Source: Brachyspira pilosicoli (GTDB lineage Bacteria > Spirochaetota > Brachyspiria > Brachyspirales > Brachyspiraceae). From it: 64,000 nucleotides of DNA. The DNA lies in the NCBI RefSeq assembly GCF_036997485.1, contig NZ_JAWLPU010000001.1, forward strand, positions 744,001 through 808,000. Direction: 5' to 3'. The notes under the pieces were generated by a model. The model was not told where the DNA came from. It did no database searches and was given only the letters and a program-made list of their open reading frames with translations. Below, piece after piece: positions 1 to 64,000 of this stretch. Every line of letters begins with the position of its first letter. Within the stretch, counting starts at the first letter, position 1. The position numbers and the translations under genes were made by a program.

Positions 1-1
1 T

Positions 2-331
2 TTAAATGGTTTTATAACAAAATACGGCGGATTTAATAATAGCCTTGTAAAAACTTTAGATGATTTCACTTCTATGTATTATGGAAATTATATTAATGGA
101 CAGGCTGATACTTCTTTATCTGTATTTTACGCTAAATATGCTATGAAAAATATTAACTTTGTTGCTTCTTATGTTGATAATTATAGAATGAGACCTATCT
201 ATTACAGATTCCAAAATAAAATTTATGAAGATGTTAATGATATAGCAGATGTTCCTGTTGGAATACCGCCTGAAGTAAAAAAATTAAATAAAAATAATAA
301 CCAAACTGCTGCTGCTGAAAATAATCAGTAA
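2..331 (+). CDS. C-terminal end of an unrecognised protein (5' end outside window)
   Basis: The frame is open from base 2 to a TAA at 329-331, so this is the last ~109 residues of a gene that begins before the window. The visible part is rich in Tyr, Asn and Asp and ends in a low-complexity Asn/Gln/Ala tail. No membrane segment or known motif is visible. A strong hairpin terminator follows within 25 bases, so this is the end of a transcription unit. The internal ATG at 74 is not needed as a start. Function unknown. Confidence 0.7.
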   Translation, partial: LNGFITKYGGFNNSLVKTLDDFTSMYYGNYINGQADTSLSVFYAKYAMKNINFVASYVDNYRMRPIYYRFQNKIYEDVNDIADVPVGIPPEVKKLNKNNNQTAAAENNQ

Positions 332-353
332 CATTAATAATTTTGTAATATTT

Positions 354-386
354 AAGAGAGGCTATAATAGAGCCTCTCTTTTTATA
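354..386 (+). terminator. Rho-independent terminator after the first partial gene
   Basis: AAGAGAGGCT (354-363) and AGCCTCTCTT (371-380) form a perfect 10-bp stem with a 7-nt loop, followed by a T-rich run. It lies just after the stop at 331 and upstream of purM. Confidence 0.85.
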
Positions 387-544
387 TATCATCGATACAT
401 TTTTTAGCGTATAACATAAAATATATATGCATTATCTTAATATAAAATTACATAAATAAAATAAAAAATTATGCTTGTACTATAAATATTTTTTGTTATA
501 CTTAAGAGCATCTCAATCTATAATATAAAAAAGGAATAAATTTT

Positions 545-1555
545 ATGTCTGTTTCTTATGAAGAAAGCGGTGTAAGCAGAGAAGAAGGTTATAAAGCCGT
601 ATCTCTTATGAAAGAAGTAGTTGCTAAAACTATGAACAACAATGTATTAAACAACATTGGAAGTTTTGGGGCTATGTATGAACTTGGTAAATATAATAAC
701 CCTGTTTTGGTATCTGGCACTGACGGAGTGGGCACCAAATTAGAGATTGCATTCTCTATAAAAAAATATGATACTGTTGGAATTGATGCTGTAGCTATGT
801 GTGTTAATGATGTTCTTTGTCATGGAGCTAAGCCTATTTTCTTTTTGGATTATCTTGCTTGCGGAAAACTTAACAGTGAAACCGCTGCTTTAATAGTAAA
901 AGGAATAGCTGATGGGTGCTACGATGCTGGTGCTGCTTTGATTGGAGGGGAAACTGCTGAGATGCCAGGTTTTTACAAAGAAGGCGATTATGATATTGCT
1001 GGTTTTTGTGTGGGTGTTGTTGAAAAAGACAATATTATAGACGGAAGTAAAGTTAAAGAAGATGATGTTATATTAGGTATAGCTTCTTCTGGTTTTCACA
1101 GTAATGGTTTTTCACTTATAAGAAAATTAGTAAGAGATTATAATGCTACATTTGAAGATAAAAAAATCGGTGAAGTACTGCTTACTCCTACTAAAATATA
1201 TGTTAAGCCTATTCTTAAATTATTAGAAAAATATAATATTAAGGGTATGGCTCATATTACAGGGGGAGGATTAATAGAAAATGTTCCAAGAGCTTTCAAA
1301 AAAGATTATAAGGCTGTAATAAATAAAAATAGTTTTAATACGCCTGAAATATTTAAGTATATTCAGTATCTTGGAAACATAAAAGAAGAAGAGATGTATA
1401 ATACTTTTAATATGGGTATTGGTTTTGTAATTATTGTTGATAAAAATGAAAAAAATAGTATTATAAATGAATTAAAAGAAATGAAAGAAACTGTTTATGA
1501 AATAGGACATATAGAAAAAAATAATGGAGAAAACAGCGGAATATGTTTAATATAG
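545..1555 (+). CDS. purM: Phosphoribosylformylglycinamidine cyclo-ligase (AIR synthetase)
   Basis: PurM closes the imidazole ring in de novo purine synthesis, turning FGAM into AIR with ATP in the cytoplasm. The 336-aa length is normal for the family. Visible motifs are GTDGVGTK (about 58-65), GGETAEMPG (about 134-142) and the SSGFHSNG segment in the second half, all typical of the PurM/SelD ATP-binding fold. The ATG at 545 has an AAGGA ribosome site about nine bases upstream. The gene overlaps purN by 13 bases, so the two consecutive-pathway enzymes are almost certainly co-transcribed and translationally coupled. The 150 bases upstream are AT-rich with no obvious riboswitch. Confidence 0.96.
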   Translation: MSVSYEESGVSREEGYKAVSLMKEVVAKTMNNNVLNNIGSFGAMYELGKYNNPVLVSGTDGVGTKLEIAFSIKKYDTVGIDAVAMCVNDVLCHGAKPIFFLDYLACGKLNSETAALIVKGIADGCYDAGAALIGGETAEMPGFYKEGDYDIAGFCVGVVEKDNIIDGSKVKEDDVILGIASSGFHSNGFSLIRKLVRDYNATFEDKKIGEVLLTPTKIYVKPILKLLEKYNIKGMAHITGGGLIENVPRAFKKDYKAVINKNSFNTPEIFKYIQYLGNIKEEEMYNTFNMGIGFVIIVDKNEKNSIINELKEMKETVYEIGHIEKNNGENSGICLI

Positions 1556-2109
1556 CAGTATTAATTTCTGGAGGCGGAAGCAATTTAAAATCATTGATAG
1601 ATAATCAAAAAGAATACTATAAAATAAATATAGTAATTGCTGATAGAGATTGCGGAGGGTTAAATATTGCTAAAAGTGCTAATATAGATGCAGTTTTAAT
1701 AGATAGAAAAAAATATAAAGAAAAGTTATCAGAAAGAATTTATGAAGAGCTTAAAAAATATAATATTGATTTAATAGTTCTTGCTGGTTATTTATCTATA
1801 GTAGATAGTAATTTTATATCTAAATGGAAAAACAAAATAATAAATATTCACCCATCGCTTTTACCAAAATATGGCGGTAAGGGAATGTATGGAATGAAAG
1901 TTCACGAAGCAGTTATAAAAAATAAAGAAAAAGAATCAGGCTGCACAGTGCATTATGTAACAGAAATGGTAGACGGAGGCGACATCATAATGCAAAACAA
2001 AGTGAATGTATTAGAAGATGATACTCCTGAAATACTTCAAAAGAGGATATTAGTAGAAGAGCATAAAATACTTCCTGCAACTGTTATGAAATTAGCTTCT
2101 GAGAAATAA
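1543..2109 (+). CDS. purN: Phosphoribosylglycinamide formyltransferase
   Basis: PurN transfers a formyl group from 10-formyl-tetrahydrofolate to GAR in purine synthesis. The 188-aa protein has the N-terminal ISGGGSNL loop (about 8-15), the catalytic NIHPSLLP segment (Asn101 and His103) and Asp134 in MVDGGD, matching the Asn-His-Asp triad of the family. It begins inside the 3' end of purM. FolD, which makes the one-carbon donor precursor, is encoded separately at 47055. A fragment of an intergenic repeat follows 10 bases after the stop. Confidence 0.96.
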   Translation: MFNIAVLISGGGSNLKSLIDNQKEYYKINIVIADRDCGGLNIAKSANIDAVLIDRKKYKEKLSERIYEELKKYNIDLIVLAGYLSIVDSNFISKWKNKIINIHPSLLPKYGGKGMYGMKVHEAVIKNKEKESGCTVHYVTEMVDGGDIIMQNKVNVLEDDTPEILQKRILVEEHKILPATVMKLASEK

Positions 2110-2118
2110 TTTTTTTAT

Positions 2119-2147
2119 TCAACTTTTTCCCGCCGCAAAAAGTGCAA
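2119..2147. repeat. Short fragment of GC-rich interspersed repeat (module 2, reversed)
   Basis: AACTTTTTCCCGCCGCAAAA is shared with the copy at 12799 and, reversed, with copies at 10855, 21830, 48140 and 63820. It lies between purN and the convergent dehydrogenase gene. Confidence 0.6.
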
Positions 2148-2244
2148 TTATTAAAACTTTATATCGTAAAAATATATATCAAATATAAAATGACTATAAT
2201 AAATTTTAGCTAAAAATACAGTTTAATATATTTGTTATACTCAA

Positions 2245-3243
2245 TCAATCTTCAAAAACATATCTATAAATTTTTTCAGACAAAGGTATGCCGTTTTTTA
2301 AATAATTTCTATAACAAGCTTCTTTCCTCTCGCCCGGTATTGTTATAGGTTTATTTTCATCTAATGGAGGCTCTTTTCTTATATCGTCTATAAATGACTG
2401 AACAGTATTTAAATAATCTTCATTATATACAAAAGGATCAACTATAAGCATAAATGTTGATAAATCTCTTTTCTTATCCATATCTCCATACATCTTAACC
2501 AAATTATTACAGTAAACATTTCCAATCAAAAGCCCCGTAAAAGCTTCTATCATAGTCATAATGACATAACCCTTAGCACCTCCAAAAGGTACAACATATT
2601 TTATTCTTTTAGGGTCTTCTGTAGGATTTCCATTCTCATCAACTCCCCAATTAATAGGGACTTTTTCATTATTATCGCGGGCAGTAAATATTCTCCCTAA
2701 AGCAACTTCACTAGTAGCCATATCTCCGAGTAAAAAGTCTTTTGCAGCAGGAAAACCATAACTTATAGGATTAGTACCAAAAAAAGCTCTTTTGCCGCCA
2801 TAAGGTATAACTCCAGGATCTGTATTTGCCATTATAAGAGACACCTTTTTTTTATCTATTGCCATTTTATTGTAGTATGATAATGCCCCGCAATGACTAT
2901 TATTCTTTATACCTATTACAGCAATTCCCTGTTTATCTGCAGTCTCTATTGCCCAGTCAGCAGCTTTCTTCATAGCAATATGTCCAAAACCTCCATCTGC
3001 ATCCATTAATGCAAATGAAGGCTTTTTTGCCTCTATGTTAAAATTAGACTTTAAATTTACTCCTCCAGCTTTTATTCTTTTTATATAATGTTCAAGCCTC
3101 AAAACACCATGAGAATGAATACCCCTCACATCAGCATAACATAAAACATCAGCAACAATCTCAGCATCACACTCGCTAACATCTGCTAATACTAATTTTT
3201 TTATCACAGCTTCTTTTAAATCTTTAAAACTAACATTTATCAT
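2245..3243 (-). CDS. Ldh2-family NAD(P)-dependent malate/lactate/ureidoglycolate-type dehydrogenase
   Basis: The protein (332 aa from this start) belongs to the LDH2/MDH2 oxidoreductase family, which uses an unusual NAD(P)-binding fold to reduce 2-oxoacids such as malate, 2,3-diketogulonate or ureidoglycolate. Family features include the RGIHSHGVLRL segment near the N-terminus, NNSHCGAL mid-protein, GTNPISYGFP and a late PFGGAKGY motif. The frame could open at a TTG at 3276, but the ATG at 3243 has a GGA ribosome site and fits the family N-terminus better. Substrate cannot be told from sequence. It sits directly downstream of the tail-chaperone-like gene, where a phage would normally encode its tape measure. 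Confidence 0.85.
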   Translation of the reverse strand: MINVSFKDLKEAVIKKLVLADVSECDAEIVADVLCYADVRGIHSHGVLRLEHYIKRIKAGGVNLKSNFNIEAKKPSFALMDADGGFGHIAMKKAADWAIETADKQGIAVIGIKNNSHCGALSYYNKMAIDKKKVSLIMANTDPGVIPYGGKRAFFGTNPISYGFPAAKDFLLGDMATSEVALGRIFTARDNNEKVPINWGVDENGNPTEDPKRIKYVVPFGGAKGYVIMTMIEAFTGLLIGNVYCNNLVKMYGDMDKKRDLSTFMLIVDPFVYNEDYLNTVQSFIDDIRKEPPLDENKPITIPGERKEACYRNYLKNGIPLSEKIYRYVFED

Positions 3244-3314
3244 AACTTTAATTCCTGCATAATTTTTTATACACAATATTAAAGTTTACATAATATTTAA
3301 TTAATGTCAATATA

Positions 3315-3949
3315 TCATATCTTTTCACGTATCAAACTCTTAAACTTGTAAATAGCATAATTAAGCCCAAGCCTCAAATAATCATCTTCATCATATTTAG
3401 TTAAAACATATCTATCGCTTATTATCTGATACCAAGCCTCAAGTATTATTTTTCCCCAAAAATTAAAAGCAGTGTACAAACTCAAAATTCCTTCTTCCAA
3501 ATAACAAAAATCATTTGGTTTTATATCTCTATTATTAAAAGCATAAGTAACCAAATTATTAATTTCGGCTTGCTCTATAGAAGTTATCTTTATAAAGCCC
3601 GCCTCTCTAACAAAAAACTTTTTATAACCTGTGCAAACTCATTAATATCTTTTGTGCTCCATTTATCAAGCAAGTTTGTAGCCAGCTCATCATTAATCTT
3701 CACATCAAGCCAAACAAATATATCATCATCTGTGTTTTTGTTTTCTTTAGCCTTCACATAATCAAGATTCTCTCTAAAAGTTGGTCTGTTAATGCTTATA
3801 ATGTCTTCATCATTAAACTTTTCTCCCAAAGTAGAGCGGCTATATATTTTTACTGGCATAAGCTCATTATTATCAGCCTCTTTATAAACCGTCTCTTCTA
3901 CAATGTATCTATTAAAAAACTCTTTGCATTTAAAAGTATTTTTTTGCAT
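3315..3949 (-). CDS. Putative phage tail assembly chaperone, long (-1 frameshift) product
   Basis: Reading the 119-codon frame to the slippery heptamer at 3617-3611 and slipping back one base opens a second frame without a stop to 3315, giving a 211-aa fusion. The join reads naturally (KSFL then VREAGFIK), and the downstream frame has no ATG or ribosome site of its own, only a TTG at 3554. Siphoviruses make a short and a long tail chaperone (lambda gpG/gpGT type) by just this kind of slip, with the gene placed between tail tube and tape measure. Placement after the tail tube gene, ignoring the PTS insert, supports the call. The alternative is a plain frameshift mutation in a T6 tract. No recognisable sequence motif confirms the family. 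Confidence 0.55.
3590..3949 (-). CDS. Putative tail assembly chaperone, short (unshifted) product
   Basis: This is the 119-aa zero-frame product. ATG at 3949 has a strong AAGGAG ribosome site. The protein is soluble and charged, with a late helical, Leu-rich part; no catalytic motif is seen. In phages the short form is made in excess over the frameshifted form, and both coat the tape measure during tail assembly. Upstream there is only a weak promoter candidate (TTTACA at 3994-3999, 15-bp spacer, TATAAA at 3973-3978), because the PTS operon terminator at 4452-4489 separates the gene from the rest of the GTA. Identity rests on position and frameshift signal, not on sequence recognition. Confidence 0.55.
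   Translation of the reverse strand: MQKNTFKCKEFFNRYIVEETVYKEADNNELMPVKIYSRSTLGEKFNDEDIISINRPTFRENLDYVKAKENKNTDDDIFVWLDVKINDELATNLLDKWSTKDINEFAQVIKSFLLERRAL
3611..3617 (-). promoter_or_regulatory. Candidate -1 ribosomal frameshift site (T TTT TTG)
   Basis: On the minus strand the heptamer T TTT TTG is in exact X XXY YYZ phase with the 119-codon frame (codons AGT TTT TTG). The zero frame stops 19 bases later; the -1 frame stays open for 98 residues. A purine-rich AGG lies about ten bases upstream and a GC-rich GAGAGGCGGGC follows, both possible stimulators. Confidence 0.6.
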
Positions 3950-4024
3950 TTAATATACTCCTTTTTTACATTTTTATAGTTGATATATTTGATTGTAAAC
4001 ATATAATTTGATTAGGTTTTTATT

Positions 4025-4369
4025 ATGAAGAAATTTTTATTAATATTTTATAGCATTACATTATACTCATATAATACTTTCTTCTTTCCGCTAAATAATT
4101 ATTATACTAATAACTCTATTAATAATAATTTATATTTTAATAAGTATTTTCAAAGCTGTTTTAAAAACATATATAACGATTTATTTCTTTATCAAAATAA
4201 TATTACATCAAGCATTTATTATAACTCTTCTATGATATCAAAAAATTATTTTAACTTTGATTACAAACAAAGTAAACAACCTTACGAATATTCAAACAGC
4301 ACATTTTTATCAAACATGATAATGAAAGAAAAAGACAAATACAATTCATTTTTCAGAAATAAACATTAA
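4025..4369 (+). CDS. Hypothetical small secreted Asn/Tyr-rich protein
   Basis: A 114-aa frame with a plausible signal peptide (MKKFLLIFYSITLYSYN) followed by Asn-, Tyr- and Phe-rich sequence with no recognisable domain. An AGG lies eight bases before the ATG. It is the only plus-strand gene between purN and the region at 24.8 kb, and it ends before a bidirectional terminator. AT-rich composition alone can produce such frames, so it may not be a real gene. Confidence 0.4.
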   Translation: MKKFLLIFYSITLYSYNTFFFPLNNYYTNNSINNNLYFNKYFQSCFKNIYNDLFLYQNNITSSIYYNSSMISKNYFNFDYKQSKQPYEYSNSTFLSNMIMKEKDKYNSFFRNKH

Positions 4370-4451
4370 TTATTATATATAAGAACTTTGTATTTAATAA
4401 AAATTTTATATGTATTGTTAGTAAACTTCTTTGAAATAAAGAAGAAAAAAT

Positions 4452-4489
4452 AAAGCTCCATACTTGATAGTATGAAGCTTTTTATTTTT
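4452..4489. terminator. Bidirectional terminator, end of PTS operon
   Basis: AAAGCT plus CATACT pair with AGTATG plus AGCTTT around a short loop, flanked on both sides by A/T tracts. It serves the minus-strand PTS operon (last stop at 4509) and probably the plus-strand ORF ending at 4369. Confidence 0.75.
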
Positions 4490-4508
4490 CATTATATAAA
4501 CATATAAA

Positions 4509-5327
4509 TTATACTATACCAAAATATGAGCCTATGCAAGACAATATGATTAATACTATTAATATTCTGGTAGTTTTTATACCCTTACCTAAAATCCAGT
4601 ACATTAATAAAAATACTAAAGCAGGCAATAAAGATGGTATAATTCCATCTATATAACTTTGTATACTTTGTTTTGATTCATTTACACCAATTTCAAATGG
4701 TATTGTTATATTTACTATTGAAGCAACCATAGCACCTATAACCATTAATCCTAATATAGAAGCAGATTTTGTAATATCAGATAATATACCAGAATTAGCT
4801 ATATTAGAAAATATTGCAGAACCATATTTAATTCCATATTTTAAGCCATAATATCTAGCCAAAAAAGCAGGCACATTGATTATAAATATAAATGCTAATG
4901 GCCCAACTATGCTTCCGCTATTAGAAAAAGATACAGCAACACCTATAGCAATTGTTAAAAGAGTACCCCAGAAAAATGAATCTCCAATACCAGCCATAGG
5001 GCCCATTAAAGAAGTTCTAACAGCACTAATACTAGATGAATCAAAATCTTTGTTTTTTGAGTTCTCTACTTCCATAGATCTCAAAATTCCCATTAATAAT
5101 GTAACAATATGCGGCGTACATGATACAAATTCAAGATGTCTTTTAAGAGCTTTAGATAATTCTGTCTTATCTTTATACAATCTTTTTAATACAGGAATCA
5201 TAGAAAAACCATACATCAAATTTTGCTGTCTTTCATAATTCCAAGCAGAATCCAATGTACAAGATCTAAAAAATATACTCCAAAATTCTTTTTTATCTAT
5301 TTTAGTTAAATCATTTTTATTTTCCAT
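4509..5327 (-). CDS. PTS mannose/fructose/sorbose-family IID component
   Basis: IID is the second membrane subunit of mannose-class phosphotransferase transporters and works with IIC to move the sugar. The 272-aa protein has the family's opening pattern (KKEFWSIFFRSCTLDSAWNYERQQN), the GPMAGIGDSFFWGTL loop near 115-130 and hydrophobic C-terminal segments. GGATAGTAGGT precedes the ATG. It is last of five closely spaced genes (IIA, IIB, SgcQ-like, IIC, IID). Sugar specificity cannot be read from sequence. Confidence 0.93.
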   Translation of the reverse strand: MENKNDLTKIDKKEFWSIFFRSCTLDSAWNYERQQNLMYGFSMIPVLKRLYKDKTELSKALKRHLEFVSCTPHIVTLLMGILRSMEVENSKNKDFDSSSISAVRTSLMGPMAGIGDSFFWGTLLTIAIGVAVSFSNSGSIVGPLAFIFIINVPAFLARYYGLKYGIKYGSAIFSNIANSGILSDITKSASILGLMVIGAMVASIVNITIPFEIGVNESKQSIQSYIDGIIPSLLPALVFLLMYWILGKGIKTTRILIVLIILSCIGSYFGIV

Positions 5328-5342
5328 ACCTACTATCCTTTA

Positions 5343-6122
5343 TTAAAAATCATCATCATCTACAGAAGCTTCCGTAAGTGAATTTTTATTACTTCTATGA
5401 TAAAACAATATTAAAATAATAACTAAACCAAATAATGTAACACCCAATACAGATATTTTTAGGAATGCAGCCAATAAGAACCCTAATAAAAGATATGGAA
5501 CTAATTCTTTTATTAAAATCATTCTAGCTAACATAGCAAATCCTATTGCAGGAAGTATACCTGCAGCTACATCCATTCCATGAATAATAAACTCTGGTAT
5601 TTTGCTCAATATTTTTTCTATAAAAGGAGTACCTATATAAAAAGAAAATCCAACTAATAATGATAATAAAATTTTATTCCCGATACCCGAAACAAATGCT
5701 ATTATTTCTATTTTTCTATAATCACCCATCTCAGCATATTTATCTGCTAAATGTGCTGCATAAGTTAAAACGAACATCATCATTAAATTATCTAATAATA
5801 AAACTATTGTAGCAACTGGAATAGCTAATGCAACAGAAGCTCCTATTTCACTTCCTGTCAATATAACAAAAGAAGTACCAATTATAGCTCCAGAAGTTAT
5901 ATCCGGAGGATTACTTGCACCTATAGGAACTGCACCTAAAAATATTAACTCTAATAAAGCACCAGTTTTTATTCCTGTCTCCAAATCACCCAAAACAAGT
6001 CCTACAAGCGGAGCCATAATTATAGGTCTATTTATCATTGTAGAACCCATAAAAGAGTGCATATAACCTATAAAAGCAACTATGGTTATTAAAATAGCCT
6101 GCATAAGTAAATTATCATTCAT
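5343..6122 (-). CDS. PTS mannose/fructose/sorbose-family IIC component
   Basis: IIC is the main membrane translocation subunit of the mannose-class PTS. The 259-aa protein is almost wholly hydrophobic, with about seven membrane segments and family features such as GSTMINRPIIMAPLVGLVLGD near the N-terminus (about 26-46) and GAVPIGASNPPD (about 64-75). It lies 15 bases before IID. AAGGTG precedes the ATG. Confidence 0.93.
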   Translation of the reverse strand: MNDNLLMQAILITIVAFIGYMHSFMGSTMINRPIIMAPLVGLVLGDLETGIKTGALLELIFLGAVPIGASNPPDITSGAIIGTSFVILTGSEIGASVALAIPVATIVLLLDNLMMMFVLTYAAHLADKYAEMGDYRKIEIIAFVSGIGNKILLSLLVGFSFYIGTPFIEKILSKIPEFIIHGMDVAAGILPAIGFAMLARMILIKELVPYLLLGFLLAAFLKISVLGVTLFGLVIILILFYHRSNKNSLTEASVDDDDF

Positions 6123-6142
6123 ATAACAACACCTTTATAATA

Positions 6143-6874
6143 TTATCTTAACGTTGAAACAATATTTAATAATTGTTTTACATGTTCAATATCAACATCG
6201 CCGGAATCTTTATAAGTATCTTTAAAATAAGAACCAACTATTGCTGCATCAGCTATGCTAAGCTGTTCAACACAATTTTTATCTGTTAATCCTGCCCCAA
6301 CTATAAGAGGGAAATCTTTTAATATATCTCTAAATTCTTTTATTTTATCAATAGAAGTTTCTTGACCTGTTGCATCTCCAGTAACAACTATGGCATCACA
6401 ACGTTTTTGTGCTATTTCTAAATCTTCTTTCAAAGTTCTTTCAGAAAGATATGGCTGATATTTAAATCTTACGCCGCCAAATATAAAAGCATCACATTCC
6501 TTTCTATACATATCTATAAAAGCCTCATACGTATAATCATCTCTTGGAGTCAAATGCCCTGCTACAGAATCAAACTGTATAAAAGAGGCTTTATATTTAT
6601 TTGCAAGATGAAAACCCATAGCATCGTTATTTAAACAGTTCACACCATATATAATATTAAATTTTGATAAAAGCAAATATTCAAGAACTTGTTCCATTTG
6701 ATAGTAGTTGCCGTAATAATTTTCTACTGTCACAGCATCTATACCAGCTTGTAAATATATATCTATTTCTTTTTTAGCCCTATCTAATACATCTTTGTCA
6801 TTTTCGCCTTTAAGATGAAGCATACCAATAATAGGTTTTTTATTCTTAAATAAATCTAAAACATTCTTTTTCAT
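6143..6874 (-). CDS. BtpA/SgcQ-family TIM-barrel protein
   Basis: A 243-aa cytoplasmic protein of the BtpA/SgcQ family, (beta-alpha)8 barrels often encoded with PTS components, as in the E. coli sgc cluster. The reaction is not established for most members; a role in metabolising the imported phospho-sugar is inferred from the operon. Visible features are the PIIGMLHLKG start, DAVTVENYYG, and the C-terminal VGAGLTDKN and DAAIVGSYFK segments that look like a phosphate-binding barrel end. A TTG at 6880 has better spacing to the AAAGGA overlapping the IIB stop, so it could be the real start two codons earlier. Confidence 0.85.
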   Translation of the reverse strand: MKKNVLDLFKNKKPIIGMLHLKGENDKDVLDRAKKEIDIYLQAGIDAVTVENYYGNYYQMEQVLEYLLLSKFNIIYGVNCLNNDAMGFHLANKYKASFIQFDSVAGHLTPRDDYTYEAFIDMYRKECDAFIFGGVRFKYQPYLSERTLKEDLEIAQKRCDAIVVTGDATGQETSIDKIKEFRDILKDFPLIVGAGLTDKNCVEQLSIADAAIVGSYFKDTYKDSGDVDIEHVKQLLNIVSTLR

Positions 6875-6883
6875 AAACAAAAC

Positions 6884-7351
6884 TTATCCTTTATATAATA
6901 CTTTACTATCTGTAGGAACTTGTCTTATTTCAACTTCAACCGAATCATTATTAATAAGATCTTTTAATAAATCTTCTTCCTGAGGTAATAAATTAACTGC
7001 TTTAGAAATATTTCTAGTACCTTCTCTTGTTTTAGTTCCGCCTAAATTAATACTTTTTATATAAGGAACATTTTTTACTATTTTATATGCATCTTCAACT
7101 GATTCTACAATAATCATTAACTTATACTTATCTGTAACATCTGAATTTAATGCTGCTATAGAATCGTCTATGTTTTTAATTACTAATTTTACACCTTGAG
7201 GTTTGGCCAACTTAATAGAAGTTTTTTTTAATTCATCAGAAGAAACTAAATCATTAGCAACCAATATACAATCTGAATTTAAATTGTTTACCCAAGTAAA
7301 AGCAACTTGACCATGGATTAATCTATGATCCACTCTTAATAAAAGAAACAT
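6884..7351 (-). CDS. PTS mannose/fructose/sorbose-family IIB component
   Basis: IIB passes phosphate from IIA to the incoming sugar. The 155-aa protein starts with the diagnostic RVDHRLIHGQV segment; His13 is the expected phosphorylated residue. Length and C-terminal region are normal for a single-domain IIB. The last codons hold the AAAGGA that probably serves the next gene. It starts nine bases after the IIA stop. Confidence 0.94.
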   Translation of the reverse strand: MFLLLRVDHRLIHGQVAFTWVNNLNSDCILVANDLVSSDELKKTSIKLAKPQGVKLVIKNIDDSIAALNSDVTDKYKLMIIVESVEDAYKIVKNVPYIKSINLGGTKTREGTRNISKAVNLLPQEEDLLKDLINNDSVEVEIRQVPTDSKVLYKG

Positions 7352-7359
7352 ATTACCTC

Positions 7360-7779
7360 CTAAAATTCATCATCTGATAATGTCTTATTAAACTCTTCAT
7401 TACAATATTTAAAAGAATCTTTGCTATCATTAATAGAGTCAGTAATCAAACTTTTTATGTTAGAATAATTATCTTTTTCTAATAATAAAGCAAGCATCAA
7501 AGATAGATTCAATCCTGATATTAAATGCAAATTTGGATATTGATGAAGCTTTTCTAAAAAAGCATTATTTACGCTTCCGCCGTAAATATCTGTTATAACA
7601 ATAACATCATCTTCTTTATATTTTGTTAATAATTCATCGATAGATTTATGAATATCAAAATTTTTATCCACATAGCAACAAAAAGATTCTAAACAATCAA
7701 AATTACCAGATATCATGTTGATTGATTCTTTTATACCAGAAGCAAAATTTCCATGACTAGCCATTATAAATCTAAACAT
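7360..7779 (-). CDS. PTS mannose-family IIA component
   Basis: IIA accepts phosphate from HPr. The 139-aa protein has the family opening with the active His9 in MASHGNFASG and the VIVITDIYGGS segment at about 80-90. It is the first gene of the operon and has a near-consensus promoter upstream. The C-terminus is acidic (SDDEF). IIA and IIB are separate polypeptides here rather than fused as in E. coli ManX. Confidence 0.93.
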   Translation of the reverse strand: MFRFIMASHGNFASGIKESINMISGNFDCLESFCCYVDKNFDIHKSIDELLTKYKEDDVIVITDIYGGSVNNAFLEKLHQYPNLHLISGLNLSLMLALLLEKDNYSNIKSLITDSINDSKDSFKYCNEEFNKTLSDDEF

Positions 7780-7804
7780 ATAAATACACCACAGTTTTTA
7801 CATT

Positions 7805-7833
7805 AGTATAGATTAAATATATTTAATTGTCAA
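7805..7833 (-). promoter_or_regulatory. Near-consensus sigma70-type promoter of the PTS operon
   Basis: On the minus strand TTGACA (7833-7828), a 17-bp spacer and TATACT (7810-7805) lie 26 bases upstream of the IIA start. The operon therefore does not depend on read-through from the GTA tail gene. Confidence 0.8.
7812..7827. promoter_or_regulatory. Perfect 16-bp palindrome in the PTS promoter spacer (candidate operator)
   Basis: ATTAAATATATTTAAT fills nearly the whole interval between -35 and -10. A protein bound here would block RNA polymerase. AT-rich DNA makes such palindromes by chance, but the placement is exact. The regulator is unknown; no regulator gene is linked to the operon. Confidence 0.45.
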
Positions 7834-7949
7834 CATATTATTTAAAATAAATTATAATAGTATTTATGTATATTATAGTTCTTATTTTTTATAATATTAT
7901 GCATGAATATAGTTTTGAAAATTACGTATTTATATAGCTCTAAATCCAT

Positions 7950-9326
7950 TTAAAATAAGTCTTCTCTGTCTGTGAAGGCTATCAAATAATTATTCTTCAT
8001 TTCAATAGAATCTTCTGAAGCTTTAAAATTATTTAATGAAACAGAAATATCTTTAGCTTCAATAGTAGGAAAAGAAGGACTTCCATAAACATCTGCACTC
8101 ACAAATATAAATGGATAATCCTTGCCTCTAAATTTTGTTTTGCTATATATTACAAATGACTGCCTATTGCCATTTAAAACACGATTATAAAAAAGCTCTT
8201 TTGATTGAGTATTAAAAACTGCATTACCTGAAAATGTTAAAGTAAATTTATTGTTTGGGAAATTATATCTCTTTGCTGATACATTAAATTTCTCTTCTTT
8301 AGTCCATTCAAAAGCAACAGCAATATCAGAAACAGAAGTAGCTTCTGTGCCGTTAATAAAAAGCTTTGTTGGATATTTTGAAGTTTGAGCCATTACAACA
8401 TCTCTCTCTTCCGCTCTCTCTTCTTTAAGAATACTGTCTTTGTCTAAAGTATATTCATCAGATGCCCACAGTGAAGAAGTTATTTGCGTTAATGCTTTAT
8501 TGGCAAAATTAAAACTTATAGATTTACTTTCACAGCCTATATACTGAATTCCTTCAATATTTTTTGATGAGTCAAATAATGCTAAATTATAATACTGCGT
8601 CTCTCCGAATCTTGGAGAAATTATATTTACAAATCTTGGATATAGTTTTTTTGCATCTTCGCTAAATACTCCGCTCTCTATAAATCCAACTCTCTTAAAG
8701 CTAATTAAATAATTATTTTCTTCCTCTTCGAACTCTCCTAAAAAGTTTGTAAAATCTACTTGGTCATTTTTATCGCCTGTAATTAGAAATGCTTTTATAT
8801 TTTTTATGTTGTTTATAGCATCAATTAATTTCTGCTGAGTCATAGAGTCATATATGTCAATAAAATCACTATAAAAACCATTTTCATCTTCTCTAATAAT
8901 CTCAAGCATAGTAATAGTGTTTTCATTTTTATGCATCTTAATAGAAAAATCGCTAAAACAATTAATGCAGATAATATTTCCTGTGTTTTCTTTTGTATGC
9001 ACATTAGCCCATATCAAACTCATATAATAAGCATTAGAGTTTACAAAAGCACCAAAAGAAATATCCCCCGCATAAGTTGTAGCTCCTAAATAGGATTCTG
9101 ATGAAGGAGAGCCTACATAATCTTTTGTTAAGCTCTCTGTAGCAGGAGTAAGTCCAACAGAAGAAGGATAAATTAAATATTTTCCTTTAACATCATCGCT
9201 TGTAAAATCTACTCTTTCATCTCTGTTGTTTGTTTTAGCAATTCTCACTTTATATGAAGAGCCGTTTATAATATTTAAACCCTCTTCATCTTTCATTAAA
9301 TTTCCTTTTATATCAAATATACTCAT
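7950..9326 (-). CDS. GTA major tail (tube) protein, VSH-1-like
   Basis: A 458-aa protein that I take as the major tail tube subunit. It has the N-terminal tail-tube-like segment GSPSSESYLG followed by TTYAGDISFGAF, a beta-rich body and a C-terminal region suggestive of an Ig-like or insertion domain. Predicted mass (about 51-53 kDa) matches a VSH-1 tail protein. It is last in the head-to-tail gene row that starts with the portal gene. I see no contractile-sheath signature, and VSH-1 has a non-contractile tail. AAGG lies before the ATG. The PTS operon starts about 170 bases downstream. Confidence 0.7.
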   Translation of the reverse strand: MSIFDIKGNLMKDEEGLNIINGSSYKVRIAKTNNRDERVDFTSDDVKGKYLIYPSSVGLTPATESLTKDYVGSPSSESYLGATTYAGDISFGAFVNSNAYYMSLIWANVHTKENTGNIICINCFSDFSIKMHKNENTITMLEIIREDENGFYSDFIDIYDSMTQQKLIDAINNIKNIKAFLITGDKNDQVDFTNFLGEFEEEENNYLISFKRVGFIESGVFSEDAKKLYPRFVNIISPRFGETQYYNLALFDSSKNIEGIQYIGCESKSISFNFANKALTQITSSLWASDEYTLDKDSILKEERAEERDVVMAQTSKYPTKLFINGTEATSVSDIAVAFEWTKEEKFNVSAKRYNFPNNKFTLTFSGNAVFNTQSKELFYNRVLNGNRQSFVIYSKTKFRGKDYPFIFVSADVYGSPSFPTIEAKDISVSLNNFKASEDSIEMKNNYLIAFTDREDLF

Positions 9327-9359
9327 ATAATGAACCTTTAATAGTTTTAAAAAAAATTT

Positions 9360-9629
9360 TTATGCAGTTGCCTCAAGCACAACACTTTCTAAAATATCTC
9401 TGTCTTCAACTGTTATAGTGCCTTGCTTTGTGTTATATCCTTCTAAACTCACATCATATTGAAGAGTGTCGCCTGTTTTGTATGCATCAAAATATTTATC
9501 TTCTCCGTCTATTTTTATAACAGCATTTGAAGGAGCAGAAATAATCTTCACTTTATAAACATTGCCTCTTAAACTTAAATAATCTTTTACCTTTTGATTA
9601 ACTCTTTCAATATTTCTGAAAAACTTCAT
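9360..9629 (-). CDS. Small GTA protein with PEGA-like beta domain
   Basis: An 89-aa product (two residues longer if the first ATG at 9635 is used; the second ATG has better spacing to GGGAG). Residues about 25-88 read like a PEGA-type beta-sandwich (IKIDGEDKYFDAY, then SLEGYNTKQGTITV). It overlaps the 3' end of the upstream tail-completion gene, so it is translationally coupled. Its place just before the tail tube gene suggests a tail or neck accessory protein. Function unproven. Confidence 0.6.
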   Translation of the reverse strand: MKFFRNIERVNQKVKDYLSLRGNVYKVKIISAPSNAVIKIDGEDKYFDAYKTGDTLQYDVSLEGYNTKQGTITVEDRDILESVVLEATA

Positions 9630-10170
9630 CTTCATAACTCCCAGTCATTATTTTAAAATTTATATAAAGAGAAAAACTCACTCCCCTAATAGATGAGAAA
9701 TCATTAAACTGTCTCTTACTGTTTTCCACATCAAAAGTAGGAGAGTCCCATTTAATAACAGGAGATAATGCAATTCTCTCACCTTCGTCATTAAGCTTTG
9801 ACACCCAATAACGTGAAGCCTGATTCAAAGCAATAGGTATCATTGTATATGCCAAAAAAGATTCTCCAGCCTTAAGCTCCTTATAAACTTCTGCCTTTAA
9901 ACATATATCATCAGTAAAACCTGCACTATCTCCTATATATGAGTTTCCTCCTTTGCTCTCACCCTCAGATATAGTAGCCCATAAAAAAGATTTGCTCATA
10001 GACTTAATATTGCCCAAACTAAAACAGTCAATTTTTAATTTGTCATCTAAAAGTTTATTAAGCTCCCCATCACCTTTAACTTTATTTCCAGCAAAATCTA
10101 TATAATCATCTGCCATAAAGTTCATAAAATTATCTAAAACATATAAAATGCTATTTTTGAAATGTATCAT
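9607..10170 (-). CDS. GTA head-tail joining or tail completion protein (putative)
   Basis: A 187-aa protein (about 21 kDa) between the connector-like gene and the tail tube gene, the position of tail terminator or completion proteins in siphoviruses. It is mostly soluble, with a beta-rich C-terminal end (GVSFSLYINFKIMTG). No specific motif recognised. The size agrees with the 22-kDa VSH-1 virion protein class, but that is inference from mass only. Ribosome site is weak (AGGG 11 bases upstream). Confidence 0.5.
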   Translation of the reverse strand: MIHFKNSILYVLDNFMNFMADDYIDFAGNKVKGDGELNKLLDDKLKIDCFSLGNIKSMSKSFLWATISEGESKGGNSYIGDSAGFTDDICLKAEVYKELKAGESFLAYTMIPIALNQASRYWVSKLNDEGERIALSPVIKWDSPTFDVENSKRQFNDFSSIRGVSFSLYINFKIMTGSYEDEVFQKY

Positions 10171-10231
10171 ATATATAAAACCCTATTTAAAAAATATTTA
10201 AATTTAAAAAATTTTTAAAAATAAAAAATAA

Positions 10232-10609
10232 TTAAGGCTTTCTTATGTCCCCATCAAGCCTCACACTCTCATAAGATAAATCGCCAGAAATAAATACTGA
10301 TAAATCTTTTATAGCAAGTTCTTTTAGCCTCAAGCTCTCATTTCTTATAAAGTTTATTAAATCGCTGTTTGATACAAAATTAACAGTGAGAAGCCTTGCC
10401 ACCTCATAGCATATATAATTTTTTATAGCTATATATGGAAGTTTGTTTTCTTCTGTAGGTTCTGTATAGTTCATATTAAGAATTGTTTTTCTAAATTGTA
10501 GAGTATAATTTTTTAATTGGCTTTCAATAAAATCTAAATCCATATTATCATAGTCAAACATTGTAAATATGCTTTTAAAATAATTTAAATCTGGTTCATA
10601 TATATACAT
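10232..10609 (-). CDS. GTA head-tail connector protein (putative)
   Basis: A 125-aa, largely helical protein lying after the capsid genes. Length, helix content and position match the gp6-like head-tail connector family of HK97-type phages. AGGAAG precedes the ATG. No decisive motif; the assignment is positional. A GC-rich repeat separates it from the 103-codon gene upstream. Confidence 0.5.
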   Translation of the reverse strand: MYIYEPDLNYFKSIFTMFDYDNMDLDFIESQLKNYTLQFRKTILNMNYTEPTEENKLPYIAIKNYICYEVARLLTVNFVSNSDLINFIRNESLRLKELAIKDLSVFISGDLSYESVRLDGDIRKP

Positions 10610-10685
10610 TTATATTTCTTCCTTTTGTTATTATTTATATACTGAAAATTTTGCATTTTATTAAAAATTATTTTTTACTTTAATT

Positions 10686-10883
10686 GTTTGCGGGGACTAG
10701 CCCCCGCACCCCCAGTTCTTTTGTTGGCACAAAGAACCAAAAAGACTGCATTTTTAGCTAAAATAAAAATATTTGCATTTTTTGCAACTTTGACGAAGTC
10801 CACACAGCAACCGAAGGAAGTGCCTGTGGGTGCGAAGGCGGGAAAAAGTTGATAACACTTTTATAAAATATAAAAATTGACAA
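10686..10883. repeat. GC-rich interspersed repeat, full copy (module 1 + module 2)
   Basis: Module 1 (10690-10760) has the self-complementary CGGGGACTAGCCCCCG hairpin and AGTTCTTTTG/CAAAGAACC arms. Module 2 (10774-10883) has TGACGAAGTCC, CCGAAGGAAGTGCC and AAGGCGGGAAAAAG, and ends in TTGACA. It sits inside the GTA head operon between two coding genes. Confidence 0.75.
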
Positions 10884-10905
10884 AACACAATCTTTTCAAT
10901 ATATA

Positions 10906-11205
10906 CTAAGCCTCAAGCGACTTTATCTTTTCCTTTAAGTTTCTATTTTCTTCTTTCAAATAATTTATCACATCATTAGGCTTCATCTTCTCGCGTACAA
11001 GCTCCTCTGACTCTTCTTTGCTTATTATTACAAAAGAATCTGTAAGAGAAATATTTAAATCACTCTCTATTAAAACTTTGCACCTTCTCTCATGAACATC
11101 TCTAAAAAAATACCCAACCTTAGCAACAACATAATCATTAGCCTTAATATCTTTATGAACTATACTATCGTCTACAAAATGAAGTAAAGACTTTTTATTA
11201 TTCAT
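10906..11205 (-). CDS. Small GTA head-region protein with C-terminal coiled coil
   Basis: A 99-aa product from the second ATG (11205), which is best spaced from GGGAG; an upstream TTG at 11217 gives 103 aa. The first 70 residues are a mixed alpha/beta domain; the last 25 (LKEENRNLKEKIKSLEA) form a coiled coil. It follows the major capsid gene and a terminator. Function unknown; neck or scaffold accessory roles are possible. Confidence 0.55.
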   Translation of the reverse strand: MNNKKSLLHFVDDSIVHKDIKANDYVVAKVGYFFRDVHERRCKVLIESDLNISLTDSFVIISKEESEELVREKMKPNDVINYLKEENRNLKEKIKSLEA

Positions 11206-11230
11206 CATCTCTCCCAAAAAACATATATAT

Positions 11231-11267
11231 AAAAAAACAAGAGAAGAAAAATAATTTTCCTCTCTTG
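11231..11267 (-). terminator. Strong terminator directly after the major capsid gene
   Basis: CAAGAGAAGAAAA (11238-11250) pairs with TTTTCCTCTCTTG (11255-11267) with one mismatch; on the minus strand seven T follow. It lies 23 bases past the capsid stop and would make downstream genes less expressed than the capsid gene. Confidence 0.75.
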
Positions 11268-11289
11268 AATAAAAAAATATTAAATATAA

Positions 11290-12339
11290 TTAAGCATCTG
11301 CTAATTTTAAATCTATCTTACAGAAGCCGTAAGGGTTAGAAGCTACTGTGCATCTCTTTGTTCTGCTTCTCCACAAATTGTTGCCCAATATATCAACTTC
11401 TCTTATATCATGATTTAAATACACAACCTCTTTTATAGAAGCCATATCCAAAATATTAGATGAAGTTGTAAACATATAAATAGAAGAACCTGTCCATATA
11501 TCAGTAAGGTTTTCTAATTGATACTTCTGTTCAATTTCATGGTCATCAGCAACTCTAAAAGCAGTACCTACAACTGTTATACCGCTTGTTACGGCATTAA
11601 ATATATCTGGCTTAAATGCTTTATATTTGCCGTCATTAGAATTGCCTATCATAGACACATAATTAGAAAATAATCTAAATAATCCCTGAAGCTTCACATA
11701 AACATCTATAGGTATCACTATATAAAGTTTCTGCCCATTATTTTGCACTTCCATCTGGTCATTAAACAAATTGCCGCCTACAGCATAATTTAAATATTTT
11801 GCCAAATCTATAAAAGAACTAAAGAAATTATCAATATCAGTTTCTGTCCAAGAACTTATTGCTTTAGCAGTTAAATCAACTGTATTAGAACTCCCATACA
11901 AAGAAGCATCTGTAACTTTTGCAGCTAAATTTCTTTCTCTCAAAAGTCCAAGCCTAGACACTAACTTCTGTGCTATGTAATTTAATATCTCTTCTCCTGC
12001 TTTTTTCTCATCTTTAGAATAAAGTTCATTAATCTCCTCTATTCTGTTTATGTCTATGCCAATATAATATTCTTCAGGCTCCATCTTAAAAACTCTTGAC
12101 TCATGTCTTGGATAATCATTAAATATATTAAGACCGCCCAAAGAAGTTCCGCCGTACATGTTTTTGAGATTAAAAGCAGTATTGTCTAAATCTCCGCCTA
12201 TAGCACCTTGAGAGACTCCTACAAAAATCTCTGGTATATATTTACTTACAAAGTTTGTCTGCCCCATATATTTTGGAAGCTCTTGATTGATTATAGGAAA
12301 AAGTTTATTTTGTATACTTTGAAAATTTGGTACGCTCAT
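11290..12339 (-). CDS. GTA major capsid protein, VSH-1 Hvp38-like
   Basis: A 349-aa protein, predicted about 38 kDa, matching the VSH-1 major head protein by size. It follows a decoration-protein-like gene and a protease-like gene, the usual order in lambda/HK97-type heads. Sequence features fit capsid proteins of the lambda gpE type: an N-terminal extended arm (FVSKYIPEIFVG), a long spine-helix region rich in acidic residues (about 105-145) and a beta-rich C-terminal half. AAGGAGT precedes the ATG. A strong terminator follows, consistent with high expression of the capsid alone. Confidence 0.75.
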   Translation of the reverse strand: MSVPNFQSIQNKLFPIINQELPKYMGQTNFVSKYIPEIFVGVSQGAIGGDLDNTAFNLKNMYGGTSLGGLNIFNDYPRHESRVFKMEPEEYYIGIDINRIEEINELYSKDEKKAGEEILNYIAQKLVSRLGLLRERNLAAKVTDASLYGSSNTVDLTAKAISSWTETDIDNFFSSFIDLAKYLNYAVGGNLFNDQMEVQNNGQKLYIVIPIDVYVKLQGLFRLFSNYVSMIGNSNDGKYKAFKPDIFNAVTSGITVVGTAFRVADDHEIEQKYQLENLTDIWTGSSIYMFTTSSNILDMASIKEVVYLNHDIREVDILGNNLWRSRTKRCTVASNPYGFCKIDLKLADA

Positions 12340-12361
12340 TATTACTCCTTATAATAAATTA

Positions 12362-12724
12362 TTAAATAGTTTTTAAAAGCACTTCTATATGAGAATTGGC
12401 ATTGCCTCCGCGAATAACTATGCCAACCCCATTGCCGTCTAATGACTTTTTAAATCCATCAACAGAAGGCACAACTATATCGCCTGCAACTAAATTCTCT
12501 GCCGCAACACAATTAACATTCCCACTATAGCACACAGATATGCAATTAGACTTAAGTCCGAAATCCACATAACTATATGCATCTTCTAAGGCAACCCCAA
12601 CAAAGGTAAACCCTTCTTCATATAAGGCATAAACTCCTTTTCCATCTTTATTTTTAATGGATACAGGAAAGCCTCTCTTTGGTAATTTATCTTCATCATT
12701 ACCTATGCCAGATTTTATTATCAT
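12362..12724 (-). CDS. GTA capsid decoration protein (lambda gpD-like)
   Basis: A 120-aa, glycine- and valine-rich beta protein next to the capsid gene, with the pattern of head-decoration proteins: an extended start, then VAAENLVAGDIVVPSVDG, then a C-terminal beta end. Predicted mass near 13 kDa fits the small VSH-1 head protein class. TAGGAG precedes the ATG. It lies 22 bases from the capsid gene. Confidence 0.65.
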   Translation of the reverse strand: MIIKSGIGNDEDKLPKRGFPVSIKNKDGKGVYALYEEGFTFVGVALEDAYSYVDFGLKSNCISVCYSGNVNCVAAENLVAGDIVVPSVDGFKKSLDGNGVGIVIRGGNANSHIEVLLKTI

Positions 12725-12791
12725 AGCGACTCCTAATATTATTTTATTTGTTTATATACACATAAATAACTATATTGTGTAATATAAGTTC

Positions 12792-12985
12792 TTTTATTCA
12801 ACTTTTTCCCGCCGCAAAAAGTTGCAAAAAGTGCAAGTTCTTTAGCTTTATATATTTGGAATATGTATAAAATCTAAGGTAATACCTATTTTTGAGCTTG
12901 AAATGCAGCCTTTTTGATTTTTTGCTACAGGTAGTATGTACTCTCTTCTGTCATAAAAAGAAGTGGTGGCGTGGCAGCTAGACCA
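12792..12985. repeat. GC-rich interspersed repeat, degenerate copy
   Basis: Module 2 reversed (12799-12836: AACTTTTTCCCGCCGCAAAA then GTTGCAAAAAGTGCAA) followed by a decayed module 1 (AAATGCAGCCTTTTTG at 12900 and AAAAAGAAGTGG at 12955). It fills the gap between protease-like and decoration genes. Confidence 0.55.
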
Positions 12986-12987
12986 TT

Positions 12988-13878
12988 TTATTTAAACATC
13001 CTTGAAATCTCTTCATACTTATTCTTACCCATAGCTGATAAACTAACTCTCTCATAACCTCCTACTCCTATAGGAACTAAATCATCTCTCACTATAGACA
13101 TTATTTCTTCTTTGCTTAAACCAGCCTTAAAAAGTTTTTTAGCCTTCACATAAGTATCGCTCTCAGATTTTGAAGAGCATCTTACTGCATTCTGACTTTC
13201 TGCATATTCATTACACCAATCACCATAAGTAATGGCAGATAAATTTGATTTTTCTAAACTCTTTTCTGAAATCTTAAACTTCTCTAAAAGTAAATCTATT
13301 ATCATATTTTGAAATACTTCATCATTTCTAAATATATTCAAAAACTCTTCTTTTGCTTTTTCTTTTGTTGCCTCATCATTAAGTTTATTTAAAATATTTT
13401 TTATGTTATTTATATACTCTTCATTAACTTCAATAACTCCGCTTGCACATAATAAATCAACACTTTTACTAGCAGGATATTCAACAGCAGCAATAGCCTT
13501 AATCTCACAATTCTCCCAATAAATAAACTCATCATCTTCTTTAACTTTTTTTCCAACCATCTCTATAGAAGGATAAAATGATTTTTTCTCTGTGATGCTT
13601 TCATCAAACCATTCTATAGTGGCATATATTCCAACAGCTTCATTATCTTTTTCTAACTTCAATACCTTACCAATAGCAGCTCTCTCTTCATCCTCTTTAT
13701 GACCCATATAAACAAACACTTCAACATTTTTTTTCTCAAATGAAGATATAATCTCTTCTACATTCTTCTCAGTAATCTTATTAGTTTTAGTTTCTGAGAA
13801 AGTATTTTTGGAAACAGCTATATATTGTTTAAAACTATCTCCAAGAATTTTATATTTTTTTACTTTGTTTTCTTGCAT
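12988..13878 (-). CDS. GTA head maturation protease / scaffold (putative)
   Basis: A 296-aa protein in the place of capsid protease-scaffold genes, between portal and decoration genes. The N-terminal half resembles phage I-like proteases (VYMGHKEDEERAAIGKVLKLE, then FYPSIEMVG, then IKAIAAVEYPASKSVDLL); the C-terminal half is helical and charged like a scaffold. I could not identify a catalytic triad with confidence. The frame extends upstream to 13962, but that part encodes NYKNYKNYNN-type repeats from a direct repeat, while the ATG at 13878 has AAAGGAG, so I use 13878. Confidence 0.6.
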   Translation of the reverse strand: MQENKVKKYKILGDSFKQYIAVSKNTFSETKTNKITEKNVEEIISSFEKKNVEVFVYMGHKEDEERAAIGKVLKLEKDNEAVGIYATIEWFDESITEKKSFYPSIEMVGKKVKEDDEFIYWENCEIKAIAAVEYPASKSVDLLCASGVIEVNEEYINNIKNILNKLNDEATKEKAKEEFLNIFRNDEVFQNMIIDLLLEKFKISEKSLEKSNLSAITYGDWCNEYAESQNAVRCSSKSESDTYVKAKKLFKAGLSKEEIMSIVRDDLVPIGVGGYERVSLSAMGKNKYEEISRMFK

Positions 13879-13976
13879 ATGGAATTCTCCTTTTTTATGT
13901 TTTATAATTTTGTAGTTTTGATAATTGTTATAGTTCTTATAATTTTTATAATTTTGATTCAAATTTATTTTTATAG

Positions 13977-14015
13977 AAAATAAAAAAGAGATTAAGCAAA
14001 AAACCTAATCTCTTT
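13977..14015 (-). terminator. Terminator between portal and protease genes
   Basis: AAAGAGATTA (13985-13994) and TAATCTCTTT (14006-14015) make a perfect 10-bp stem; on the minus strand it is followed by TTTTTTATTTT. It is 34 bases past the portal stop, inside the head gene row. Confidence 0.75.
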
Positions 14016-14049
14016 AATATATTTATAAAATATAGAGGATTATAAATTA

Positions 14050-15261
14050 TCAATCTTTATCTATTGAATGCCTAATCCTAAAATAATCGCATTCTCCTAA
14101 TAGCCTTAAACTCTTAAAATTCAAATCAAAGTATCTCTTCATAAAACTGTCATTTATATTATTGATGATGCCTTCAACAATATCACTTGCCATAAGTAAG
14201 GCGTTTGCTTGAGTGAGGTCAGCTAAATTTTTTGTTGCTCCTTTGTTCAACCCTAATGCTTTAATATCCACTCCCTTGTTTTTAAAAAGTGTTGAAAGCA
14301 TGCTATCTCTAAAGCTATACCATTCATTAGCATCTATACTCTCAATTTTCTCTATCTTTCCGTATTTTGAAATAAATATTCCGCCGCCATTATTAACAAA
14401 ATTTCTTATCTCCCTCTCAACCTCTTTTCTCTTACTGTCATTAAGCTCGCAATTTGACACAAAATTAAAACTATGCTCACCTATATTTTTTAAGTTCCTA
14501 TTAAAACTATTGTCCATAGATTCCAGCACCTGCCAAAGCGAATAAGCACTATACAAAAAAGGCTTTCCTATTACATCGCCTGTAATATCTCCATAATTAG
14601 AATAACCTGCTATTGCCAAATCAAAATTTATATTTGTAATAGTAGAATTATTTTTATTTATTATGCTAATAGATTCAATCTCATCAATATCTTCTTTTGA
14701 AAAATTAAAGCTATTTATAGAAGAAACATCATAAAACTTAAAACCTCTTAAACCGTCAAGCTTACCCTTAAATCCATAATTCTTTGCAGACAAAACTTCT
14801 AATTTCGGAGTAAAAAAACAAAAGCCATAAACCAAAGAATTATAAGCAGCATTAACTATTAAACTCTTAAGCCCTCCAGCTCTTTTAAATTGTTTGTCTA
14901 TAAAGTTGTAAGCATTTCTTACCTTTACACTCTCAAAATATTCATCTGTCTTTTCTAATTCATAATTAAAAGAATTAAAAATACCCCTATAAAATTGAAG
15001 TATTGGCTCTAAATAAATAGAGTTCTCCATTCTTTTACAAGTTAAAGCCCATTTGCTTGGAAAAGAAAAATCATCGCCAAAATCTCCTCTATTAGAATGC
15101 AAATCGGGCACTCCATTATAATAATTGTTTGTAGATATTTTATTTAACTCTTCATTTAGTTTTTCTATCTCTAAAGTCTTATCTTTTAATTTTGCATCAT
15201 AGCTCTCTATTATTTTCTCTATTACGGTTTGATTGTTTTGAGTTTCATTATTCTCAAGCAT
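14050..15261 (-). CDS. GTA portal protein, VSH-1 Hvp45-like
   Basis: A 403-aa protein (about 45 kDa) that begins the head operon. N-terminal coiled coil (about 15-45), then a portal-like body with WALTCKRMENSIYLEPILQF, a central YGFCFFTPKLEV strand, the crown/stem helices and a late ADLTQANALLMASDIVEG helix similar to the portal tunnel-loop region. Portals form the 12-subunit ring for DNA entry. The size agrees with the VSH-1 45-kDa head protein. CGGAGAA precedes the ATG. No terminase gene lies upstream; the previous genes are the lysis cassette. Confidence 0.7.
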   Translation of the reverse strand: MLENNETQNNQTVIEKIIESYDAKLKDKTLEIEKLNEELNKISTNNYYNGVPDLHSNRGDFGDDFSFPSKWALTCKRMENSIYLEPILQFYRGIFNSFNYELEKTDEYFESVKVRNAYNFIDKQFKRAGGLKSLIVNAAYNSLVYGFCFFTPKLEVLSAKNYGFKGKLDGLRGFKFYDVSSINSFNFSKEDIDEIESISIINKNNSTITNINFDLAIAGYSNYGDITGDVIGKPFLYSAYSLWQVLESMDNSFNRNLKNIGEHSFNFVSNCELNDSKRKEVEREIRNFVNNGGGIFISKYGKIEKIESIDANEWYSFRDSMLSTLFKNKGVDIKALGLNKGATKNLADLTQANALLMASDIVEGIINNINDSFMKRYFDLNFKSLRLLGECDYFRIRHSIDKD

Positions 15262-15286
15262 TTTTATTCTCCGTTTTTTAATACTT

Positions 15287-15320
15287 TATAATATATATAA
15301 AAAATATAAGTGATTATAAG
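15287..15320 (-). promoter_or_regulatory. Shared GTA promoter element upstream of portal gene
   Basis: A 34-bp sequence whose minus-strand core is TTATAATCACTTATA followed by six T and an AT-rich tail. It recurs with two differences at 24348-24381 upstream of the distal-tail operon, in both cases 26-27 bases before the first start codon. The TATAAT may serve as a -10 box; no good TTGACA lies upstream of it here, suggesting an activator or alternative sigma. Confidence 0.65.
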
Positions 15321-15330
15321 TAAATATTCA

Positions 15331-15655
15331 CCGCACGTTAAACAAAATAAAAAATATTAATAAAACGAAAATTATAATTTTTATTATAAATATAAGTTTA
15401 TTAACCGTGCGGAAAATGTATGCAAAGCAAATAAAAGCTTGGGTGGGTATTAACATTTCTAAACTAATACAAAGATAATTTAAACTACAATTTTAAAAAT
15501 ACACTATAAAAATAAAGGGCGGGGTATGTAAATAAAGTTTTAAAATTTAATTACACTTGCCCACCCTATATACTTTTTATACTATCTGTAACTTCTACAA
15601 TATTTTTCTTTTTAGTTTTATACTGATATTTTTACTACCCACCCAAATTTTATAT
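15331..15655. repeat. CCGCACG-hairpin structured intergenic element, copy 1
   Basis: CCGCACGTTAA (15331-15341) pairs with TTAACCGTGCGG (15401-15412). Then AAGCTTGGGTGGGTA (about 15436) pairs with TACTACCCACCCAA (about 15633), enclosing an inner AAGGGCGGGGTATGTAA (about 15515) / TTACACTTGCCCACCCT stem. The same layout occurs at 30745-31170. It fills most of the 420-bp gap between the spanin and portal genes; no gene seen there. Confidence 0.7.
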
Positions 15656-15682
15656 TAAATTTAGTCTTCATCTGCCGCCCAA

Positions 15683-15958
15683 TTAGTTTGAATTGCTATA
15701 ATAAAAATAATTGCTTCCCACTTGTACATTATACCAATTCTGCCAATGAGAAATTTTTATAGTGGCATCTTTATAGTTTTTTAATAAATCCTTTTTTGTT
15801 TTAACATCTCTTATAATATATATTGAAGGAGGAGGCGTTAAATCACAAACATTATTACTCACACTGCTGCAAGATAAAAAAAATAAATTAATCAATAAAC
15901 TAATTAAAAGAACTATAAAAATCTTTCTTAATTGTATCAACAATATATTTAGTTTCAT
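15683..15958 (-). CDS. Outer-membrane spanin lipoprotein (Rz1-like)
   Basis: A 91-aa product with a hydrophobic signal segment ending in FFLSCSS, a relaxed spirochaete-type lipobox, then a proline-containing start (DLTPPP) to the mature part. It begins inside the upstream i-spanin-like gene in another frame, the embedded arrangement typical of Rz/Rz1 pairs. GAGG is correctly spaced for the ATG at 15958; the upstream ATG at 15973 would overlap that site. Rz1 proteins pair with Rz to fuse inner and outer membranes at lysis. Last gene of the lysis cassette. Confidence 0.6.
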   Translation of the reverse strand: MKLNILLIQLRKIFIVLLISLLINLFFLSCSSVSNNVCDLTPPPSIYIIRDVKTKKDLLKNYKDATIKISHWQNWYNVQVGSNYFYYSNSN

Positions 15959-16229
15959 TATCCAAAACCTCATTAGTCATTTTATTAATAAGCATTGTAC
16001 TGTTTGAAAAACTTTTTATTACATCAATTTGTTTTTCTTTAAATATTAAATCTTTATATAAAAAAGAATTACTGTTATTAAGATAATCTATTTCTATTTT
16101 TAAGTCATCTATCTTTTTATTTTTACTTTGCAAACTTAAATTTAAAAATAAAATATAAGAGCAAACAATTAATACAAATAAAATTATATAAGTATTTTTA
16201 TTTGTGAGAATCTTTATTATTGCTATCAC
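15900..16229 (-). CDS. Inner-membrane spanin (Rz-like)
   Basis: A 109-aa protein with one N-terminal membrane segment (about 13-33) and a following coiled coil rich in Lys, Asp and Ile, the layout of i-spanins. GTG start with AAGGA nine bases upstream, inside the holin gene end. Overlaps the holin-like gene upstream and the lipoprotein gene downstream. It would span the periplasm with the Rz1-like lipoprotein. Confidence 0.6.
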   Translation of the reverse strand: MIAIIKILTNKNTYIILFVLIVCSYILFLNLSLQSKNKKIDDLKIEIDYLNNSNSFLYKDLIFKEKQIDVIKSFSNSTMLINKMTNEVLDNETKYIVDTIKKDFYSSFN

Positions 16230-16476
16230 CTTTAATATTCCTTATTATCAAACTCAAATCAACCCCATACATCACAGAAGAACATCCAAGCATAAATATT
16301 ATTATAGATATACTTGCTTCTTTGCTTGGTATTGTCTTATTAAAATAAACAACATAACAATATATTATTATACCGATTGTAAAAGTAATAAATTTTGTAA
16401 TAAGGCTTAATTTTTTTCCTATGCCTTTTGAAGAAAATATTTCATCTATTTTTTTATTTAAACTTTTATTATTCAT
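16198..16476 (-). CDS. Putative holin
   Basis: A 92-aa protein with two membrane segments (about 25-45 and 57-78) and a charged C-terminal tail (NNKDSHK), as in small holins. ATG at 16476 is preceded by AGGGTG; a GTG at 16485 overlaps the upstream gene by four bases. It sits between an XhlA-like gene and the i-spanin gene. Holins form membrane lesions that release endolysin. Assignment is from topology and context. Confidence 0.6.
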   Translation of the reverse strand: MNNKSLNKKIDEIFSSKGIGKKLSLITKFITFTIGIIIYCYVVYFNKTIPSKEASISIIIFMLGCSSVMYGVDLSLIIRNIKGDSNNKDSHK

Positions 16477-16481
16477 TACTA

Positions 16482-16946
16482 TCACCCTAACTTATTTGCA
16501 AAAAACACTATGCTACCTATAATTGTGCTAAGTGCAACTATTACAGCACCAAGTCCTATGATTATATTTTTTATTTTTACTATGCTCTTTGTTGTAATAC
16601 TATCTTGTAATGCAGATTTTATTTCTTTAATGTCAATTTTAGTTGAAGAGATTTCTTTTTCTATAAAACTTCTTGTATTTTGATGCTCTTTTAATATGTA
16701 TTCTAATTCTCCTAATTTAAATTTTATATTATTAACATCTTTATGTATGTCTTTTAAGTTTTCTTTATTTTCACTCATGTCTTTGTTAAAACATTCAAGC
16801 ATATTAATAATACCATTTCCATTTGGAGTACCATTATTATTTATACCCACTATTGTCTCTATTTGAGTTAATCTGTTTTCAAAATTATTTTTTTTATTAT
16901 AGCTTTTATTATAATTAAATATTTTTTTGTCCAAATTATTAATCAT
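16482..16946 (-). CDS. XhlA-like coiled-coil membrane-anchored lysis protein
   Basis: A 154-aa protein with a long coiled coil (about 25-120, heptads rich in Ile/Leu/Lys/Glu) and one C-terminal membrane helix (about 128-151), the layout of hemolysin XhlA-type proteins that accompany holins in Gram-positive phages. AAGG precedes the ATG. The gene follows the endolysin by 20 bases. It may also act as a pinholin partner; role inferred only. Confidence 0.55.
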   Translation of the reverse strand: MINNLDKKIFNYNKSYNKKNNFENRLTQIETIVGINNNGTPNGNGIINMLECFNKDMSENKENLKDIHKDVNNIKFKLGELEYILKEHQNTRSFIEKEISSTKIDIKEIKSALQDSITTKSIVKIKNIIIGLGAVIVALSTIIGSIVFFANKLG

Positions 16947-16966
16947 AAAATACCTTAAATATCTTT

Positions 16967-17545
16967 TTATAGATTTTCTATTTTTTTATATCTTTTAATT
17001 CTATCTTCCAAACCATTGTATCCGCCGTTAATCTTTTTAGTTACCTTTCTTATATCATCAACACCTAAAAGACCTCTATTTATCCAATAACAGCAGGCAA
17101 CATTAACAGCAATATTTCTCTCTAAAAGCCAATCAGGATTATTAACCAAATCAATATTAAGAAGTTTTCCATAATGTATATAATTGCTTTTTCCTGTAAG
17201 CTGTATTATTCCTCTTCCTCTATATTTATATCCCTCATCAAAATTATTGCCAAGCCTTCCTCCATATACTCTATTTGCAAGAGCTTCATCTCCTCTATAT
17301 AAAATATTCTTTGCCTCTTCAAGAGTATTAAAATATTTTGGAAAGACTTTTATTAAAACTTCTGGTCTATATTTAAAACTCTCCTCAAGTCTTTTATAAT
17401 TTAAACTCTCATGACTAGTTTGAGCCAAAAACATTTTTATATCTTTTTCTTTAGTAATGTTATAGGCAAGTAAATATTTTTTTAATATACTCTCCCAAGA
17501 TAAATCTATATTAAGTGCAACTAAATATTTTTTTATGTCAATCAT
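16967..17545 (-). CDS. Endolysin, glycoside hydrolase family 19 (chitinase-like)
   Basis: A 192-aa single-domain GH19-type endolysin, expected to cut peptidoglycan glycan strands. Visible features are TSHESLNYKRLEES with the likely catalytic Glu46, and YRGRGIIQLTGKSNY (about 108-122), the most conserved GH19 block. No signal peptide, so release needs the holin-like protein next to it. VSH-1 is known to lyse its host to release particles, which fits a complete lysis cassette. GAGG precedes the ATG. Confidence 0.85.
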   Translation of the reverse strand: MIDIKKYLVALNIDLSWESILKKYLLAYNITKEKDIKMFLAQTSHESLNYKRLEESFKYRPEVLIKVFPKYFNTLEEAKNILYRGDEALANRVYGGRLGNNFDEGYKYRGRGIIQLTGKSNYIHYGKLLNIDLVNNPDWLLERNIAVNVACCYWINRGLLGVDDIRKVTKKINGGYNGLEDRIKRYKKIENL

Positions 17546-17556
17546 ATATTAATACC

Positions 17557-18153
17557 TCATAATATTTTTTTGTACTGAGTTTTTATTTTAGCTCTAGTAT
17601 CTTGTAAACTATTTAATACACTAATTTGACTTTCATTTAGCAAGCCTTTTTCTGCTAAACTATTAAGCACATCGTCTAAAAGCTCCGCTCTCATACCATC
17701 TATATTATTAATATATTGACTTTGCCTCTGATTGACTATATAAGCGTTATACTCTTCTTTAGTGATCAAACTATCGTTGTATTTCTCTTCAATAGACTTT
17801 TCTGTAATATACTTTTTATAGTTCTTTTCTACTATCTTTTTATTTTTATCTAACTCTTCTAAACCCTTCTCAATTAAAATAATATAATCATCTTCATAAT
17901 TTTTATTTAATTCTCTTATAATTCCATTATCAATTATTTCATTATCTTTAAGAACAATAATTTTTTCTTTTAATTGCTGCTCTAAACTCTTTACTGTACC
18001 ATCTTTATTATAAGCTCTTATATCCGTCTGACTTAAATCATTACTATTATGCTCTTTTATAGCTTCATTAGGCTTTAACTTAAAATCATCAATACTCTGT
18101 CCTTCAACAAAATAACATCTATAAGTATCTTTATTATATATAGCAAATATCAT
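17557..18153 (-). CDS. GTA tail-region protein with coiled coil (unknown role)
   Basis: A 198-aa protein (about 23 kDa) after the large fibre-like gene, in the place of fibre-assembly or fibre-tip proteins. N-terminal 60 residues start MIFAIYNKDTYRCYFVEG; the rest is highly charged and helical (KYITEKSIEEKYNDSL region). Size fits a 24-kDa VSH-1 virion protein. GGAG is correctly spaced for ATG. It is the last gene before lysis. Confidence 0.55.
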   Translation of the reverse strand: MIFAIYNKDTYRCYFVEGQSIDDFKLKPNEAIKEHNSNDLSQTDIRAYNKDGTVKSLEQQLKEKIIVLKDNEIIDNGIIRELNKNYEDDYIILIEKGLEELDKNKKIVEKNYKKYITEKSIEEKYNDSLITKEEYNAYIVNQRQSQYINNIDGMRAELLDDVLNSLAEKGLLNESQISVLNSLQDTRAKIKTQYKKIL

Positions 18154-18154
18154 T

Positions 18155-20506
18155 TTAAACTCCTTCTATTATATCGCTCACTTTTTGACCGTTAATAGAT
18201 AATAGTTTATATATTCTTTTTTGGTAGTTGTCTACTACTAAGTCGTTTGTATATTCTTTTATTTGTTTATTTGTGTTCATATTTATATAGAAATATCCTC
18301 CACCAGTTAAACTTCGACCATCAATATAATATTCATAGTTTTCTTGAAGTGAAAATACACCTGAAGCGCCAATAAAGGCTGCCACAGGTGAATATGGATT
18401 TTTAGAGGAAATAGCTCCTGATAAATTAGGCATACCATAAGGCTGTAATCCATTAATACGAGCAACACCTGACTTTGAACCTTCTGTCCTAAAAAATGCG
18501 CTTTTATCATTAAATATTATTTGCCAAGTAGTAGCAACGTTGTACATCTTCTTAAACCAAACAGATGGCTCTTCGTTATTGTTAAAATTACCATTTACAT
18601 CTGGGTATTGTACATAATACGGAGCTATCATATATCTTAAAGCTAAGCTCTCTCCAAGTTCCTGAACATTTTCTACTGGTTTTAAAGCTTTATTTAAAAT
18701 AAAATTTTTATCTGGAGTTAAATTAAAAGTTATTTTTTCACCTGCGCTTATAATATCATCATCTTCATATTGTAAAAATAATAAATATACATCCATATCA
18801 TCTTTATTTGCTTTGCTTATAGTATATTTTATTAATTTGCCACTACTTGAAATTATACCTGTAGTATCTGAAAATTCAGTTTTTATGTTAAAATAATTTT
18901 CTACAATAGGATTATAAAAAATTATCTGAGCACCAGCACCTTCTTTTAAAGTATATGACCCTGATAATTTAACAGTATTATTATCTTGTACAAACTCTAA
19001 AATATAATTATCTATTATTGTTTGGCTTCCCATAAATGCTTCACTTAATCCAAATAAATATTTATCTTGATTTCTTAATTCTCTATTCTTTAATCTCAAA
19101 AAAATGTTAGACTCTAAAGGTACATTAATTATTTGAAGCAATATATTTGAAGAATTAAATACAAATTTGATTTTAGTATTTATATTTATTTCAATCTCTT
19201 CTAAATCATATAATTCATTAAAATTAAAAAACTGGTTTATAATAGAATAGTTTTTATAAATATTACTATCGCCATCTATAGATTTTATTATTAAATTAAT
19301 ATCGTTTTTATTTGTGTTTTCAATATTGCAGCTTAAAATATAACTTCCATCTTCTTGCTTTGTAATAGCTGCTATATAATTATTTGTACCGTCGTTAAGT
19401 AATAACTCAATATTTTCTGGTATATTATATTTAAATCTTGGAAAATCATATTCTTCTGTTTTATAAACTAAATTGGTTTTAGAATTATCATACAAAATAT
19501 TGTTCGCTAAATTTGAACTTCCAGTTGGAATTTTATTTTCTATATCTTTTTTTAATTTTTCTATGGCAAGCTGAAGATTATTTGTATTATCTCCGAAAGA
19601 AGTGTTACTATCATCATAAAATATATTAGAAGCTTTTGACAATATTTCTATTTTTTTATCTCTTAGTAAATTATTCCATACAGGATTCTCTGCATAGTCC
19701 AAAACCAAATAAAAAATTCCATTCTTTATTATTATTTGATTTTTGTAAATACGTTTAATACCATCAAACCAATTTATTATTTCAATTAGAGGCTTAACAA
19801 AATCGTAAATATCATTTTCTTCTCTATAAACAAAATTTTCACTCACTGCAAAAAACTTATTTTTATATTCTAAAATATCCCCTGCATTATAATTAATCCC
19901 AATTTCTAAACTCTTGAAAGGTGTAAGTATAGAGCAATTAGATTCTAAATAATAATCAGAATCATCACTTAAAAAATCTTTATTTACCTTATACAAATAG
20001 CCATTGTGTTTTATAATATCATTTATTTTATAATTAGTTTTATTATAATAATTTTTTATAGGATAATCTGTATCAAGACTATTAATCTTTTTTGCTATAT
20101 AATCAAACATCCAAGAGCTTAATGTTGTATTATAGGCTGTAATAGAATATTCAAATTTTTTATTTAAATGATTTATTGATAAAAAAATTATACTCTTAAA
20201 GTTAATATCATTTTTTATTAGGTATATTTTATTTTCTTCTACCTCTTCCAATTCTCTGATACAATTAATTTCATCTAATAAAACAGGATAAACTCTAACA
20301 CCATCTAAAATAAACTCCATTTCCTCTAAAGCACCATTTATACCGTATCCTATATCAACACAAAATAATTTCTCACCTTCAAAAACTTTTATCTGACTGT
20401 TATCCTTACTTAGTTGCAATGAATTATTTATTTTTTCTAAATTAAAACTATTCTCGCTTATCTTGTATTGAAAAGGAGCTTGTAAATTATTTTCATTAAG
20501 AAACAT
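18155..20506 (-). CDS. GTA large tail fibre/baseplate protein
   Basis: A 783-aa protein, the largest in the window's GTA. Mostly beta-rich, Asn- and Tyr-rich sequence with a carbohydrate-binding-like look; the last 190 residues contain a compact aromatic segment (QPYGMPNLSGA, then GGGYFYINMNTN) suggestive of a fibre tip or adhesin. It lacks the long helix and membrane segments expected of a tape measure, so I call it fibre or baseplate. One base separates it from the next gene. GGAG precedes the ATG. Confidence 0.6.
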   Translation of the reverse strand: MFLNENNLQAPFQYKISENSFNLEKINNSLQLSKDNSQIKVFEGEKLFCVDIGYGINGALEEMEFILDGVRVYPVLLDEINCIRELEEVEENKIYLIKNDINFKSIIFLSINHLNKKFEYSITAYNTTLSSWMFDYIAKKINSLDTDYPIKNYYNKTNYKINDIIKHNGYLYKVNKDFLSDDSDYYLESNCSILTPFKSLEIGINYNAGDILEYKNKFFAVSENFVYREENDIYDFVKPLIEIINWFDGIKRIYKNQIIIKNGIFYLVLDYAENPVWNNLLRDKKIEILSKASNIFYDDSNTSFGDNTNNLQLAIEKLKKDIENKIPTGSSNLANNILYDNSKTNLVYKTEEYDFPRFKYNIPENIELLLNDGTNNYIAAITKQEDGSYILSCNIENTNKNDINLIIKSIDGDSNIYKNYSIINQFFNFNELYDLEEIEININTKIKFVFNSSNILLQIINVPLESNIFLRLKNRELRNQDKYLFGLSEAFMGSQTIIDNYILEFVQDNNTVKLSGSYTLKEGAGAQIIFYNPIVENYFNIKTEFSDTTGIISSSGKLIKYTISKANKDDMDVYLLFLQYEDDDIISAGEKITFNLTPDKNFILNKALKPVENVQELGESLALRYMIAPYYVQYPDVNGNFNNNEEPSVWFKKMYNVATTWQIIFNDKSAFFRTEGSKSGVARINGLQPYGMPNLSGAISSKNPYSPVAAFIGASGVFSLQENYEYYIDGRSLTGGGYFYINMNTNKQIKEYTNDLVVDNYQKRIYKLLSINGQKVSDIIEGV

Positions 20507-20702
20507 ATATATTTACTCCAAATTTTTTATTATGATTGTTTATTATTTACAGATTTGTTTCAAAACATATTGAAAAGAATTAATATAAAAAGCTAGTTCT
20601 TTGTGAATCATAGCCAAAATGCAAATATGACAACATATAATTGTTAAGTTGTATATTGAAAATTTTTAAGTTTGTAAAAATCAAATTTTTAATTTTAATT
20701 AT

Positions 20703-20772
20703 TTGCAGGGCTTCGCCCCACACCCCAGTTCTTTTGCAGCCGCAAAGAACCAAAAAGGCTACATTTTTTATC
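20703..20772. repeat. GC-rich interspersed repeat, module 1 only
   Basis: GCAGGGCTTCGCCCCACACC, then AGTTCTTTTGCAGCCGCAAAGAACC and AAAAAGGCTACATT. It lies in the 350-bp gap between the fibre gene and the 292-codon tail gene; the rest of the gap shows nothing else I can name. Confidence 0.7.
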
Positions 20773-20856
20773 TTCATGTTTTTTTAATATTAATCTATAA
20801 CATTTGAACTTTTCATGAATCCTATACTACAAGGTTATAAACTTTTATAGAAACCT

Positions 20857-21735
20857 TTATTTGCTGCGTACCAAAAAATATAATGTAGCTCTTATACTAT
20901 TATTGCCGTTATTTTTTAAAGCCAACACTGGTTTCTTATCTTCCAAAATAGGAAAGCTCATTAAATTTGGAAGCCCGCTAAAATTGCCTATTATGTTTTT
21001 TTGAAACTCGCCTCCAAAATATTTATAGCTTGCATAACTTCCAAAATAGCCTATCAAAGGGGCACTATCAGAAATATCACTAAAAAGTCCAAATGAAGAT
21101 AAGCTTATAAGGGCATTAGTATCACCTTCTATTACTCCGCATACTTGTAAATACTCTAAATCTTCCCTCCAATTCAATACCCAATTTTGATTGCCTTCTC
21201 CTGTTTTTGTTATAACTTCTTTTAATACAAAAGTAGAATTATTTTTAATGCTTTCTATTTTGTTGTTTATATCTTCAATATATGAAGGCACTCCAATAGT
21301 TCTTTCAAACATATCATTAAGAACGGAACTTGTTATTGAAGTTGTTATATATCTTCCGCTTGCTATTCTAAATTTTTTGCCTGCATAGATTGAACTTAAA
21401 AAATAAGTACCTCTTAAACCTTCTTTGTTAAACCAAAAAACTTCATTTTCTTTGGGCATATATTTGTCATTTCCTATGTCTCCAATTATAGGATTTAAAT
21501 CTGTTATTTTTTTATTTGTGCTTGGGTCTATTACTTGAAGTATGGAATCATTCAAAAAAGAAAGTGAAGTAGTTAAAAGGCCTGTGCTTACTGCAACATA
21601 ATCAGCATTTTTAAATGGGCTTAAAAGAGGTATATCGAAATCTAAATTATGAACCTCTTGTAATGCATTCTCATCTGTAAATGGATTATAGGTGTTTGCA
21701 AGCCCGAAATAATTTAATATAGTTCCTGATGACAT
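20857..21735 (-). CDS. GTA tail protein (32 kDa class)
   Basis: A 292-aa protein between the tail-associated protein and the fibre gene. It has a short conserved start (SSGTILNYFGLANTY), a mixed middle and a beta-rich C-terminal part (GFGLF-type strands, ending FLVRSK). Predicted mass near 32 kDa fits a VSH-1 virion protein class. AAGGAAA precedes the ATG. Module 1 and module 2 of the interspersed repeat flank the gene. Specific role unknown; baseplate or fibre-adaptor is likely. Confidence 0.55.
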   Translation of the reverse strand: MSSGTILNYFGLANTYNPFTDENALQEVHNLDFDIPLLSPFKNADYVAVSTGLLTTSLSFLNDSILQVIDPSTNKKITDLNPIIGDIGNDKYMPKENEVFWFNKEGLRGTYFLSSIYAGKKFRIASGRYITTSITSSVLNDMFERTIGVPSYIEDINNKIESIKNNSTFVLKEVITKTGEGNQNWVLNWREDLEYLQVCGVIEGDTNALISLSSFGLFSDISDSAPLIGYFGSYASYKYFGGEFQKNIIGNFSGLPNLMSFPILEDKKPVLALKNNGNNSIRATLYFLVRSK

Positions 21736-21794
21736 AAAATTTCCTTAAGATAAATTTTTTAAAATAATAGAATAATAGATATATTATTTATATA

Positions 21795-21892
21795 CTTGCA
21801 CTTTTTGGTTCTTTGACGAAGTCCGCACCGCGAAGGCGGGAAAAAGAACAACAAAAAAATTGACAAACTTAAAATTTTTACTATATATTGAG
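21795..21892. repeat. GC-rich interspersed repeat, module 2 only
   Basis: TGCACTTTTTGGTTCTTTGA, CGAAGTCCGCACC, GCGAAGGCGGGAAAAAG, then TTGACAAACTTAAAA and TATATA. It ends about 30 bases from the 3' end of the next minus-strand gene. Confidence 0.7.
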
Positions 21893-21922
21893 ATTAAATT
21901 TGGTATTTTTATAGTTTATGAA

Positions 21923-23524
21923 TTAGCTCTCAGAATAGGTTAAAAGAGTCTCCAACTTCTTCCTTCGCTCTTCTTGGTCATATAAATAATTAGTGCGTTT
22001 TACATTCATCTTTGATAATTCCGCATCAACTGTTAAATGATTATTTTCAAACTTATAATTAATGCTCCTCACATTCATCTCTACAGTCTTAGAACCACAG
22101 TCAAAAAAACATATAAACTTCTCATAAAGTATATTGCTTCTCTCTGATGTTATTATAATATTTCTTTTGTCATATCCAGAAACATCAAATAAAGCAAAAC
22201 CATTTTTGCAATACTTTCTTTGCGTATGCTCTCCGTCTTCAACCTGAAACAATGCACTAACATTACTTTCTTTATCTTCTAAACCATCAGAAAAAAATAT
22301 AGCTATCTTCGTAATATTATAAACATGATTACATACATCTTTATAATATTTATCTATATCAGAAAGTTTCACACTATTTTGTTGTTTGTAGTTTGGATAT
22401 TTTCTTGTTTCTATTGCACTATCAATATCTATTATATCGCTTGAATAAACTTCATTTAAATGGCTTTCTATAATTGTAAATTCATTGAAATCTATTATTT
22501 TATAAAAATTGTTTGTGGGCTTTAATATGCACTCTACGCATTCATTTATATTAATATCTGTTAGGTTGTAATTTATGTTTTTTAGCTGAACGCTCTCTTT
22601 TTTCTCCTGATTAGTTAAAAACTGATAAGCATATTTATATGCAAGGTCATAATTTTCAAGCTTATAATTAAGTTCAAAAATATCTGTTTTTATGCCTATC
22701 TCTTTTTCTAATGGTATTGCAGGATATAGTTTATCTGCACCAACTATCTTTGGAAGAGCTCTATAAACTTCTTTAATTTCCCCATTTTCATCTGTAATGC
22801 TGTCTTTCATTTTTATTATATATCTGCTTACCAAATCTGAAGAATCCTCTGTATATTCACTCTCTGAAAAATGATTATTATGCCAATTAATTTTTTTAGT
22901 TGGAATGTTAGAAAACTCTTTAAAATAAAATGTATTATTAATATCAACACCCCAAGAGTAGCTTTTTGATATATTCTCTTCTACTTCATCGAGTATATCA
23001 GAAACATTCTTACCGCTAAAAGACATTGTTATTTGTTTATCGTTATTTAAATCAATGTTCTTCTCATCAAAAATTATTCCCATCTCTTCTATTTTTTCTC
23101 TAAGAGATAAAACTGTATCAAGAACACCTTTAGTAGATTCTAAAATTAAATCTCCTTGTATGTACTGATGAAGAAGCCTTCCCCATATAGGAATAACTGT
23201 AACATTTAAGCCAGAATTATCTATGCTTTCAATATAGCCTACAAATTTTTTATTGCCATTTAAAAAATATTCTACTTTATCGTTTATATTTATATTGTCT
23301 AATGTAATATTAAAACTTATTTTGCCAGAGCTTCCGCCTCTTTTATTTAAATTAAACTCATAGGTTTTGTAAAAGTTTTCTGTATATATTGTTTCTCTTT
23401 CTGTATAATATTTATTATTATAGTAGGGAATTATTTTTATATAGCTTCCTGTCTCTTCAAATTTTTTATATTCACTTGGAGGAAGTTTATATATACCGCT
23501 TAAAAAATGATAAGGCATAATCAT
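21923..23524 (-). CDS. GTA tail-associated (Tal-like) protein
   Basis: A 533-aa protein (about 61 kDa) after the Dit-like gene, the normal place of the tail-associated/hub protein. The N-terminal region (YTENFYKTYEFNLNK, then SGKISFNITLD) and the VIPIWGRLLHQYIQGD strand resemble phage hub domains that form the trimeric tail tip. The C-terminal third is beta-rich. No peptidase or lysozyme motif seen. ATG overlaps the Dit-like stop (4 bases). Mass agrees with a 60-kDa VSH-1 protein. Confidence 0.6.
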   Translation of the reverse strand: MIMPYHFLSGIYKLPPSEYKKFEETGSYIKIIPYYNNKYYTERETIYTENFYKTYEFNLNKRGGSSGKISFNITLDNININDKVEYFLNGNKKFVGYIESIDNSGLNVTVIPIWGRLLHQYIQGDLILESTKGVLDTVLSLREKIEEMGIIFDEKNIDLNNDKQITMSFSGKNVSDILDEVEENISKSYSWGVDINNTFYFKEFSNIPTKKINWHNNHFSESEYTEDSSDLVSRYIIKMKDSITDENGEIKEVYRALPKIVGADKLYPAIPLEKEIGIKTDIFELNYKLENYDLAYKYAYQFLTNQEKKESVQLKNINYNLTDININECVECILKPTNNFYKIIDFNEFTIIESHLNEVYSSDIIDIDSAIETRKYPNYKQQNSVKLSDIDKYYKDVCNHVYNITKIAIFFSDGLEDKESNVSALFQVEDGEHTQRKYCKNGFALFDVSGYDKRNIIITSERSNILYEKFICFFDCGSKTVEMNVRSINYKFENNHLTVDAELSKMNVKRTNYLYDQEERRKKLETLLTYSES

Positions 23525-24321
23525 ATTAAAACACCCCTTCTATATCTTATATAGGCATTTGTGCAAGTTTGATTGGTGCCTAAATAAAATATATTATCTC
23601 CAACATTAAGCTCTGGTCTTATGCCTTTATAATCATATATAACGCCATTTATTTTTAAAGTTTCTCCATCAAAATTAACTATGCATCTTTCAGTGTTTAT
23701 GTCATTTATGTTTGCCTCTATTCCAAAGTTTTGCTTGTTTGCAAATAAGAAATAAAGCTCATTTCCTATTATATTATCAAACTCTAAACTAAATGATACT
23801 GCAGTAGGAACTAAACTCAAAGATTTATAATATATATCTTGCTTACTTTCATTTGTAATGTTTAATTTATAAGTGTCTTCTTTTTGCCTTAAAAAAGTTT
23901 TATCTAAAGATTCAAGAGAAATATTTATAACGCCTAAATTGTTTATATATTTTACAGTATATCCCCCAACAGAAGTCATTATATATTCTGCCTCATAAAT
24001 CTCATTTTCAAACTCTATTCTTATAAAATATCTATTTGAGTTATTTGAAAGAATCATAGTGGTGTATTTTGTATATTGAGATTCTATTTTTACCCATTTT
24101 CCTAAATTATTTTTATATTCGAAAATAGGTATTGCAAAATCAAGTTTTCTTCCTGATGATATGATTCCTATACCAGATTTTATTGATGTATATTTATTAC
24201 CTTCTATTGTTTTTAAATCTACTTTTATATCTGATAATTTTATCTGAGAACTCAAATCTATTAAATCCAAAATCTCTTCATTATGCCCATTTCTAACAAT
24301 TAACTTAAAATTATATGACAT
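23521..24321 (-). CDS. GTA distal tail (Dit-like) protein
   Basis: A 266-aa protein, first gene of the distal-tail operon. An N-terminal belt-like part (to about 160) and a C-terminal domain ending in GDNIFYLGTNQTC and AYIRYRRGVLI, a common ending of Dit proteins. Dit forms the hexameric ring joining tube to tail tip. GGAGAG precedes the ATG. The preceding promoter element is shared with the portal operon. In a normal phage the tape measure would come just before; here an AT-rich regulatory region does. Confidence 0.65.
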   Translation of the reverse strand: MSYNFKLIVRNGHNEEILDLIDLSSQIKLSDIKVDLKTIEGNKYTSIKSGIGIISSGRKLDFAIPIFEYKNNLGKWVKIESQYTKYTTMILSNNSNRYFIRIEFENEIYEAEYIMTSVGGYTVKYINNLGVINISLESLDKTFLRQKEDTYKLNITNESKQDIYYKSLSLVPTAVSFSLEFDNIIGNELYFLFANKQNFGIEANINDINTERCIVNFDGETLKINGVIYDYKGIRPELNVGDNIFYLGTNQTCTNAYIRYRRGVLI

Positions 24322-24347
24322 ATTCTCTCCAGATATGTTATTTTTTA

Positions 24348-24401
24348 TATAATCTATGTAAAAAATATAAGTGATTATAAGAAATGTTAATAAACTGTTA
24401 A
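24348..24401 (-). promoter_or_regulatory. Promoter region of the distal tail-lysis operon with shared GTA element
   Basis: Minus strand: TTAACA (24401-24396), 16-bp spacer, TATAAT (24379-24374), inside the 34-bp block 24348-24381 shared with 15287-15320. The first gene starts at 24321. The shared sequence runs through the -10 and initially transcribed region. Confidence 0.65.
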
Positions 24402-24415
24402 TAAGTGCATAATAA

Positions 24416-24738
24416 TTATCAACTTGCTAACTAAATTTTAAAATAAATTTTTTATAAATTTTATTTTTGAATTTATGAAATTCATATAATTTGAGGTTTG
24501 TTTATATAAAATAACTTATCAACATCTTATAAAATAATTTTTTTATTTTCTTCTTATATATAAAAGTTATCAACATATTAACGTTATAATAATAACAATA
24601 AATTTTTAAAATTTAAAAATATATTATATTAATATATACAAGAGAATATAATAGTTTAAAAATTGAATTCAAATATAATAAATTATCTAATGAATTCAAT
24701 AATTAAATATGTTGATAAGTTGTTTATAATGTTGATAA
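24416..24738. promoter_or_regulatory. Cluster of five DnaA-box-like 9-mers in AT-rich DNA
   Basis: TTATCAACA-type sites: plus strand at 24416-24424 (last base T), 24516-24524 and 24567-24575; minus strand at 24710-24718 and 24730-24738. The last two are 20 bp apart inside an identical 12-mer ATGTTGATAAGT. Palindromes TTGAATTCAA (24663, 24819) and TGAATTCA (24691) lie between and beside them. No gene is visible in this 500-bp stretch. Confidence 0.6.
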
Positions 24739-24866
24739 GTTTAAATAAATATTATGAATTTTTAAGTAAAATTTATATAGTAAATTTATAATATAAATTC
24801 ATATTATAAATTCATTTTTTGAATTCAAAATTAGATTTTTTAAAATTTGTATGTTATAATAAAAAC

Positions 24867-25613
24867 ATGGGAAAAACTCTTTATACAAATAAAAAAATAA
24901 AGTTATTAATATCTAACATTATCTATGATATACAAAACTATAATTTCACAATATCCAAATATGTAGAAAACATAGATAAAACTGATGAAATAAATGAAGA
25001 TAAAGATTCAATTATAAGACAATCTTTTCTCATAAATATAACAATGAAAGCACTTAATGATTTTAATGATATAACTTTGGGTAATTTATCATTAAATAAA
25101 AATATAGACAATATAAATATTCTTATGAATAATGTAATAGATAATTGCTATAATTTATTTATTTCAAAAAGGGTAAAAATAAAATTAGGAGAAGAAATAA
25201 ACAATAATTTTAATGTATTGATAGATAAGAATAAGATATCTAATTCTATATATTACGTATTTTTATTTATTTATAATTCAATAAAATCTAATGGTTTTAT
25301 CGATGTATCATATAATTTTGTTAATTATGATGATGAAAGATTTTTATTTTTTAATGAAAATAATAATCTATTAAATTTTAGTAAGGATAATATTCTTATA
25401 AGTATTAGTTTTGATTCTAATAATATACCTGAAGATATAAAAAGAAAACTTTTCAAAACACCATTAATAAGTTATAATGGCAGATACTTTAATAATATAT
25501 TTTTATATACAGCTTACTATATGATTAATAAGCATTCTGGAAATATTTGGTTTGATAGTATAGGAAGTAAAAGAAGGATAAATATTATATTTCCTATAAA
25601 AAGTGGTTTATGA
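24867..25613 (+). CDS. Degenerate histidine-kinase-like ATPase domain protein
   Basis: A 248-aa soluble protein. Residues about 130-245 follow the order of a HATPase_c domain (N-box-like KISNSIYYVFLFIYNSI, then NNIPEDIKRKLFKTP in the place of the F-box, then INKHSGNIWFDS and a final INIIFPI strand), but the DxGxG and GxGxG glycines are missing, so ATP binding is doubtful. No phosphoacceptor His box. I use the ATG at 24867 (extended -10 TGTTATAAT six bases upstream, possibly leaderless) rather than the TTG at 24819. It overlaps the LuxR-type gene by ATGA and is divergent from the GTA. Confidence 0.6.
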   Translation: MGKTLYTNKKIKLLISNIIYDIQNYNFTISKYVENIDKTDEINEDKDSIIRQSFLINITMKALNDFNDITLGNLSLNKNIDNINILMNNVIDNCYNLFISKRVKIKLGEEINNNFNVLIDKNKISNSIYYVFLFIYNSIKSNGFIDVSYNFVNYDDERFLFFNENNNLLNFSKDNILISISFDSNNIPEDIKRKLFKTPLISYNGRYFNNIFLYTAYYMINKHSGNIWFDSIGSKRRINIIFPIKSGL

Positions 25614-26578
25614 ATTACGTATTTAATTATTTGCTTTTAATATTTTACTTATTATCTTTTGTAATAGGTTTTTCTACTATATTTTATTCTATTATTTATT
25701 ATGTAATAGAGAGAGTTTTATGGCTTAAATATTATATAATATTTTTATTTACATTCAGCATATTAATTTTTATAAGGACTATAAGACTAATAACACTTTT
25801 AACTCTACCATCTTTTACTTCTAACAATATTTTTAATATGCTTTATTTCTTTATATTAACTTTGGCTATGGCATTAATGCTTTATTTTATACCTGCATTT
25901 TTATACAGGTTTTTAAAAATAAAATGGAGTTTGAAAACTAATATATCATATTTAATTTTATCTGTGTTTTATTTTGTATTAAGTATTGTAGGAATACTCA
26001 CATCATTTAATATATATATTTTATCAAGTATGATATTTTATATATCTATATTTTACTTACTTATAAAAGGTTTTTTAAATTATAAAAATATAGAAGATAA
26101 AACAATTAAATTTATAGTGAAAGTTTTAGGTATAATAACTATACTAATTTATCCAGTTCTTATATATCAGCTAATTATTTATAGAAAAGATTTTATGAAT
26201 ACAAATTCTATAGATGTAACTTTAATGTTATTTTATACATGGTGGAATTTAGTGATGTTAGGATATTTATTATGGTATTTTATAAGTATGATAAAATCTA
26301 ATAATATGAGGATATCTAATAGTTTATACAATAATAATAATGATGGGGAAAAAGATAATAATATTAAGTTGGAAGAAAAATCTGATTATAATGATTTTAA
26401 TTTAACTAAAAGAGAGAAGCAAATATTGTCTTATTTATTATCTGGTAAAACGAATAAAGAAATATCCTTAATTTTTGATATATCATTAAATACTGTTAAT
26501 AATCATGTAGCAAATATATATTATAAATCTGGTGTAAAAAATAGAGTTGAACTTGTAAATAAATTTTCTAAGTATTAA
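25610..26578 (+). CDS. Membrane-bound LuxR-type transcription regulator
   Basis: A 322-aa protein with about seven N-terminal membrane segments (to about residue 230), a polar Asn/Asp/Lys linker and a C-terminal LuxR/GerE helix-turn-helix (about 262-318: LTKREKQILSYLLSG, KEISLIFDISLNTVNNHV). It should sense a signal in the membrane and bind DNA directly. It is translationally coupled to the kinase-like protein and lies beside the GTA control region, so GTA regulation is a reasonable guess but not shown. Confidence 0.8.
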   Translation: MNYVFNYLLLIFYLLSFVIGFSTIFYSIIYYVIERVLWLKYYIIFLFTFSILIFIRTIRLITLLTLPSFTSNNIFNMLYFFILTLAMALMLYFIPAFLYRFLKIKWSLKTNISYLILSVFYFVLSIVGILTSFNIYILSSMIFYISIFYLLIKGFLNYKNIEDKTIKFIVKVLGIITILIYPVLIYQLIIYRKDFMNTNSIDVTLMLFYTWWNLVMLGYLLWYFISMIKSNNMRISNSLYNNNNDGEKDNNIKLEEKSDYNDFNLTKREKQILSYLLSGKTNKEISLIFDISLNTVNNHVANIYYKSGVKNRVELVNKFSKY

Positions 26579-26593
26579 TTAATTTTTAATAAA

Positions 26594-26625
26594 AAATAGC
26601 AAGTATTGTATAATACTTGCTATTT
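26594..26625. terminator. Bidirectional terminator between luxR-type gene and flgM
   Basis: AAATAGCAAGTATT (26594-26607) and AATACTTGCTATTT (26612-26625) are a perfect 14-bp stem with a 4-nt loop, T/A-rich on both sides, between convergent genes. Confidence 0.85.
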
Positions 26626-26646
26626 ATAATTTTTAATTAATTAATT

Positions 26647-26943
26647 TTATTCATCTATAGGCATAGCATCTATAATAGAATTAGCCAAAGAATTTAATAC
26701 TTCTTTTCTTAGAGCACCATCTTTCATGTACATTTCTAATCTTTTTTTAGCCTCAGCAACTTTTTCTTCTCTAATATCTGGAGATTGTTTAACTATGTCT
26801 ATTAATTTTTTATTTTGCAAAGCTATTTTAGATTCATTAGATATTTCAATTTTATCTGAACCTAATTGAGATGGACCATCTGAATATTTTACTTTAGAAT
26901 TAAATTGTATATTTTGTGTGCCGCCTATTTTATCAATTGTCAT
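26647..26943 (-). CDS. flgM: FlgM-like anti-sigma-28 factor
   Basis: From the ATG at 26943 (GGAG ribosome site) the product is 98 aa. The frame runs upstream to 27063 but that part lies inside rsmI. The pattern fits FlgM: a disordered polar N-terminus, a DKIEISNESK motif, then SPDIREEKVAEAKKRLE and a short C-terminal helix. FlgM holds FliA until the flagellar hook is finished, fitting a motile spirochaete. It overlaps rsmI by 11 bases. Confidence 0.8.
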   Translation of the reverse strand: MTIDKIGGTQNIQFNSKVKYSDGPSQLGSDKIEISNESKIALQNKKLIDIVKQSPDIREEKVAEAKKRLEMYMKDGALRKEVLNSLANSIIDAMPIDE

Positions 26944-27712
26944 AATCTGACTCCTTACATAGTATATTTTCGGCATTAGCTTTGCATACTTTAGATTTTC
27001 TATTATCAATAATGATGCAAAATTCTCCTTTATCAAGTATACTATTATTGCTAAAAAAAGCAAGCATATTAGAAGCTTTGTCTCTTATGATTTGTTCAAA
27101 TTTTTTAGTAAGCTCTCTTCCGATAACAATGTAAGTATTTTCTCCAAATATGTTAACAATATCTTCTATGCATGCTTTTATTCTATGCACAGATTCATAT
27201 AATACTATGATATTTTTTTCGTTTATATATAATTCTTTTAATTGATTTTTTCTTTTACCAGATTTATTAGAGAGAAAACCTACAAATAAAGTATTGCCGG
27301 AGACACCAGAAGCAGATAGCAAAGTAGTAAAAGCAGATATACCTCCAACGGGAATAATTTTAATATTATTTTCTATAGCCTTAGTAATTATGCTCACACC
27401 TGGGTCGCTTATACAGGGAGTGCCTGCATCGCTTACAATAGCAACAGAATTTCCATTTAAAATATTGTTTATATATTCATTAATTTTTTTTTCTGTTGAG
27501 TGGCTATGATATGAGTATATAGGTTTTTTAATGTTGTATGCATTTAGAAGTTTAAGAGTTACTCTTGTATCTTCTGCGAGAATGAAGTCAACATTATTTA
27601 ATATTTTCAAAGCTCTTATAGTAATATCTTCTATATTTCCTATAGGTGTAGCCACCACATATATAGCGGATTGTTCTATGTTTATGTTATCGTTTAAGTT
27701 AATATTTTCCAT
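26933..27712 (-). CDS. rsmI: 16S rRNA (cytidine-1402-2'-O)-methyltransferase
   Basis: A 259-aa SAM-dependent methyltransferase of the tetrapyrrole-methylase fold that modifies C1402 of 16S rRNA. Diagnostic segments are YVVATPIGNIEDITIRAL at the N-terminus, LAEDTRVTLKLL, and VAIVSDAGTPCISDPG near 95-110. No clear ribosome site before the ATG. The 238-bp gap upstream holds two parS-like sites. Confidence 0.93.
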   Translation of the reverse strand: MENINLNDNINIEQSAIYVVATPIGNIEDITIRALKILNNVDFILAEDTRVTLKLLNAYNIKKPIYSYHSHSTEKKINEYINNILNGNSVAIVSDAGTPCISDPGVSIITKAIENNIKIIPVGGISAFTTLLSASGVSGNTLFVGFLSNKSGKRKNQLKELYINEKNIIVLYESVHRIKACIEDIVNIFGENTYIVIGRELTKKFEQIIRDKASNMLAFFSNNSILDKGEFCIIIDNRKSKVCKANAENILCKESDYDN

Positions 27713-27755
27713 ATTTTTATTTTAATTTATAAAATATAATTTGCAATAGTTTAAA

Positions 27756-27771
27756 TGTTTCACATGAAACA
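27756..27771. promoter_or_regulatory. parS-like site 1
   Basis: TGTTTCACATGAAACA differs at one central base from the well-known ParB site TGTTTCACGTGAAACA. Flanking AAA/TTT extend the match with site 2. Confidence 0.65.
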
Positions 27772-27870
27772 TTTTCAATATATTTGTAAAAAAGCTATTT
27801 AAATATATAAACAAACTATTACTAAAAAAATAAAAATTCTAATAAATTAAACATAAAAGCAAAAACAAAA

Positions 27871-27886
27871 TGTTTCATGTGAAACA
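27871..27886. promoter_or_regulatory. parS-like site 2, inverted relative to site 1
   Basis: TGTTTCATGTGAAACA is the exact reverse complement of site 1, 115 bp away; identity extends three bases to each side. Both are in the non-coding gap between rsmI and the cupin gene. Confidence 0.65.
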
Positions 27887-27950
27887 TTTAAATTCAGCTG
27901 CTAATTTTTAAAATGTTTTAACCGAAATTTATGCATGCGAGGATGATAAT

Positions 27951-28277
27951 ATGACAGAGCAGAAATTTTATTATAAATCTAATACTTTAAAAGAATTTAA
28001 TTGCCAAAATGATGATGAAAAACTAATAGATATATTAAGCAGTAAAGGTTATAATATCTACTCAATTAAACAGAAAACTAATCAGCTTATACCATATCAT
28101 GAACACCCTTCCGAAGAAATGGTAATAGTTTTAAGCGGTAAAATTAGGTATGTTGTAGAGGAAGAAATAGTAGACCTTGAAGAAGGTGATGTTATTAAAG
28201 TGAAACCTCATTCTATACATTCTATGATTAGTATAGCAGAAGAAATTTATTCTAACCTATTATTAATATTTCTTTAA
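27951..28277 (+). CDS. Small cupin-domain protein
   Basis: A 108-aa single-cupin protein. The cupin motif 1 HEHPSEEMVIVLSG (about 48-61, two His and one Glu for metal binding) and motif 2 EGDVIKVKPHSIHSM (about 78-92) are clear. Small cupins bind metals and sugars or act as regulators or isomerases; the ligand is not evident. AGGATG precedes the ATG. Its stop codon overlaps that of the convergent nuclease gene. Confidence 0.85.
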   Translation: MTEQKFYYKSNTLKEFNCQNDDEKLIDILSSKGYNIYSIKQKTNQLIPYHEHPSEEMVIVLSGKIRYVVEEEIVDLEEGDVIKVKPHSIHSMISIAEEIYSNLLLIFL

Positions 28278-29077
28278 TTATTAATTAATAGTTCATCTGT
28301 ATTGTCTGCTATATTTTCTGTATAATCTCCATTGCAGATCTTATTAAAATCACAAAACTCGCAGTGTGTGCCTATCCTTTTATCAAATGCCCTATCATAT
28401 CTTATATCGTTTATTATCTCGTCAAACCATTCGCCTATATATTTTATTGATTCCTTTGTAAAATCTATTGTATCAAATTTGTCTTCATCAAAATGGTAAT
28501 ATGAACCATTTGTTACATTGAAATTTAATGAGTCTAATATAAAAGCATAAAGTTTAAGCTGAAGAGTTTTTCTTTCTCTCTCTGTATTATCTTCGCCTAA
28601 ATCATAATACTTATTTGTTTTATAATCCACTATCTGTAAGGAACCATCAGCAGATAAATCTATCCTATCTATACGTCCAAATAATATATAATCTCTTATC
28701 TTTGTTTCTTTATAGCTTTCTATTTGATAAGGTACTTTTTGTCCAAAAGAATTAAAGAAATTTGAAAGCATATATAACCCTTTCTCCCCAAGCTCCTTTT
28801 CTTCTTCTCTGCTATTAAAAAAAGACCTTATGCCGCTTCTCTTCCAAACCTCTCTAAATATATTGTGCAAACTCTCTAAATTTCTCTCTTCTGCACGTAG
28901 TTGATAAAATTCTTTGCAAGCTAAATGTATAGCATTACCAAAAATAAAATATACATTTACGCCTCTTTTATATTTTTTAAAAGGCTTCTCTATATAAGTG
29001 TATCTATACTTTCTCGGACAAAGTAAATATGTGGACATACTATACTCGCTAAATCTTTGAAGTTTTTTTGATTCCAT
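28274..29077 (-). CDS. PD-(D/E)XK nuclease with likely iron-sulfur cysteines (AddB/Cas4-like)
   Basis: A 267-aa single-domain nuclease of the PD-(D/E)XK superfamily. GRIDRIDL (about 134-141) and LQIVDYKTNK (about 147-156) supply the Asp, Asp and Lys of the active site, and TLQLKLYAFIL is the following QxxxY-type helix. One early Cys (LLCPRKY, about 19) and a C-terminal CEFCDFNKIC cluster match the four-cysteine Fe-S staple of AddB and Cas4. It is not next to cas genes or a helicase. A stand-alone repair nuclease is likely. Confidence 0.8.
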   Translation of the reverse strand: MESKKLQRFSEYSMSTYLLCPRKYRYTYIEKPFKKYKRGVNVYFIFGNAIHLACKEFYQLRAEERNLESLHNIFREVWKRSGIRSFFNSREEEKELGEKGLYMLSNFFNSFGQKVPYQIESYKETKIRDYILFGRIDRIDLSADGSLQIVDYKTNKYYDLGEDNTERERKTLQLKLYAFILDSLNFNVTNGSYYHFDEDKFDTIDFTKESIKYIGEWFDEIINDIRYDRAFDKRIGTHCEFCDFNKICNGDYTENIADNTDELLINN

Positions 29078-29080
29078 ATT

Positions 29081-29911
29081 TTATTTATTATTATTTGTAT
29101 ATTTATTTAATAGTTCAACTATATCAGTATCAGAGGTTAAATCAATAGCCTTATCATCATTTACATTTTCTAAATTTGCATTAGCATCATTTTTTAATAA
29201 TATCTCTACTGCCTTATAGCTTTGTGAAGCAGCAGCAAAATGCAAAGCAGTCCATCCATCATAATCTTGTGCATTAATATTAGCACCATATTTTAATAAA
29301 GTATTTATTGCAGATATTTGATTATTCATAGATGCCCACATTAAAGGTGTTGTTCCTGTATCATCTTCTATATCTACAAGATTATTTATTTTCTTTGCAG
29401 AATAAGATTGCATTATTATATCTATTATATCTGAATATCCTTTCGATGCTGCTATATGTATTGCCATAGCAGAATCTATACTGTCTCTTGCCTCAAGATT
29501 AGCACCATAATTTAAAAGCGTTTCAACGATTTCACCGTATCCATAATAACAAGCAAGAAGAAGAGGAGTATCTCCATCTGCATACCATTTTTCATTATCA
29601 TTAGTTATTATAGTATCTTTTGGAAGTTTAACTTCTATATCTATTTTTTTATTTTCTAATAATTCCTTTACTACTATTATGTTGTTATATTCAACAGCTC
29701 TATGTAACAAGCTCCAACCATACTCGTCCTTTATATTAACATCAGCTCCAAGTTTTATTATATTTACAGCAATATCTGTTTTACCGTCTTTTAAGGCATT
29801 AAATAATCCTTGGTTATTAGAATCATATTTTAGATTATTATTTTGAGCATAAATATTAGAAATTAATAAAATTTTAAATAATAATATAATTAATGCTATT
29901 TTTCTCATCAA
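29081..29911 (-). CDS. Secreted ankyrin-repeat protein
   Basis: A 276-aa protein with a signal peptide (ALIILLFKILLISNIYA) and about six ankyrin repeats (SLLHRAVEYN, TPLLLACYYGYGEIVETLL, AMAIHIAASKG, TPLMWASMNN, TALHFAAASQS). It is closely related to each half of the larger protein at 54749-56689, including the unusual WY..GDTPLL repeat. Likely exported to the periplasm or surface; partner unknown. It ends four bases before the nuclease start. Confidence 0.85.
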   Translation of the reverse strand: MMRKIALIILLFKILLISNIYAQNNNLKYDSNNQGLFNALKDGKTDIAVNIIKLGADVNIKDEYGWSLLHRAVEYNNIIVVKELLENKKIDIEVKLPKDTIITNDNEKWYADGDTPLLLACYYGYGEIVETLLNYGANLEARDSIDSAMAIHIAASKGYSDIIDIIMQSYSAKKINNLVDIEDDTGTTPLMWASMNNQISAINTLLKYGANINAQDYDGWTALHFAAASQSYKAVEILLKNDANANLENVNDDKAIDLTSDTDIVELLNKYTNNNK

Positions 29912-30080
29912 GCCAGCCCCAAAGTTATGTTAATTATATTATAATACATTTTAACACAATTATCAATATATCACATAAAATATATCTTGAAATAATTTTA
30001 CTATTTTTATAAAGCAGTTATATTTATAATATATAAGACTATGATTAGACTAAAACGATATAGTATAAATTTACAGTATA

Positions 30081-30692
30081 TTAATTTTTATACGGCTTGT
30101 ATTTATCTAATAACTTTTTTATAGAATCGTATTTAAAACCTTTTCTCATTAAGGTCCTTATAATATAATCATTTCTTTTATCTTTATTTTCATAGATTTT
30201 ATAATATTTTCTAATAGCATTTTTTAATGATCTTACTTCATTTTTTTCTGTTATTAAATGAGAAACTCTCTCTATTGTTTTGTTTTTTAATTTAGCTTTT
30301 TTAAGAGCATCAAGAATATATCTTTTGCTTTTGCCTTTTAATTTTAGGCTATTAACAGTGATTTTAGCAAATCTTTTATCGTCTATAAGTTCATATTCTT
30401 TGCAATAAGCTATAGCATAATTAATAAATCTTTTTTTATGACCTTTTTTAAGCAGCTTATCTCTAAGCATACCCTCACTTAAAAAACCTCTTCTTAAAGC
30501 ATTAACAGCAGATTTTTTAGCAGCAGCCTCATAAGCTCTCATTCTTATATGCGGTATTTCATCATATTCTAATTCCATACCTTCATAAATATCAAGTTCA
30601 TAAGTTCCGTTTTTTGGTATTGTAAAATATTCGCCGCCGGATACTTTTATGTAGATTTTATCATTTTTTAATTTCATTTTAAGAATAGTCAT
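30081..30692 (-). CDS. recX: RecX-family regulator of RecA
   Basis: RecX modulates RecA filament growth. From the ATG at 30692 the product is 203 aa with three-helix repeats typical of the family (YEAAAKKSAVNALRRGFLSE, MLRDKLLKKG, AIAYCKEYELIDDKRFAK, and a second and third repeat ending LMRKGFKYDSIKKLL). A longer frame to a TTG at 30764 would run into the CCGCACGG repeat, and no ribosome site supports either start strongly. recA is not in the window. Confidence 0.85.
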   Translation of the reverse strand: MTILKMKLKNDKIYIKVSGGEYFTIPKNGTYELDIYEGMELEYDEIPHIRMRAYEAAAKKSAVNALRRGFLSEGMLRDKLLKKGHKKRFINYAIAYCKEYELIDDKRFAKITVNSLKLKGKSKRYILDALKKAKLKNKTIERVSHLITEKNEVRSLKNAIRKYYKIYENKDKRNDYIIRTLMRKGFKYDSIKKLLDKYKPYKN

Positions 30693-30744
30693 AAATATAA
30701 TATATATCAAAAATATCAGTTTTTCAATATTATAGTTTATATAA

Positions 30745-31170
30745 CCGCACGGTAAACTAAACAAAAAATTAAAATAATCTTAGATTGCAGTTTTAATTAT
30801 ATTGTCAAATTTGTTTAACGTGCGTGAAATAAACAAAAAATTTAATAAAAGCTTGGGAGGGAGCTAACATTTCTAATTAAGCAAAAAAATAAATAAAGAT
30901 TAATTTTTAAAATACAAACATCAAATTTAAAAGGGCGGGGAATTTAAGTAAATTTTAAAATTTAAATTACATACCCCACCCTTTAAATCTCTTTATTTCA
31001 TCTCTTATTTTTGTTTAATTTTTCTTTTTTGTTTTTAAAAGTAATTCTTGCCCCCACCCTGGGATTTTTTAAATTTTTTGATTATACACCGCACGGTAAA
31101 CTAAATAAAAAATATAAAATAATTTTTAATTACAGTTTTTATCATTTTTCTAAATCTATACACCGTGCGT
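30745..31170. repeat. CCGCACGG-hairpin structured intergenic element, copy 2 (two hairpins)
   Basis: CCGCACGGTAAAC (30745-30757) pairs with GTTTAACGTGCG (30813-30824); a second pair lies at 31089-31101 and 31161-31171. Between them AAGCTTGGGAGGG (about 30849) faces CCCACCCTGGG (about 31053) and AAGGGCGGGG (about 30931) faces CCCCACCCTT (about 30974). Same plan as 15331-15655. It fills the 490-bp gap upstream of the cystine transporter; the small frame at 31011-31232 is inside it and is rejected. Confidence 0.7.
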
Positions 31171-31188
31171 TAAAAATTAATCTTAATT

Positions 31189-31216
31189 TTGACAAACTTA
31201 AAAATTTAAGTATAAT
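31189..31216 (+). promoter_or_regulatory. Promoter of the cystine transporter gene
   Basis: TTGACA (31189-31194), 16-bp spacer AACTTAAAAATTTAAG, TATAAT (31211-31216), then AAGGAG (31240) and ATG (31255). The TTGACAAACTTAAAA stretch is also found at the ends of several interspersed repeat copies. Confidence 0.8.
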
Positions 31217-31254
31217 CTACGCATTAATATAAAAATCATAAGGAGTCAATTTAT

Positions 31255-32646
31255 ATGTGGGTTTATACACTCATAAATATAATAGTTTTATTGTTAATAA
31301 TATTTCTATTATATTTTATGGAAAAGAAACATTTAAATTTTACAGTTAGAGTATTAAGTGCATTGATATTAGGTTTACTATTAGGTTTTGTATTAAGAAA
31401 TATATATGCACAAAATACAGATGTTATAACTAACACAATGATTTGGTATAATGTTGTTGGAAGCGGTTATGTAAGATTATTACAAATGTTAGTCATGCCT
31501 TTAATATTTATTTCTATCACTATGGCATTATTAAATATAAAAGGTGATTCTAATATAGCAAAGATGACTATGATAATAATAGCAATTTTAATGATAACAA
31601 CAGCTATATCTGCTTTAGTTGGAATACTAATTTCTAAAGGATTTGGTTTAGATGCTTCAAAGATACAAGCTATAGTAGGGGATTATTCTCAAGGGGCGTT
31701 AAATTATGAAAACCGATTAGAGGCATTTAATTCTAAACCTGTACCTCAGCAATTACTTGAGATTATACCTACAAACCCATTTAGTGCTTTGGCAGGCGGC
31801 GGGGGCTCACCTACTTTATCTGTTGTATTTTTCTCTGCTTTTGTTGGAATGGCTGCTTTGGGTATTAAAAAGAAAAAACCTGAAATTTTTGATTTCTTTA
31901 GAAAGATAATGTTTTCTTTACATGAAATAGTAATGAGAATAGTTAGCATGGTAATGAAATTGACTCCTTATGGTGTATTAGCTTTAATGGCTAAGTTTAT
32001 GGCTACTAGTGATTTAAAAGCCTTTGCACAATTAGGTCAATTCTTATTAGCTTCATATATAGCAATATTTATTATGCTTATAGTTCATAGTATTATACTT
32101 ATGATATTTGGATATAACCCTGTTAAATACTATTCCAAAGCATTGCCTACATTAGCTTTTGCTTTTTCATCAAGAACTAGTGCTGGTACTTTGCCTATGA
32201 CAGTAGATACTTTAAAAAACAAGATGGGTATATCTGAAGGAGTTTCTAACCTATCTGCTTCACTTGCTGTTACCATAGGACAAAATGGATGTGCTGGAAT
32301 ATATCCTGCTATGGTTGTTGCTATGATAGCACCTACTTTAGGAATAAATGTTTTTGAGCCTGTATTTTTAATAAAGGTTGTAATAATAATAGCTATAGGA
32401 AGTTTTGGAATAGCTGGAGTTGGAGGCGGTGCTACTAATGCTGCCCTTATTACACTTTCTGCTTTAAATTTCCCTGTTGAATTAGTTGCTATACTTTTAG
32501 GAATAGAACCATTAATTGATATGGGCAGAACTTTACTTAATGTTAATGACGGAATGATTACAGCTGCTGCTACTGGTAAGATTTGTAAAGAAGTGGATAT
32601 GAGTAAGTTTAATTCAAGTATTGCAGCCAATACTGAAAATTCTTAA
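31255..32646 (+). CDS. tcyP: L-cystine/dicarboxylate cation symporter (TcyP-like, DAACS family)
   Basis: A 463-aa polytopic symporter of the glutamate/dicarboxylate family. The FSSRTSAGTLPMTVDTL segment replaces the serine-rich SSSSAATLP hairpin of glutamate carriers and is typical of TcyP-type cystine carriers, as is the length. Other blocks are LVMPLIFISITMALLN, GGGGSPTLSVVFFSAFVG and GVGGGATNAALITLS. Regulated by its own near-consensus promoter and ended by a terminator. The convergent neighbour encodes a predicted sulfur-sensing regulator, which fits sulfur nutrition. Confidence 0.85.
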   Translation: MWVYTLINIIVLLLIIFLLYFMEKKHLNFTVRVLSALILGLLLGFVLRNIYAQNTDVITNTMIWYNVVGSGYVRLLQMLVMPLIFISITMALLNIKGDSNIAKMTMIIIAILMITTAISALVGILISKGFGLDASKIQAIVGDYSQGALNYENRLEAFNSKPVPQQLLEIIPTNPFSALAGGGGSPTLSVVFFSAFVGMAALGIKKKKPEIFDFFRKIMFSLHEIVMRIVSMVMKLTPYGVLALMAKFMATSDLKAFAQLGQFLLASYIAIFIMLIVHSIILMIFGYNPVKYYSKALPTLAFAFSSRTSAGTLPMTVDTLKNKMGISEGVSNLSASLAVTIGQNGCAGIYPAMVVAMIAPTLGINVFEPVFLIKVVIIIAIGSFGIAGVGGGATNAALITLSALNFPVELVAILLGIEPLIDMGRTLLNVNDGMITAAATGKICKEVDMSKFNSSIAANTENS

Positions 32647-32673
32647 AGCGTAAAAAGTACAAAATAATATTAA

Positions 32674-32712
32674 AAAGCCCTCCTGATAAAAATGTCAGAA
32701 GGGTTTTTTATA
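32674..32712 (+). terminator. Terminator after cystine transporter gene
   Basis: GCCCTCCTGA (32677-32686) pairs with TCAGAAGGG (32695-32703) with one mismatch, followed by TTTTTTAT. It may also work for the convergent gene. Confidence 0.75.
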
Positions 32713-32734
32713 ATAAAAAAATTTATTTAAAAAT

Positions 32735-33340
32735 TTACTTTATTAATTTTTTCATATATCTAAAGAAGTCTTCTTTTTCTTTTGGTGAAATCATACAAGT
32801 ATTTAAAAACACTTCCATAATTTCTTGATTAACACTAGCCATAGCTGCCTTAACAGCCAAAGCTTGATTAAGTATATCTCCGCAATATTCTCCTTTAATG
32901 AGCATTTTTTTCATGCCGTTTATCTGACCTTCTATTCTATTTAATCTAATTATAAGTTTTTTTCTTTTTTCTACAATTTCTTCTCTGCTAAACTTAGAAA
33001 CTTTAGTATCATCGCCGCAATACTTATTCCAAGCCTTAAGCCCGCCTTCAAGCACATACAAATTATTAAATCCTACGGTTTTCATATATGAAGCAGCATC
33101 AATTCCCAATTTCCCAACAGAACAATAAATTAAATAATTAATATTTTTATCAAGTTTTTCTATTTCTCTTTTAAATACCCTCGGTCTTAAAAAATCTACT
33201 AATAAAGAATTTTCTATCATTCCTTCATAATTATGCTCTAATTCAGTTCTCACATCCAAAATTATAAAATTATCTAATTCTTCCATTTTTTTTTCAAATT
33301 CTGAAGGTGTTAATACGGTAACTCCATTATCTAATGTCAT
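32735..33340 (-). CDS. Rhodanese-CstR-like fusion: predicted persulfide-sensing repressor
   Basis: A 201-aa two-domain protein. Residues 1-110 are a rhodanese domain (IILDVRTELEHNYEG, active Cys73 in IYCSVGKLG, VLEGGLKAWNKYCG). Residues 120-200 are a CsoR/DUF156 DNA-binding domain (IRLNRIEGQINGMKKML). Its cysteines are Cys153 and Cys182, exactly 29 apart as in CsoR/CstR, while the CsoR copper-ligand His is Phe178, as expected for sulfur-sensing CstR rather than copper sensing. ATG at 33340 has AAGGA; the frame extends to a less likely start at 33388. Fusion of a sulfur carrier to its sensor suggests autonomous sulfide response. Confidence 0.8.
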   Translation of the reverse strand: MTLDNGVTVLTPSEFEKKMEELDNFIILDVRTELEHNYEGMIENSLLVDFLRPRVFKREIEKLDKNINYLIYCSVGKLGIDAASYMKTVGFNNLYVLEGGLKAWNKYCGDDTKVSKFSREEIVEKRKKLIIRLNRIEGQINGMKKMLIKGEYCGDILNQALAVKAAMASVNQEIMEVFLNTCMISPKEKEDFFRYMKKLIK

Positions 33341-33592
33341 ATAAAATCCTTGAAGTTTTAAATAATATTTATCTATATTATATAACAAAAATAAGTTTTT
33401 ACAAAATATTTTAAATTATTTTTATTTAAATAATGAACTGATTATTTAATTTATAAAATATCAAAATTATATTATTATATTTATTATTCATAGAAATTTA
33501 TTTTATTGCTTGCAAAACGATGGATTTAATTATATTATTAAGCGATAATATTTTAAATTTTTTTATTAGGTTATGATATATTAGGAGATATT

Positions 33593-36187
33593 ATGACGCA
33601 TTTAGAGTTGAGAGAAAAGTTCAAAGAGTTTTTTAAAAGTAAAAAACATGCTATAGAAAAATCATCATCATTAATACCAATAGATGACCCAAGTTTATTA
33701 TTTACAACAGCAGGTATGCTTCAATTTAAGCCTTACTATGCTGGAATAAAAAAAGCACCATATTCAAGAGTTGCAACTATACAGAAATGTTTTAGATTAT
33801 CAGATTTAGAGAATATTGGTAAAACAGCAAGACACCATACATTTTTTGAGATGTTTGGTAATTTTTGTTTTATGGGGGATTATTTTAAAAAAGAGGCTAT
33901 TGAGTTTGCTTGGGAGTTTTCTACACAGGTGATAAAGCTTCCTGTTGAGAGAATATATGTATCTATTTATGAGAAAGATGATGATGCATTTAAGATTTGG
34001 AATGAGCATATAGGAATACCAAAAGAGAAAATTGTGAGGCTTGGAAAGAAGGATAACTTTTGGGGACCTGCGGGAGATTCTGGAGCTTGCGGACCTTGCA
34101 GTGAACTTTATATTGACATGGGTGAGGAGAAAGGATGCGGTAAGCCTGACTGTTTTGTGGGTTGTGATTGTGAGAGGTATTTAGAGTTTTGGAATTTAGT
34201 ATTTAATGAGTTTTTCCAGGACGTTGATGGCAATTTGACACCGCTTAAAAATGTTGGTATAGATACAGGAATGGGGCTTGAGAGACTTTGCTATATTATG
34301 CAGGGAGTTGAGAGCAATTATCAGACTGATGTAATGAAGCCTATAGTTGATGCTATTTTGAATAAGCTTAATGTTAAATATGAAGGAAATATTAAAACAA
34401 AGATAAATTTATTGGCTGACCATTTAAGGGCTTTGGTGTTTGTTTTGGCTGAAGGATGTAAACCGTCTAATGAGGGAAGAGGATATGTATTAAGAAGGCT
34501 TTTAAGAAGAGCTTTAAAAACTGCTAATGATTTAGGTCATAAAGGAGCTTTTTTAAACGAGCTTACTTCTGCTGTAATTAATGTTTATAAAGATATATAT
34601 GATTATCTTCCAAAAGAAGAAGAGAATATTAAAAAGATATTGAAAGATGAAGAAAATAAATTCTTAAGTACAATATCTGCCGGCATGAATAAGCTTTACA
34701 GTGTAATGGAAGAAAACAAAGAAAGCAAAGTAATATCTGGTAAAGATGCTTTTATGCTTTTTGACACTTATGGACTTCCTTTTGACATTACAGAAGAAGA
34801 AGCCTCTGACCATGGTTTTACAGTTGATAAGAAAGGCTTTGAAGATGCAATGGAAGAACAGAAAAAGAGAAGCAGGGGAACAGGAGAAGATAAAAAATCT
34901 AAATTTGGTTTTGTTGATAATTATGAAACAAAATATGTTGGAGAAGATAGAGATAGTTTAATTAATGGAGTAAAATCAAAGATAGTAGCTCTATATGAGA
35001 ATGGAGAGAAAAAAGAAAGTACATCATCTTCTAATGTAGCTGTAATTACAGAGTCATCACCTTTTTATGGAGAGATGGGAGGACAAGTTGGAGATAATGG
35101 TTTTATAGAAATTTCAAGCGGAGAAAAGTTAAAAGTATTAGATACGCAAAAAAAAGAAAACACAATTATACATATAGTTGATTGTGCTAACAAGACTTTA
35201 AAAGTTGGAGAAGAGATAAAACTTTTAGTTAATTTCGATAGAAGAAGTGCTATAAGAAAAAACCATACAGCCACACATATACTTCAAAAGGTTTTAGAGC
35301 TAACACTTGGTAATCATATTAATCAGGCAGGAAGTTTTGTTTGTGAAGATTATTTGAGATTTGACTTTACTCACCCAGATTCTATTAATGAAGAAACTCT
35401 AATAAACATAGAAAATCAAGTTAATGAAATAGTATTTAAATCAATGCCTGCAGTAATAAAATATATGCCGAAAGAAGAGGCTATAGCTTCCGGAGCTAAG
35501 GCATTGTTTGGAGAGAAATATCCAGATACTGTAAGAATACTTGATATTGGCGAAGGATTTTCTGTTGAGCTTTGCGGCGGTAGTCATTTGACAAATACAT
35601 CTGAAGTTGGTTATTTTCATATAGTAAGTGAAGGTTCTGTTGCAAGCGGTGTGAGAAGAATAGAAGCTATTACAGGGCTCAATGCTGCTAAAGAAGCTAC
35701 AAATTTATTTAATAAAGTAAAAAGTTTAAGCCATATACTTAATGCAAACAAAATAGACGAGCTTACAATTAGAGCAGAAAATTTACAAACAGAAATAAAA
35801 AAATTACAAAAAGAAAATAAACAATTAAAGAGTTCCGGCTCATCTTCTAAAGCGTTTATTGATAATTGTGAAGATTTAAATGGAATTAAGTTTTATAATT
35901 TGGAGTTTGATGAAGATATAAAAGATATAAGGCTTTATGCTGATACTATAAAAGAGAGAGTTAAAGATTCTATAGCCTTTATGATAAGTAAAACAAATAA
36001 TTCTATAATAGTTCAAGTTACAGGAAAAGCTTTAAAAGAAAAAAACATATTGGCTAATTCTTTAATTAAAGATATAATAGCAGCTGCAGGCGGCAGAGGC
36101 GGAGGAAAAGATAGTTTTGCTCAAGGCTCTATAGAAAATATCGAAAAAGCAAAAGAGGCTATTAATAAAATAAAGAGTAGTTTATAA
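33593..36187 (+). CDS. alaS: Alanyl-tRNA synthetase
   Basis: An 864-aa class II synthetase of normal bacterial length. Motif 1-2 region (SLLFTTAGMLQFKPYY, then RVATIQKCFR), the PSNEGRGYVLRRLLRRAL motif 3 block, the editing-domain zinc residues in HTATHILQ and CGGSHLTNTSEVG, and the C-Ala domain ending AAGGRGGGKDSFAQG are all present. GGAG lies before the ATG. The next gene starts at the base after the stop. Confidence 0.97.
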   Translation: MTHLELREKFKEFFKSKKHAIEKSSSLIPIDDPSLLFTTAGMLQFKPYYAGIKKAPYSRVATIQKCFRLSDLENIGKTARHHTFFEMFGNFCFMGDYFKKEAIEFAWEFSTQVIKLPVERIYVSIYEKDDDAFKIWNEHIGIPKEKIVRLGKKDNFWGPAGDSGACGPCSELYIDMGEEKGCGKPDCFVGCDCERYLEFWNLVFNEFFQDVDGNLTPLKNVGIDTGMGLERLCYIMQGVESNYQTDVMKPIVDAILNKLNVKYEGNIKTKINLLADHLRALVFVLAEGCKPSNEGRGYVLRRLLRRALKTANDLGHKGAFLNELTSAVINVYKDIYDYLPKEEENIKKILKDEENKFLSTISAGMNKLYSVMEENKESKVISGKDAFMLFDTYGLPFDITEEEASDHGFTVDKKGFEDAMEEQKKRSRGTGEDKKSKFGFVDNYETKYVGEDRDSLINGVKSKIVALYENGEKKESTSSSNVAVITESSPFYGEMGGQVGDNGFIEISSGEKLKVLDTQKKENTIIHIVDCANKTLKVGEEIKLLVNFDRRSAIRKNHTATHILQKVLELTLGNHINQAGSFVCEDYLRFDFTHPDSINEETLINIENQVNEIVFKSMPAVIKYMPKEEAIASGAKALFGEKYPDTVRILDIGEGFSVELCGGSHLTNTSEVGYFHIVSEGSVASGVRRIEAITGLNAAKEATNLFNKVKSLSHILNANKIDELTIRAENLQTEIKKLQKENKQLKSSGSSSKAFIDNCEDLNGIKFYNLEFDEDIKDIRLYADTIKERVKDSIAFMISKTNNSIIVQVTGKALKEKNILANSLIKDIIAAAGGRGGGKDSFAQGSIENIEKAKEAINKIKSSL

Positions 36188-36805
36188 ATGAAAAAAGTTT
36201 TAAGTATTATCATTATAATATTATTTTCTGTATCTTGTTCTCAGAAAGATTTAACTTTAAGAAGGCTCGATGATGTTAATAGAGCATCAAAGAAATTGCA
36301 AAATAATAAAGATGATGAGAAAGTTTTATTAGAAGTGCTTAATGCTGCACAAAATGGCGGAAGGGAAGTGAGAGCTGAAGCTATATGGGTGCTTGGAAAT
36401 ATTGAGGCTGAAATAGCTTATAGTGATTTTTTGAAGTCTAGTGTTGAGGACCCTGATTTTAATGTTCGCTGTTTATCCATACATGGACTTGGAAAATTAG
36501 ACGCTAAAACTCCTGAGGCGATAGATAGTATAAAAAGAGCTATATCTGATACTGATTTGCAGGTACAAATAGAGGCTTTGAAAGTTGCCGGTAATTTAAA
36601 AGCTCCTGAACTTTTAAACTCTATACTTGGAAGTTTATCAAGTAAAAATAAATGGGTTAGAATGGCTGCTATTGAAGCTTTGAAAGATTATGAAGATAAA
36701 AGAGTTGACCGTTCTCTTAATTTGTTATCTTCTACAGATAATGATTATGCTGTGAAATCTACTATAGAACAGGTTTTAAAATATAGAAATGAAAAAGGAA
36801 TGTAA
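36188..36805 (+). CDS. HEAT-repeat lipoprotein
   Basis: A 205-aa protein with a lipoprotein signal (MKKVLSIIIIILFSVSCSQ, Cys17) and HEAT-like repeats (VRAEAIWVLGNIEAE, VRCLSIHGLGKLDAK, QIEALKVAGNLKAP, VRMAAIEALKDYED). Such proteins act as scaffolds; no partner is evident. It starts directly after the alaS stop, so it is co-transcribed. Confidence 0.8.
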   Translation: MKKVLSIIIIILFSVSCSQKDLTLRRLDDVNRASKKLQNNKDDEKVLLEVLNAAQNGGREVRAEAIWVLGNIEAEIAYSDFLKSSVEDPDFNVRCLSIHGLGKLDAKTPEAIDSIKRAISDTDLQVQIEALKVAGNLKAPELLNSILGSLSSKNKWVRMAAIEALKDYEDKRVDRSLNLLSSTDNDYAVKSTIEQVLKYRNEKGM

Positions 36806-36814
36806 AAATAATAT

Positions 36815-37612
36815 ATGTTTGTTAATAAAAAAATAATTTATTCATTAATAACTTTCTCTTTTATAAGTATTTTTATTTTCTCATGCAGAAGTATGGGAAA
36901 TTCTGTTGTAGTAGTAGATGATATAATATCAACAAATAGAATAGTTGCAATTGCTTCTTTTACTTTCCCAAAAAGTATGACTAATGTAAATATAGATAGA
37001 TTAAAGTATTTAAATACAGAGATATATACAGATGTTGTATTAAAAAGCTTTATAAGTAATTTTAATTCTCAAAGCGAGTTAATAAAACTTGTAACTTTAG
37101 AAGAGGCCTTAGGTACTTTGGCTTTTTCTAAACTTCCAAATCATTATATATTAGGTTCTGATTATGTGGCTGCTACTGGAACTATAGCTACAAATAAATT
37201 AGATGATGATACTATATCTTTACTTAGAGATAAAAATATATCAGGAGTGATGTATGCTGATTCTGAAATGTCTTTTTGGGCACAGAGTATTGATATAAAC
37301 TTTAATATGTATGACTTAAATGGCAATAATTTATGGCTTGATACTTTAGAGGGATATTCTTATTATATCATAGGAGATACTGGTTCTCCTACTAAGCAGA
37401 TGAACTATCAAATAGTAATAGCGGATGTTGTAAAGTTGCAGCAGAAGCATGCTGATGAATTATATATTATAATAGATGAAGCAGTATCTAATGGAGTATA
37501 CACTTTAAAAAATAAAGTGCCGTATGCTTTTAGCACTAATGATATTTTGTTTACTCAAAAGACATTTAGTTTAACTAATGAAGAATATGCAAAAAAGGCA
37601 GGTATTAAATAA
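36815..37612 (+). CDS. Hypothetical lipoprotein
   Basis: A 265-aa protein with signal segment and lipobox-like FIFSCRS (Cys24). The mature part is a mixed domain with no motif I recognise; TSLxxYxxE-type patterns are absent. It overlaps the next small gene by one base (TAATG) and follows the HEAT lipoprotein by nine bases, so it belongs to the alaS operon. Function unknown. Confidence 0.7.
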   Translation: MFVNKKIIYSLITFSFISIFIFSCRSMGNSVVVVDDIISTNRIVAIASFTFPKSMTNVNIDRLKYLNTEIYTDVVLKSFISNFNSQSELIKLVTLEEALGTLAFSKLPNHYILGSDYVAATGTIATNKLDDDTISLLRDKNISGVMYADSEMSFWAQSIDINFNMYDLNGNNLWLDTLEGYSYYIIGDTGSPTKQMNYQIVIADVVKLQQKHADELYIIIDEAVSNGVYTLKNKVPYAFSTNDILFTQKTFSLTNEEYAKKAGIK

Positions 37613-37902
37613 TGGCAGAGAGACAAAAAATAGAATTAAGTTTTAGTGATATTGATGAGTTTAGATTTAAAAGACCTTTAAAAGGTTATATTACAAAACT
37701 TGATAATGATAGATATGTTATTAGTAATGATGATTTAGCTATTAGGGGTACTGGTAAAACTCCTAAAGAGGCTGCCGAGATGATTAAAGAACAGTTTATT
37801 AATTTGGCAAATGATGTTATGTATAAATCTAAATATGCTCCTTTAAGCGAGAGAGAGAGAAAAAAAGTAAGTATTATACAATCTATATGTGATATTATTT
37901 AA
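37612..37902 (+). CDS. Conserved-looking small cytoplasmic protein (unknown)
   Basis: A 96-aa protein starting on the overlapping ATG of the lipoprotein stop. It reads like a small beta-alpha domain (FKRPLKGYITKLDNDRYVIS, then DLAIRGTGKTPKEAAEMIKEQF), somewhat like HicB/RNase-H-like antitoxin folds, but no HicA partner is near. Ends with a charged helix. Function unknown. Confidence 0.65.
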   Translation: MAERQKIELSFSDIDEFRFKRPLKGYITKLDNDRYVISNDDLAIRGTGKTPKEAAEMIKEQFINLANDVMYKSKYAPLSERERKKVSIIQSICDII

Positions 37903-37960
37903 TATTATATATAGATTTTTTATTATCAAAAAACTTCTATTAACTTTTTAGGAATTAAAT

Positions 37961-38929
37961 ATGCTATTAACTAATGAATTAAAAAATAAAACATTAAAAG
38001 AATTTGAAGGAAAAAAAATAGCTGTGCTTCATGGAGGCATAAGCGATGAGAGGGAAGTTTCTCTTAGAAGCGGGAAGAATGTTTTTGAAGCTTTAACTTC
38101 TTACAAGGAATTAAAAGATAATACAATATTGATAGATGTAAAAGACCATTATGAATTAGTAGAAACTTTAAAAAAAGAAAAAGTTGAATATTGTTATAAT
38201 ATATTGCATGGTACTTTTGGAGAAGACGGTACTATTCAAGGTCTTTTGGATTGTCTTAATATTAAATACACTGGAGAAAACACTTTGGTTAGCTCTCTTT
38301 GTATGAATAAGGTTTATACAAAGAGAATATGGCTTTCTTCTAATGTTTCTACTGTTGATTTTCAGCTTCTTGAAGATGCTATAAAAAACAATAATATGTC
38401 TTTTAATTTCCCTATAATATTGAAACCTATTTCAAGCGGTTCGAGTGTAGGGGTTTCTTTAATTAAAACTAAAGAAGAATTTGATAATATTGTTAAAGAT
38501 ATAAAAGATACTCATAATTATTTTTTAGAGCCTTACATTAAAGGCAAAGAAGTAACAGTTGGTCTTGTACGCGATAATGATGATATATATGTGTTTCCTA
38601 TACTTGGCATTAATCCAAAAAATGAAATATATGATTATGATGCTAAATATACTCCTGGAAAAACAGAGATGGAGATACCTGCAAAATTAGATAAACAAAT
38701 AGAAAAAAAATTAATAGAAAATTGTAAAAAGGCTTATGATGTTTTAGGCTGTGAGGGTCTTTGCAGAATAGATGCTATAATTTCTGATGATGGTTTTATT
38801 AATTTGATGGAAGTAAATACTCAAGGCGGAATGACAAATACTTCTGATATACCAGCTATGGCAAGAAATGTTAATATGCCTTTTGAAGATGTTGTTTTAT
38901 ATATTTTATCTTTGATTTTAAAAAATTAG
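37961..38929 (+). CDS. ddl: D-alanine--D-alanine ligase
   Basis: A 322-aa ATP-grasp enzyme making the D-Ala-D-Ala dipeptide for peptidoglycan. Features: AVLHGGISDEREVSLRSG at the N-terminus, LHGTFGEDGTIQGLLD, PIILKPISSGSSVGVSL (ATP loop), EPYIKGKEVTVG and EVNTQGGMTNTSDIPAMA near the end, where the usual Pro-Gly is Gln-Gly. AGGAATT precedes the ATG. A convergent terminator follows. Confidence 0.93.
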   Translation: MLLTNELKNKTLKEFEGKKIAVLHGGISDEREVSLRSGKNVFEALTSYKELKDNTILIDVKDHYELVETLKKEKVEYCYNILHGTFGEDGTIQGLLDCLNIKYTGENTLVSSLCMNKVYTKRIWLSSNVSTVDFQLLEDAIKNNNMSFNFPIILKPISSGSSVGVSLIKTKEEFDNIVKDIKDTHNYFLEPYIKGKEVTVGLVRDNDDIYVFPILGINPKNEIYDYDAKYTPGKTEMEIPAKLDKQIEKKLIENCKKAYDVLGCEGLCRIDAIISDDGFINLMEVNTQGGMTNTSDIPAMARNVNMPFEDVVLYILSLILKN

Positions 38930-38930
38930 T

Positions 38931-38976
38931 ATATCTGCTATGTTATATAGTGCTGTTTCAATAACATAGCAGATAT
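38931..38976. terminator. Bidirectional terminator between ddl and the MTR transporter operon
   Basis: ATATCTGCTATGTTAT (38931-38946) and ATAACATAGCAGATAT (38961-38976) form a perfect 16-bp stem; T tracts on both strands. Confidence 0.8.
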
Positions 38977-39004
38977 ATTGTTAGTTTTCTATTATTAAAG
39001 TTCT

Positions 39005-39997
39005 TTATGCTTTTCTTTTTGATAGTCCGAATGTAAATGCTAAAGCAACTACAAGTACGCATCCTTTTATAAAGTCTTGAGTATAATAAGGAACGTTAAG
39101 CATTGTAAGACCATTTATAAGCATTCCTATAAATATAGCACCTACTATTGTTCCAAAAGGATTTGGTTTTTGTGCTCCTAATACAGCATATCCTATAAGA
39201 GCAGAGGCTATTGCATCCATAAGCAGTGTTCCGCCAGATGATACATCTCCTCTTCCTACTCTGGCTGCTAATACAATACCTGCAAAGCTAGCTACAAATC
39301 CAGATATAATGTATGATAATATTCTATATTTATAAATATTAACACCAACGAGCCTAGCAGCTTCACTATTTCCTCCAATAGCATAAAATATTCTTCCATA
39401 TCTTGTTAAAGATAATACTATAAAAACTATTACTGCTATTATAAACATAAAAGCTACAGGTACTGGTATAACATCAAATAATCTACCTTGTCCTAAAAAT
39501 TTGAATCCTTCATCAAATACTCCAGTAGCAGTTTTACCGTTAGCCAAAGTCATACCATTTCCTATAGATCTTCCAGCTGAAGGTATAAGCTGTAAACCTT
39601 GAACTAAGAACATCATACCCAAAGTAGTTAATAAATCAGGTATTTTTAATTTTACTATCAATAAGCCGTTAATTAATCCTATACAAGCACCTATAGATAG
39701 ACATATAATTATAGCTTGATATCCTTGTAAACCTAAAACTATCATAGAATAAGAAGCTATCATTACAGATAAAGATGCTACAGCACCTATGGATAAATCC
39801 ATTCCATTAACAATTAGAGGAAAAGTTTCTCCAAGAGCAAGTATAGCATATATTGTTATACCAAGAAGTATAGAGAAAAGATTAGAAGAAGTTAAAAATA
39901 CTGGTCTAGTTATGGAGAAAAATATAAATAATAAAGCCATAATTATTAAGAAACCATATTTTATAGAAAAGTGTATTAGGATTTTTTTATTCATCAT
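39005..39997 (-). CDS. ABC transporter permease, ribose-type (likely methylthioribose uptake)
   Basis: A 330-aa RbsC-like permease with about nine membrane segments and the family blocks GETFPLIVNGMDLSIGAVASLS, FYAIGGNSEAARLVG, and RVGRGDVSSGGTLLMDAIASALIG. Its ribosome site lies in the end of the ATPase gene. It is the last gene of the mtn operon; substrate is inferred from the two methylthioribose enzymes. Confidence 0.88.
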   Translation of the reverse strand: MMNKKILIHFSIKYGFLIIMALLFIFFSITRPVFLTSSNLFSILLGITIYAILALGETFPLIVNGMDLSIGAVASLSVMIASYSMIVLGLQGYQAIIICLSIGACIGLINGLLIVKLKIPDLLTTLGMMFLVQGLQLIPSAGRSIGNGMTLANGKTATGVFDEGFKFLGQGRLFDVIPVPVAFMFIIAVIVFIVLSLTRYGRIFYAIGGNSEAARLVGVNIYKYRILSYIISGFVASFAGIVLAARVGRGDVSSGGTLLMDAIASALIGYAVLGAQKPNPFGTIVGAIFIGMLINGLTMLNVPYYTQDFIKGCVLVVALAFTFGLSKRKA

Positions 39998-39998
39998 T

Positions 39999-41540
39999 TT
40001 ACTCCTTTAAAGTAGAAACATTATTATTTAATTCTTCAGTACTGCAGCTTATATAATACAATAATTTATCTCTATCTATTTCATCGCCATATTGTTCAAA
40101 AACCATTTTTTTAGAATTGAATACTATTATTCTATCAGCGACTTCCATAGCTTCATCTAAATCTGCAACTAATATTAATGCTGTACTATCTTTAATGTTA
40201 TTTCTTATATATTTACCTATATCAAACCTTGATGCTATATCAACACCTTGAAAAGGTTCATCCAATATAATTAGATTATAATTTTGGAATATCCATCTTG
40301 CTACTATAACTTTTTGCTGATTTCCTCCAGATAGGCTGTCCATCATATCTTCAATAGAACCGTATTTAAGCGATAATTTTGTAGCTATATCTAAAGAGGC
40401 CTTTTTTTCCAATTTTTTATTCATAATAAGTTTAGGGCTGAATTTTTTTAAGAAAGGAATAGTAATATTTTCTGCTATATCAAAATTTGGAAATACAGCA
40501 TTATTGCTTCTATCTTCAGGTATTAAGTGTATTCCATTTTTTATAGCCGAACTAATATTTTTATTATTTAGTTTTTTACCGTTCATAAATATTTCGCCGC
40601 TAATTGGTTTTCTCATAGAAAATAAAGTCTCTCCAAATTCACTTTTACCTGCTCCTATTAGACCAACTATAGCTGTTATTTCTCCTTTATATAAAGTAAG
40701 ATTAATAGGATCAGCACCTTTCATAAATACTAAATCTTTAGTTTCTAATAGAGGTTCCATTTTTCTTTCTTTATTAGAGGTAGCCTTTATAGTTTTAGGA
40801 ACAGAACCAATCATAGCTGTAACAATTTTATTAACTTTTATAGGTTTTTCCATTATATCAGATACTTTACCGTCTCTAATAACTACAACACTGTCTGCCA
40901 TTCTTTCTATTTCATGAAGTCTATGCGAAACATATAATATGGTTACATTTTTTTCTCTTAACCCTTTGAGTTTTTCAAACAATATTTCGGTTTCTTTTTC
41001 TGATATTGCTGCAGTAGGCTCATCTAAAATAAGAAGCTTTGGATTAGATTCTAAGGCTCTTGCTATTATTATAAGCTGTCTTTCACTTTGTGTAGTCCAA
41101 AAAACTTCTTTGTTTAATATACTATGGCTTATTCCCATTAGATCAGCTACTTTTTCAGCATGTTCCATATAATCTTTTTTCTTTATAAAAAAGTTTTTTC
41201 TATTGGTTAGAATATCTTTTAGCACTAAATTTTCTGCCACAGTCATATTTTGTATAACACCTTGATTTATAATCTGGTGTACTGTTTGTATACCTTTGGC
41301 ATAAGCATCAAGCGGACTGTTAAATTTAACTAAATTTCCTTCTATAAATATATCACCTTCATATTTAGTATGATATCCGCATATTATTTTTATTAATGTT
41401 GATTTACCGGCACCATTTGCTCCAACTATAGCTGTAATATCTCCCCTTTTGAAATCAAAAGAGATAGATTCTAAAGCTCTAGTTGAACCAAATGATTTAC
41501 CTATATTTTTTAAACTTATTATAGTGTCTTTATTACTCAT
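39999..41540 (-). CDS. ABC transporter ATPase, ribose-type tandem (likely methylthioribose uptake)
   Basis: A 513-aa RbsA-like protein with two ABC domains: Walker A GANGAGKST and GLIGAGKSE; Walker B LLILDEPTAA and LIILDEPFQG. The second signature LSGGNQQKVIVARW is canonical; the first (TTQSERQLIIIARAL) lacks the LSGGQ glycines. Overlaps mtnK by ATGA and the permease start almost abuts. Energises the transporter at the membrane. Confidence 0.9.
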   Translation of the reverse strand: MSNKDTIISLKNIGKSFGSTRALESISFDFKRGDITAIVGANGAGKSTLIKIICGYHTKYEGDIFIEGNLVKFNSPLDAYAKGIQTVHQIINQGVIQNMTVAENLVLKDILTNRKNFFIKKKDYMEHAEKVADLMGISHSILNKEVFWTTQSERQLIIIARALESNPKLLILDEPTAAISEKETEILFEKLKGLREKNVTILYVSHRLHEIERMADSVVVIRDGKVSDIMEKPIKVNKIVTAMIGSVPKTIKATSNKERKMEPLLETKDLVFMKGADPINLTLYKGEITAIVGLIGAGKSEFGETLFSMRKPISGEIFMNGKKLNNKNISSAIKNGIHLIPEDRSNNAVFPNFDIAENITIPFLKKFSPKLIMNKKLEKKASLDIATKLSLKYGSIEDMMDSLSGGNQQKVIVARWIFQNYNLIILDEPFQGVDIASRFDIGKYIRNNIKDSTALILVADLDEAMEVADRIIVFNSKKMVFEQYGDEIDRDKLLYYISCSTEELNNNVSTLKE

Positions 41541-42799
41541 AATTTATCTACCATAGAATATTTATTTACTATATTAGCAACTTTTTCTATAGAATCTATA
41601 CTATCTTTATTTACTAAGAATTCTCTTCCTATGTTTAAACATATCCAATCGAGTCTTGCTCTTTCTACTAAATCTTCAATTGATGAAATATCTTTATTTT
41701 TTGCAAGTCCTAAAGTTCTTCTTATAAATACGCATCCTGCAAAACCTACAGAATCTTTAAATATTCTATTTAAGACTGTTTTAATATATTCATCTGAATC
41801 TTTTTTTCCTTCAGGATATTGCCAATATAAAGGTTTAGTTTCTTCTAAATGTTTTTTCCACAATTTTTCAAATTTATTTAGAGTTCCTTCAAGCATATAT
41901 TTAGCAGTATCAAAAAGCCATTTTCTAAACTCTTTTGAATTTGTTCCTAATCTTTTTTGATGATACTCTTGAGAAATATAAGCAATAAAGAAATTAGCCA
42001 TAGCTTTTCCTATATCAAAACCAATAGGACCGTAAAATGCAAACTCTGGGTCTATTACATAAGTTTCTTCTTCATTACCCATAAAGCTTCCCAAATGGAA
42101 ATCACCATGTAATAATGCTTCAGCTTTAGTCATAAAAGCATATTTCATTTCAGCAGCTGCAATTTTTAGTTTGGCATCTCTTTGGAATTTTTTTATTTCA
42201 TCTAAATTTAATTTTTCATGATAAATATTAGTTTCATTATCTTCAAATGGATGAGTAAATATAAAATCTTCAGTTAAATTACACAAATCTGCATTCATAT
42301 ATTCTACAACAAGGGCCTTTTTTGCCTTTCCATCTAAGTAATAATCTGATGTGTAAAATAATGTTTTAGAGAGAAAATCTGTTAAATCTTCTGCTGCTTT
42401 AGGGAATTTTTTACCTTCTATTATTTCACCTCTTAATACTTTATGCTTATTTAAATTTTGCATTATTACAACACACATTTCTTCTGAGAAATAATATACC
42501 TTAGGAACTAAATTCGGACATAATTCATATTCTTTTTTTAATGCTTTTATTTCTATTTTCATTCTGTCTTTTTCTAAAGGATAATTTTCTCCAACGCATC
42601 TTAAAAAAGGTACAGATTGTTTTAATATTACAGTTTCTTTATCATTTTTTTTATTTGTAATACTATAAACATAATTTAGATTTCCATCTCCGATTTCTTT
42701 TATTTCTAAATCATTAAAATCTGTAAATAAATTTTTAACCTCATCTATAGTTTGTAAATATTGAGGTATAGTATCAATTGTCAATTGTTTATAAGCCAT
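41537..42799 (-). CDS. mtnK: 5-methylthioribose kinase
   Basis: MtnK phosphorylates methylthioribose to MTR-1-phosphate for methionine salvage. The 420-aa protein has the APH-like kinase blocks GDGNLNYVYSI, ALLHGDFHLGSFMG (catalytic Asp) and YVIDPEFAFYGPIGFDIGK (metal-binding Asp), typical of MtnK. GGGAG precedes the ATG. It is next to mtnA and inside the transport operon, so imported MTR is the likely substrate. Confidence 0.93.
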   Translation of the reverse strand: MAYKQLTIDTIPQYLQTIDEVKNLFTDFNDLEIKEIGDGNLNYVYSITNKKNDKETVILKQSVPFLRCVGENYPLEKDRMKIEIKALKKEYELCPNLVPKVYYFSEEMCVVIMQNLNKHKVLRGEIIEGKKFPKAAEDLTDFLSKTLFYTSDYYLDGKAKKALVVEYMNADLCNLTEDFIFTHPFEDNETNIYHEKLNLDEIKKFQRDAKLKIAAAEMKYAFMTKAEALLHGDFHLGSFMGNEEETYVIDPEFAFYGPIGFDIGKAMANFFIAYISQEYHQKRLGTNSKEFRKWLFDTAKYMLEGTLNKFEKLWKKHLEETKPLYWQYPEGKKDSDEYIKTVLNRIFKDSVGFAGCVFIRRTLGLAKNKDISSIEDLVERARLDWICLNIGREFLVNKDSIDSIEKVANIVNKYSMVDKL

Positions 42800-42821
42800 A
42801 ATGTTTTATCTCCCAATATTT

Positions 42822-43868
42822 TTAATAAAAAGCTTTTTTCAAATTTTCTATATATGGTGCCTCTATGATGCCTTTTTCTGTTATAAATCCTTTTATAAGT
42901 TCATGAGGTGTAACATCAAATGCTGGGTTTCTCACTTTCATATCTAATGGAGCAGTTTGTACCCCTGCAAAATTAATTACTTCTTTAGGGTCCCTTTCTT
43001 CTATAACAATGTCATTTCCTGTTTTTGTATTCAAATCAAATGTTGTTGAAGGGCATGCTATATAGAAAGGTATGTTGAAATGTTTGGCTAAAATGGCAAC
43101 ACCCATAGTACCTATTTTATTAGCAGCATCTCCATTTTCAGCAACTCTATCACAACCTACTATAACTAAGTCAATAAGTCCTTTTGACATTATGAAAGCA
43201 GCCATGTTATCGCATATTAATGTAACATCTATTCCAGCCTCATGAAGCTCAAAACTGGTTAATCTTGCTCCTTGAAGTAGTGGTCTTGTTTCGTCTGCAT
43301 AAACTCTTATTTTTGTTCCTCTTTGATGTGCTACATACATTGGGGCAAGTGCTGTTCCTATTCCGCTTACTGCCAATCTACCTGCATTACAATGAGTTAA
43401 TATACCAGTGTTTTCTTTTAGCAGTTCAGCACCATACTCCCCTATTTTTTGACATATATCAACATCTTCTGAGTGTATCTTTTTAGCTTCTGTTTCGAGT
43501 ATATTATATAATTCTAATGATGTTTTGTCTTGTTTGTCTTTTATGGTATTAAGCATTCTATTCAAAGCATAGCTCAAATTTACAGCTGTTGGTCTTGAGG
43601 AGTTTAGGTATTTTGCTCTTTTATCAACAAACTTTATAAACTCATCAGAAGATAGTTTAGTTTGAGATTTTAAATCTATTAATAGAGAATATGCCGCAGC
43701 TACTCCAATAGCAGGAGCTCCTCTTACTTTTAACTCTTTTATTGCATTATATGCTTCTTCTTCAGTATTTAATTTTATTTCTTTAACAGTTACAGGTATC
43801 AAAGTTTGATCTAATATATATAACTCTTCTCCTGTCCATCTAACAGTAGGTATTTTTGAATTAATCAT
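42822..43868 (-). CDS. mtnA: Methylthioribose-1-phosphate isomerase
   Basis: MtnA converts MTR-1-phosphate to methylthioribulose-1-phosphate. The 348-aa protein shows GAPAIGVAAAYSL, THCNAGRLAVSGIGTALAP with the catalytic Cys, and VIVGCDRVAENGDAANKIGT with the catalytic Asp, which distinguish it from eIF2B subunits. GGAAG precedes the ATG. The downstream salvage enzymes (MtnB, MtnC, MtnD) are not in the window. Confidence 0.95.
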   Translation of the reverse strand: MINSKIPTVRWTGEELYILDQTLIPVTVKEIKLNTEEEAYNAIKELKVRGAPAIGVAAAYSLLIDLKSQTKLSSDEFIKFVDKRAKYLNSSRPTAVNLSYALNRMLNTIKDKQDKTSLELYNILETEAKKIHSEDVDICQKIGEYGAELLKENTGILTHCNAGRLAVSGIGTALAPMYVAHQRGTKIRVYADETRPLLQGARLTSFELHEAGIDVTLICDNMAAFIMSKGLIDLVIVGCDRVAENGDAANKIGTMGVAILAKHFNIPFYIACPSTTFDLNTKTGNDIVIEERDPKEVINFAGVQTAPLDMKVRNPAFDVTPHELIKGFITEKGIIEAPYIENLKKAFY

Positions 43869-43943
43869 ATTATTTATCTTCCTTAATTTTTATAACTGCA
43901 ATATAGATACTATGGGTGTTATTGCAATATTTTTTATTATTTA

Positions 43944-44990
43944 TTATTCAGCCATTGGTATCCAATCAGCTGTCATATTTGTAGTTTTATTAAACTCTGG
44001 GAATTTAGCTTGTAAATCTTCCATATTTTTTACATTTGCTTCTTTAAGCATATCTTGAGTAAATAGTGTAGGAGTTATTAAAATATCATCAGGTAAATCT
44101 TCTCCTGCTATTTTTAAAGCTAATGCTCTTACAGATAATGCACCAATAAGTCTTGGGCTTGTAGCTGCAGTTGCTGCCCAAGGGCTTCCTTCTTTAATCA
44201 TTAATTCTATATCTTGTGTTGATATGTCAGCACTATATACTCTTATTTTGTCATTTAAACCTTCTTCATCTAATGCAAGCACAACACCTTTAGCAAATTC
44301 ATCATAAGGAGCAAAATAAGCATTTATTTCTGGGTTAGATTTTAATACAGCTTTTACTTGTTCAGCATTTTTAACAGAAAAAGGTGATTCTACAGTACCA
44401 GTTCTAGCTATCTCTTTCATGTTAGGAAATTCTTTTTTAAAGTCTGTAAAAGCTCTATCCCTCTTATCTAAAGGAAGTATACCAGCAAAATACACATATC
44501 CTATATTAGCTTTTTGGTTATAATCTTTATTCATAGCATCTAAAGCCATTCTTCCTAAAGCATAATCATCTTGAGCTATTTGATTTATTTCTGGATTTTG
44601 AACATCAACATCGAATGCCACTACAGGTATTCCAGCAGCTACGGCATCAGCGGCAGGTTTAGCCAAAGTTTCTGTAAGACCATGGTCTAATATTATACCG
44701 TCTACTTTCATGTTGATAGCTTGATAAACAAAATCTGCTTGAGCTTGGTTATCCATATTTTTACCAAATACAGTTAATTGTATGCCCATTAGATCTGCTT
44801 GTTTTTGTGCGCCATCTTGCCACATTTGCATGAATTCACCTTCAACCATTTGTCTTATTAAAGCAAAATGTACTTTTTTGCTTCCATCAAAAGGTGCAGG
44901 TGCTCCTTCTAATTTAACAGAAGTATTAGAAGAATTACTTCCGCTACATCCTAAAACTAATAAAGAAAATATAATAAGGAAATATTTCAT
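43944..44990 (-). CDS. Periplasmic sugar-binding lipoprotein (likely methylthioribose)
   Basis: A 348-aa RbsB-type binding protein with signal and lipobox LLVLGCSGS (Cys15). The two-lobe fold is indicated by KVHFALIRQMVEGEFMQMW, KVDGIILDHGLTE, AAGIPVVAFDVD and ..INAYFAPYDEFAKGVV. It starts the operon and delivers ligand to the permease. AGGAG precedes the ATG, with a near-consensus promoter upstream. Confidence 0.9.
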   Translation of the reverse strand: MKYFLIIFSLLVLGCSGSNSSNTSVKLEGAPAPFDGSKKVHFALIRQMVEGEFMQMWQDGAQKQADLMGIQLTVFGKNMDNQAQADFVYQAINMKVDGIILDHGLTETLAKPAADAVAAGIPVVAFDVDVQNPEINQIAQDDYALGRMALDAMNKDYNQKANIGYVYFAGILPLDKRDRAFTDFKKEFPNMKEIARTGTVESPFSVKNAEQVKAVLKSNPEINAYFAPYDEFAKGVVLALDEEGLNDKIRVYSADISTQDIELMIKEGSPWAATAATSPRLIGALSVRALALKIAGEDLPDDILITPTLFTQDMLKEANVKNMEDLQAKFPEFNKTTNMTADWIPMAE

Positions 44991-45021
44991 ATATTAACTC
45001 CTATATGATGTTTTTATATTA

Positions 45022-45050
45022 AGTATAGTAAAAGACTATTGAGTTGTCAA
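45022..45050 (-). promoter_or_regulatory. Promoter of the methylthioribose operon
   Basis: Minus strand TTGACA (45050-45045), 17-bp spacer, TATACT (45027-45022), about 32 bases before the ATG of the binding-protein gene. Confidence 0.8.
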
Positions 45051-45066
45051 TTAAAAATTTAGTTAA

Positions 45067-45077
45067 TTTTACTAAAA
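45067..45077. promoter_or_regulatory. Candidate LacI-regulator operator half-repeat (inverted copy)
   Basis: TTTTACTAAAA is the reverse complement of the unit repeated in tandem at 45141-45164. It lies 17 bases upstream of the operon's -35 box. Confidence 0.4.
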
Positions 45078-45140
45078 TTTTATTAAAATTATATATTTAA
45101 TAATAATTATAAATATCTTCAAATAATAGGTTTTTTCAAT

Positions 45141-45164
45141 TTTTTAGTAAAATTTTTAGTAAAA
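45141..45164. promoter_or_regulatory. Tandem 12-bp repeat, candidate operator for the LacI-family protein
   Basis: TTTTTAGTAAAA occurs twice in direct tandem between the divergent operon and regulator genes. Confidence 0.45.
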
Positions 45165-45226
45165 TTTTTATGCATTCTTTTAAAAAATTATTGTAAAATA
45201 AGGGTTTTTGATATATTATTAATGGC

Positions 45227-46252
45227 ATGGGAAATAATAAAATTAATCTTATTGATATTGCAAAAGAGGCTGGAGTTTCTGTATCTACAGTATCATTAGT
45301 GCTAAATAATAAAAATGGGGTGAGCACAGAGATATCGAGAAAAATTAATAAAATAGCTATAGATATGGGCTATAAGCAAAATAAAAAAAATATTTCTACA
45401 AACAGAAGAATTGCATTTATAAAAATGGAAATACATGGACGTATAATAAATGAAACACATAATGTATTTTTGGCTGATTATATACAAGGTATTATAAATG
45501 CTACAAAAGCTTTAAATTATAAAGTAGAAATACTAAGTTATTCAAAAGAGCAAATTGATTTCATTAAAAATTACATAGAAAACGAAGAATATGCTGGAGT
45601 TATTATATTAGCAACAGAATTATACAAAGAAGATATTATTTTTTTATCTTCTGCTATAAATATTCCTATTGTTTTTTTGGATGCATATTATCCATATTTA
45701 AAATGTCATTTTGTAACTATGAATAATGAAAATTGTATATATCAATTAGTTGAGCATCTTGTAGAGCTTGGCCACAAAAGAATAGGTTTAGTTGACAGTA
45801 AATCTAATTCTTCTAATTTAATACTTAGGAGAGAAGCATTTTATAAAGTATTGGATTATTTTAATTTAGATTTTAATAAGAACGATTACTTTTTGGTGGA
45901 TTCCGTATATGAAAAGACTGTAACTGATATGGAAGAACATTTAATAAACAGAAAAGATATGCCGACAGCCTTAGTATGTGTAAATGATACTATAGCAATT
46001 GGAATCATAAGAGCTTTAAAAAATAAAGGATATGCTATTCCTAAAGATATATCTATAGTAGCTCATGATAATTTACCTACAGGGCTTTTTATAGATCCAA
46101 TTTTAACTACTATTGATGTGCCTAAAATTAAAATAGCACAAAGTGCTGTTGATATATTAGATAATTCTATTAGATATACCAATGATTATTTTTATAAAGT
46201 TTCTATGATAAATGGTTCACTAATTGTAAGAGAAAGCAGCGCTAAAATATAA
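45227..46252 (+). CDS. LacI/GalR-family transcription repressor
   Basis: A 341-aa regulator with the N-terminal LacI helix-turn-helix (NLIDIAKEAGVSVSTVSLVLN, about 6-26, and hinge) and a periplasmic-binding-protein-like effector domain ending with DNLPTGLFIDPILTTIDVP. Divergent from the methylthioribose operon, so it most likely controls that operon, sensing MTR or a related sugar. No ribosome site; TTGTAA-17-TATTAT ends seven bases before the ATG, suggesting a leaderless message. Confidence 0.88.
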   Translation: MGNNKINLIDIAKEAGVSVSTVSLVLNNKNGVSTEISRKINKIAIDMGYKQNKKNISTNRRIAFIKMEIHGRIINETHNVFLADYIQGIINATKALNYKVEILSYSKEQIDFIKNYIENEEYAGVIILATELYKEDIIFLSSAINIPIVFLDAYYPYLKCHFVTMNNENCIYQLVEHLVELGHKRIGLVDSKSNSSNLILRREAFYKVLDYFNLDFNKNDYFLVDSVYEKTVTDMEEHLINRKDMPTALVCVNDTIAIGIIRALKNKGYAIPKDISIVAHDNLPTGLFIDPILTTIDVPKIKIAQSAVDILDNSIRYTNDYFYKVSMINGSLIVRESSAKI

Positions 46253-46354
46253 ATACTGTTATATAAAAAAACTATGATGTTTTTAATTTTATAAATAATT
46301 AATTTTAACTAAAAATATATATTACTCTTGAGCAGAGAGATATAATTTTTTCTA

Positions 46355-46383
46355 TTGACAAACAGTTAAAATTAGTATATCAT
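46355..46383 (+). promoter_or_regulatory. Promoter of the perR-like gene
   Basis: TTGACA (46355-46360), 17-bp spacer, TATCAT (46378-46383). Downstream AT-rich near-palindromic sequence (46398-46425) could hold an autoregulatory PerR box, but the match is weak. Confidence 0.55.
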
Positions 46384-46440
46384 TCTAAATGAGATTAATT
46401 ATTAATTATAAATAATTTCTTTATAAGAGGTTTGTAAAAT

Positions 46441-46827
46441 ATGAACAACACTAGAAACACAATACAAAAGCAGGTTATATTAAATGCTGTACGGGAATTA
46501 AAAAATCACCCTACATCAGAAGAGGTTTATAATTATATTAAACCAAACTTTCCTTCTATTAGTTTAGGAACAGTTTATAGAAATCTTAATTTGCTTTCTG
46601 AAAACAATGAGATACAAAAAATTTCTATAATAGACGATGCTGTGAGATTTGATCATATCACTAATGAACACTATCACTTTCAATGTGACAAATGCAAAAA
46701 GTTAATAGACATTAATTTGCCTTATAATAAAGATTTAGATGAAGCTGTTTCAAAAAAGTATAATGTAGAAATAGATAAACATGATATTGTATTTATAGGC
46801 ATTTGCAACTCTTGCAAATCAGAATAA
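46441..46827 (+). CDS. Fur-family regulator, PerR-like
   Basis: A 128-aa Fur-family protein with winged helix (KNHPTSEEVYNYIKPNFPSISLGTVYRNLNLL), metal-site residues in RFDHITNEHYHFQ and two CxxC zinc pairs (CDKC and CNSC) for the structural zinc. The short N-terminus and the FDHITNEHYH block favour peroxide-sensing PerR over Fur. Expected to repress oxidative-stress genes. Agg-rich site AAGAGG precedes the ATG. Confidence 0.85.
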   Translation: MNNTRNTIQKQVILNAVRELKNHPTSEEVYNYIKPNFPSISLGTVYRNLNLLSENNEIQKISIIDDAVRFDHITNEHYHFQCDKCKKLIDINLPYNKDLDEAVSKKYNVEIDKHDIVFIGICNSCKSE

Positions 46828-47054
46828 TAATATATACAATAATTTTGCATTTTCCTAAAATTAATTATTATCAATTTTTTATTGTTTTATAGGCATTCTA
46901 ATGCGCCTTAGAATAAGTACATTGGCTTTTGTTTATTACTAAAGGTATGCATAACTTTTGCAAAGCTTTAAATATAAAATAAACAAAATACTTGTTTTTT
47001 ATCTTTAAAAAATATAGAATAAATTAATTATTTTCATTCAAAAGGAAACCCAAT

Positions 47055-47900
47055 ATGCCAGCTAATATACTTGATGTAAGAGAATTATCAAAAACAATAA
47101 GAGCAGAAATTAAAGAGAAGGTTGCTTTTTTAATTAAGAAGCCGCGCATTGATTTTGTTTATTTTGATGATGATAAATCTACAGAGTTATATTTTACTCA
47201 TGCAAAGAAAATGGCCGAAAATGCTGGAATGATAGGCGAGCTTCATAAGTTAAATACAAACACAACAGAAAAAGATTTTATCACTCTAATAGAATATTTA
47301 AACGAAGAGAAAGATATTAGCGGTATAATGCTTCAAATGCCTTTGCCTAAGCATATAAGAAGAGAATTAGTTTACGAAACTATATCTACAAAAAAAGATA
47401 TTGATGCAATAAGCAATTTAAATCTTGGTAGGATTTTAACTTCTAATGATGAATTAATTCCTTGCACTGTAAAGAGTGTGATGACAATACTTGAGCATTA
47501 TAATGTTAAAATAGAAGGTGCTAATGCTGTAGTTGTTGGAAGGAGCGAGATAGTTGGAAAGCCTCTTGCTTTATCACTTTTAAATAAATCTGCTACTGTT
47601 ACAATAGCTCATTCAAAAACTAAAGATTTAAAAAGTGTTTGTAAGAATGCTGATATATTATGCGTGTCTATTGGAAAGGCAGAGTTTATAGATGCTGAAT
47701 ATATAAAAGATAATGCTGTTGTTATAGATATAGGAATCAATGTTCTTGAAGATGGTTCTATTAAGGGAGATGTAAAGTTTGATGAGGCAGTTAATATTGC
47801 ATCTATGATAACACCAGTACCTAATGGCGTTGGAAGTTTAACGACAACAATGCTTCTTTCAAACTTGCTTTATTTGCATACGAAGTATAATAATAATTAA
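47055..47900 (+). CDS. folD: Methylenetetrahydrofolate dehydrogenase/cyclohydrolase
   Basis: FolD interconverts methylene-, methenyl- and 10-formyl-tetrahydrofolate. The 281-aa protein has GIMLQMPLPKHI (substrate site), VVVGRSEIVGKPLALSLLNKSATVTIAHSKT (NADP loop) and VPNGVGSLTTTMLLSNL near the end. The active-site Lys expected in the YxxxK helix near residue 35-60 appears as TELYFTHAKKMAE. AAAGGAAAC precedes the ATG. It supplies the formyl donor for PurN. Confidence 0.93.
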   Translation: MPANILDVRELSKTIRAEIKEKVAFLIKKPRIDFVYFDDDKSTELYFTHAKKMAENAGMIGELHKLNTNTTEKDFITLIEYLNEEKDISGIMLQMPLPKHIRRELVYETISTKKDIDAISNLNLGRILTSNDELIPCTVKSVMTILEHYNVKIEGANAVVVGRSEIVGKPLALSLLNKSATVTIAHSKTKDLKSVCKNADILCVSIGKAEFIDAEYIKDNAVVIDIGINVLEDGSIKGDVKFDEAVNIASMITPVPNGVGSLTTTMLLSNLLYLHTKYNNN

Positions 47901-47934
47901 ATTTATTGAAAAATAAAGTTATATTTTTTTATAT

Positions 47935-48186
47935 CTGGGGCTTTGCCCCCTGCGAAGCGTACCCGTAGGGTAAGACCCCACTTCTTTTGCGACCGAAGGA
48001 AGTGCCCTTGCGGCGTGCCACAAAGAAGCAAAAAGGCTATTTTTAGCTAAAAAAATATATATTTTATTATACGTTTAAAATATAAATAGGTGGAATTTAG
48101 TATTAATTTTTTATTTGCACTTTTTGGTTCTTTTTGCGTCGGGAAAAAGAACAAGAAAAAAATTACAAACTTAAAAATTTTTACCA
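47935..48186. repeat. GC-rich interspersed repeat, full copy
   Basis: GGGGCTTTGCCCC hairpin, CGTACCCGTAGGG, CCGAAGGAAGTGCC and CAAAGAAGCAAAAAGGCT (module 1), AT-rich linker, then TTTGCACTTTTTGGTTCTTT and GGGAAAAAGAACAAG with ACAAACTTAAAAA (module 2). It occupies the folD-lrgB gap; the last bases overlap the lrgB stop. Confidence 0.75.
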
Positions 48187-48888
48187 TATAGTAACAAGCA
48201 ATTTATACAATATAGGAAGCAGTACAACCGTTAAAGCTCCAGCTATACCTATAGCAAGCCCAGACATAGCTCCTTCAGTCTCTCCCATCTCTATAGCCTT
48301 ACTAGTTCCCACAGCATGCGATGCAGTGCCTATTGAAATGCCCTTAGCTAAAGGCGATTTTATTCTAAATATTTTGAATACTATAGGAGCAATTATAGCA
48401 CCAGCCACACCAGATATTACAACAGCAAGCACAGTAATAGATTTTACACCGCCTATACTATCAGCCACATCAACAGCTATTGCAGTAGTTATTGATTTTG
48501 GAAGAAGTGATAAAAGTATATTTTCTGATACTCCCATAACTTTTGCAGTGAAATATATTCCAACTATTCCAATGGCACTTCCTATTGCAATGCTAAAAAG
48601 TATTACTAACAAATTCGCTTTTAATATTGGAAGGTTTCTATATATTGGGAGAGCTAATACAACAGTAGCAGGTCCCACCAATGCATTAATAAATTTCCCT
48701 CCGCTTTCATTGTAAACACTATAAGGAACTCCCATAAAATAAATAGATAAACCTACAAGTATTACACTCGTTACAAGAGGCGTTAATATTGGAAGTTTTG
48801 TTTTATTATAAATATAGTATGATATTATATATGCTATTAAAGTTATTACTATTGAAATTAGAGGGTTGTCTTGAAATAGTGCTGTCAT
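48181..48888 (-). CDS. lrgB: LrgB/CidB-family membrane protein
   Basis: A 235-aa protein with about seven membrane segments and family blocks SGGKFINALVGPATVVLALPIYRN, VAVVISGVAGAIIAPIVFKIF and KGISIGTASHAVGTSKAIEMGE. LrgB works with LrgA in murein hydrolase control or as a transporter of small metabolites. AAAGGAAAA precedes the ATG. ATGA overlap with lrgA. Confidence 0.9.
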   Translation of the reverse strand: MTALFQDNPLISIVITLIAYIISYYIYNKTKLPILTPLVTSVILVGLSIYFMGVPYSVYNESGGKFINALVGPATVVLALPIYRNLPILKANLLVILFSIAIGSAIGIVGIYFTAKVMGVSENILLSLLPKSITTAIAVDVADSIGGVKSITVLAVVISGVAGAIIAPIVFKIFRIKSPLAKGISIGTASHAVGTSKAIEMGETEGAMSGLAIGIAGALTVVLLPILYKLLVTIW

Positions 48889-49250
48889 TTTATTTTCCTT
48901 TTTTTATTAACTATGTTTTCAAAAAACTGTGCAGATAAACCAGTTGCAGCCATTATCACCACAACAAAAAATATGCATATTATGAGAAAAGGTATTATCT
49001 CATCTTTAATATATTTATATTCATCAACTATAGCTAAAGAGGCAGGTACAAATAACAAAGCCATGTTTTTTATTAATATATCGCTAGCCTCATCAATATC
49101 ACTCTCTTTTACAATTCCAAAAACTAAAAGAAAGAATAGTAAAAACATTCCTATTACATTTCCCGGTATTGGAAGTTTTAGGGATTTACTTAAGATGTAT
49201 GATATTGAATAAATAAAAAATATTATAGAGAATTGTTTAATCAACTTCAT
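48885..49250 (-). CDS. lrgA: LrgA/CidA-family holin-like membrane protein
   Basis: A 121-aa product from ATG 49250 (a TTG at 49265 gives 126 aa) with four membrane segments and the block KLPIPGNVIGMFLLFFLL characteristic of LrgA/CidA, then LALLFVPASLAIVDEY. Forms a pair with LrgB. No strong ribosome site for either start. Confidence 0.88.
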   Translation of the reverse strand: MKLIKQFSIIFFIYSISYILSKSLKLPIPGNVIGMFLLFFLLVFGIVKESDIDEASDILIKNMALLFVPASLAIVDEYKYIKDEIIPFLIICIFFVVVIMAATGLSAQFFENIVNKKRKIK

Positions 49251-49356
49251 TGTAGTAGAATCCAATAAATTATTTTAAAAAATTATTGTGATAAATTATA
49301 TACCTAAAAAAATGTTTTTCAATAGAGTATTTTTATGTACGAGCTGTACCACCTTT

Positions 49357-49405
49357 CCGCACGGTAATGTTTTACTTTAATCATAACTTTTCAGGTGTGC
49401 GGGGG
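49357..49405. repeat. Solo CCGCACGG hairpin
   Basis: CCGCACGG (49357-49364) pairs with a later GTGTGCGG (about 49396-49403). Related to the hairpins at 15331 and 30745 but without the G-rich core. Confidence 0.5.
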
Positions 49406-49449
49406 AGTGCTTTTTAATGTACAATTAAATTATAAAATTTATAATAAAA

Positions 49450-49560
49450 ATGCAGTTCTTTTGCTTCTTTTATACCAATAAAAGAAGTGGGGTGCGGGGC
49501 AAAGCCCTGCAAATATTTAAAATTTAAAAAATATAAATTTTGACAAACTTTTTTAGTATA
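49450..49560. repeat. GC-rich interspersed repeat, module 1 reversed
   Basis: ATGCAGTTCTTTTGCTTCTT, AAAAGAAGTGGGGTGCGGGGC, AAAGCCCTGC, then TTGACAAACTT and TATATA ending beside the stop of the next minus-strand gene. Confidence 0.7.
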
Positions 49561-49570
49561 TAGTATCTTA

Positions 49571-50662
49571 TCATTGTAAAAAACCCTTGCTCATCTTGTA
49601 ATAGATTAAAAGTTTTACTACCCTTGAATAACTCTTTATGCCGTGTATTTGATTGTTTGCTTTTAAATATGTGTCATTTACTTTATGGCTTATATTAGAT
49701 AACTGTCCTTTGTATTGATTCCAAAAGTCATAATTGTATCTTATCTCTTCTTTTGTTTTTTCATTGAGGTTTGAAATAAGCATAGCATAATTTTCATCTC
49801 TGTTAAGTTCGGATAACACATATAAAAGTGATTCAAAGGCTCCTGAGTATTGTATAAATAAATCACTATGTTTTGAGCAGGCTAAATATGCAATAAAATT
49901 AGCTTCATCTTCGTATGCTATACCTATTTTATGAGCCATTTCATGAGCTATAGTATAAGGCATAGATGTGTATGGTATAAGTGTATTAACATTTGCCTCT
50001 GAAGTAAATGGGGAGTATATTCCTGTTATTTGAAGTCTTAAAAAAAGTTGTGATATTTTTATTGGTTTGGTTCTTGAATAATACATTTCTAAATATGGAA
50101 ACTCTTCAAAAACTTTATTATATTCGCTTTCAACCATTCTATTTAGAGCTTGATAATTTGTATTGATTGAGGTTTCATATTTCATTTTTGTTTGCAAATC
50201 ATTTAAATCTTTTATTAATAGTTCTGCTAATGAATAGAGTTTATTATATGCTTCTTCATCTGTGATATTATTATTTTCAAAGAAGTAATTTTGATAATTA
50301 TTGATAAGAGGAAATCTATAATAATTTAATCCCCATACAGACATAAATACTATATATATAATAATTGCAATGCACACTACCCCATATAAAAAGTTAAATA
50401 TTAGTTTTAGCTTTTCTTGCCCAAATATTATTTTTTTTATAGAGAAAACAAAGAATAAAAGTATTAGTATTATAAAAATAAATAAAAGTATTTCACCAAG
50501 AGAAAAATTAAAGTTTGATGTTAATCTTCCAATATTTCCAGATATAACTTTATAAGCTTTTCTTGAATAAAAATTTTCTACAAACTTTGGCGATAATGTG
50601 AGGAGTTTTAATACTATAGCTATGAATATTATACATATTAGAAAGGTAATTTTATTTCTCAT
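49571..50662 (-). CDS. DUF3810-like membrane protein with HExxH metallopeptidase motif
   Basis: A 363-aa protein with three N-terminal membrane segments (to about 115) and a soluble part containing TIAHEMAHKIGIAYEDEANF, with a zinc-protease-type HEMAH and downstream Glu. It resembles the DUF3810 family, of unknown function. TATAAT lies six bases before the ATG with TTTACA 17 bases further, so the message is probably leaderless. Downstream of rsmD by 49 bases. Confidence 0.8.
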   Translation of the reverse strand: MRNKITFLICIIFIAIVLKLLTLSPKFVENFYSRKAYKVISGNIGRLTSNFNFSLGEILLFIFIILILLFFVFSIKKIIFGQEKLKLIFNFLYGVVCIAIIIYIVFMSVWGLNYYRFPLINNYQNYFFENNNITDEEAYNKLYSLAELLIKDLNDLQTKMKYETSINTNYQALNRMVESEYNKVFEEFPYLEMYYSRTKPIKISQLFLRLQITGIYSPFTSEANVNTLIPYTSMPYTIAHEMAHKIGIAYEDEANFIAYLACSKHSDLFIQYSGAFESLLYVLSELNRDENYAMLISNLNEKTKEEIRYNYDFWNQYKGQLSNISHKVNDTYLKANNQIHGIKSYSRVVKLLIYYKMSKGFLQ

Positions 50663-50711
50663 TTTTTTATTATAACTAAAATAATTTTATTTGTAAAGCT
50701 GTAAATATTGA

Positions 50712-51248
50712 TTATGTATTTCTAAAAATTATTAAAACACTTTCACCATAAGTTTTTATTTCATAGTTATATTCTTTTACTTTCTCTAAAAAGCTTTTAT
50801 AGTATTCAAGCCCCATCTCTACAAATAAATATCCATTATCATTTAATAATTTTCTTTCAAATATATTTAAAAATACTTCATAATAAATTTTTGAATGATA
50901 AGGCGGGTCAAAGAATATTATATCAAAAGTATCATTTGTTCTTTTAACATAGTCATCTGCTGATACTCTTTTTATTTTGTATTGATTTTCTTCAAATATA
51001 TTTTTTGCATTTGTAAATATAGTTTTAACAGCCTCTCTATCTATTTCTATAAAAGCTGAAAACTTAGCTCCCCTGCTTAAAGCCTCAAACCCCACAGCAC
51101 CGCTTCCAGCACAAAGGTCTAAAAAAGTTTTATCATTAGTATCTATTATATTAAATAAAGCCTCTCTCACCTTTCCCTGAGTAGGTCTAAAATCTCTCTT
51201 TGGTGTAATGATTTTTTTATTTTTTTTGTATCCAGATATTATATGCAA
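50712..51248 (-). CDS. rsmD: 16S rRNA (guanine-966-N2)-methyltransferase
   Basis: A 178-aa SAM-dependent methyltransferase with the RPTQGKVREALFNI start, LDLCAGSGAVGFEALSRGA SAM loop and DIIFFDPPYHS catalytic DPPY motif, all standard for RsmD. It methylates the small-subunit rRNA during assembly. AAGGAT is upstream. It lies 21 bases after the upstream membrane protein gene. Confidence 0.93.
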   Translation of the reverse strand: MHIISGYKKNKKIITPKRDFRPTQGKVREALFNIIDTNDKTFLDLCAGSGAVGFEALSRGAKFSAFIEIDREAVKTIFTNAKNIFEENQYKIKRVSADDYVKRTNDTFDIIFFDPPYHSKIYYEVFLNIFERKLLNDNGYLFVEMGLEYYKSFLEKVKEYNYEIKTYGESVLIIFRNT

Positions 51249-51269
51249 TTTTGTATCCTTGTAAAAAGA

Positions 51270-51944
51270 TTAAACATATAATACTCTAATCTGAGCAAAG
51301 GCGGCATTAACATTCAAATAAAGTATTTTGTCAGAAGTACCCATAACAAAGTTCATCTCCCCAAAACTTACACTATCCCCAGTAGGTATTGAAATGCTGC
51401 CGAATGCACTCGAAGCTTTTATATGTATTTGTATATTTTGATTGATTAAAACAACAGTATCAGCAAATGCGCAATTAACATTAACATTTTTATTTCTGTC
51501 AATTTGTATGTCTGATAAATCTATTGTAGAACTTCTAAAATTAATAGTATAATCTTCTGTTTTTTGTTTCGGCAATTTATCTCCAACATAATAAACGCCA
51601 ACTATAATATATATTCCAAGAAATATAATAATCATTCCTATAATCATTCTAAATATAGGAGTGTATAATATAAAAGGCATATTTATATTAAGAGCATATC
51701 TTATTAAAATATAAAGTCCTGTAGTAATTATAGTGAGAGCTATTATAATTTTTGAGGCATAAAAACCTCTTCCAAGTATGATTGCTATGCCCCATACTAT
51801 AATTAATATAGATACTATTATTGTAAATACAGGTACATACGCTAATGCTGGTATATATATATGAAACACATACTGAAGCAAAATATATGCTCCGATGATT
51901 AAAACTAAAATTCCTATTATAGTTCTTGAAAAAATAAATTTCAT
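51270..51944 (-). CDS. LiaF-like four-segment membrane protein
   Basis: A 224-aa protein with four membrane segments (to about 130) and a C-terminal beta-strand domain (FRSSTIDLSDIQIDRNKNVNVNCAFADTVVLI, then FGEMNFVMG) typical of LiaF/YvqF-type cell-envelope stress proteins. Operon with rsmD. AAAGG precedes the ATG. Signalling partner genes are not present. Confidence 0.7.
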   Translation of the reverse strand: MKFIFSRTIIGILVLIIGAYILLQYVFHIYIPALAYVPVFTIIVSILIIVWGIAIILGRGFYASKIIIALTIITTGLYILIRYALNINMPFILYTPIFRMIIGMIIIFLGIYIIVGVYYVGDKLPKQKTEDYTINFRSSTIDLSDIQIDRNKNVNVNCAFADTVVLINQNIQIHIKASSAFGSISIPTGDSVSFGEMNFVMGTSDKILYLNVNAAFAQIRVLYV

Positions 51945-52149
51945 AATATATCTTATATACCTTTAAACAATTTGTATTAAATAATATTAAACAATATTTA
52001 TTAAAAATCAAGTTATTTTTTGTAGTAATATTATTTTAATTCATTTATAAAAATTTTCATATTATGAAATAAAAATATTAATTTGCTATATCTTTTTTAA
52101 AAATAAAATATATTATTATTATTTATATAGTGTTATTGAGGAAAATAAA

Positions 52150-53340
52150 ATGATATTATTGGTTTATTCAATGCCTTTTTTGGTTTATTTATGCTCTAGT
52201 ATATTTTCTACTGTTTTGGTTATTAATTCATCAGAGGCAGGAGCTAATGCTTTTTTTATTTCTCTTTTAGCTGTTTTTTATGGAATGGGTATGATGGTTT
52301 CCGCAAGCACATTTTCAAAGTTTAAAATACCAAAGCGAATATATCCTAAATTACTATATATACAATCATGTATGCAGGCAATATTATGTATACTTTGTAT
52401 AATATATTTAAATAATGAATTATCTCTTTTATATTCTTTTTTATACGGCTCGAATACTACTATATTTTTTGTTTGTTTTCAATCCTTACTTGACAGTGTA
52501 TCTAAAGATTTACCTGTGAGAATAAGCAGCGGATTTTTTATATTTTCTTGGACTTTAGGATTATCTGTAGGTCCTATAGTTACAGGTTTTGTTTACAATT
52601 TTAATTCGAGTATTGGATTTTTCATTGTAATAGTTATGAGCGTGTTGATGTTTACATTATTCTATTTATCAAGACATTTGCATTTTAAATCTAAAAGACG
52701 TAAATGGGAAGAACCTTTTATGAGAGCTCCAAGATATAAGGTTTATATAGGATGGCTTATCATATTTGTGGGGGCTTTGGTGCTTCATACATTAAGGTTT
52801 ATGTTTTTAGATTATGGTATAAAAGAGGTTGGTCTTTCTAACTCTAAGGCTACATTTTTGGTTGGTGTATTATCTGGGGTTATGTCTTTGGGGGCACTTT
52901 TTTCTGCATTCTATTTTAGACTATTAGAGAAAAAGAGAGTATTTACTGTTGTTGGTTTGCTTACACCCATTGCTTTAACCTTACTTTTAATTTCCAATAA
53001 TTTTTGGGTATTTTTTGTATCGTTTATATTTTTAGGTTTTGTAAGCGGATTTGGTTATTTCTTTGGACTTTACTATGCATTGGCTGATCAGGAGAGAGAT
53101 AGTGCTAATGTTGCTGTAAATGAGGCTTTGACAGGTGTTGCTGCTTTGGTAATACCTTTTATAGTTGGATATTTAGCTTCAAATTTTTCATACTTTATAG
53201 CTTTTTTATTTATGATGATAATATCTTTAATATGCTATAGTATTGCTATATATTTAATGTGGCAGAGAAAGAGAACTGCTCTCATAAAAGAAAAATTTAA
53301 TAGATTAATAGAAGAGGCAGATAGAAAATATAAATCTTAA
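52150..53340 (+). CDS. Major facilitator superfamily transporter
   Basis: A 396-aa protein with about twelve membrane segments, two six-segment halves split by a basic loop (KSKRRKWEEPFMRAPRY, about 177-193). No substrate motif. GAGGAAAA precedes the ATG. Its TAA overlaps the stop of the convergent BFD-like gene. Confidence 0.88.
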   Translation: MILLVYSMPFLVYLCSSIFSTVLVINSSEAGANAFFISLLAVFYGMGMMVSASTFSKFKIPKRIYPKLLYIQSCMQAILCILCIIYLNNELSLLYSFLYGSNTTIFFVCFQSLLDSVSKDLPVRISSGFFIFSWTLGLSVGPIVTGFVYNFNSSIGFFIVIVMSVLMFTLFYLSRHLHFKSKRRKWEEPFMRAPRYKVYIGWLIIFVGALVLHTLRFMFLDYGIKEVGLSNSKATFLVGVLSGVMSLGALFSAFYFRLLEKKRVFTVVGLLTPIALTLLLISNNFWVFFVSFIFLGFVSGFGYFFGLYYALADQERDSANVAVNEALTGVAALVIPFIVGYLASNFSYFIAFLFMMIISLICYSIAIYLMWQRKRTALIKEKFNRLIEEADRKYKS

Positions 53341-53579
53341 AAGTCTAAAGGAGCATATTCATTTTTTTTGGCATATTCTATTAGATGTGCTATTTTTTCT
53401 TTACAGCCACCGCATCCTGTACCTGCTTGGGTTTTTTCAGATACACTTTCTACAGAAGTAAGTTTATCTGCAGCTATTGCTGAATATGCTTGTCTATATG
53501 AAACATTTTTGCAATTGCATAACATTTTATCATAATTTATAGAGGTTTGACATTTTAAGTCTTCTATATTTAAATCCAT
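53337..53579 (-). CDS. BFD-like [2Fe-2S] protein
   Basis: An 80-aa protein of the bacterioferritin-associated ferredoxin-like family. Cysteines in LCNCKNVSY and GTGCGGCKEKI give the C-x-C ... C-x-x-C ligands. Such small proteins pass electrons to bacterioferritin or serve iron-sulfur enzymes. Convergent with the MFS gene. Confidence 0.85.
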   Translation of the reverse strand: MDLNIEDLKCQTSINYDKMLCNCKNVSYRQAYSAIAADKLTSVESVSEKTQAGTGCGGCKEKIAHLIEYAKKNEYAPLDF

Positions 53580-53649
53580 AATAATTTATCCAAAACTTTT
53601 TTTTGTTATTTTAACATTTTTATAATAAAATTCAAGAATATATATGTAA

Positions 53650-54588
53650 TTATTTATTTCTTAAATAATTATTAAAGTATTCAATAGTCTTTTTTAATCC
53701 TTCTTCGAGTTTATAATTAGGCTGCCAATTAAGTTTTTCTTTAGCTAAACTAATGTTCGGCTGTCTTTTTACGGGGTCATCTTTAGGGAGCTCTTTAAAA
53801 ATTATTTTTGATTTTGAATTAGTCATTTCTATTATTTTTTTAGCAAATTCTAAAACAGTCATTTCATGAGGATTTCCTAAATTAACAGGGCCTATAAAGT
53901 TTTCACTATTCATCATTCTTACAGTACCATCAATCAAATCATCATAGTAGCAAAAGCTTCTAGTTTGGCTTCCATCTCCATAAACCGTGATATCTAAATT
54001 TTGTAATGCCTGTATAATGAAGTTTGAAACTACCCTTCCATCATTTTCATTCATTTTTGGTCCATAAGTATTAAATATTCTTATAATCTTTATATCAGTA
54101 TTGTATTGTCTATGATAGTCCATCATCAAAGTTTCTGCGCTTCTTTTACCTTCATCATAACAACTCCTTATACCATTTGGATTAACATGCCCCCAATAAT
54201 TTTCTTTTTGGGGATGTTCCAAAGGGTCTCCATAAACTTCGCTTGTTGAAGCTTGTAATATTCTTGCATTACAATTCCTCGCTAAATTAAGCATATTAAG
54301 TATACCAAGAACATTTGTTTTAAAAGTGGCAACAGGATTTTTTTGATAATGTATTGGTGAAGCAGGGCATGCAAAATTATATATTTCATCGCATTCTATA
54401 TATATTGGCTCTGTTATATCATGTCTAATGCTTTCAAAGTTTTTATTGTCTAATAGATGTTTAATATTTTCTTTTGAACCTGTGAAGAAATTATCTATTG
54501 ATATTACATAATTCCCTTCTTTTAATAATCTTTCGCATAAATGAGAACCTAAAAAACCAGCACCGCCTGTTACAACTATTCTTTTCAT
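53650..54588 (-). CDS. UDP-glucuronate decarboxylase-like SDR sugar epimerase
   Basis: A 312-aa extended SDR enzyme. N-terminal [21 protein letters not shown] loop, [15 protein letters not shown], and the catalytic [13 protein letters not shown] (Tyr and Lys). The [14 protein letters not shown] block and length are typical of UDP-xylose synthase (UXS), making UDP-xylose from UDP-glucuronate, probably for surface sugars. AAGGAAAA precedes the ATG. No other sugar gene is adjacent. Confidence 0.88.
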
Positions 54589-54683
54589 ATCTTTATTTTC
54601 CTTAAGAAGTTTTTATATATAATACATAATATTTTTATATTTTTCAATAGAGTAAAAATAATATATTTTATTAAAAAATATAT

Positions 54684-54723
54684 TAATAAAAAAAGAGGCT
54701 TAAAATATTTTTTAAACCTCTTT
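54684..54723 (-). terminator. Terminator after the large ankyrin gene
   Basis: AAAGAGG (54692-54698) with TTAAAA pairs with TTTTAAA and CCTCTTT (to 54723); on the minus strand followed by TTTTTTTATT. Confidence 0.75.
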
Positions 54724-54748
54724 ATTGTTTTATTTAATAATTATTATT

Positions 54749-56689
54749 TTACCACCACTTTTTAGATAAATCTATTTTCTTGTTATATTCTGGAAGCACA
54801 ATATTTGGCTTAACATTTTCTGTATTATTTTGATTATTATAATTTACAGTGCCGCCTAAATATTCAACTATAGTATAATAAGAATTGTTAGCAGCTATAT
54901 CTGAAGCAGTAAAATTATCATTGTTTACTATAGTTTTATCAGCATTAAACTCTTCAACCAATAATACAACAGCTTCCATGTTACCATAATTAGCAGCATA
55001 ATGTAATGGAGTATATCCTAAAGAATCTTTTTTATTAACATCTATTTGACCATTATTGATTAATGATGATAATATATCATTATCGCTTACAATGATAGCA
55101 TAATAAATAGGAGTGATTCCTTCATTGTTTTCTACGCTTGCTAAAGAAGAATCAGCCTCAAGCAAAACATTAACAGTATTAACATCGCCATACATAGCAG
55201 CATAATGTAAAACAGTATTTCCGTCAGAGTTTGTAAGTTTTGTATCTGCACCATTTGCAAGAAGAAGTGAGATAGTATCTGTTTGATTTTTTATAGAAGC
55301 CCAATGTAATGGTGTATCTTTCATGCTGTCTGCTTCGTTTATTAAAGTGTTATCTTTATTTAGAAGAATATTAATAACTTCATTGTTTCCATTTGCAGAA
55401 GCTATATGTATAGTAGTAGCACCATCTATATCATCTTTAGCTCTTATATCGCTTCCTGCCTCTATTAAAGCATTAACTATATCAGCATTTCCAGTGTATG
55501 AAGCAACAAGCAAAGGAGTAGCTCCTCCCAAATACCAATCATCAACACTTGCCTCATAAGGAAGTTTAATTTCTGTATCTATATCTTTGTAGCTAAGCAA
55601 AACATTAACTACATCTAAATTGTCATTTAATACAGCTCTGTGTAATGGAGAATAGCCTTCTTCATCTACGAAATTAGGATTAACATTTTCTTTTAATAAA
55701 GCATTAACAGCTATGATATCATTATTTTTTACAGCTATTAAAAGCTCTAATTGTTTAGGGTCTAAATCTACTGCAGCAGGAGCAACTATGCTTCCATTTT
55801 GAGTAGTATCTAACTCATTATTTAATTCATCTTCTGTAATAGTTTCAGAAGCTTCAGTAGTAGTTTCTTCTGTTTCTGTAGTTTCTTCTTCTACTACTTC
55901 TTCAGTATCTTCTCTGTCTATTTTACCGCCGGATAAATAAGTTTTTATAGTTTCATCTTTAGCATAATTAACAGGAATATTGCCGTCTTTTGTAAGGCTA
56001 TTTTTATCAGCACCATTATCCACTAAAGCCTCAACTGTTTGAAGTGAAGCAAAAGCAGCAGCATAATGTAAAGCAGTCCAATTATCTACATCTTTAGCTT
56101 CTATATCAGCACCATTTTCTATAAGAAGTGAAACTGTATCAGCTCTGTCTTTCATAGAAGCCCAATGCAATGGAGTATTTCCCTTGTTATCCACATCATT
56201 TATATTTGAAGCATCTTTGTCTAATAAAATTTCAATAACTTCATTTTTTCCGTTTGCCGCAGCTAAATGTATAGCCATACAGCCATCAACATCATCTTTC
56301 GCTTTAATATCTACATCTTTCTCTATTAATGCATTTACAATATCAGTATATCCTAAATATGAAGCTAATATTAAAGGTGTAGCACCTCCTAAATACCAAC
56401 CGTCTATTGAAACTTCTATTCCCAATTTTGAATTAACATCAATATTCTTATTCTTTAAAAGTTCCATCACAGTATTTAAATCATTATTAACAATAGCCCT
56501 GTGCAAAGATGTATATCCTTCCATATCAGAAGCATTAATGTCAATGTCTGGAGAACTATTTAATATTGTAGAAACATTTTGATAATCTTTTCTGTTTACA
56601 GCGTCAAATAAACTTTGCTCAGCTTCTGTTAAAGCAAACAATGAAAACTTAAAAACCAATAACAATAATAAATATTTAATATACTTCAC
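54749..56689 (-). CDS. Large secreted ankyrin-repeat protein with internal duplication
   Basis: A 646-aa protein with signal peptide (to about 20), two ankyrin blocks (about 25-255 and 305-620) and an acidic Thr/Glu linker (about 258-300). The blocks are clear duplicates: GWYLGGATPLILAS and DWYLGGATPLLVAS, TPLHWASMKDR and TPLHWASIKNQ. GTG start with well-placed GGAG. The smaller ankyrin protein at 29081 looks like one block. Likely exported binding protein; target unknown. Confidence 0.88.
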   Translation of the reverse strand: MKYIKYLLLLLVFKFSLFALTEAEQSLFDAVNRKDYQNVSTILNSSPDIDINASDMEGYTSLHRAIVNNDLNTVMELLKNKNIDVNSKLGIEVSIDGWYLGGATPLILASYLGYTDIVNALIEKDVDIKAKDDVDGCMAIHLAAANGKNEVIEILLDKDASNINDVDNKGNTPLHWASMKDRADTVSLLIENGADIEAKDVDNWTALHYAAAFASLQTVEALVDNGADKNSLTKDGNIPVNYAKDETIKTYLSGGKIDREDTEEVVEEETTETEETTTEASETITEDELNNELDTTQNGSIVAPAAVDLDPKQLELLIAVKNNDIIAVNALLKENVNPNFVDEEGYSPLHRAVLNDNLDVVNVLLSYKDIDTEIKLPYEASVDDWYLGGATPLLVASYTGNADIVNALIEAGSDIRAKDDIDGATTIHIASANGNNEVINILLNKDNTLINEADSMKDTPLHWASIKNQTDTISLLLANGADTKLTNSDGNTVLHYAAMYGDVNTVNVLLEADSSLASVENNEGITPIYYAIIVSDNDILSSLINNGQIDVNKKDSLGYTPLHYAANYGNMEAVVLLVEEFNADKTIVNNDNFTASDIAANNSYYTIVEYLGGTVNYNNQNNTENVKPNIVLPEYNKKIDLSKKWW

Positions 56690-56772
56690 CTTTATACTCC
56701 GAGAAAATATTATTATATAAGTATATTAAATAATTTATAAATAGCAAGCATAAAATATTTACAATCCTTAAA

Positions 56773-56985
56773 TTATAGCTTATGCCAAATCTTTTTCAAA
56801 AATGCTACACCTATAACAGCGACTATACCTAAAACAATAATTTCAAATATACCTTCAACTATATCATCTAAATTGTCTAATAAATAATAATTGAAATATC
56901 CTGTGTTTCCTCTAAAAAGAAAAAACATTCCTACAATTATAAATATAAAAAATATTGATACTAAAGATATTACTAAATATTTCAT
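56773..56985 (-). CDS. Small two-segment membrane protein
   Basis: A 70-aa protein with strong AAGGAGG ribosome site. First hydrophobic segment about 4-25, an acidic middle (LLDNLDDIVEGIFEI) and a second segment about 49-63. It shares the layout, but little sequence, with the next two genes upstream. Function unknown. Confidence 0.7.
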   Translation of the reverse strand: MKYLVISLVSIFFIFIIVGMFFLFRGNTGYFNYYLLDNLDDIVEGIFEIIVLGIVAVIGVAFLKKIWHKL

Positions 56986-57032
56986 ACAATATTCCTCCTT
57001 TTTTTAAATTAACTTTAAAAATTAATACTTAT

Positions 57033-57314
57033 TTAATTATCTTTATTGCTCTTTATATCATAAACCCTAGAGCTGTTTCTCTTTACTATATCAGTTCTGT
57101 TATTATCCTCTTCTTCTCTGTGGTAAGAAAATCTCTTAGAACTGTTTGAATCTTCCCTCAAAAATCTTTTAATAAAATACATAGCCACAAGTATCATAGC
57201 TATAATACCAAGTACCTGAGCAACATCTTCAAATATAAATTCAACGGTGTCTTCTATTAAATCAAAACCATAAACAAAATTATATGACATTATAAATATT
57301 ATTATTTTTTTCAT
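57033..57314 (-). CDS. Small secreted/membrane protein, paralogue of the next gene
   Basis: A 93-aa protein from the second ATG (57314; the first at 57317 is too close to GGAG). Signal-like start, then GFDLIEDTVEFIFEDVA, one membrane segment (about 33-50) and a basic, serine-rich tail. The GFDLIEDT core is shared with the 59-aa protein at 57335. Confidence 0.7.
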   Translation of the reverse strand: MKKIIIFIMSYNFVYGFDLIEDTVEFIFEDVAQVLGIIAMILVAMYFIKRFLREDSNSSKRFSYHREEEDNNRTDIVKRNSSRVYDIKSNKDN

Positions 57315-57334
57315 CATATCTCCAAAATGCTAAA

Positions 57335-57514
57335 TCAATTAGACTTTCTTGAATACTTCCTTACAAAATAAAATATAACAGCTATTATCACTATTATACC
57401 AATCACCTTAGCCAAATCATCAAATATAAAGTCAAAAGTATCTTCTATTAAATCAAAACCATAAGCCTTTAATCCAACAACAAAACTCATAGCCAAAATT
57501 ATTAAACTTCTCAT
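57335..57514 (-). CDS. Very small secreted/membrane protein (59 aa)
   Basis: ATG at 57514 with AGGGAG, stop at 57335. Signal-like N-terminus (MRSLIILAMSFVVGLKAYG), then GFDLIEDTFDFIFDDLA, a membrane segment and a basic end (RKYSRKSN). It repeats the pattern of the adjacent 93-aa gene. Too short for standard length cut-offs, but start site, ribosome site and paralogy support it. Confidence 0.75.
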   Translation of the reverse strand: MRSLIILAMSFVVGLKAYGFDLIEDTFDFIFDDLAKVIGIIVIIAVIFYFVRKYSRKSN

Positions 57515-57682
57515 AAATAATCTCCCTTTTTATATATTTAAGGAATTATTTAACCTTATATTATAATTATAGTATATTTTAATTGTTTTGTAAAGAAGTA
57601 TAAATTAATTTTACAAAAAATATTGTATTGTAAATATAATGTAAACTATACTACACTACATTTTATACAAATTTCGAAAACC

Positions 57683-58537
57683 TTACTTAAACTTTAACTT
57701 GTAAAAATACACAATCAAAGCAGCAGAAATTGTTAGAAGCATTCCTATAATAGAATATACATCTATTAACTCATTAAAAAATAATACGCTTATCAAATAA
57801 GAAAATATAAGACCGGTATAATTGAATATACTTACAGTAGAAACAGGAGCTTCTTTATAAGATACTGTTAAAAAGAATTGACCAAAACCAGCAAACACGC
57901 CTATCAGAATAAGCATTAAAAACTCATACAAACTAGGCATTACAAAAGTTTTAGCAAATATTAAAGATAGAACAGATGATATAAAAGAGAAATAAAGTAT
58001 TATAATAGAGTTTCTTTCTTTGCCTTTAAGATAACCTATCATAGTGTAAGCTAATCCTGCAAACATTGCTCCGGATAATGCTACTAAAGAAGGAAATATA
58101 TTAGAATTAAAAGAAGGCTTAATAACAAACATCGCCCCAATTATAGCTATTATTAATGCGATCCATTGTATTTTAAAAATCTTTTCTCTTATTATAATAA
58201 ATGCAAAAAATGTTGCCCAAAAAGGAGAAGTATTTTGAAGTATAGAAGCATCTGCTAAAATCATATTATTGAAAGCATAGAATGATGCCACTACTCCAAA
58301 AAAACCAAATAAAGACCTTAATATTAAAGGTATAATGCTTTCTTTGTTTGGCAAAAAACTCTCTTTATTTTTTAATAACACAATTATACTGATTATCATT
58401 ATTATTAAATTGCGTGAGAAAACCTGCTGCATTACAGGAATGCTTTTGCCGGAAATCTTTACGCTCATCTGCATCAAGCTAAAAGATAAAGCAGAAAGTA
58501 TCATTAAAAATATTGCCAATTTAGTTTTGTTTTTCAT
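57683..58537 (-). CDS. EamA-family (DMT) permease
   Basis: A 284-aa protein with ten membrane segments in two EamA repeats (GFFGVVASFYAFNNMILADASILQNTSPFWAT in the first, VSYKEAPVSTVSIFNYTGLIFS in the second). Resembles RhaT/YdcZ-type metabolite exporters; substrate unknown. Monocistronic. Confidence 0.87.
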   Translation of the reverse strand: MKNKTKLAIFLMILSALSFSLMQMSVKISGKSIPVMQQVFSRNLIIMIISIIVLLKNKESFLPNKESIIPLILRSLFGFFGVVASFYAFNNMILADASILQNTSPFWATFFAFIIIREKIFKIQWIALIIAIIGAMFVIKPSFNSNIFPSLVALSGAMFAGLAYTMIGYLKGKERNSIIILYFSFISSVLSLIFAKTFVMPSLYEFLMLILIGVFAGFGQFFLTVSYKEAPVSTVSIFNYTGLIFSYLISVLFFNELIDVYSIIGMLLTISAALIVYFYKLKFK

Positions 58538-58624
58538 AAATCCCCATTCATTAAATTAATTAAAAATTTTAAATTTGTAAAATATTTTTATTTGTGATAG
58601 CTAATCAACGAGAATAAAATACAA

Positions 58625-59785
58625 TCATTTCATTCTATCTTCTATAGACTTTATTTTTATTTGGGTTCTATTCTTTTTAGAGGTATATTTATCATAAAGT
58701 GAAGCATTAGGTTTCTCATTGTTTATAATATATAAATGATAATTTACAGCTTCCATAAGTTTATTATAATAAAGATAAGCATTATCATAGTCCCCAATAG
58801 ATTCATAAAGTTTAGCAAGCTCCTCTATTGCCTCATCATCATTATTATCTATGCTAATTATTTTATTAAGATATTCTATTATTTTGTTTGCATTTTTGTT
58901 AAAATCTCTATTTAATATATTTAAAACTTCTTTTATTAAATCAGTGTTATTATCATTCAAAGCAATTGCATTCTCATAATATCTTAAAGCATTGTCATAA
59001 TCATTCTTAAGCAAATAAGCCTTAGCGAGTTTCTCATTATACAAATAAGAATTAGCTTTTAATTTTATAGCCTCCTCATAATTTAAAATACTTTTTTCTA
59101 TATCATCATACATAACATTTACTTTATAACTATTATAATATTTAATTCCAAGCACATAAAAATAATAATGATTCTTTTTATCAATGGTTTTTAATATATT
59201 AGAAATCAAATCATCTTCTTTTTCATTATTAAAAAATAAATACTCCAAATAATCCATATTAAAATAAATATTGTCTTTATGAAAACTATAAAACAAATTA
59301 TAAATATTCTCATTAGATATAATATCAGAATAATACCCAATAAGAGAAATATACTCATCTTCTTTTATATAATTATCTTTAGAAATATTTACATTATTCA
59401 TTTTATAAAAATCATCTAAAACTTTATTAATGGCATTAAACATATTAGTTTCTCTAAAATAATATTCATTTTCATACCATTTATTAGAATTATTATAAAT
59501 AATGTAGTTAAGCAAAAAACCATCTTTGAAATTTTTTATTTTATACAAAATAGATATGTCTGAATTGTTTTTAACAGTTAATTCTTTTATTTTTGATTTA
59601 ATTTGATTATAATTATTGTTTTCTTTTGTTTCTATAATTTTAAAATGAGAATAAAGAAAAATATTTTTAGTAACTAAATCATAAACAGCTCTATGCATAT
59701 AATCGCTGTTATTTTGAAATACCATTACAGAGTTTTGTGCGAATGTTACAGTAGCTATTAACAAGAATATAAAAAATATTTTCAT
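58625..59785 (-). CDS. TPR-repeat secreted protein
   Basis: A 386-aa protein with a signal peptide (MKIFFIFLLIATVTFAQ) and TPR-like repeats from about 225 on (AIKLKANSYLYNEKLAKAYLLKNDYDNALRYYENAIALNDNN and EAIEELAKLYESIGDYDNAYLYYNKL). Last gene of the rex operon, 13 bases after PAP2. Likely periplasmic scaffold. Confidence 0.82.
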   Translation of the reverse strand: MKIFFIFLLIATVTFAQNSVMVFQNNSDYMHRAVYDLVTKNIFLYSHFKIIETKENNNYNQIKSKIKELTVKNNSDISILYKIKNFKDGFLLNYIIYNNSNKWYENEYYFRETNMFNAINKVLDDFYKMNNVNISKDNYIKEDEYISLIGYYSDIISNENIYNLFYSFHKDNIYFNMDYLEYLFFNNEKEDDLISNILKTIDKKNHYYFYVLGIKYYNSYKVNVMYDDIEKSILNYEEAIKLKANSYLYNEKLAKAYLLKNDYDNALRYYENAIALNDNNTDLIKEVLNILNRDFNKNANKIIEYLNKIISIDNNDDEAIEELAKLYESIGDYDNAYLYYNKLMEAVNYHLYIINNEKPNASLYDKYTSKKNRTQIKIKSIEDRMK

Positions 59786-59798
59786 GCCCTATATTATA

Positions 59799-60494
59799 TC
59801 AAAGATGCCCAATCATAGGAAGACCTGTTATATAATAAAAAAGTAAATTAGTACATGCCCCTATAATAGTGCCAGATATTATTCCAGAAATAACGTCAAA
59901 AGGGTAATGAAGCCCAACATAAACTCTGCTGAATGCTATTAAAAAAGCAATGCTGTAAAACAATAAAAATGAATATAAACTATAGCTTCCCATAGAAAAA
60001 GATATTGCAAAAGCTACCATAGTGTGTCCTGATGGAAAAGAATGCTTATCTGGAGGATACATTATAGGTATTTTTCCATGCTTTTTATACGGACGAATAC
60101 GGCTGAAAAAATTCTTTGTGTATAAAAAAACAAATATACATATAATAGCGGCAGTTAAAGCTCTCGAAAAATATATTAAAGCATAATCTATCCTAAACAT
60201 ATAAAAAATAAGATAAATCCCCGCCCATACATAACCGTCTCCAAGCCTGCTCATAAACTTCATAAAACTCTTAAAATAGCCTTTTCTATTATCTTTAAAA
60301 ATCTTTAAAAATAATTTGTCATCTATTTTGGATAATAGTTTTATTAATGGAAGACTGTTGATGTATGCTATTCTTTTTCTTTTTCTTCTACGCTTTAAGA
60401 TTTTTTTTAATTTTTTTCTTTTAAGCCTTTTTTTACGCAACTCATCATTTTTTATATCTTCGTCTTGATTGTTTATATTATTTTGTTGTTCCAT
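59799..60494 (-). CDS. PAP2-family lipid phosphatase
   Basis: A 231-aa membrane protein with a very basic N-terminus (KKRLKRKKLKKILKRRRKRK) and the three PAP2 motifs: KNFFSRIRPYKK, PSGHTMVAFA and SRVYVGLHYPFDVISG. Acts on undecaprenyl-PP or phosphatidate at the inner membrane. It lies 13 bases after rex. Confidence 0.88.
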   Translation of the reverse strand: MEQQNNINNQDEDIKNDELRKKRLKRKKLKKILKRRRKRKRIAYINSLPLIKLLSKIDDKLFLKIFKDNRKGYFKSFMKFMSRLGDGYVWAGIYLIFYMFRIDYALIYFSRALTAAIICIFVFLYTKNFFSRIRPYKKHGKIPIMYPPDKHSFPSGHTMVAFAISFSMGSYSLYSFLLFYSIAFLIAFSRVYVGLHYPFDVISGIISGTIIGACTNLLFYYITGLPMIGHL

Positions 60495-60507
60495 AATCTA
60501 AAAAAGC

Positions 60508-61155
60508 TTATTTTTTCTCTTTAGATTTCTTAGAAGATGGCAATTTAACATCATTGATAAAATAAAATAATGACTCTATTTCATCTGCTATATTCACATC
60601 ATTAATAATACAATCTGGTCTTTCTAATAATTTTATAGGTGCAAAATTTAGTACACCCTTAATACCAGCATTACATATTACATCAAACATTCTCTGTGCT
60701 TCCAAATCTGGAACTGTTAATATTGCTATCTCTATTTTGTTGTTAATAATGAAATCTTTTAATTCATCTATAGGAAGTATTGGAGTAGGTGCATCTCTAT
60801 CTATCTTTTCTGGATTATGATCGAAAGCTGCAATTATCTTTATAGACTCATTCTCAAATCCTCTATAGTTAACCAAAGCTTTACCTATTTTTCCATAACC
60901 TATTAATATTATATTATGTGATATTTGTTTACCTAATATATTATCTATTTGGTCTAACAAATCATCAATATTATAACCGCCTTTTTTGTTGCCTGATATG
61001 TTAAACAATGAAAAATCTTTTCTTACCTGAACAGAGGTTATTCCTATTGCATCACCCAAATTATTAGAATATGCTTTAATAAATCCAAAACTCTTCATTC
61101 TTCTTAATGCATTTTTATATTTTAATAGTCGCATTATTTGTGTTCTACTAATCAT
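60508..61155 (-). CDS. rex: Redox-sensing repressor Rex
   Basis: A 215-aa Rex protein: N-terminal winged helix (SVQVRKDFSLFN-type) and a Rossmann domain with ILIGYGKIGKALVNY for NAD(H). Rex represses fermentative genes when NADH is low. The start has GAGG; promoter TTGACA-16-TATAAT lies upstream. First gene of the operon. Confidence 0.93.
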   Translation of the reverse strand: MISRTQIMRLLKYKNALRRMKSFGFIKAYSNNLGDAIGITSVQVRKDFSLFNISGNKKGGYNIDDLLDQIDNILGKQISHNIILIGYGKIGKALVNYRGFENESIKIIAAFDHNPEKIDRDAPTPILPIDELKDFIINNKIEIAILTVPDLEAQRMFDVICNAGIKGVLNFAPIKLLERPDCIINDVNIADEIESLFYFINDVKLPSSKKSKEKK

Positions 61156-61197
61156 TTTAAAACCTCTATAGTGTTTTTTATTACATATACATATTAA

Positions 61198-61225
61198 ATT
61201 ATATCATAATAAAGTTTACTGTCAA
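61198..61225 (-). promoter_or_regulatory. Promoter of the rex operon
   Basis: Minus strand TTGACA (61225-61220), 16-bp spacer, TATAAT (61203-61198). The -35 overlaps an inverted repeat TGTCAATAAT (61220-61229) / ATTATTAACA (61235-61244), a possible autoregulatory site. Confidence 0.75.
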
Positions 61226-61429
61226 TAATTTTAGATTATTAACAATACAATAATATTATTTATATATATTTTATTTTGATACAATATATTATTATATGTA
61301 TCTTTAAGTATATAAAATATAAACAAAAAGTAAAATATAAACGCACAATTTTTTTATTTTTTATTAAATATTAGAATTTATTAAAAAATTATTGTGGAAA
61401 TAATATCTTTTTATTATATAATAATAAGT

Positions 61430-62161
61430 ATGATAGATTATAAAGAGATAGCAGACAAAATAAAATCATCAAAATATGCCGTAGCATTCACTGGTGCAGG
61501 CATAAGTGTAGAAAGCGGAGTGCCTCCTTTTAGGGGAGAAAATGGGCTTTGGGAAAAACATGGAAGCCAATTCGCTGAAATTTCATACTTTACAAGACAC
61601 CCTAAAGAATCTTGGCATTCATTGAAAAAAGTATTCTACGAACCTATAGATAATGTTAAGCCTAATAAAGCTCATTTAGTATTAGCAGAGTTAGAAAAAA
61701 GAGGCATAATGCGTTCTGTAATAACTCAAAATATAGATAATCTTCATCAAGAAGCAGGAAGTAAAATAGTATATGAACTTCACGGCACTGCACAATATGC
61801 TGTATGTATGAAATGCCATAATAAATATAAAATAGATAAAAAAATATTATCAATGGACCCTCCTACTTGCGAAAATTGTAATGCCATATTAAAGCCAAAT
61901 TTTGTATTTTTTGGAGAGGCTTTACCTACTTACGATTTTCAAAGCTCTATAGAGGACGCTCAGAAATGTGATTTATTTATCATCATAGGCACAGGCGGAG
62001 AGGTCATGCCTGCTGCTCAGATTCCTCATATAGCAAAGAGAGCTGGTGCAACAATTATGGAGATTAATCCAGAGCCTTCTAATTTTACAAATTCAATAGT
62101 TGATATTTATGTTAAAGAGAAAGCAGGCGTTGCATTCACAGAAATAGAGAAATATTTATAA
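61430..62161 (+). CDS. Sir2-family NAD-dependent protein deacylase
   Basis: A 243-aa sirtuin: GAGISVESGVPPFRG (NAD loop), TQNIDNLHQEAGS, catalytic His in HGTAQYAVC, four zinc cysteines (CMKC and CENC) and FFGEALP. ATG at 61430 is used; a GTG at 61394 is upstream. TATAAT lies seven bases before the ATG, possibly leaderless. The nicotinamide it makes could be used by the hydrolase gene downstream. Confidence 0.93.
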   Translation: MIDYKEIADKIKSSKYAVAFTGAGISVESGVPPFRGENGLWEKHGSQFAEISYFTRHPKESWHSLKKVFYEPIDNVKPNKAHLVLAELEKRGIMRSVITQNIDNLHQEAGSKIVYELHGTAQYAVCMKCHNKYKIDKKILSMDPPTCENCNAILKPNFVFFGEALPTYDFQSSIEDAQKCDLFIIIGTGGEVMPAAQIPHIAKRAGATIMEINPEPSNFTNSIVDIYVKEKAGVAFTEIEKYL

Positions 62162-62221
62162 TTTTTAATTAGCAAATGATAAGATTATTTCAAAATTTAT
62201 TAATTAAAATTAAAAAATATA

Positions 62222-62528
62222 AATGCAGTCCTTTTGCTTCTTTGGGTCATACCCACAGGCACTTCCTACGGTCGCCAAAAGAAGTGGGGGTTCTACCCTA
62301 CGGGTACGCTTCGCAGGGGGGCTAGTCCCCGAGAGAAGTAAAAACATAAAAAATAAATTTTTACAAACTTAAAATTTTTTTTAGTATATATTAAGACTAT
62401 TATTTTCTATCAATTTTTTGTTGTTCTTTTTCCCGCAGCTCGCACCCATACCTAAAGGTACTTCCTACGGTCGCAGGCACTCCCTTCGGTCGCGGTGCGG
62501 ACTTCGTCAAAAGAACCAAAAAGTGCAA
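62222..62528. repeat. GC-rich interspersed repeat, full copy in reverse orientation
   Basis: Reversed module 1 (AATGCAGTCCTTTTGCTTCT, CACTTCCTACGGTCGCC, CCCTACGGGTACGCTTCGC, GGGGGGCTAGTCCCC), then ACAAACTTAAAA and reversed module 2 (TGTTCTTTTTCCCGC, ACTTCCTACGGTCGC, CCCTTCGGTCGCGG, GACTTCGTCAAAAGAACC). It fills the 420-bp Sir2-hydrolase gap. Confidence 0.75.
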
Positions 62529-62580
62529 ATAATAATGCTAAATCAGTTAATGGCAAAGCAATGCAAAATTTAAAACAAAA

Positions 62581-63471
62581 TTATATCTCTATCAAGTTGA
62601 TGCCGTATTTCTTTGACAATTCTTTATACTTCAAATTGCATTTTATTTCATCGCCTATTGAACTGCAGCAATTCATCATCACATAAAGCTTACTTCTAAC
62701 ACTGCTGTCATACTCTTCGCATAATTGCTTAACAGTTTCATAAACGCAATAATCTTTTGCCTCTCCGCATATATATATTTTATCATAATCTTTCATTGTA
62801 TAAATCCAAGTATGAGAATTATTAGAAGTATACTTACTTACAACTTCTTGTTTAATAGCTCCGTACATTTCGCTGAACTTATCTGTGCCTTTAACTATTC
62901 TATTAACTGTAGTATTTTTTGCTCTCTCATAAAAAAGAAGCATATTAGATAATTGTTTTTCTATAAGCCAGCCGTCTGTAGCATATATACAATGATAAGG
63001 CCAAACGATTAGGTTTTGACTGCCTTGCGATTTTAATGTTCTTACATAATCAATTTGAATATCTTCAAAAACAGGTATTACTTCTTTATTTTCTATTTTT
63101 TCTATTGTAATTTCTGTAAAAGGCTTAACATCATTACCTTCTTTATTTTTCCATAAACAAGGATGAAATATAGCATCATATCTATGAGTGTCTATTGTGG
63201 TGTATATTGCTGAAATTGAATTTATATTCTCAAAAATAAATTTAGTTATTCTTGAAATATCTTGTTTAGCACCGCGTACAGGTAATGCACCTTTTTCTGC
63301 GTCTACAAAATCTCTCTGTGCATCAACAATAAGCATTGCATAATTATTTTCTGATTTTTTATTATTGCTGCTACTTGCAAACTCTTCTGCTAATTTATAT
63401 ATATCGCTTTGTTTGATTGGGTTTTCTTCTTTAGCTATATAATCTTCGTTAACTATTTGTTTGTATTCCAT
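62581..63471 (-). CDS. Nicotinamidase-like cysteine hydrolase
   Basis: A 296-aa isochorismatase-fold hydrolase. AMLIVDAQRDFVD (catalytic Asp), VWPYHCIYATDGW (substrate site) and GEAKDYCVYETVK (nucleophile Cys) match nicotinamidases, which convert nicotinamide to nicotinate for NAD salvage. About 90 residues longer than typical, with an N-terminal extension (to about 42) and a longer tail. AAGGGGA precedes the ATG. Convergent with Sir2, whose product it may use. Confidence 0.8.
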   Translation of the reverse strand: MEYKQIVNEDYIAKEENPIKQSDIYKLAEEFASSSNNKKSENNYAMLIVDAQRDFVDAEKGALPVRGAKQDISRITKFIFENINSISAIYTTIDTHRYDAIFHPCLWKNKEGNDVKPFTEITIEKIENKEVIPVFEDIQIDYVRTLKSQGSQNLIVWPYHCIYATDGWLIEKQLSNMLLFYERAKNTTVNRIVKGTDKFSEMYGAIKQEVVSKYTSNNSHTWIYTMKDYDKIYICGEAKDYCVYETVKQLCEEYDSSVRSKLYVMMNCCSSIGDEIKCNLKYKELSKKYGINLIEI

Positions 63472-63642
63472 AAATAAATCCCCTTATACAAGCTTATTCT
63501 ATATACATGATAATATAATAATAATTTTTGTAAAGCATTTTTGTTTTATAATTAATTATTTTAGTATATGGCTAAGCTATAACTCTTATATGTAATTCTA
63601 TATTGATTTATCAGAAATTAATTTTTATTTTTTTATTATTTA

Positions 63643-63850
63643 TGGGGGCTTTGCCCCCATACCCCTAGTTCTTTTATTGGTATAAAAGAACCAAAAGAAC
63701 TGCATTTTATAAAATCTACCTTTAGGTATATGTTAAATTTTAGATGTTATATTACATCTAAGATATATTGTAAAATATAAAGTTGTAGTATTTGCACTTT
63801 TTGCAACTTTTTGCTGCGGGAAAAAGTTGAATAAAAAATTTATACAAACA
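63643..63850. repeat. GC-rich interspersed repeat, full copy
   Basis: GGGGGCTTTGCCCCC hairpin, AGTTCTTTTATTGGTATAAAAGAACC and AAGAACTGCATT, long AT linker, then TTTGCACTTTTTGCAACTTT and GCGGGAAAAAGTTG with ACAAAC. In the 510-bp gap before the last partial gene; nothing else recognised there. Confidence 0.75.
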
Positions 63851-63983
63851 GTAAATTAAAATAATATAAATATTCATTAATTTAGTATTATAAAGAAATC
63901 TATTTTATATGCTTTGATAAAAATATTATTTGCCGAGAATTATAACAGAACTTTAATACTTGTTAAAAATACGAGGTGTTGTT

Positions 63984-64000
63984 ATGATGAAAAAAATATT
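63984..64000 (+). CDS. Start of a gene running off the window
   Basis: ATG-ATG-AAA-AAA-ATA with GAGGTG eight bases upstream looks like the start of an exported protein. Only five codons are visible, so nothing can be said about the product. Confidence 0.5.

Follow-up and report, generated by a model that had tools for sequence, protein, structure and literature searches.

Three kinds of published work come close to the locus described here. In BUS-type origins, as in Bacillus subtilis (PMC6669920, PMC8287927), a DnaA box is followed by a spacer of at most 16 bp, most often 10-13 bp, and by at least three trios of the form NAN, and the spacer often holds a second, weaker box (PMC8287927). The run-off-replication origin of the Bartonella GTA lies near GTA genes, is phage-derived and amplifies one region, according to the accessible parts of PMC2697382 and PMC3610622 and in part to general knowledge. 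For Brachyspira, the origin was initially put at dnaA (PMC2650404, PMC2897892). The accessible parts of PMC3163572 and PMC3532143 relocate it by skew and Ori-Finder and state that it is unlinked to dnaA. As far as the accessible parts of these sources go, the B. intermedia PWS/A record was permuted to begin at the skew origin (PMC3163572), and the B. pilosicoli B2904 chromosome was linearised at oriC, with VSH-1 comprising orf2669-2692 of 2696 (PMC3532143). The positions given there are approximate, and the same parts contain no boxes, spacing, unwinding element or remark on the closeness of VSH-1 to oriC.

Here we describe a repeat array which we consider, with a probability of roughly 0.88, to be the chromosomal oriC of this Brachyspira. 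It is located in a 64-kb stretch of DNA, subsequently designated the window, which represents 744-808 kb of contig 1 of a 2.72-Mb genome and has a GC content of about 27%. The gene to the right of the array has relatives with 87-88% identity in records named B. pilosicoli, which places the genome in the pilosicoli group. The array shares its neighbourhood with the origins of PMC3163572 and PMC3532143, as far as their accessible parts show: in B. intermedia PWS/A (G009:C2) it is found at 11.3 kb, i.e. about 11 kb from the published origin, and in B2904 the published origin is a few genes away from VSH-1. Since the published origins lie near the array, the neighbourhood had already been predicted earlier. 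Descriptions of the boxes, of the unwinding module or of the proximity to the GTA were not found in the open-access literature.

The array and its probable unwinding module

The array comprises eight TTATNAACA-type 9-mers on both strands within positions 24385-24738 (Table 1), more than the first-pass annotation had listed. The five sites reported there are present, i.e. F1 (TTATCAACT, one mismatch), F2 and F3 on the forward strand and R3 and R5 on the reverse strand, and so is the shared 12-mer ACTTATCAACAT at 24709 and 24729 with its period of 20 bp, of which a third copy was detected at 24514. The additional sites are weaker and correspond to TTATTAACA (R1, R2) and TTATAAACA (R4). Extreme AT richness had also been claimed, and the intergenic gap indeed consists of 87.5% AT.

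Table 1. Features in and around the array; positions are those of the window.
Feature	Position	Strand	Remark
VSH-1-like GTA structural and lysis gene cluster	7950..24321	-	tail-tube-like protein; endolysin; neighbour, outside the origin
Predicted GTA operon promoter, TTAACA-16-TATAAT (11/12)	24374..24401	-	consensus match only
DnaA-box-like R1, TTATTAACA	24385..24393	-	87% mean majority identity, 20 genomes
DnaA-box-like R2, TTATTAACA, 11 bp from R1	24396..24404	-	94% mean majority identity, 20 genomes; tandem pattern conserved
DnaA-box-like F1, TTATCAACT	24416..24424	+	91% mean majority identity, 20 genomes
DnaA-box-like F2, TTATCAACA	24516..24524	+	98% mean majority identity, 20 genomes
DnaA-box-like F3, TTATCAACA, proximal box of the unwinding module	24567..24575	+	98%, 20 genomes; BUS scan
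Probable DNA unwinding element, 94% AT	24576..24640	.	within the 92-bp genus-conserved block
DnaA-trio-like repeat TAA TAA TAA, 11 bp past F3	24587..24595	+	spacing rule of PMC8287927
DnaA-box-like R3, TTATCAACA	24710..24718	-	96% mean majority identity, 20 genomes
DnaA-box-like R4, TTATAAACA (TTATCAACA in several species)	24721..24729	-	
DnaA-box-like R5, TTATCAACA	24730..24738	-	95% mean majority identity, 20 genomes
Protein of a family without assignment, histidine-kinase ATPase-like by eye	24819..25613	+	adjoins the array genus-wide
Membrane protein with LuxR-type DNA-binding domain	25610..26578	+	Pfam GerE, 4e-18

Clustering of DnaA-type boxes in intergenic, AT-rich DNA, as expected of an oriC, exceeds chance. 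The 497-bp gap contains four exact copies of TTATCAACA against a simulated mean of 0.019 and eight one-mismatch copies against 0.60, and a first-order Markov model of the gap, simulated 3000 times, never reached the observed counts (0/3000 for both measures). All other 400-bp stretches of the window hold at most two TTATNAACA. Genome-wide, exact TTATCAACA occurs 122 times, and no similar cluster was seen among the matches listed (100 positions). Three of the five exact copies of ACTTATCAACAT in the 2.72-Mb genome fall into the array; the remaining two, one at ribosomal/rpo genes and one in a large ORF for an FtsK-like protein, lack a comparable cluster. The concern that the 9-mer might be equally frequent in other AT-rich gaps, raised in the first-pass annotation, was checked in this way and leaves the idea of an origin standing.

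The core of the array reads TTATCAACA-TATTAACGTTA-TAATAATAA, in which TATTAACGTTA is the 11-bp spacer, and is followed by DNA of 94% AT. Tested against the rules of PMC8287927, it provides a box, a spacer of no more than 16 bp, at least three trios and AT-rich DNA. As in the BUS oriC of the B. subtilis type (PMC6669920, PMC8287927), DnaA-type boxes are arranged in tandem with the better one upstream, the 11-bp spacer coincides with the published peak of 10-13 bp, and at least three trios with a central A precede the AT-rich DNA; in many species the spacer includes an overlapping site, ATATCAACA. The array differs from this type in its box, which is TTATCAACA rather than TTATCCACA, in its trios, which are TAA (3'-AAT-5') whereas 3'-GAT-5' is commonest there, and in its location apart from dnaA. 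When 0.6 Mb of the window's genome were scanned with the strict BUS pattern, the array and two other places were retrieved, both of the latter having TTATAAACA as their box. Across 2.0 Mb from relatives, the pattern matched the array in G010, G011 and G004 and three other places, and no match was found at dnaA.

From this arrangement, together with the conservation and the skew reported below, we infer that DnaA binds the array, unwinds it and initiates replication there. Host DnaA would recognise TTATNAACA (mostly TTATCAACA), and DnaA bound to F2 and F3 would load onto the TAATAATAA trios, which lie 11 bp further downstream, and would open the adjoining 94% AT stretch. The R pair and the R triplet on either side would make up the rest of the DnaA complex. 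From here, forks would proceed both ways, leftward along the GTA operon and rightward along the regulator-like genes, co-directionally with these genes.

Repeated GAATTCAAAATTTGAATTC-like palindromic pieces lie between the array and its regulator-like neighbour (24460-24860); they recur genus-wide and are possibly sites of another protein. Known RNA families were not found in 23000-28000.

Conservation of the array in the genus

The protein encoded to the right of the array (24819..25613), for which neither Pfam nor PHROG returned a match, was found in 24 of 26 Brachyspira genomes, and the array adjoins its gene in all 24, a contig edge cutting the array in a few draft assemblies. The LuxR-type gene adjoins the array in G004 and G010. 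Shared features of the architecture are the R pair with 11 bp between its sites, one or two F sites, a distance of about 51-53 bp where two F sites are present, and an R triplet with periods of 11 and 9 bp. A gapped tandem-TTATNAACA pattern matches 23/26 genomes, mostly only at the array, while the reversed control gave three matches in total. A 92-bp core likewise has its match at the array in 23 genomes, including G024, which is devoid of the tandem pattern. Columns within the boxes are conserved at 0.94 as compared to 0.78 for the columns between them, and further conserved runs comprise TAATAATAA and parts of the AT-rich block. Hence the array is present once per chromosome and is kept between related species, as is characteristic of an oriC, the exceptions being assembly gaps.

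Apparent absences were inspected individually. At some loci the array had seemed to be missing and is there in reverse orientation. In G015, in which the right-hand protein was not found, a run of N cuts the LuxR-type gene exactly where the array is expected, and this genome was accordingly rejected as an array-less case. A match of the core in locus L197 of G015 was rejected as an array. In this locus (~1610-1720; G015:C8, ~2403.3 kb), GGATAAC units form a short, perfect tandem repeat in intergenic DNA. Finally, G003 lacks both the right-hand protein and the tandem pattern in an assembly of 990 contigs that is 88% complete.

GC skew, dnaA and box specificity

According to the first-pass annotation, a skew minimum elsewhere would speak against an origin. 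Skew was therefore sampled in 20-kb stretches per genome and a two-arm pattern was fitted; on these stretches the idea of an origin was not refuted. Skew and gene orientation turn at or near the array in G000, G011, G015 and, with dense sampling, in G010, and roughly so in G004. On contig 1 of G000, skew is negative in all 14 stretches to the left of the array and positive in six of nine to the right. The best-fit origin of G011 is at 1.87-1.88 Mb with the array at 1.886, and in G015, where the gap is about 50 kb away, skew turns at 2.20 Mb, going from -0.19 to +0.21. For G010 the best fit at 1.60 Mb (array at 1.596) requires a free terminus and denser samples near the array that were added afterwards, evenly spaced samples alone placing it at 1.96-2.11 Mb. 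In G004, in which the array is located at 1.673 Mb, the symmetric fit gave 1.61 Mb and the free fit 1.30, and the sign changes at 1.28-1.44 Mb. In the three closed genomes (G011, G010 and G004), the position of the array scored above shuffled values in every case, and dnaA gained support in none.

In the sampled stretches skew closely follows the gene strand, as the accessible parts of PMC3163572 also state for Brachyspira, and its resolution is therefore in the range of tens of kb. This resolution would accommodate a DnaA-titration or regulatory locus (datA/DARS-like) that is near the true origin but not at it, and a dense cluster of DnaA boxes is by itself no proof of initiation. However, the array exhibits the box-spacer-trio-AT order of an unwinding site, and the genome scans made revealed no second cluster. 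Such a locus is the least probable of the readings considered.

Adjacency to dnaA is common to a subtype of oriC and is not defining. In the window's genome, dnaA is on a different contig from the array, and in the closed genomes it is far from it. The surroundings of dnaA in eight genomes revealed neither an array nor TTATNCACA, and canonical TTATCCACA boxes, of which the genome has 26, are unclustered and not above the reversed control. Two points speak against the origin reading: the array is away from dnaA, and its 9-mer deviates from the usual DnaA box in position 6. In all eight Brachyspira DnaA proteins read, the recognition helix is RDHAS. E. coli DnaA has RDHTT at the same place, and the Brachyspira proteins thus carry an alanine at residue 435. 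This residue is among the base-contacting positions (PMC5043019). Judged from sequence, the change fits an altered DnaA box, of which it is no proof. The best explanation is that TTATNAACA (mostly TTATCAACA), and not TTATCCACA, is the DnaA box of the genus.

Prophage-like loci of G012 (L046:1501-1551) and G019 (L053:1501-1551) each have five TTATNAACA-like sites packed into about 50 bp, next to or near genes for an HNH protein and a DnaC-like helicase loader. These arrays were rejected as second chromosomal origins, as they are part of prophage-like replication modules, and are candidates for phage origins that use host DnaA. Since a phage origin is expected beside a loader gene, these arrays provide independent support for the TTATNAACA box. 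The G019 loader (L053) gives a match to the Bac_DnaA model as well, and G004, G007 and G010 encode several extra short DnaA-ATPase-like proteins, which may be phage helicase loaders. A scan of viral contigs for the period-11 triplet yielded 25 contigs, none with a loader or a GTA capsid gene, and gave little information; two of the 25 carry a relative of the prophage HNH gene.

The GTA as neighbour of the array

In the window, the GTA cluster lies left of the array and is transcribed leftward, away from it. Array and GTA operon abut here and in three other genomes, all belonging to the pilosicoli group, in which 12-14 kb separate the array from the GTA capsid gene. This distance amounts to 40 kb in G010, 63 kb in G007, about 72-81 kb in G004, G005, G006 and G015, and about 113 kb in G009 and G025. 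In all 13 genomes with both features on one contig (G015 being included and placed by its gap), the capsid gene is no more than 114 kb from the array and is transcribed away from it. Thus, the origin is a fixed feature, and the GTA is its persistent, co-directional neighbour. In 13/13 genomes, the GTA lies close to the origin and runs with the direction of replication, an observation that looks new.

The first-pass annotation had considered either a replication origin, with the phage-derived origin of the Bartonella GTA as precedent, or operators of a GTA repressor. Like the Bartonella origin, as described in the accessible parts of PMC2697382 and PMC3610622, the array is near GTA genes; abutment in four genomes and a distance of at most 114 kb in 13/13 would suit a phage-descended amplification origin that fires only upon GTA induction, in a run-off manner, and raises the copy number of its neighbourhood. 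Unlike the Bartonella origin, however, the array is genus-wide and chromosomal, and it is present without an adjoining GTA. It does not travel with the GTA cluster but keeps its place next to the regulator-like genes where 40-114 kb separate it from the GTA, and because the same architecture is found there, the array is not GTA-specific. Moreover, it is retained in G001, for which a capsid homologue was not found. None of the adjoining genes tested was recognised as a replication gene, and the skew of the chromosome as a whole turns at or near the array. The GTA region had no megablast match in the phage collection. A GTA-specific origin is consequently extremely unlikely, and the origin proposal stands for the chromosome but not for the GTA or a phage, given that the array is fixed and that skew turns there and not at dnaA.

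The second proposal can be extended to an operator array through which a regulator, i.e. the LuxR-type neighbour or a GTA repressor, would act on divergent promoters. The location is intergenic and divergent, the same regulator-like genes always adjoin, and two sites overlap with a predicted GTA promoter. An operator of a GTA repressor would be expected only where the GTA promoter can be controlled, but the array keeps its place where the GTA is 40-114 kb away and the left-hand gene is a non-GTA gene. Furthermore, eight sites of either orientation, spread along 354 bp, together with a conserved trio/AT-rich block exceed the needs of an operator, similar arrays accompany helicase-loader genes in prophage-like loci, and the turn in skew would be left unexplained. 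An operator function as the main role is therefore not supported, and we rate this reading as very unlikely.

The chromosomal origin may nevertheless have a secondary regulatory effect on the GTA, which is possible because the promoter predicted for the GTA in the pilosicoli group shares sequence with two boxes: R2 contains the -35 hexamer, and the spacer contains R1. This promoter is the best promoter-like site of the gap, and the four pilosicoli-group genomes in which the GTA abuts the array all retain the -10 element. Promoter-like sites in the gap are no more numerous than in shuffles, and the overlap is therefore treated as a lead. A pilosicoli-group GTA promoter overlapping two DnaA boxes, predicted from the nucleotide sequence, looks new. 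If the promoter is real, DnaA at the origin would cover it; if so, DnaA loading would switch GTA transcription, and GTA production would be coupled to the replication cycle, or else to a block of initiation, e.g. upon DNA damage. We regard it as doubtful, though worth stating, that the GTA is kept near the origin and co-directional with it for dosage or packaging and is in addition controlled by a DnaA-switched promoter in the pilosicoli group.

Taken together, the array turns an approximate, skew-based Brachyspira origin into a defined element of 350 bp whose boxes, spacing and unwinding site can be tested. It speaks against the early assumption of an origin at dnaA and yields a genus-specific DnaA box. 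A defined oriC would also aid the construction of laboratory plasmids in a genus with few genetic tools. With a VSH-1-type GTA near oriC and oriented along the fork in every checkable genome, a link between replication and the GTA becomes directly testable.
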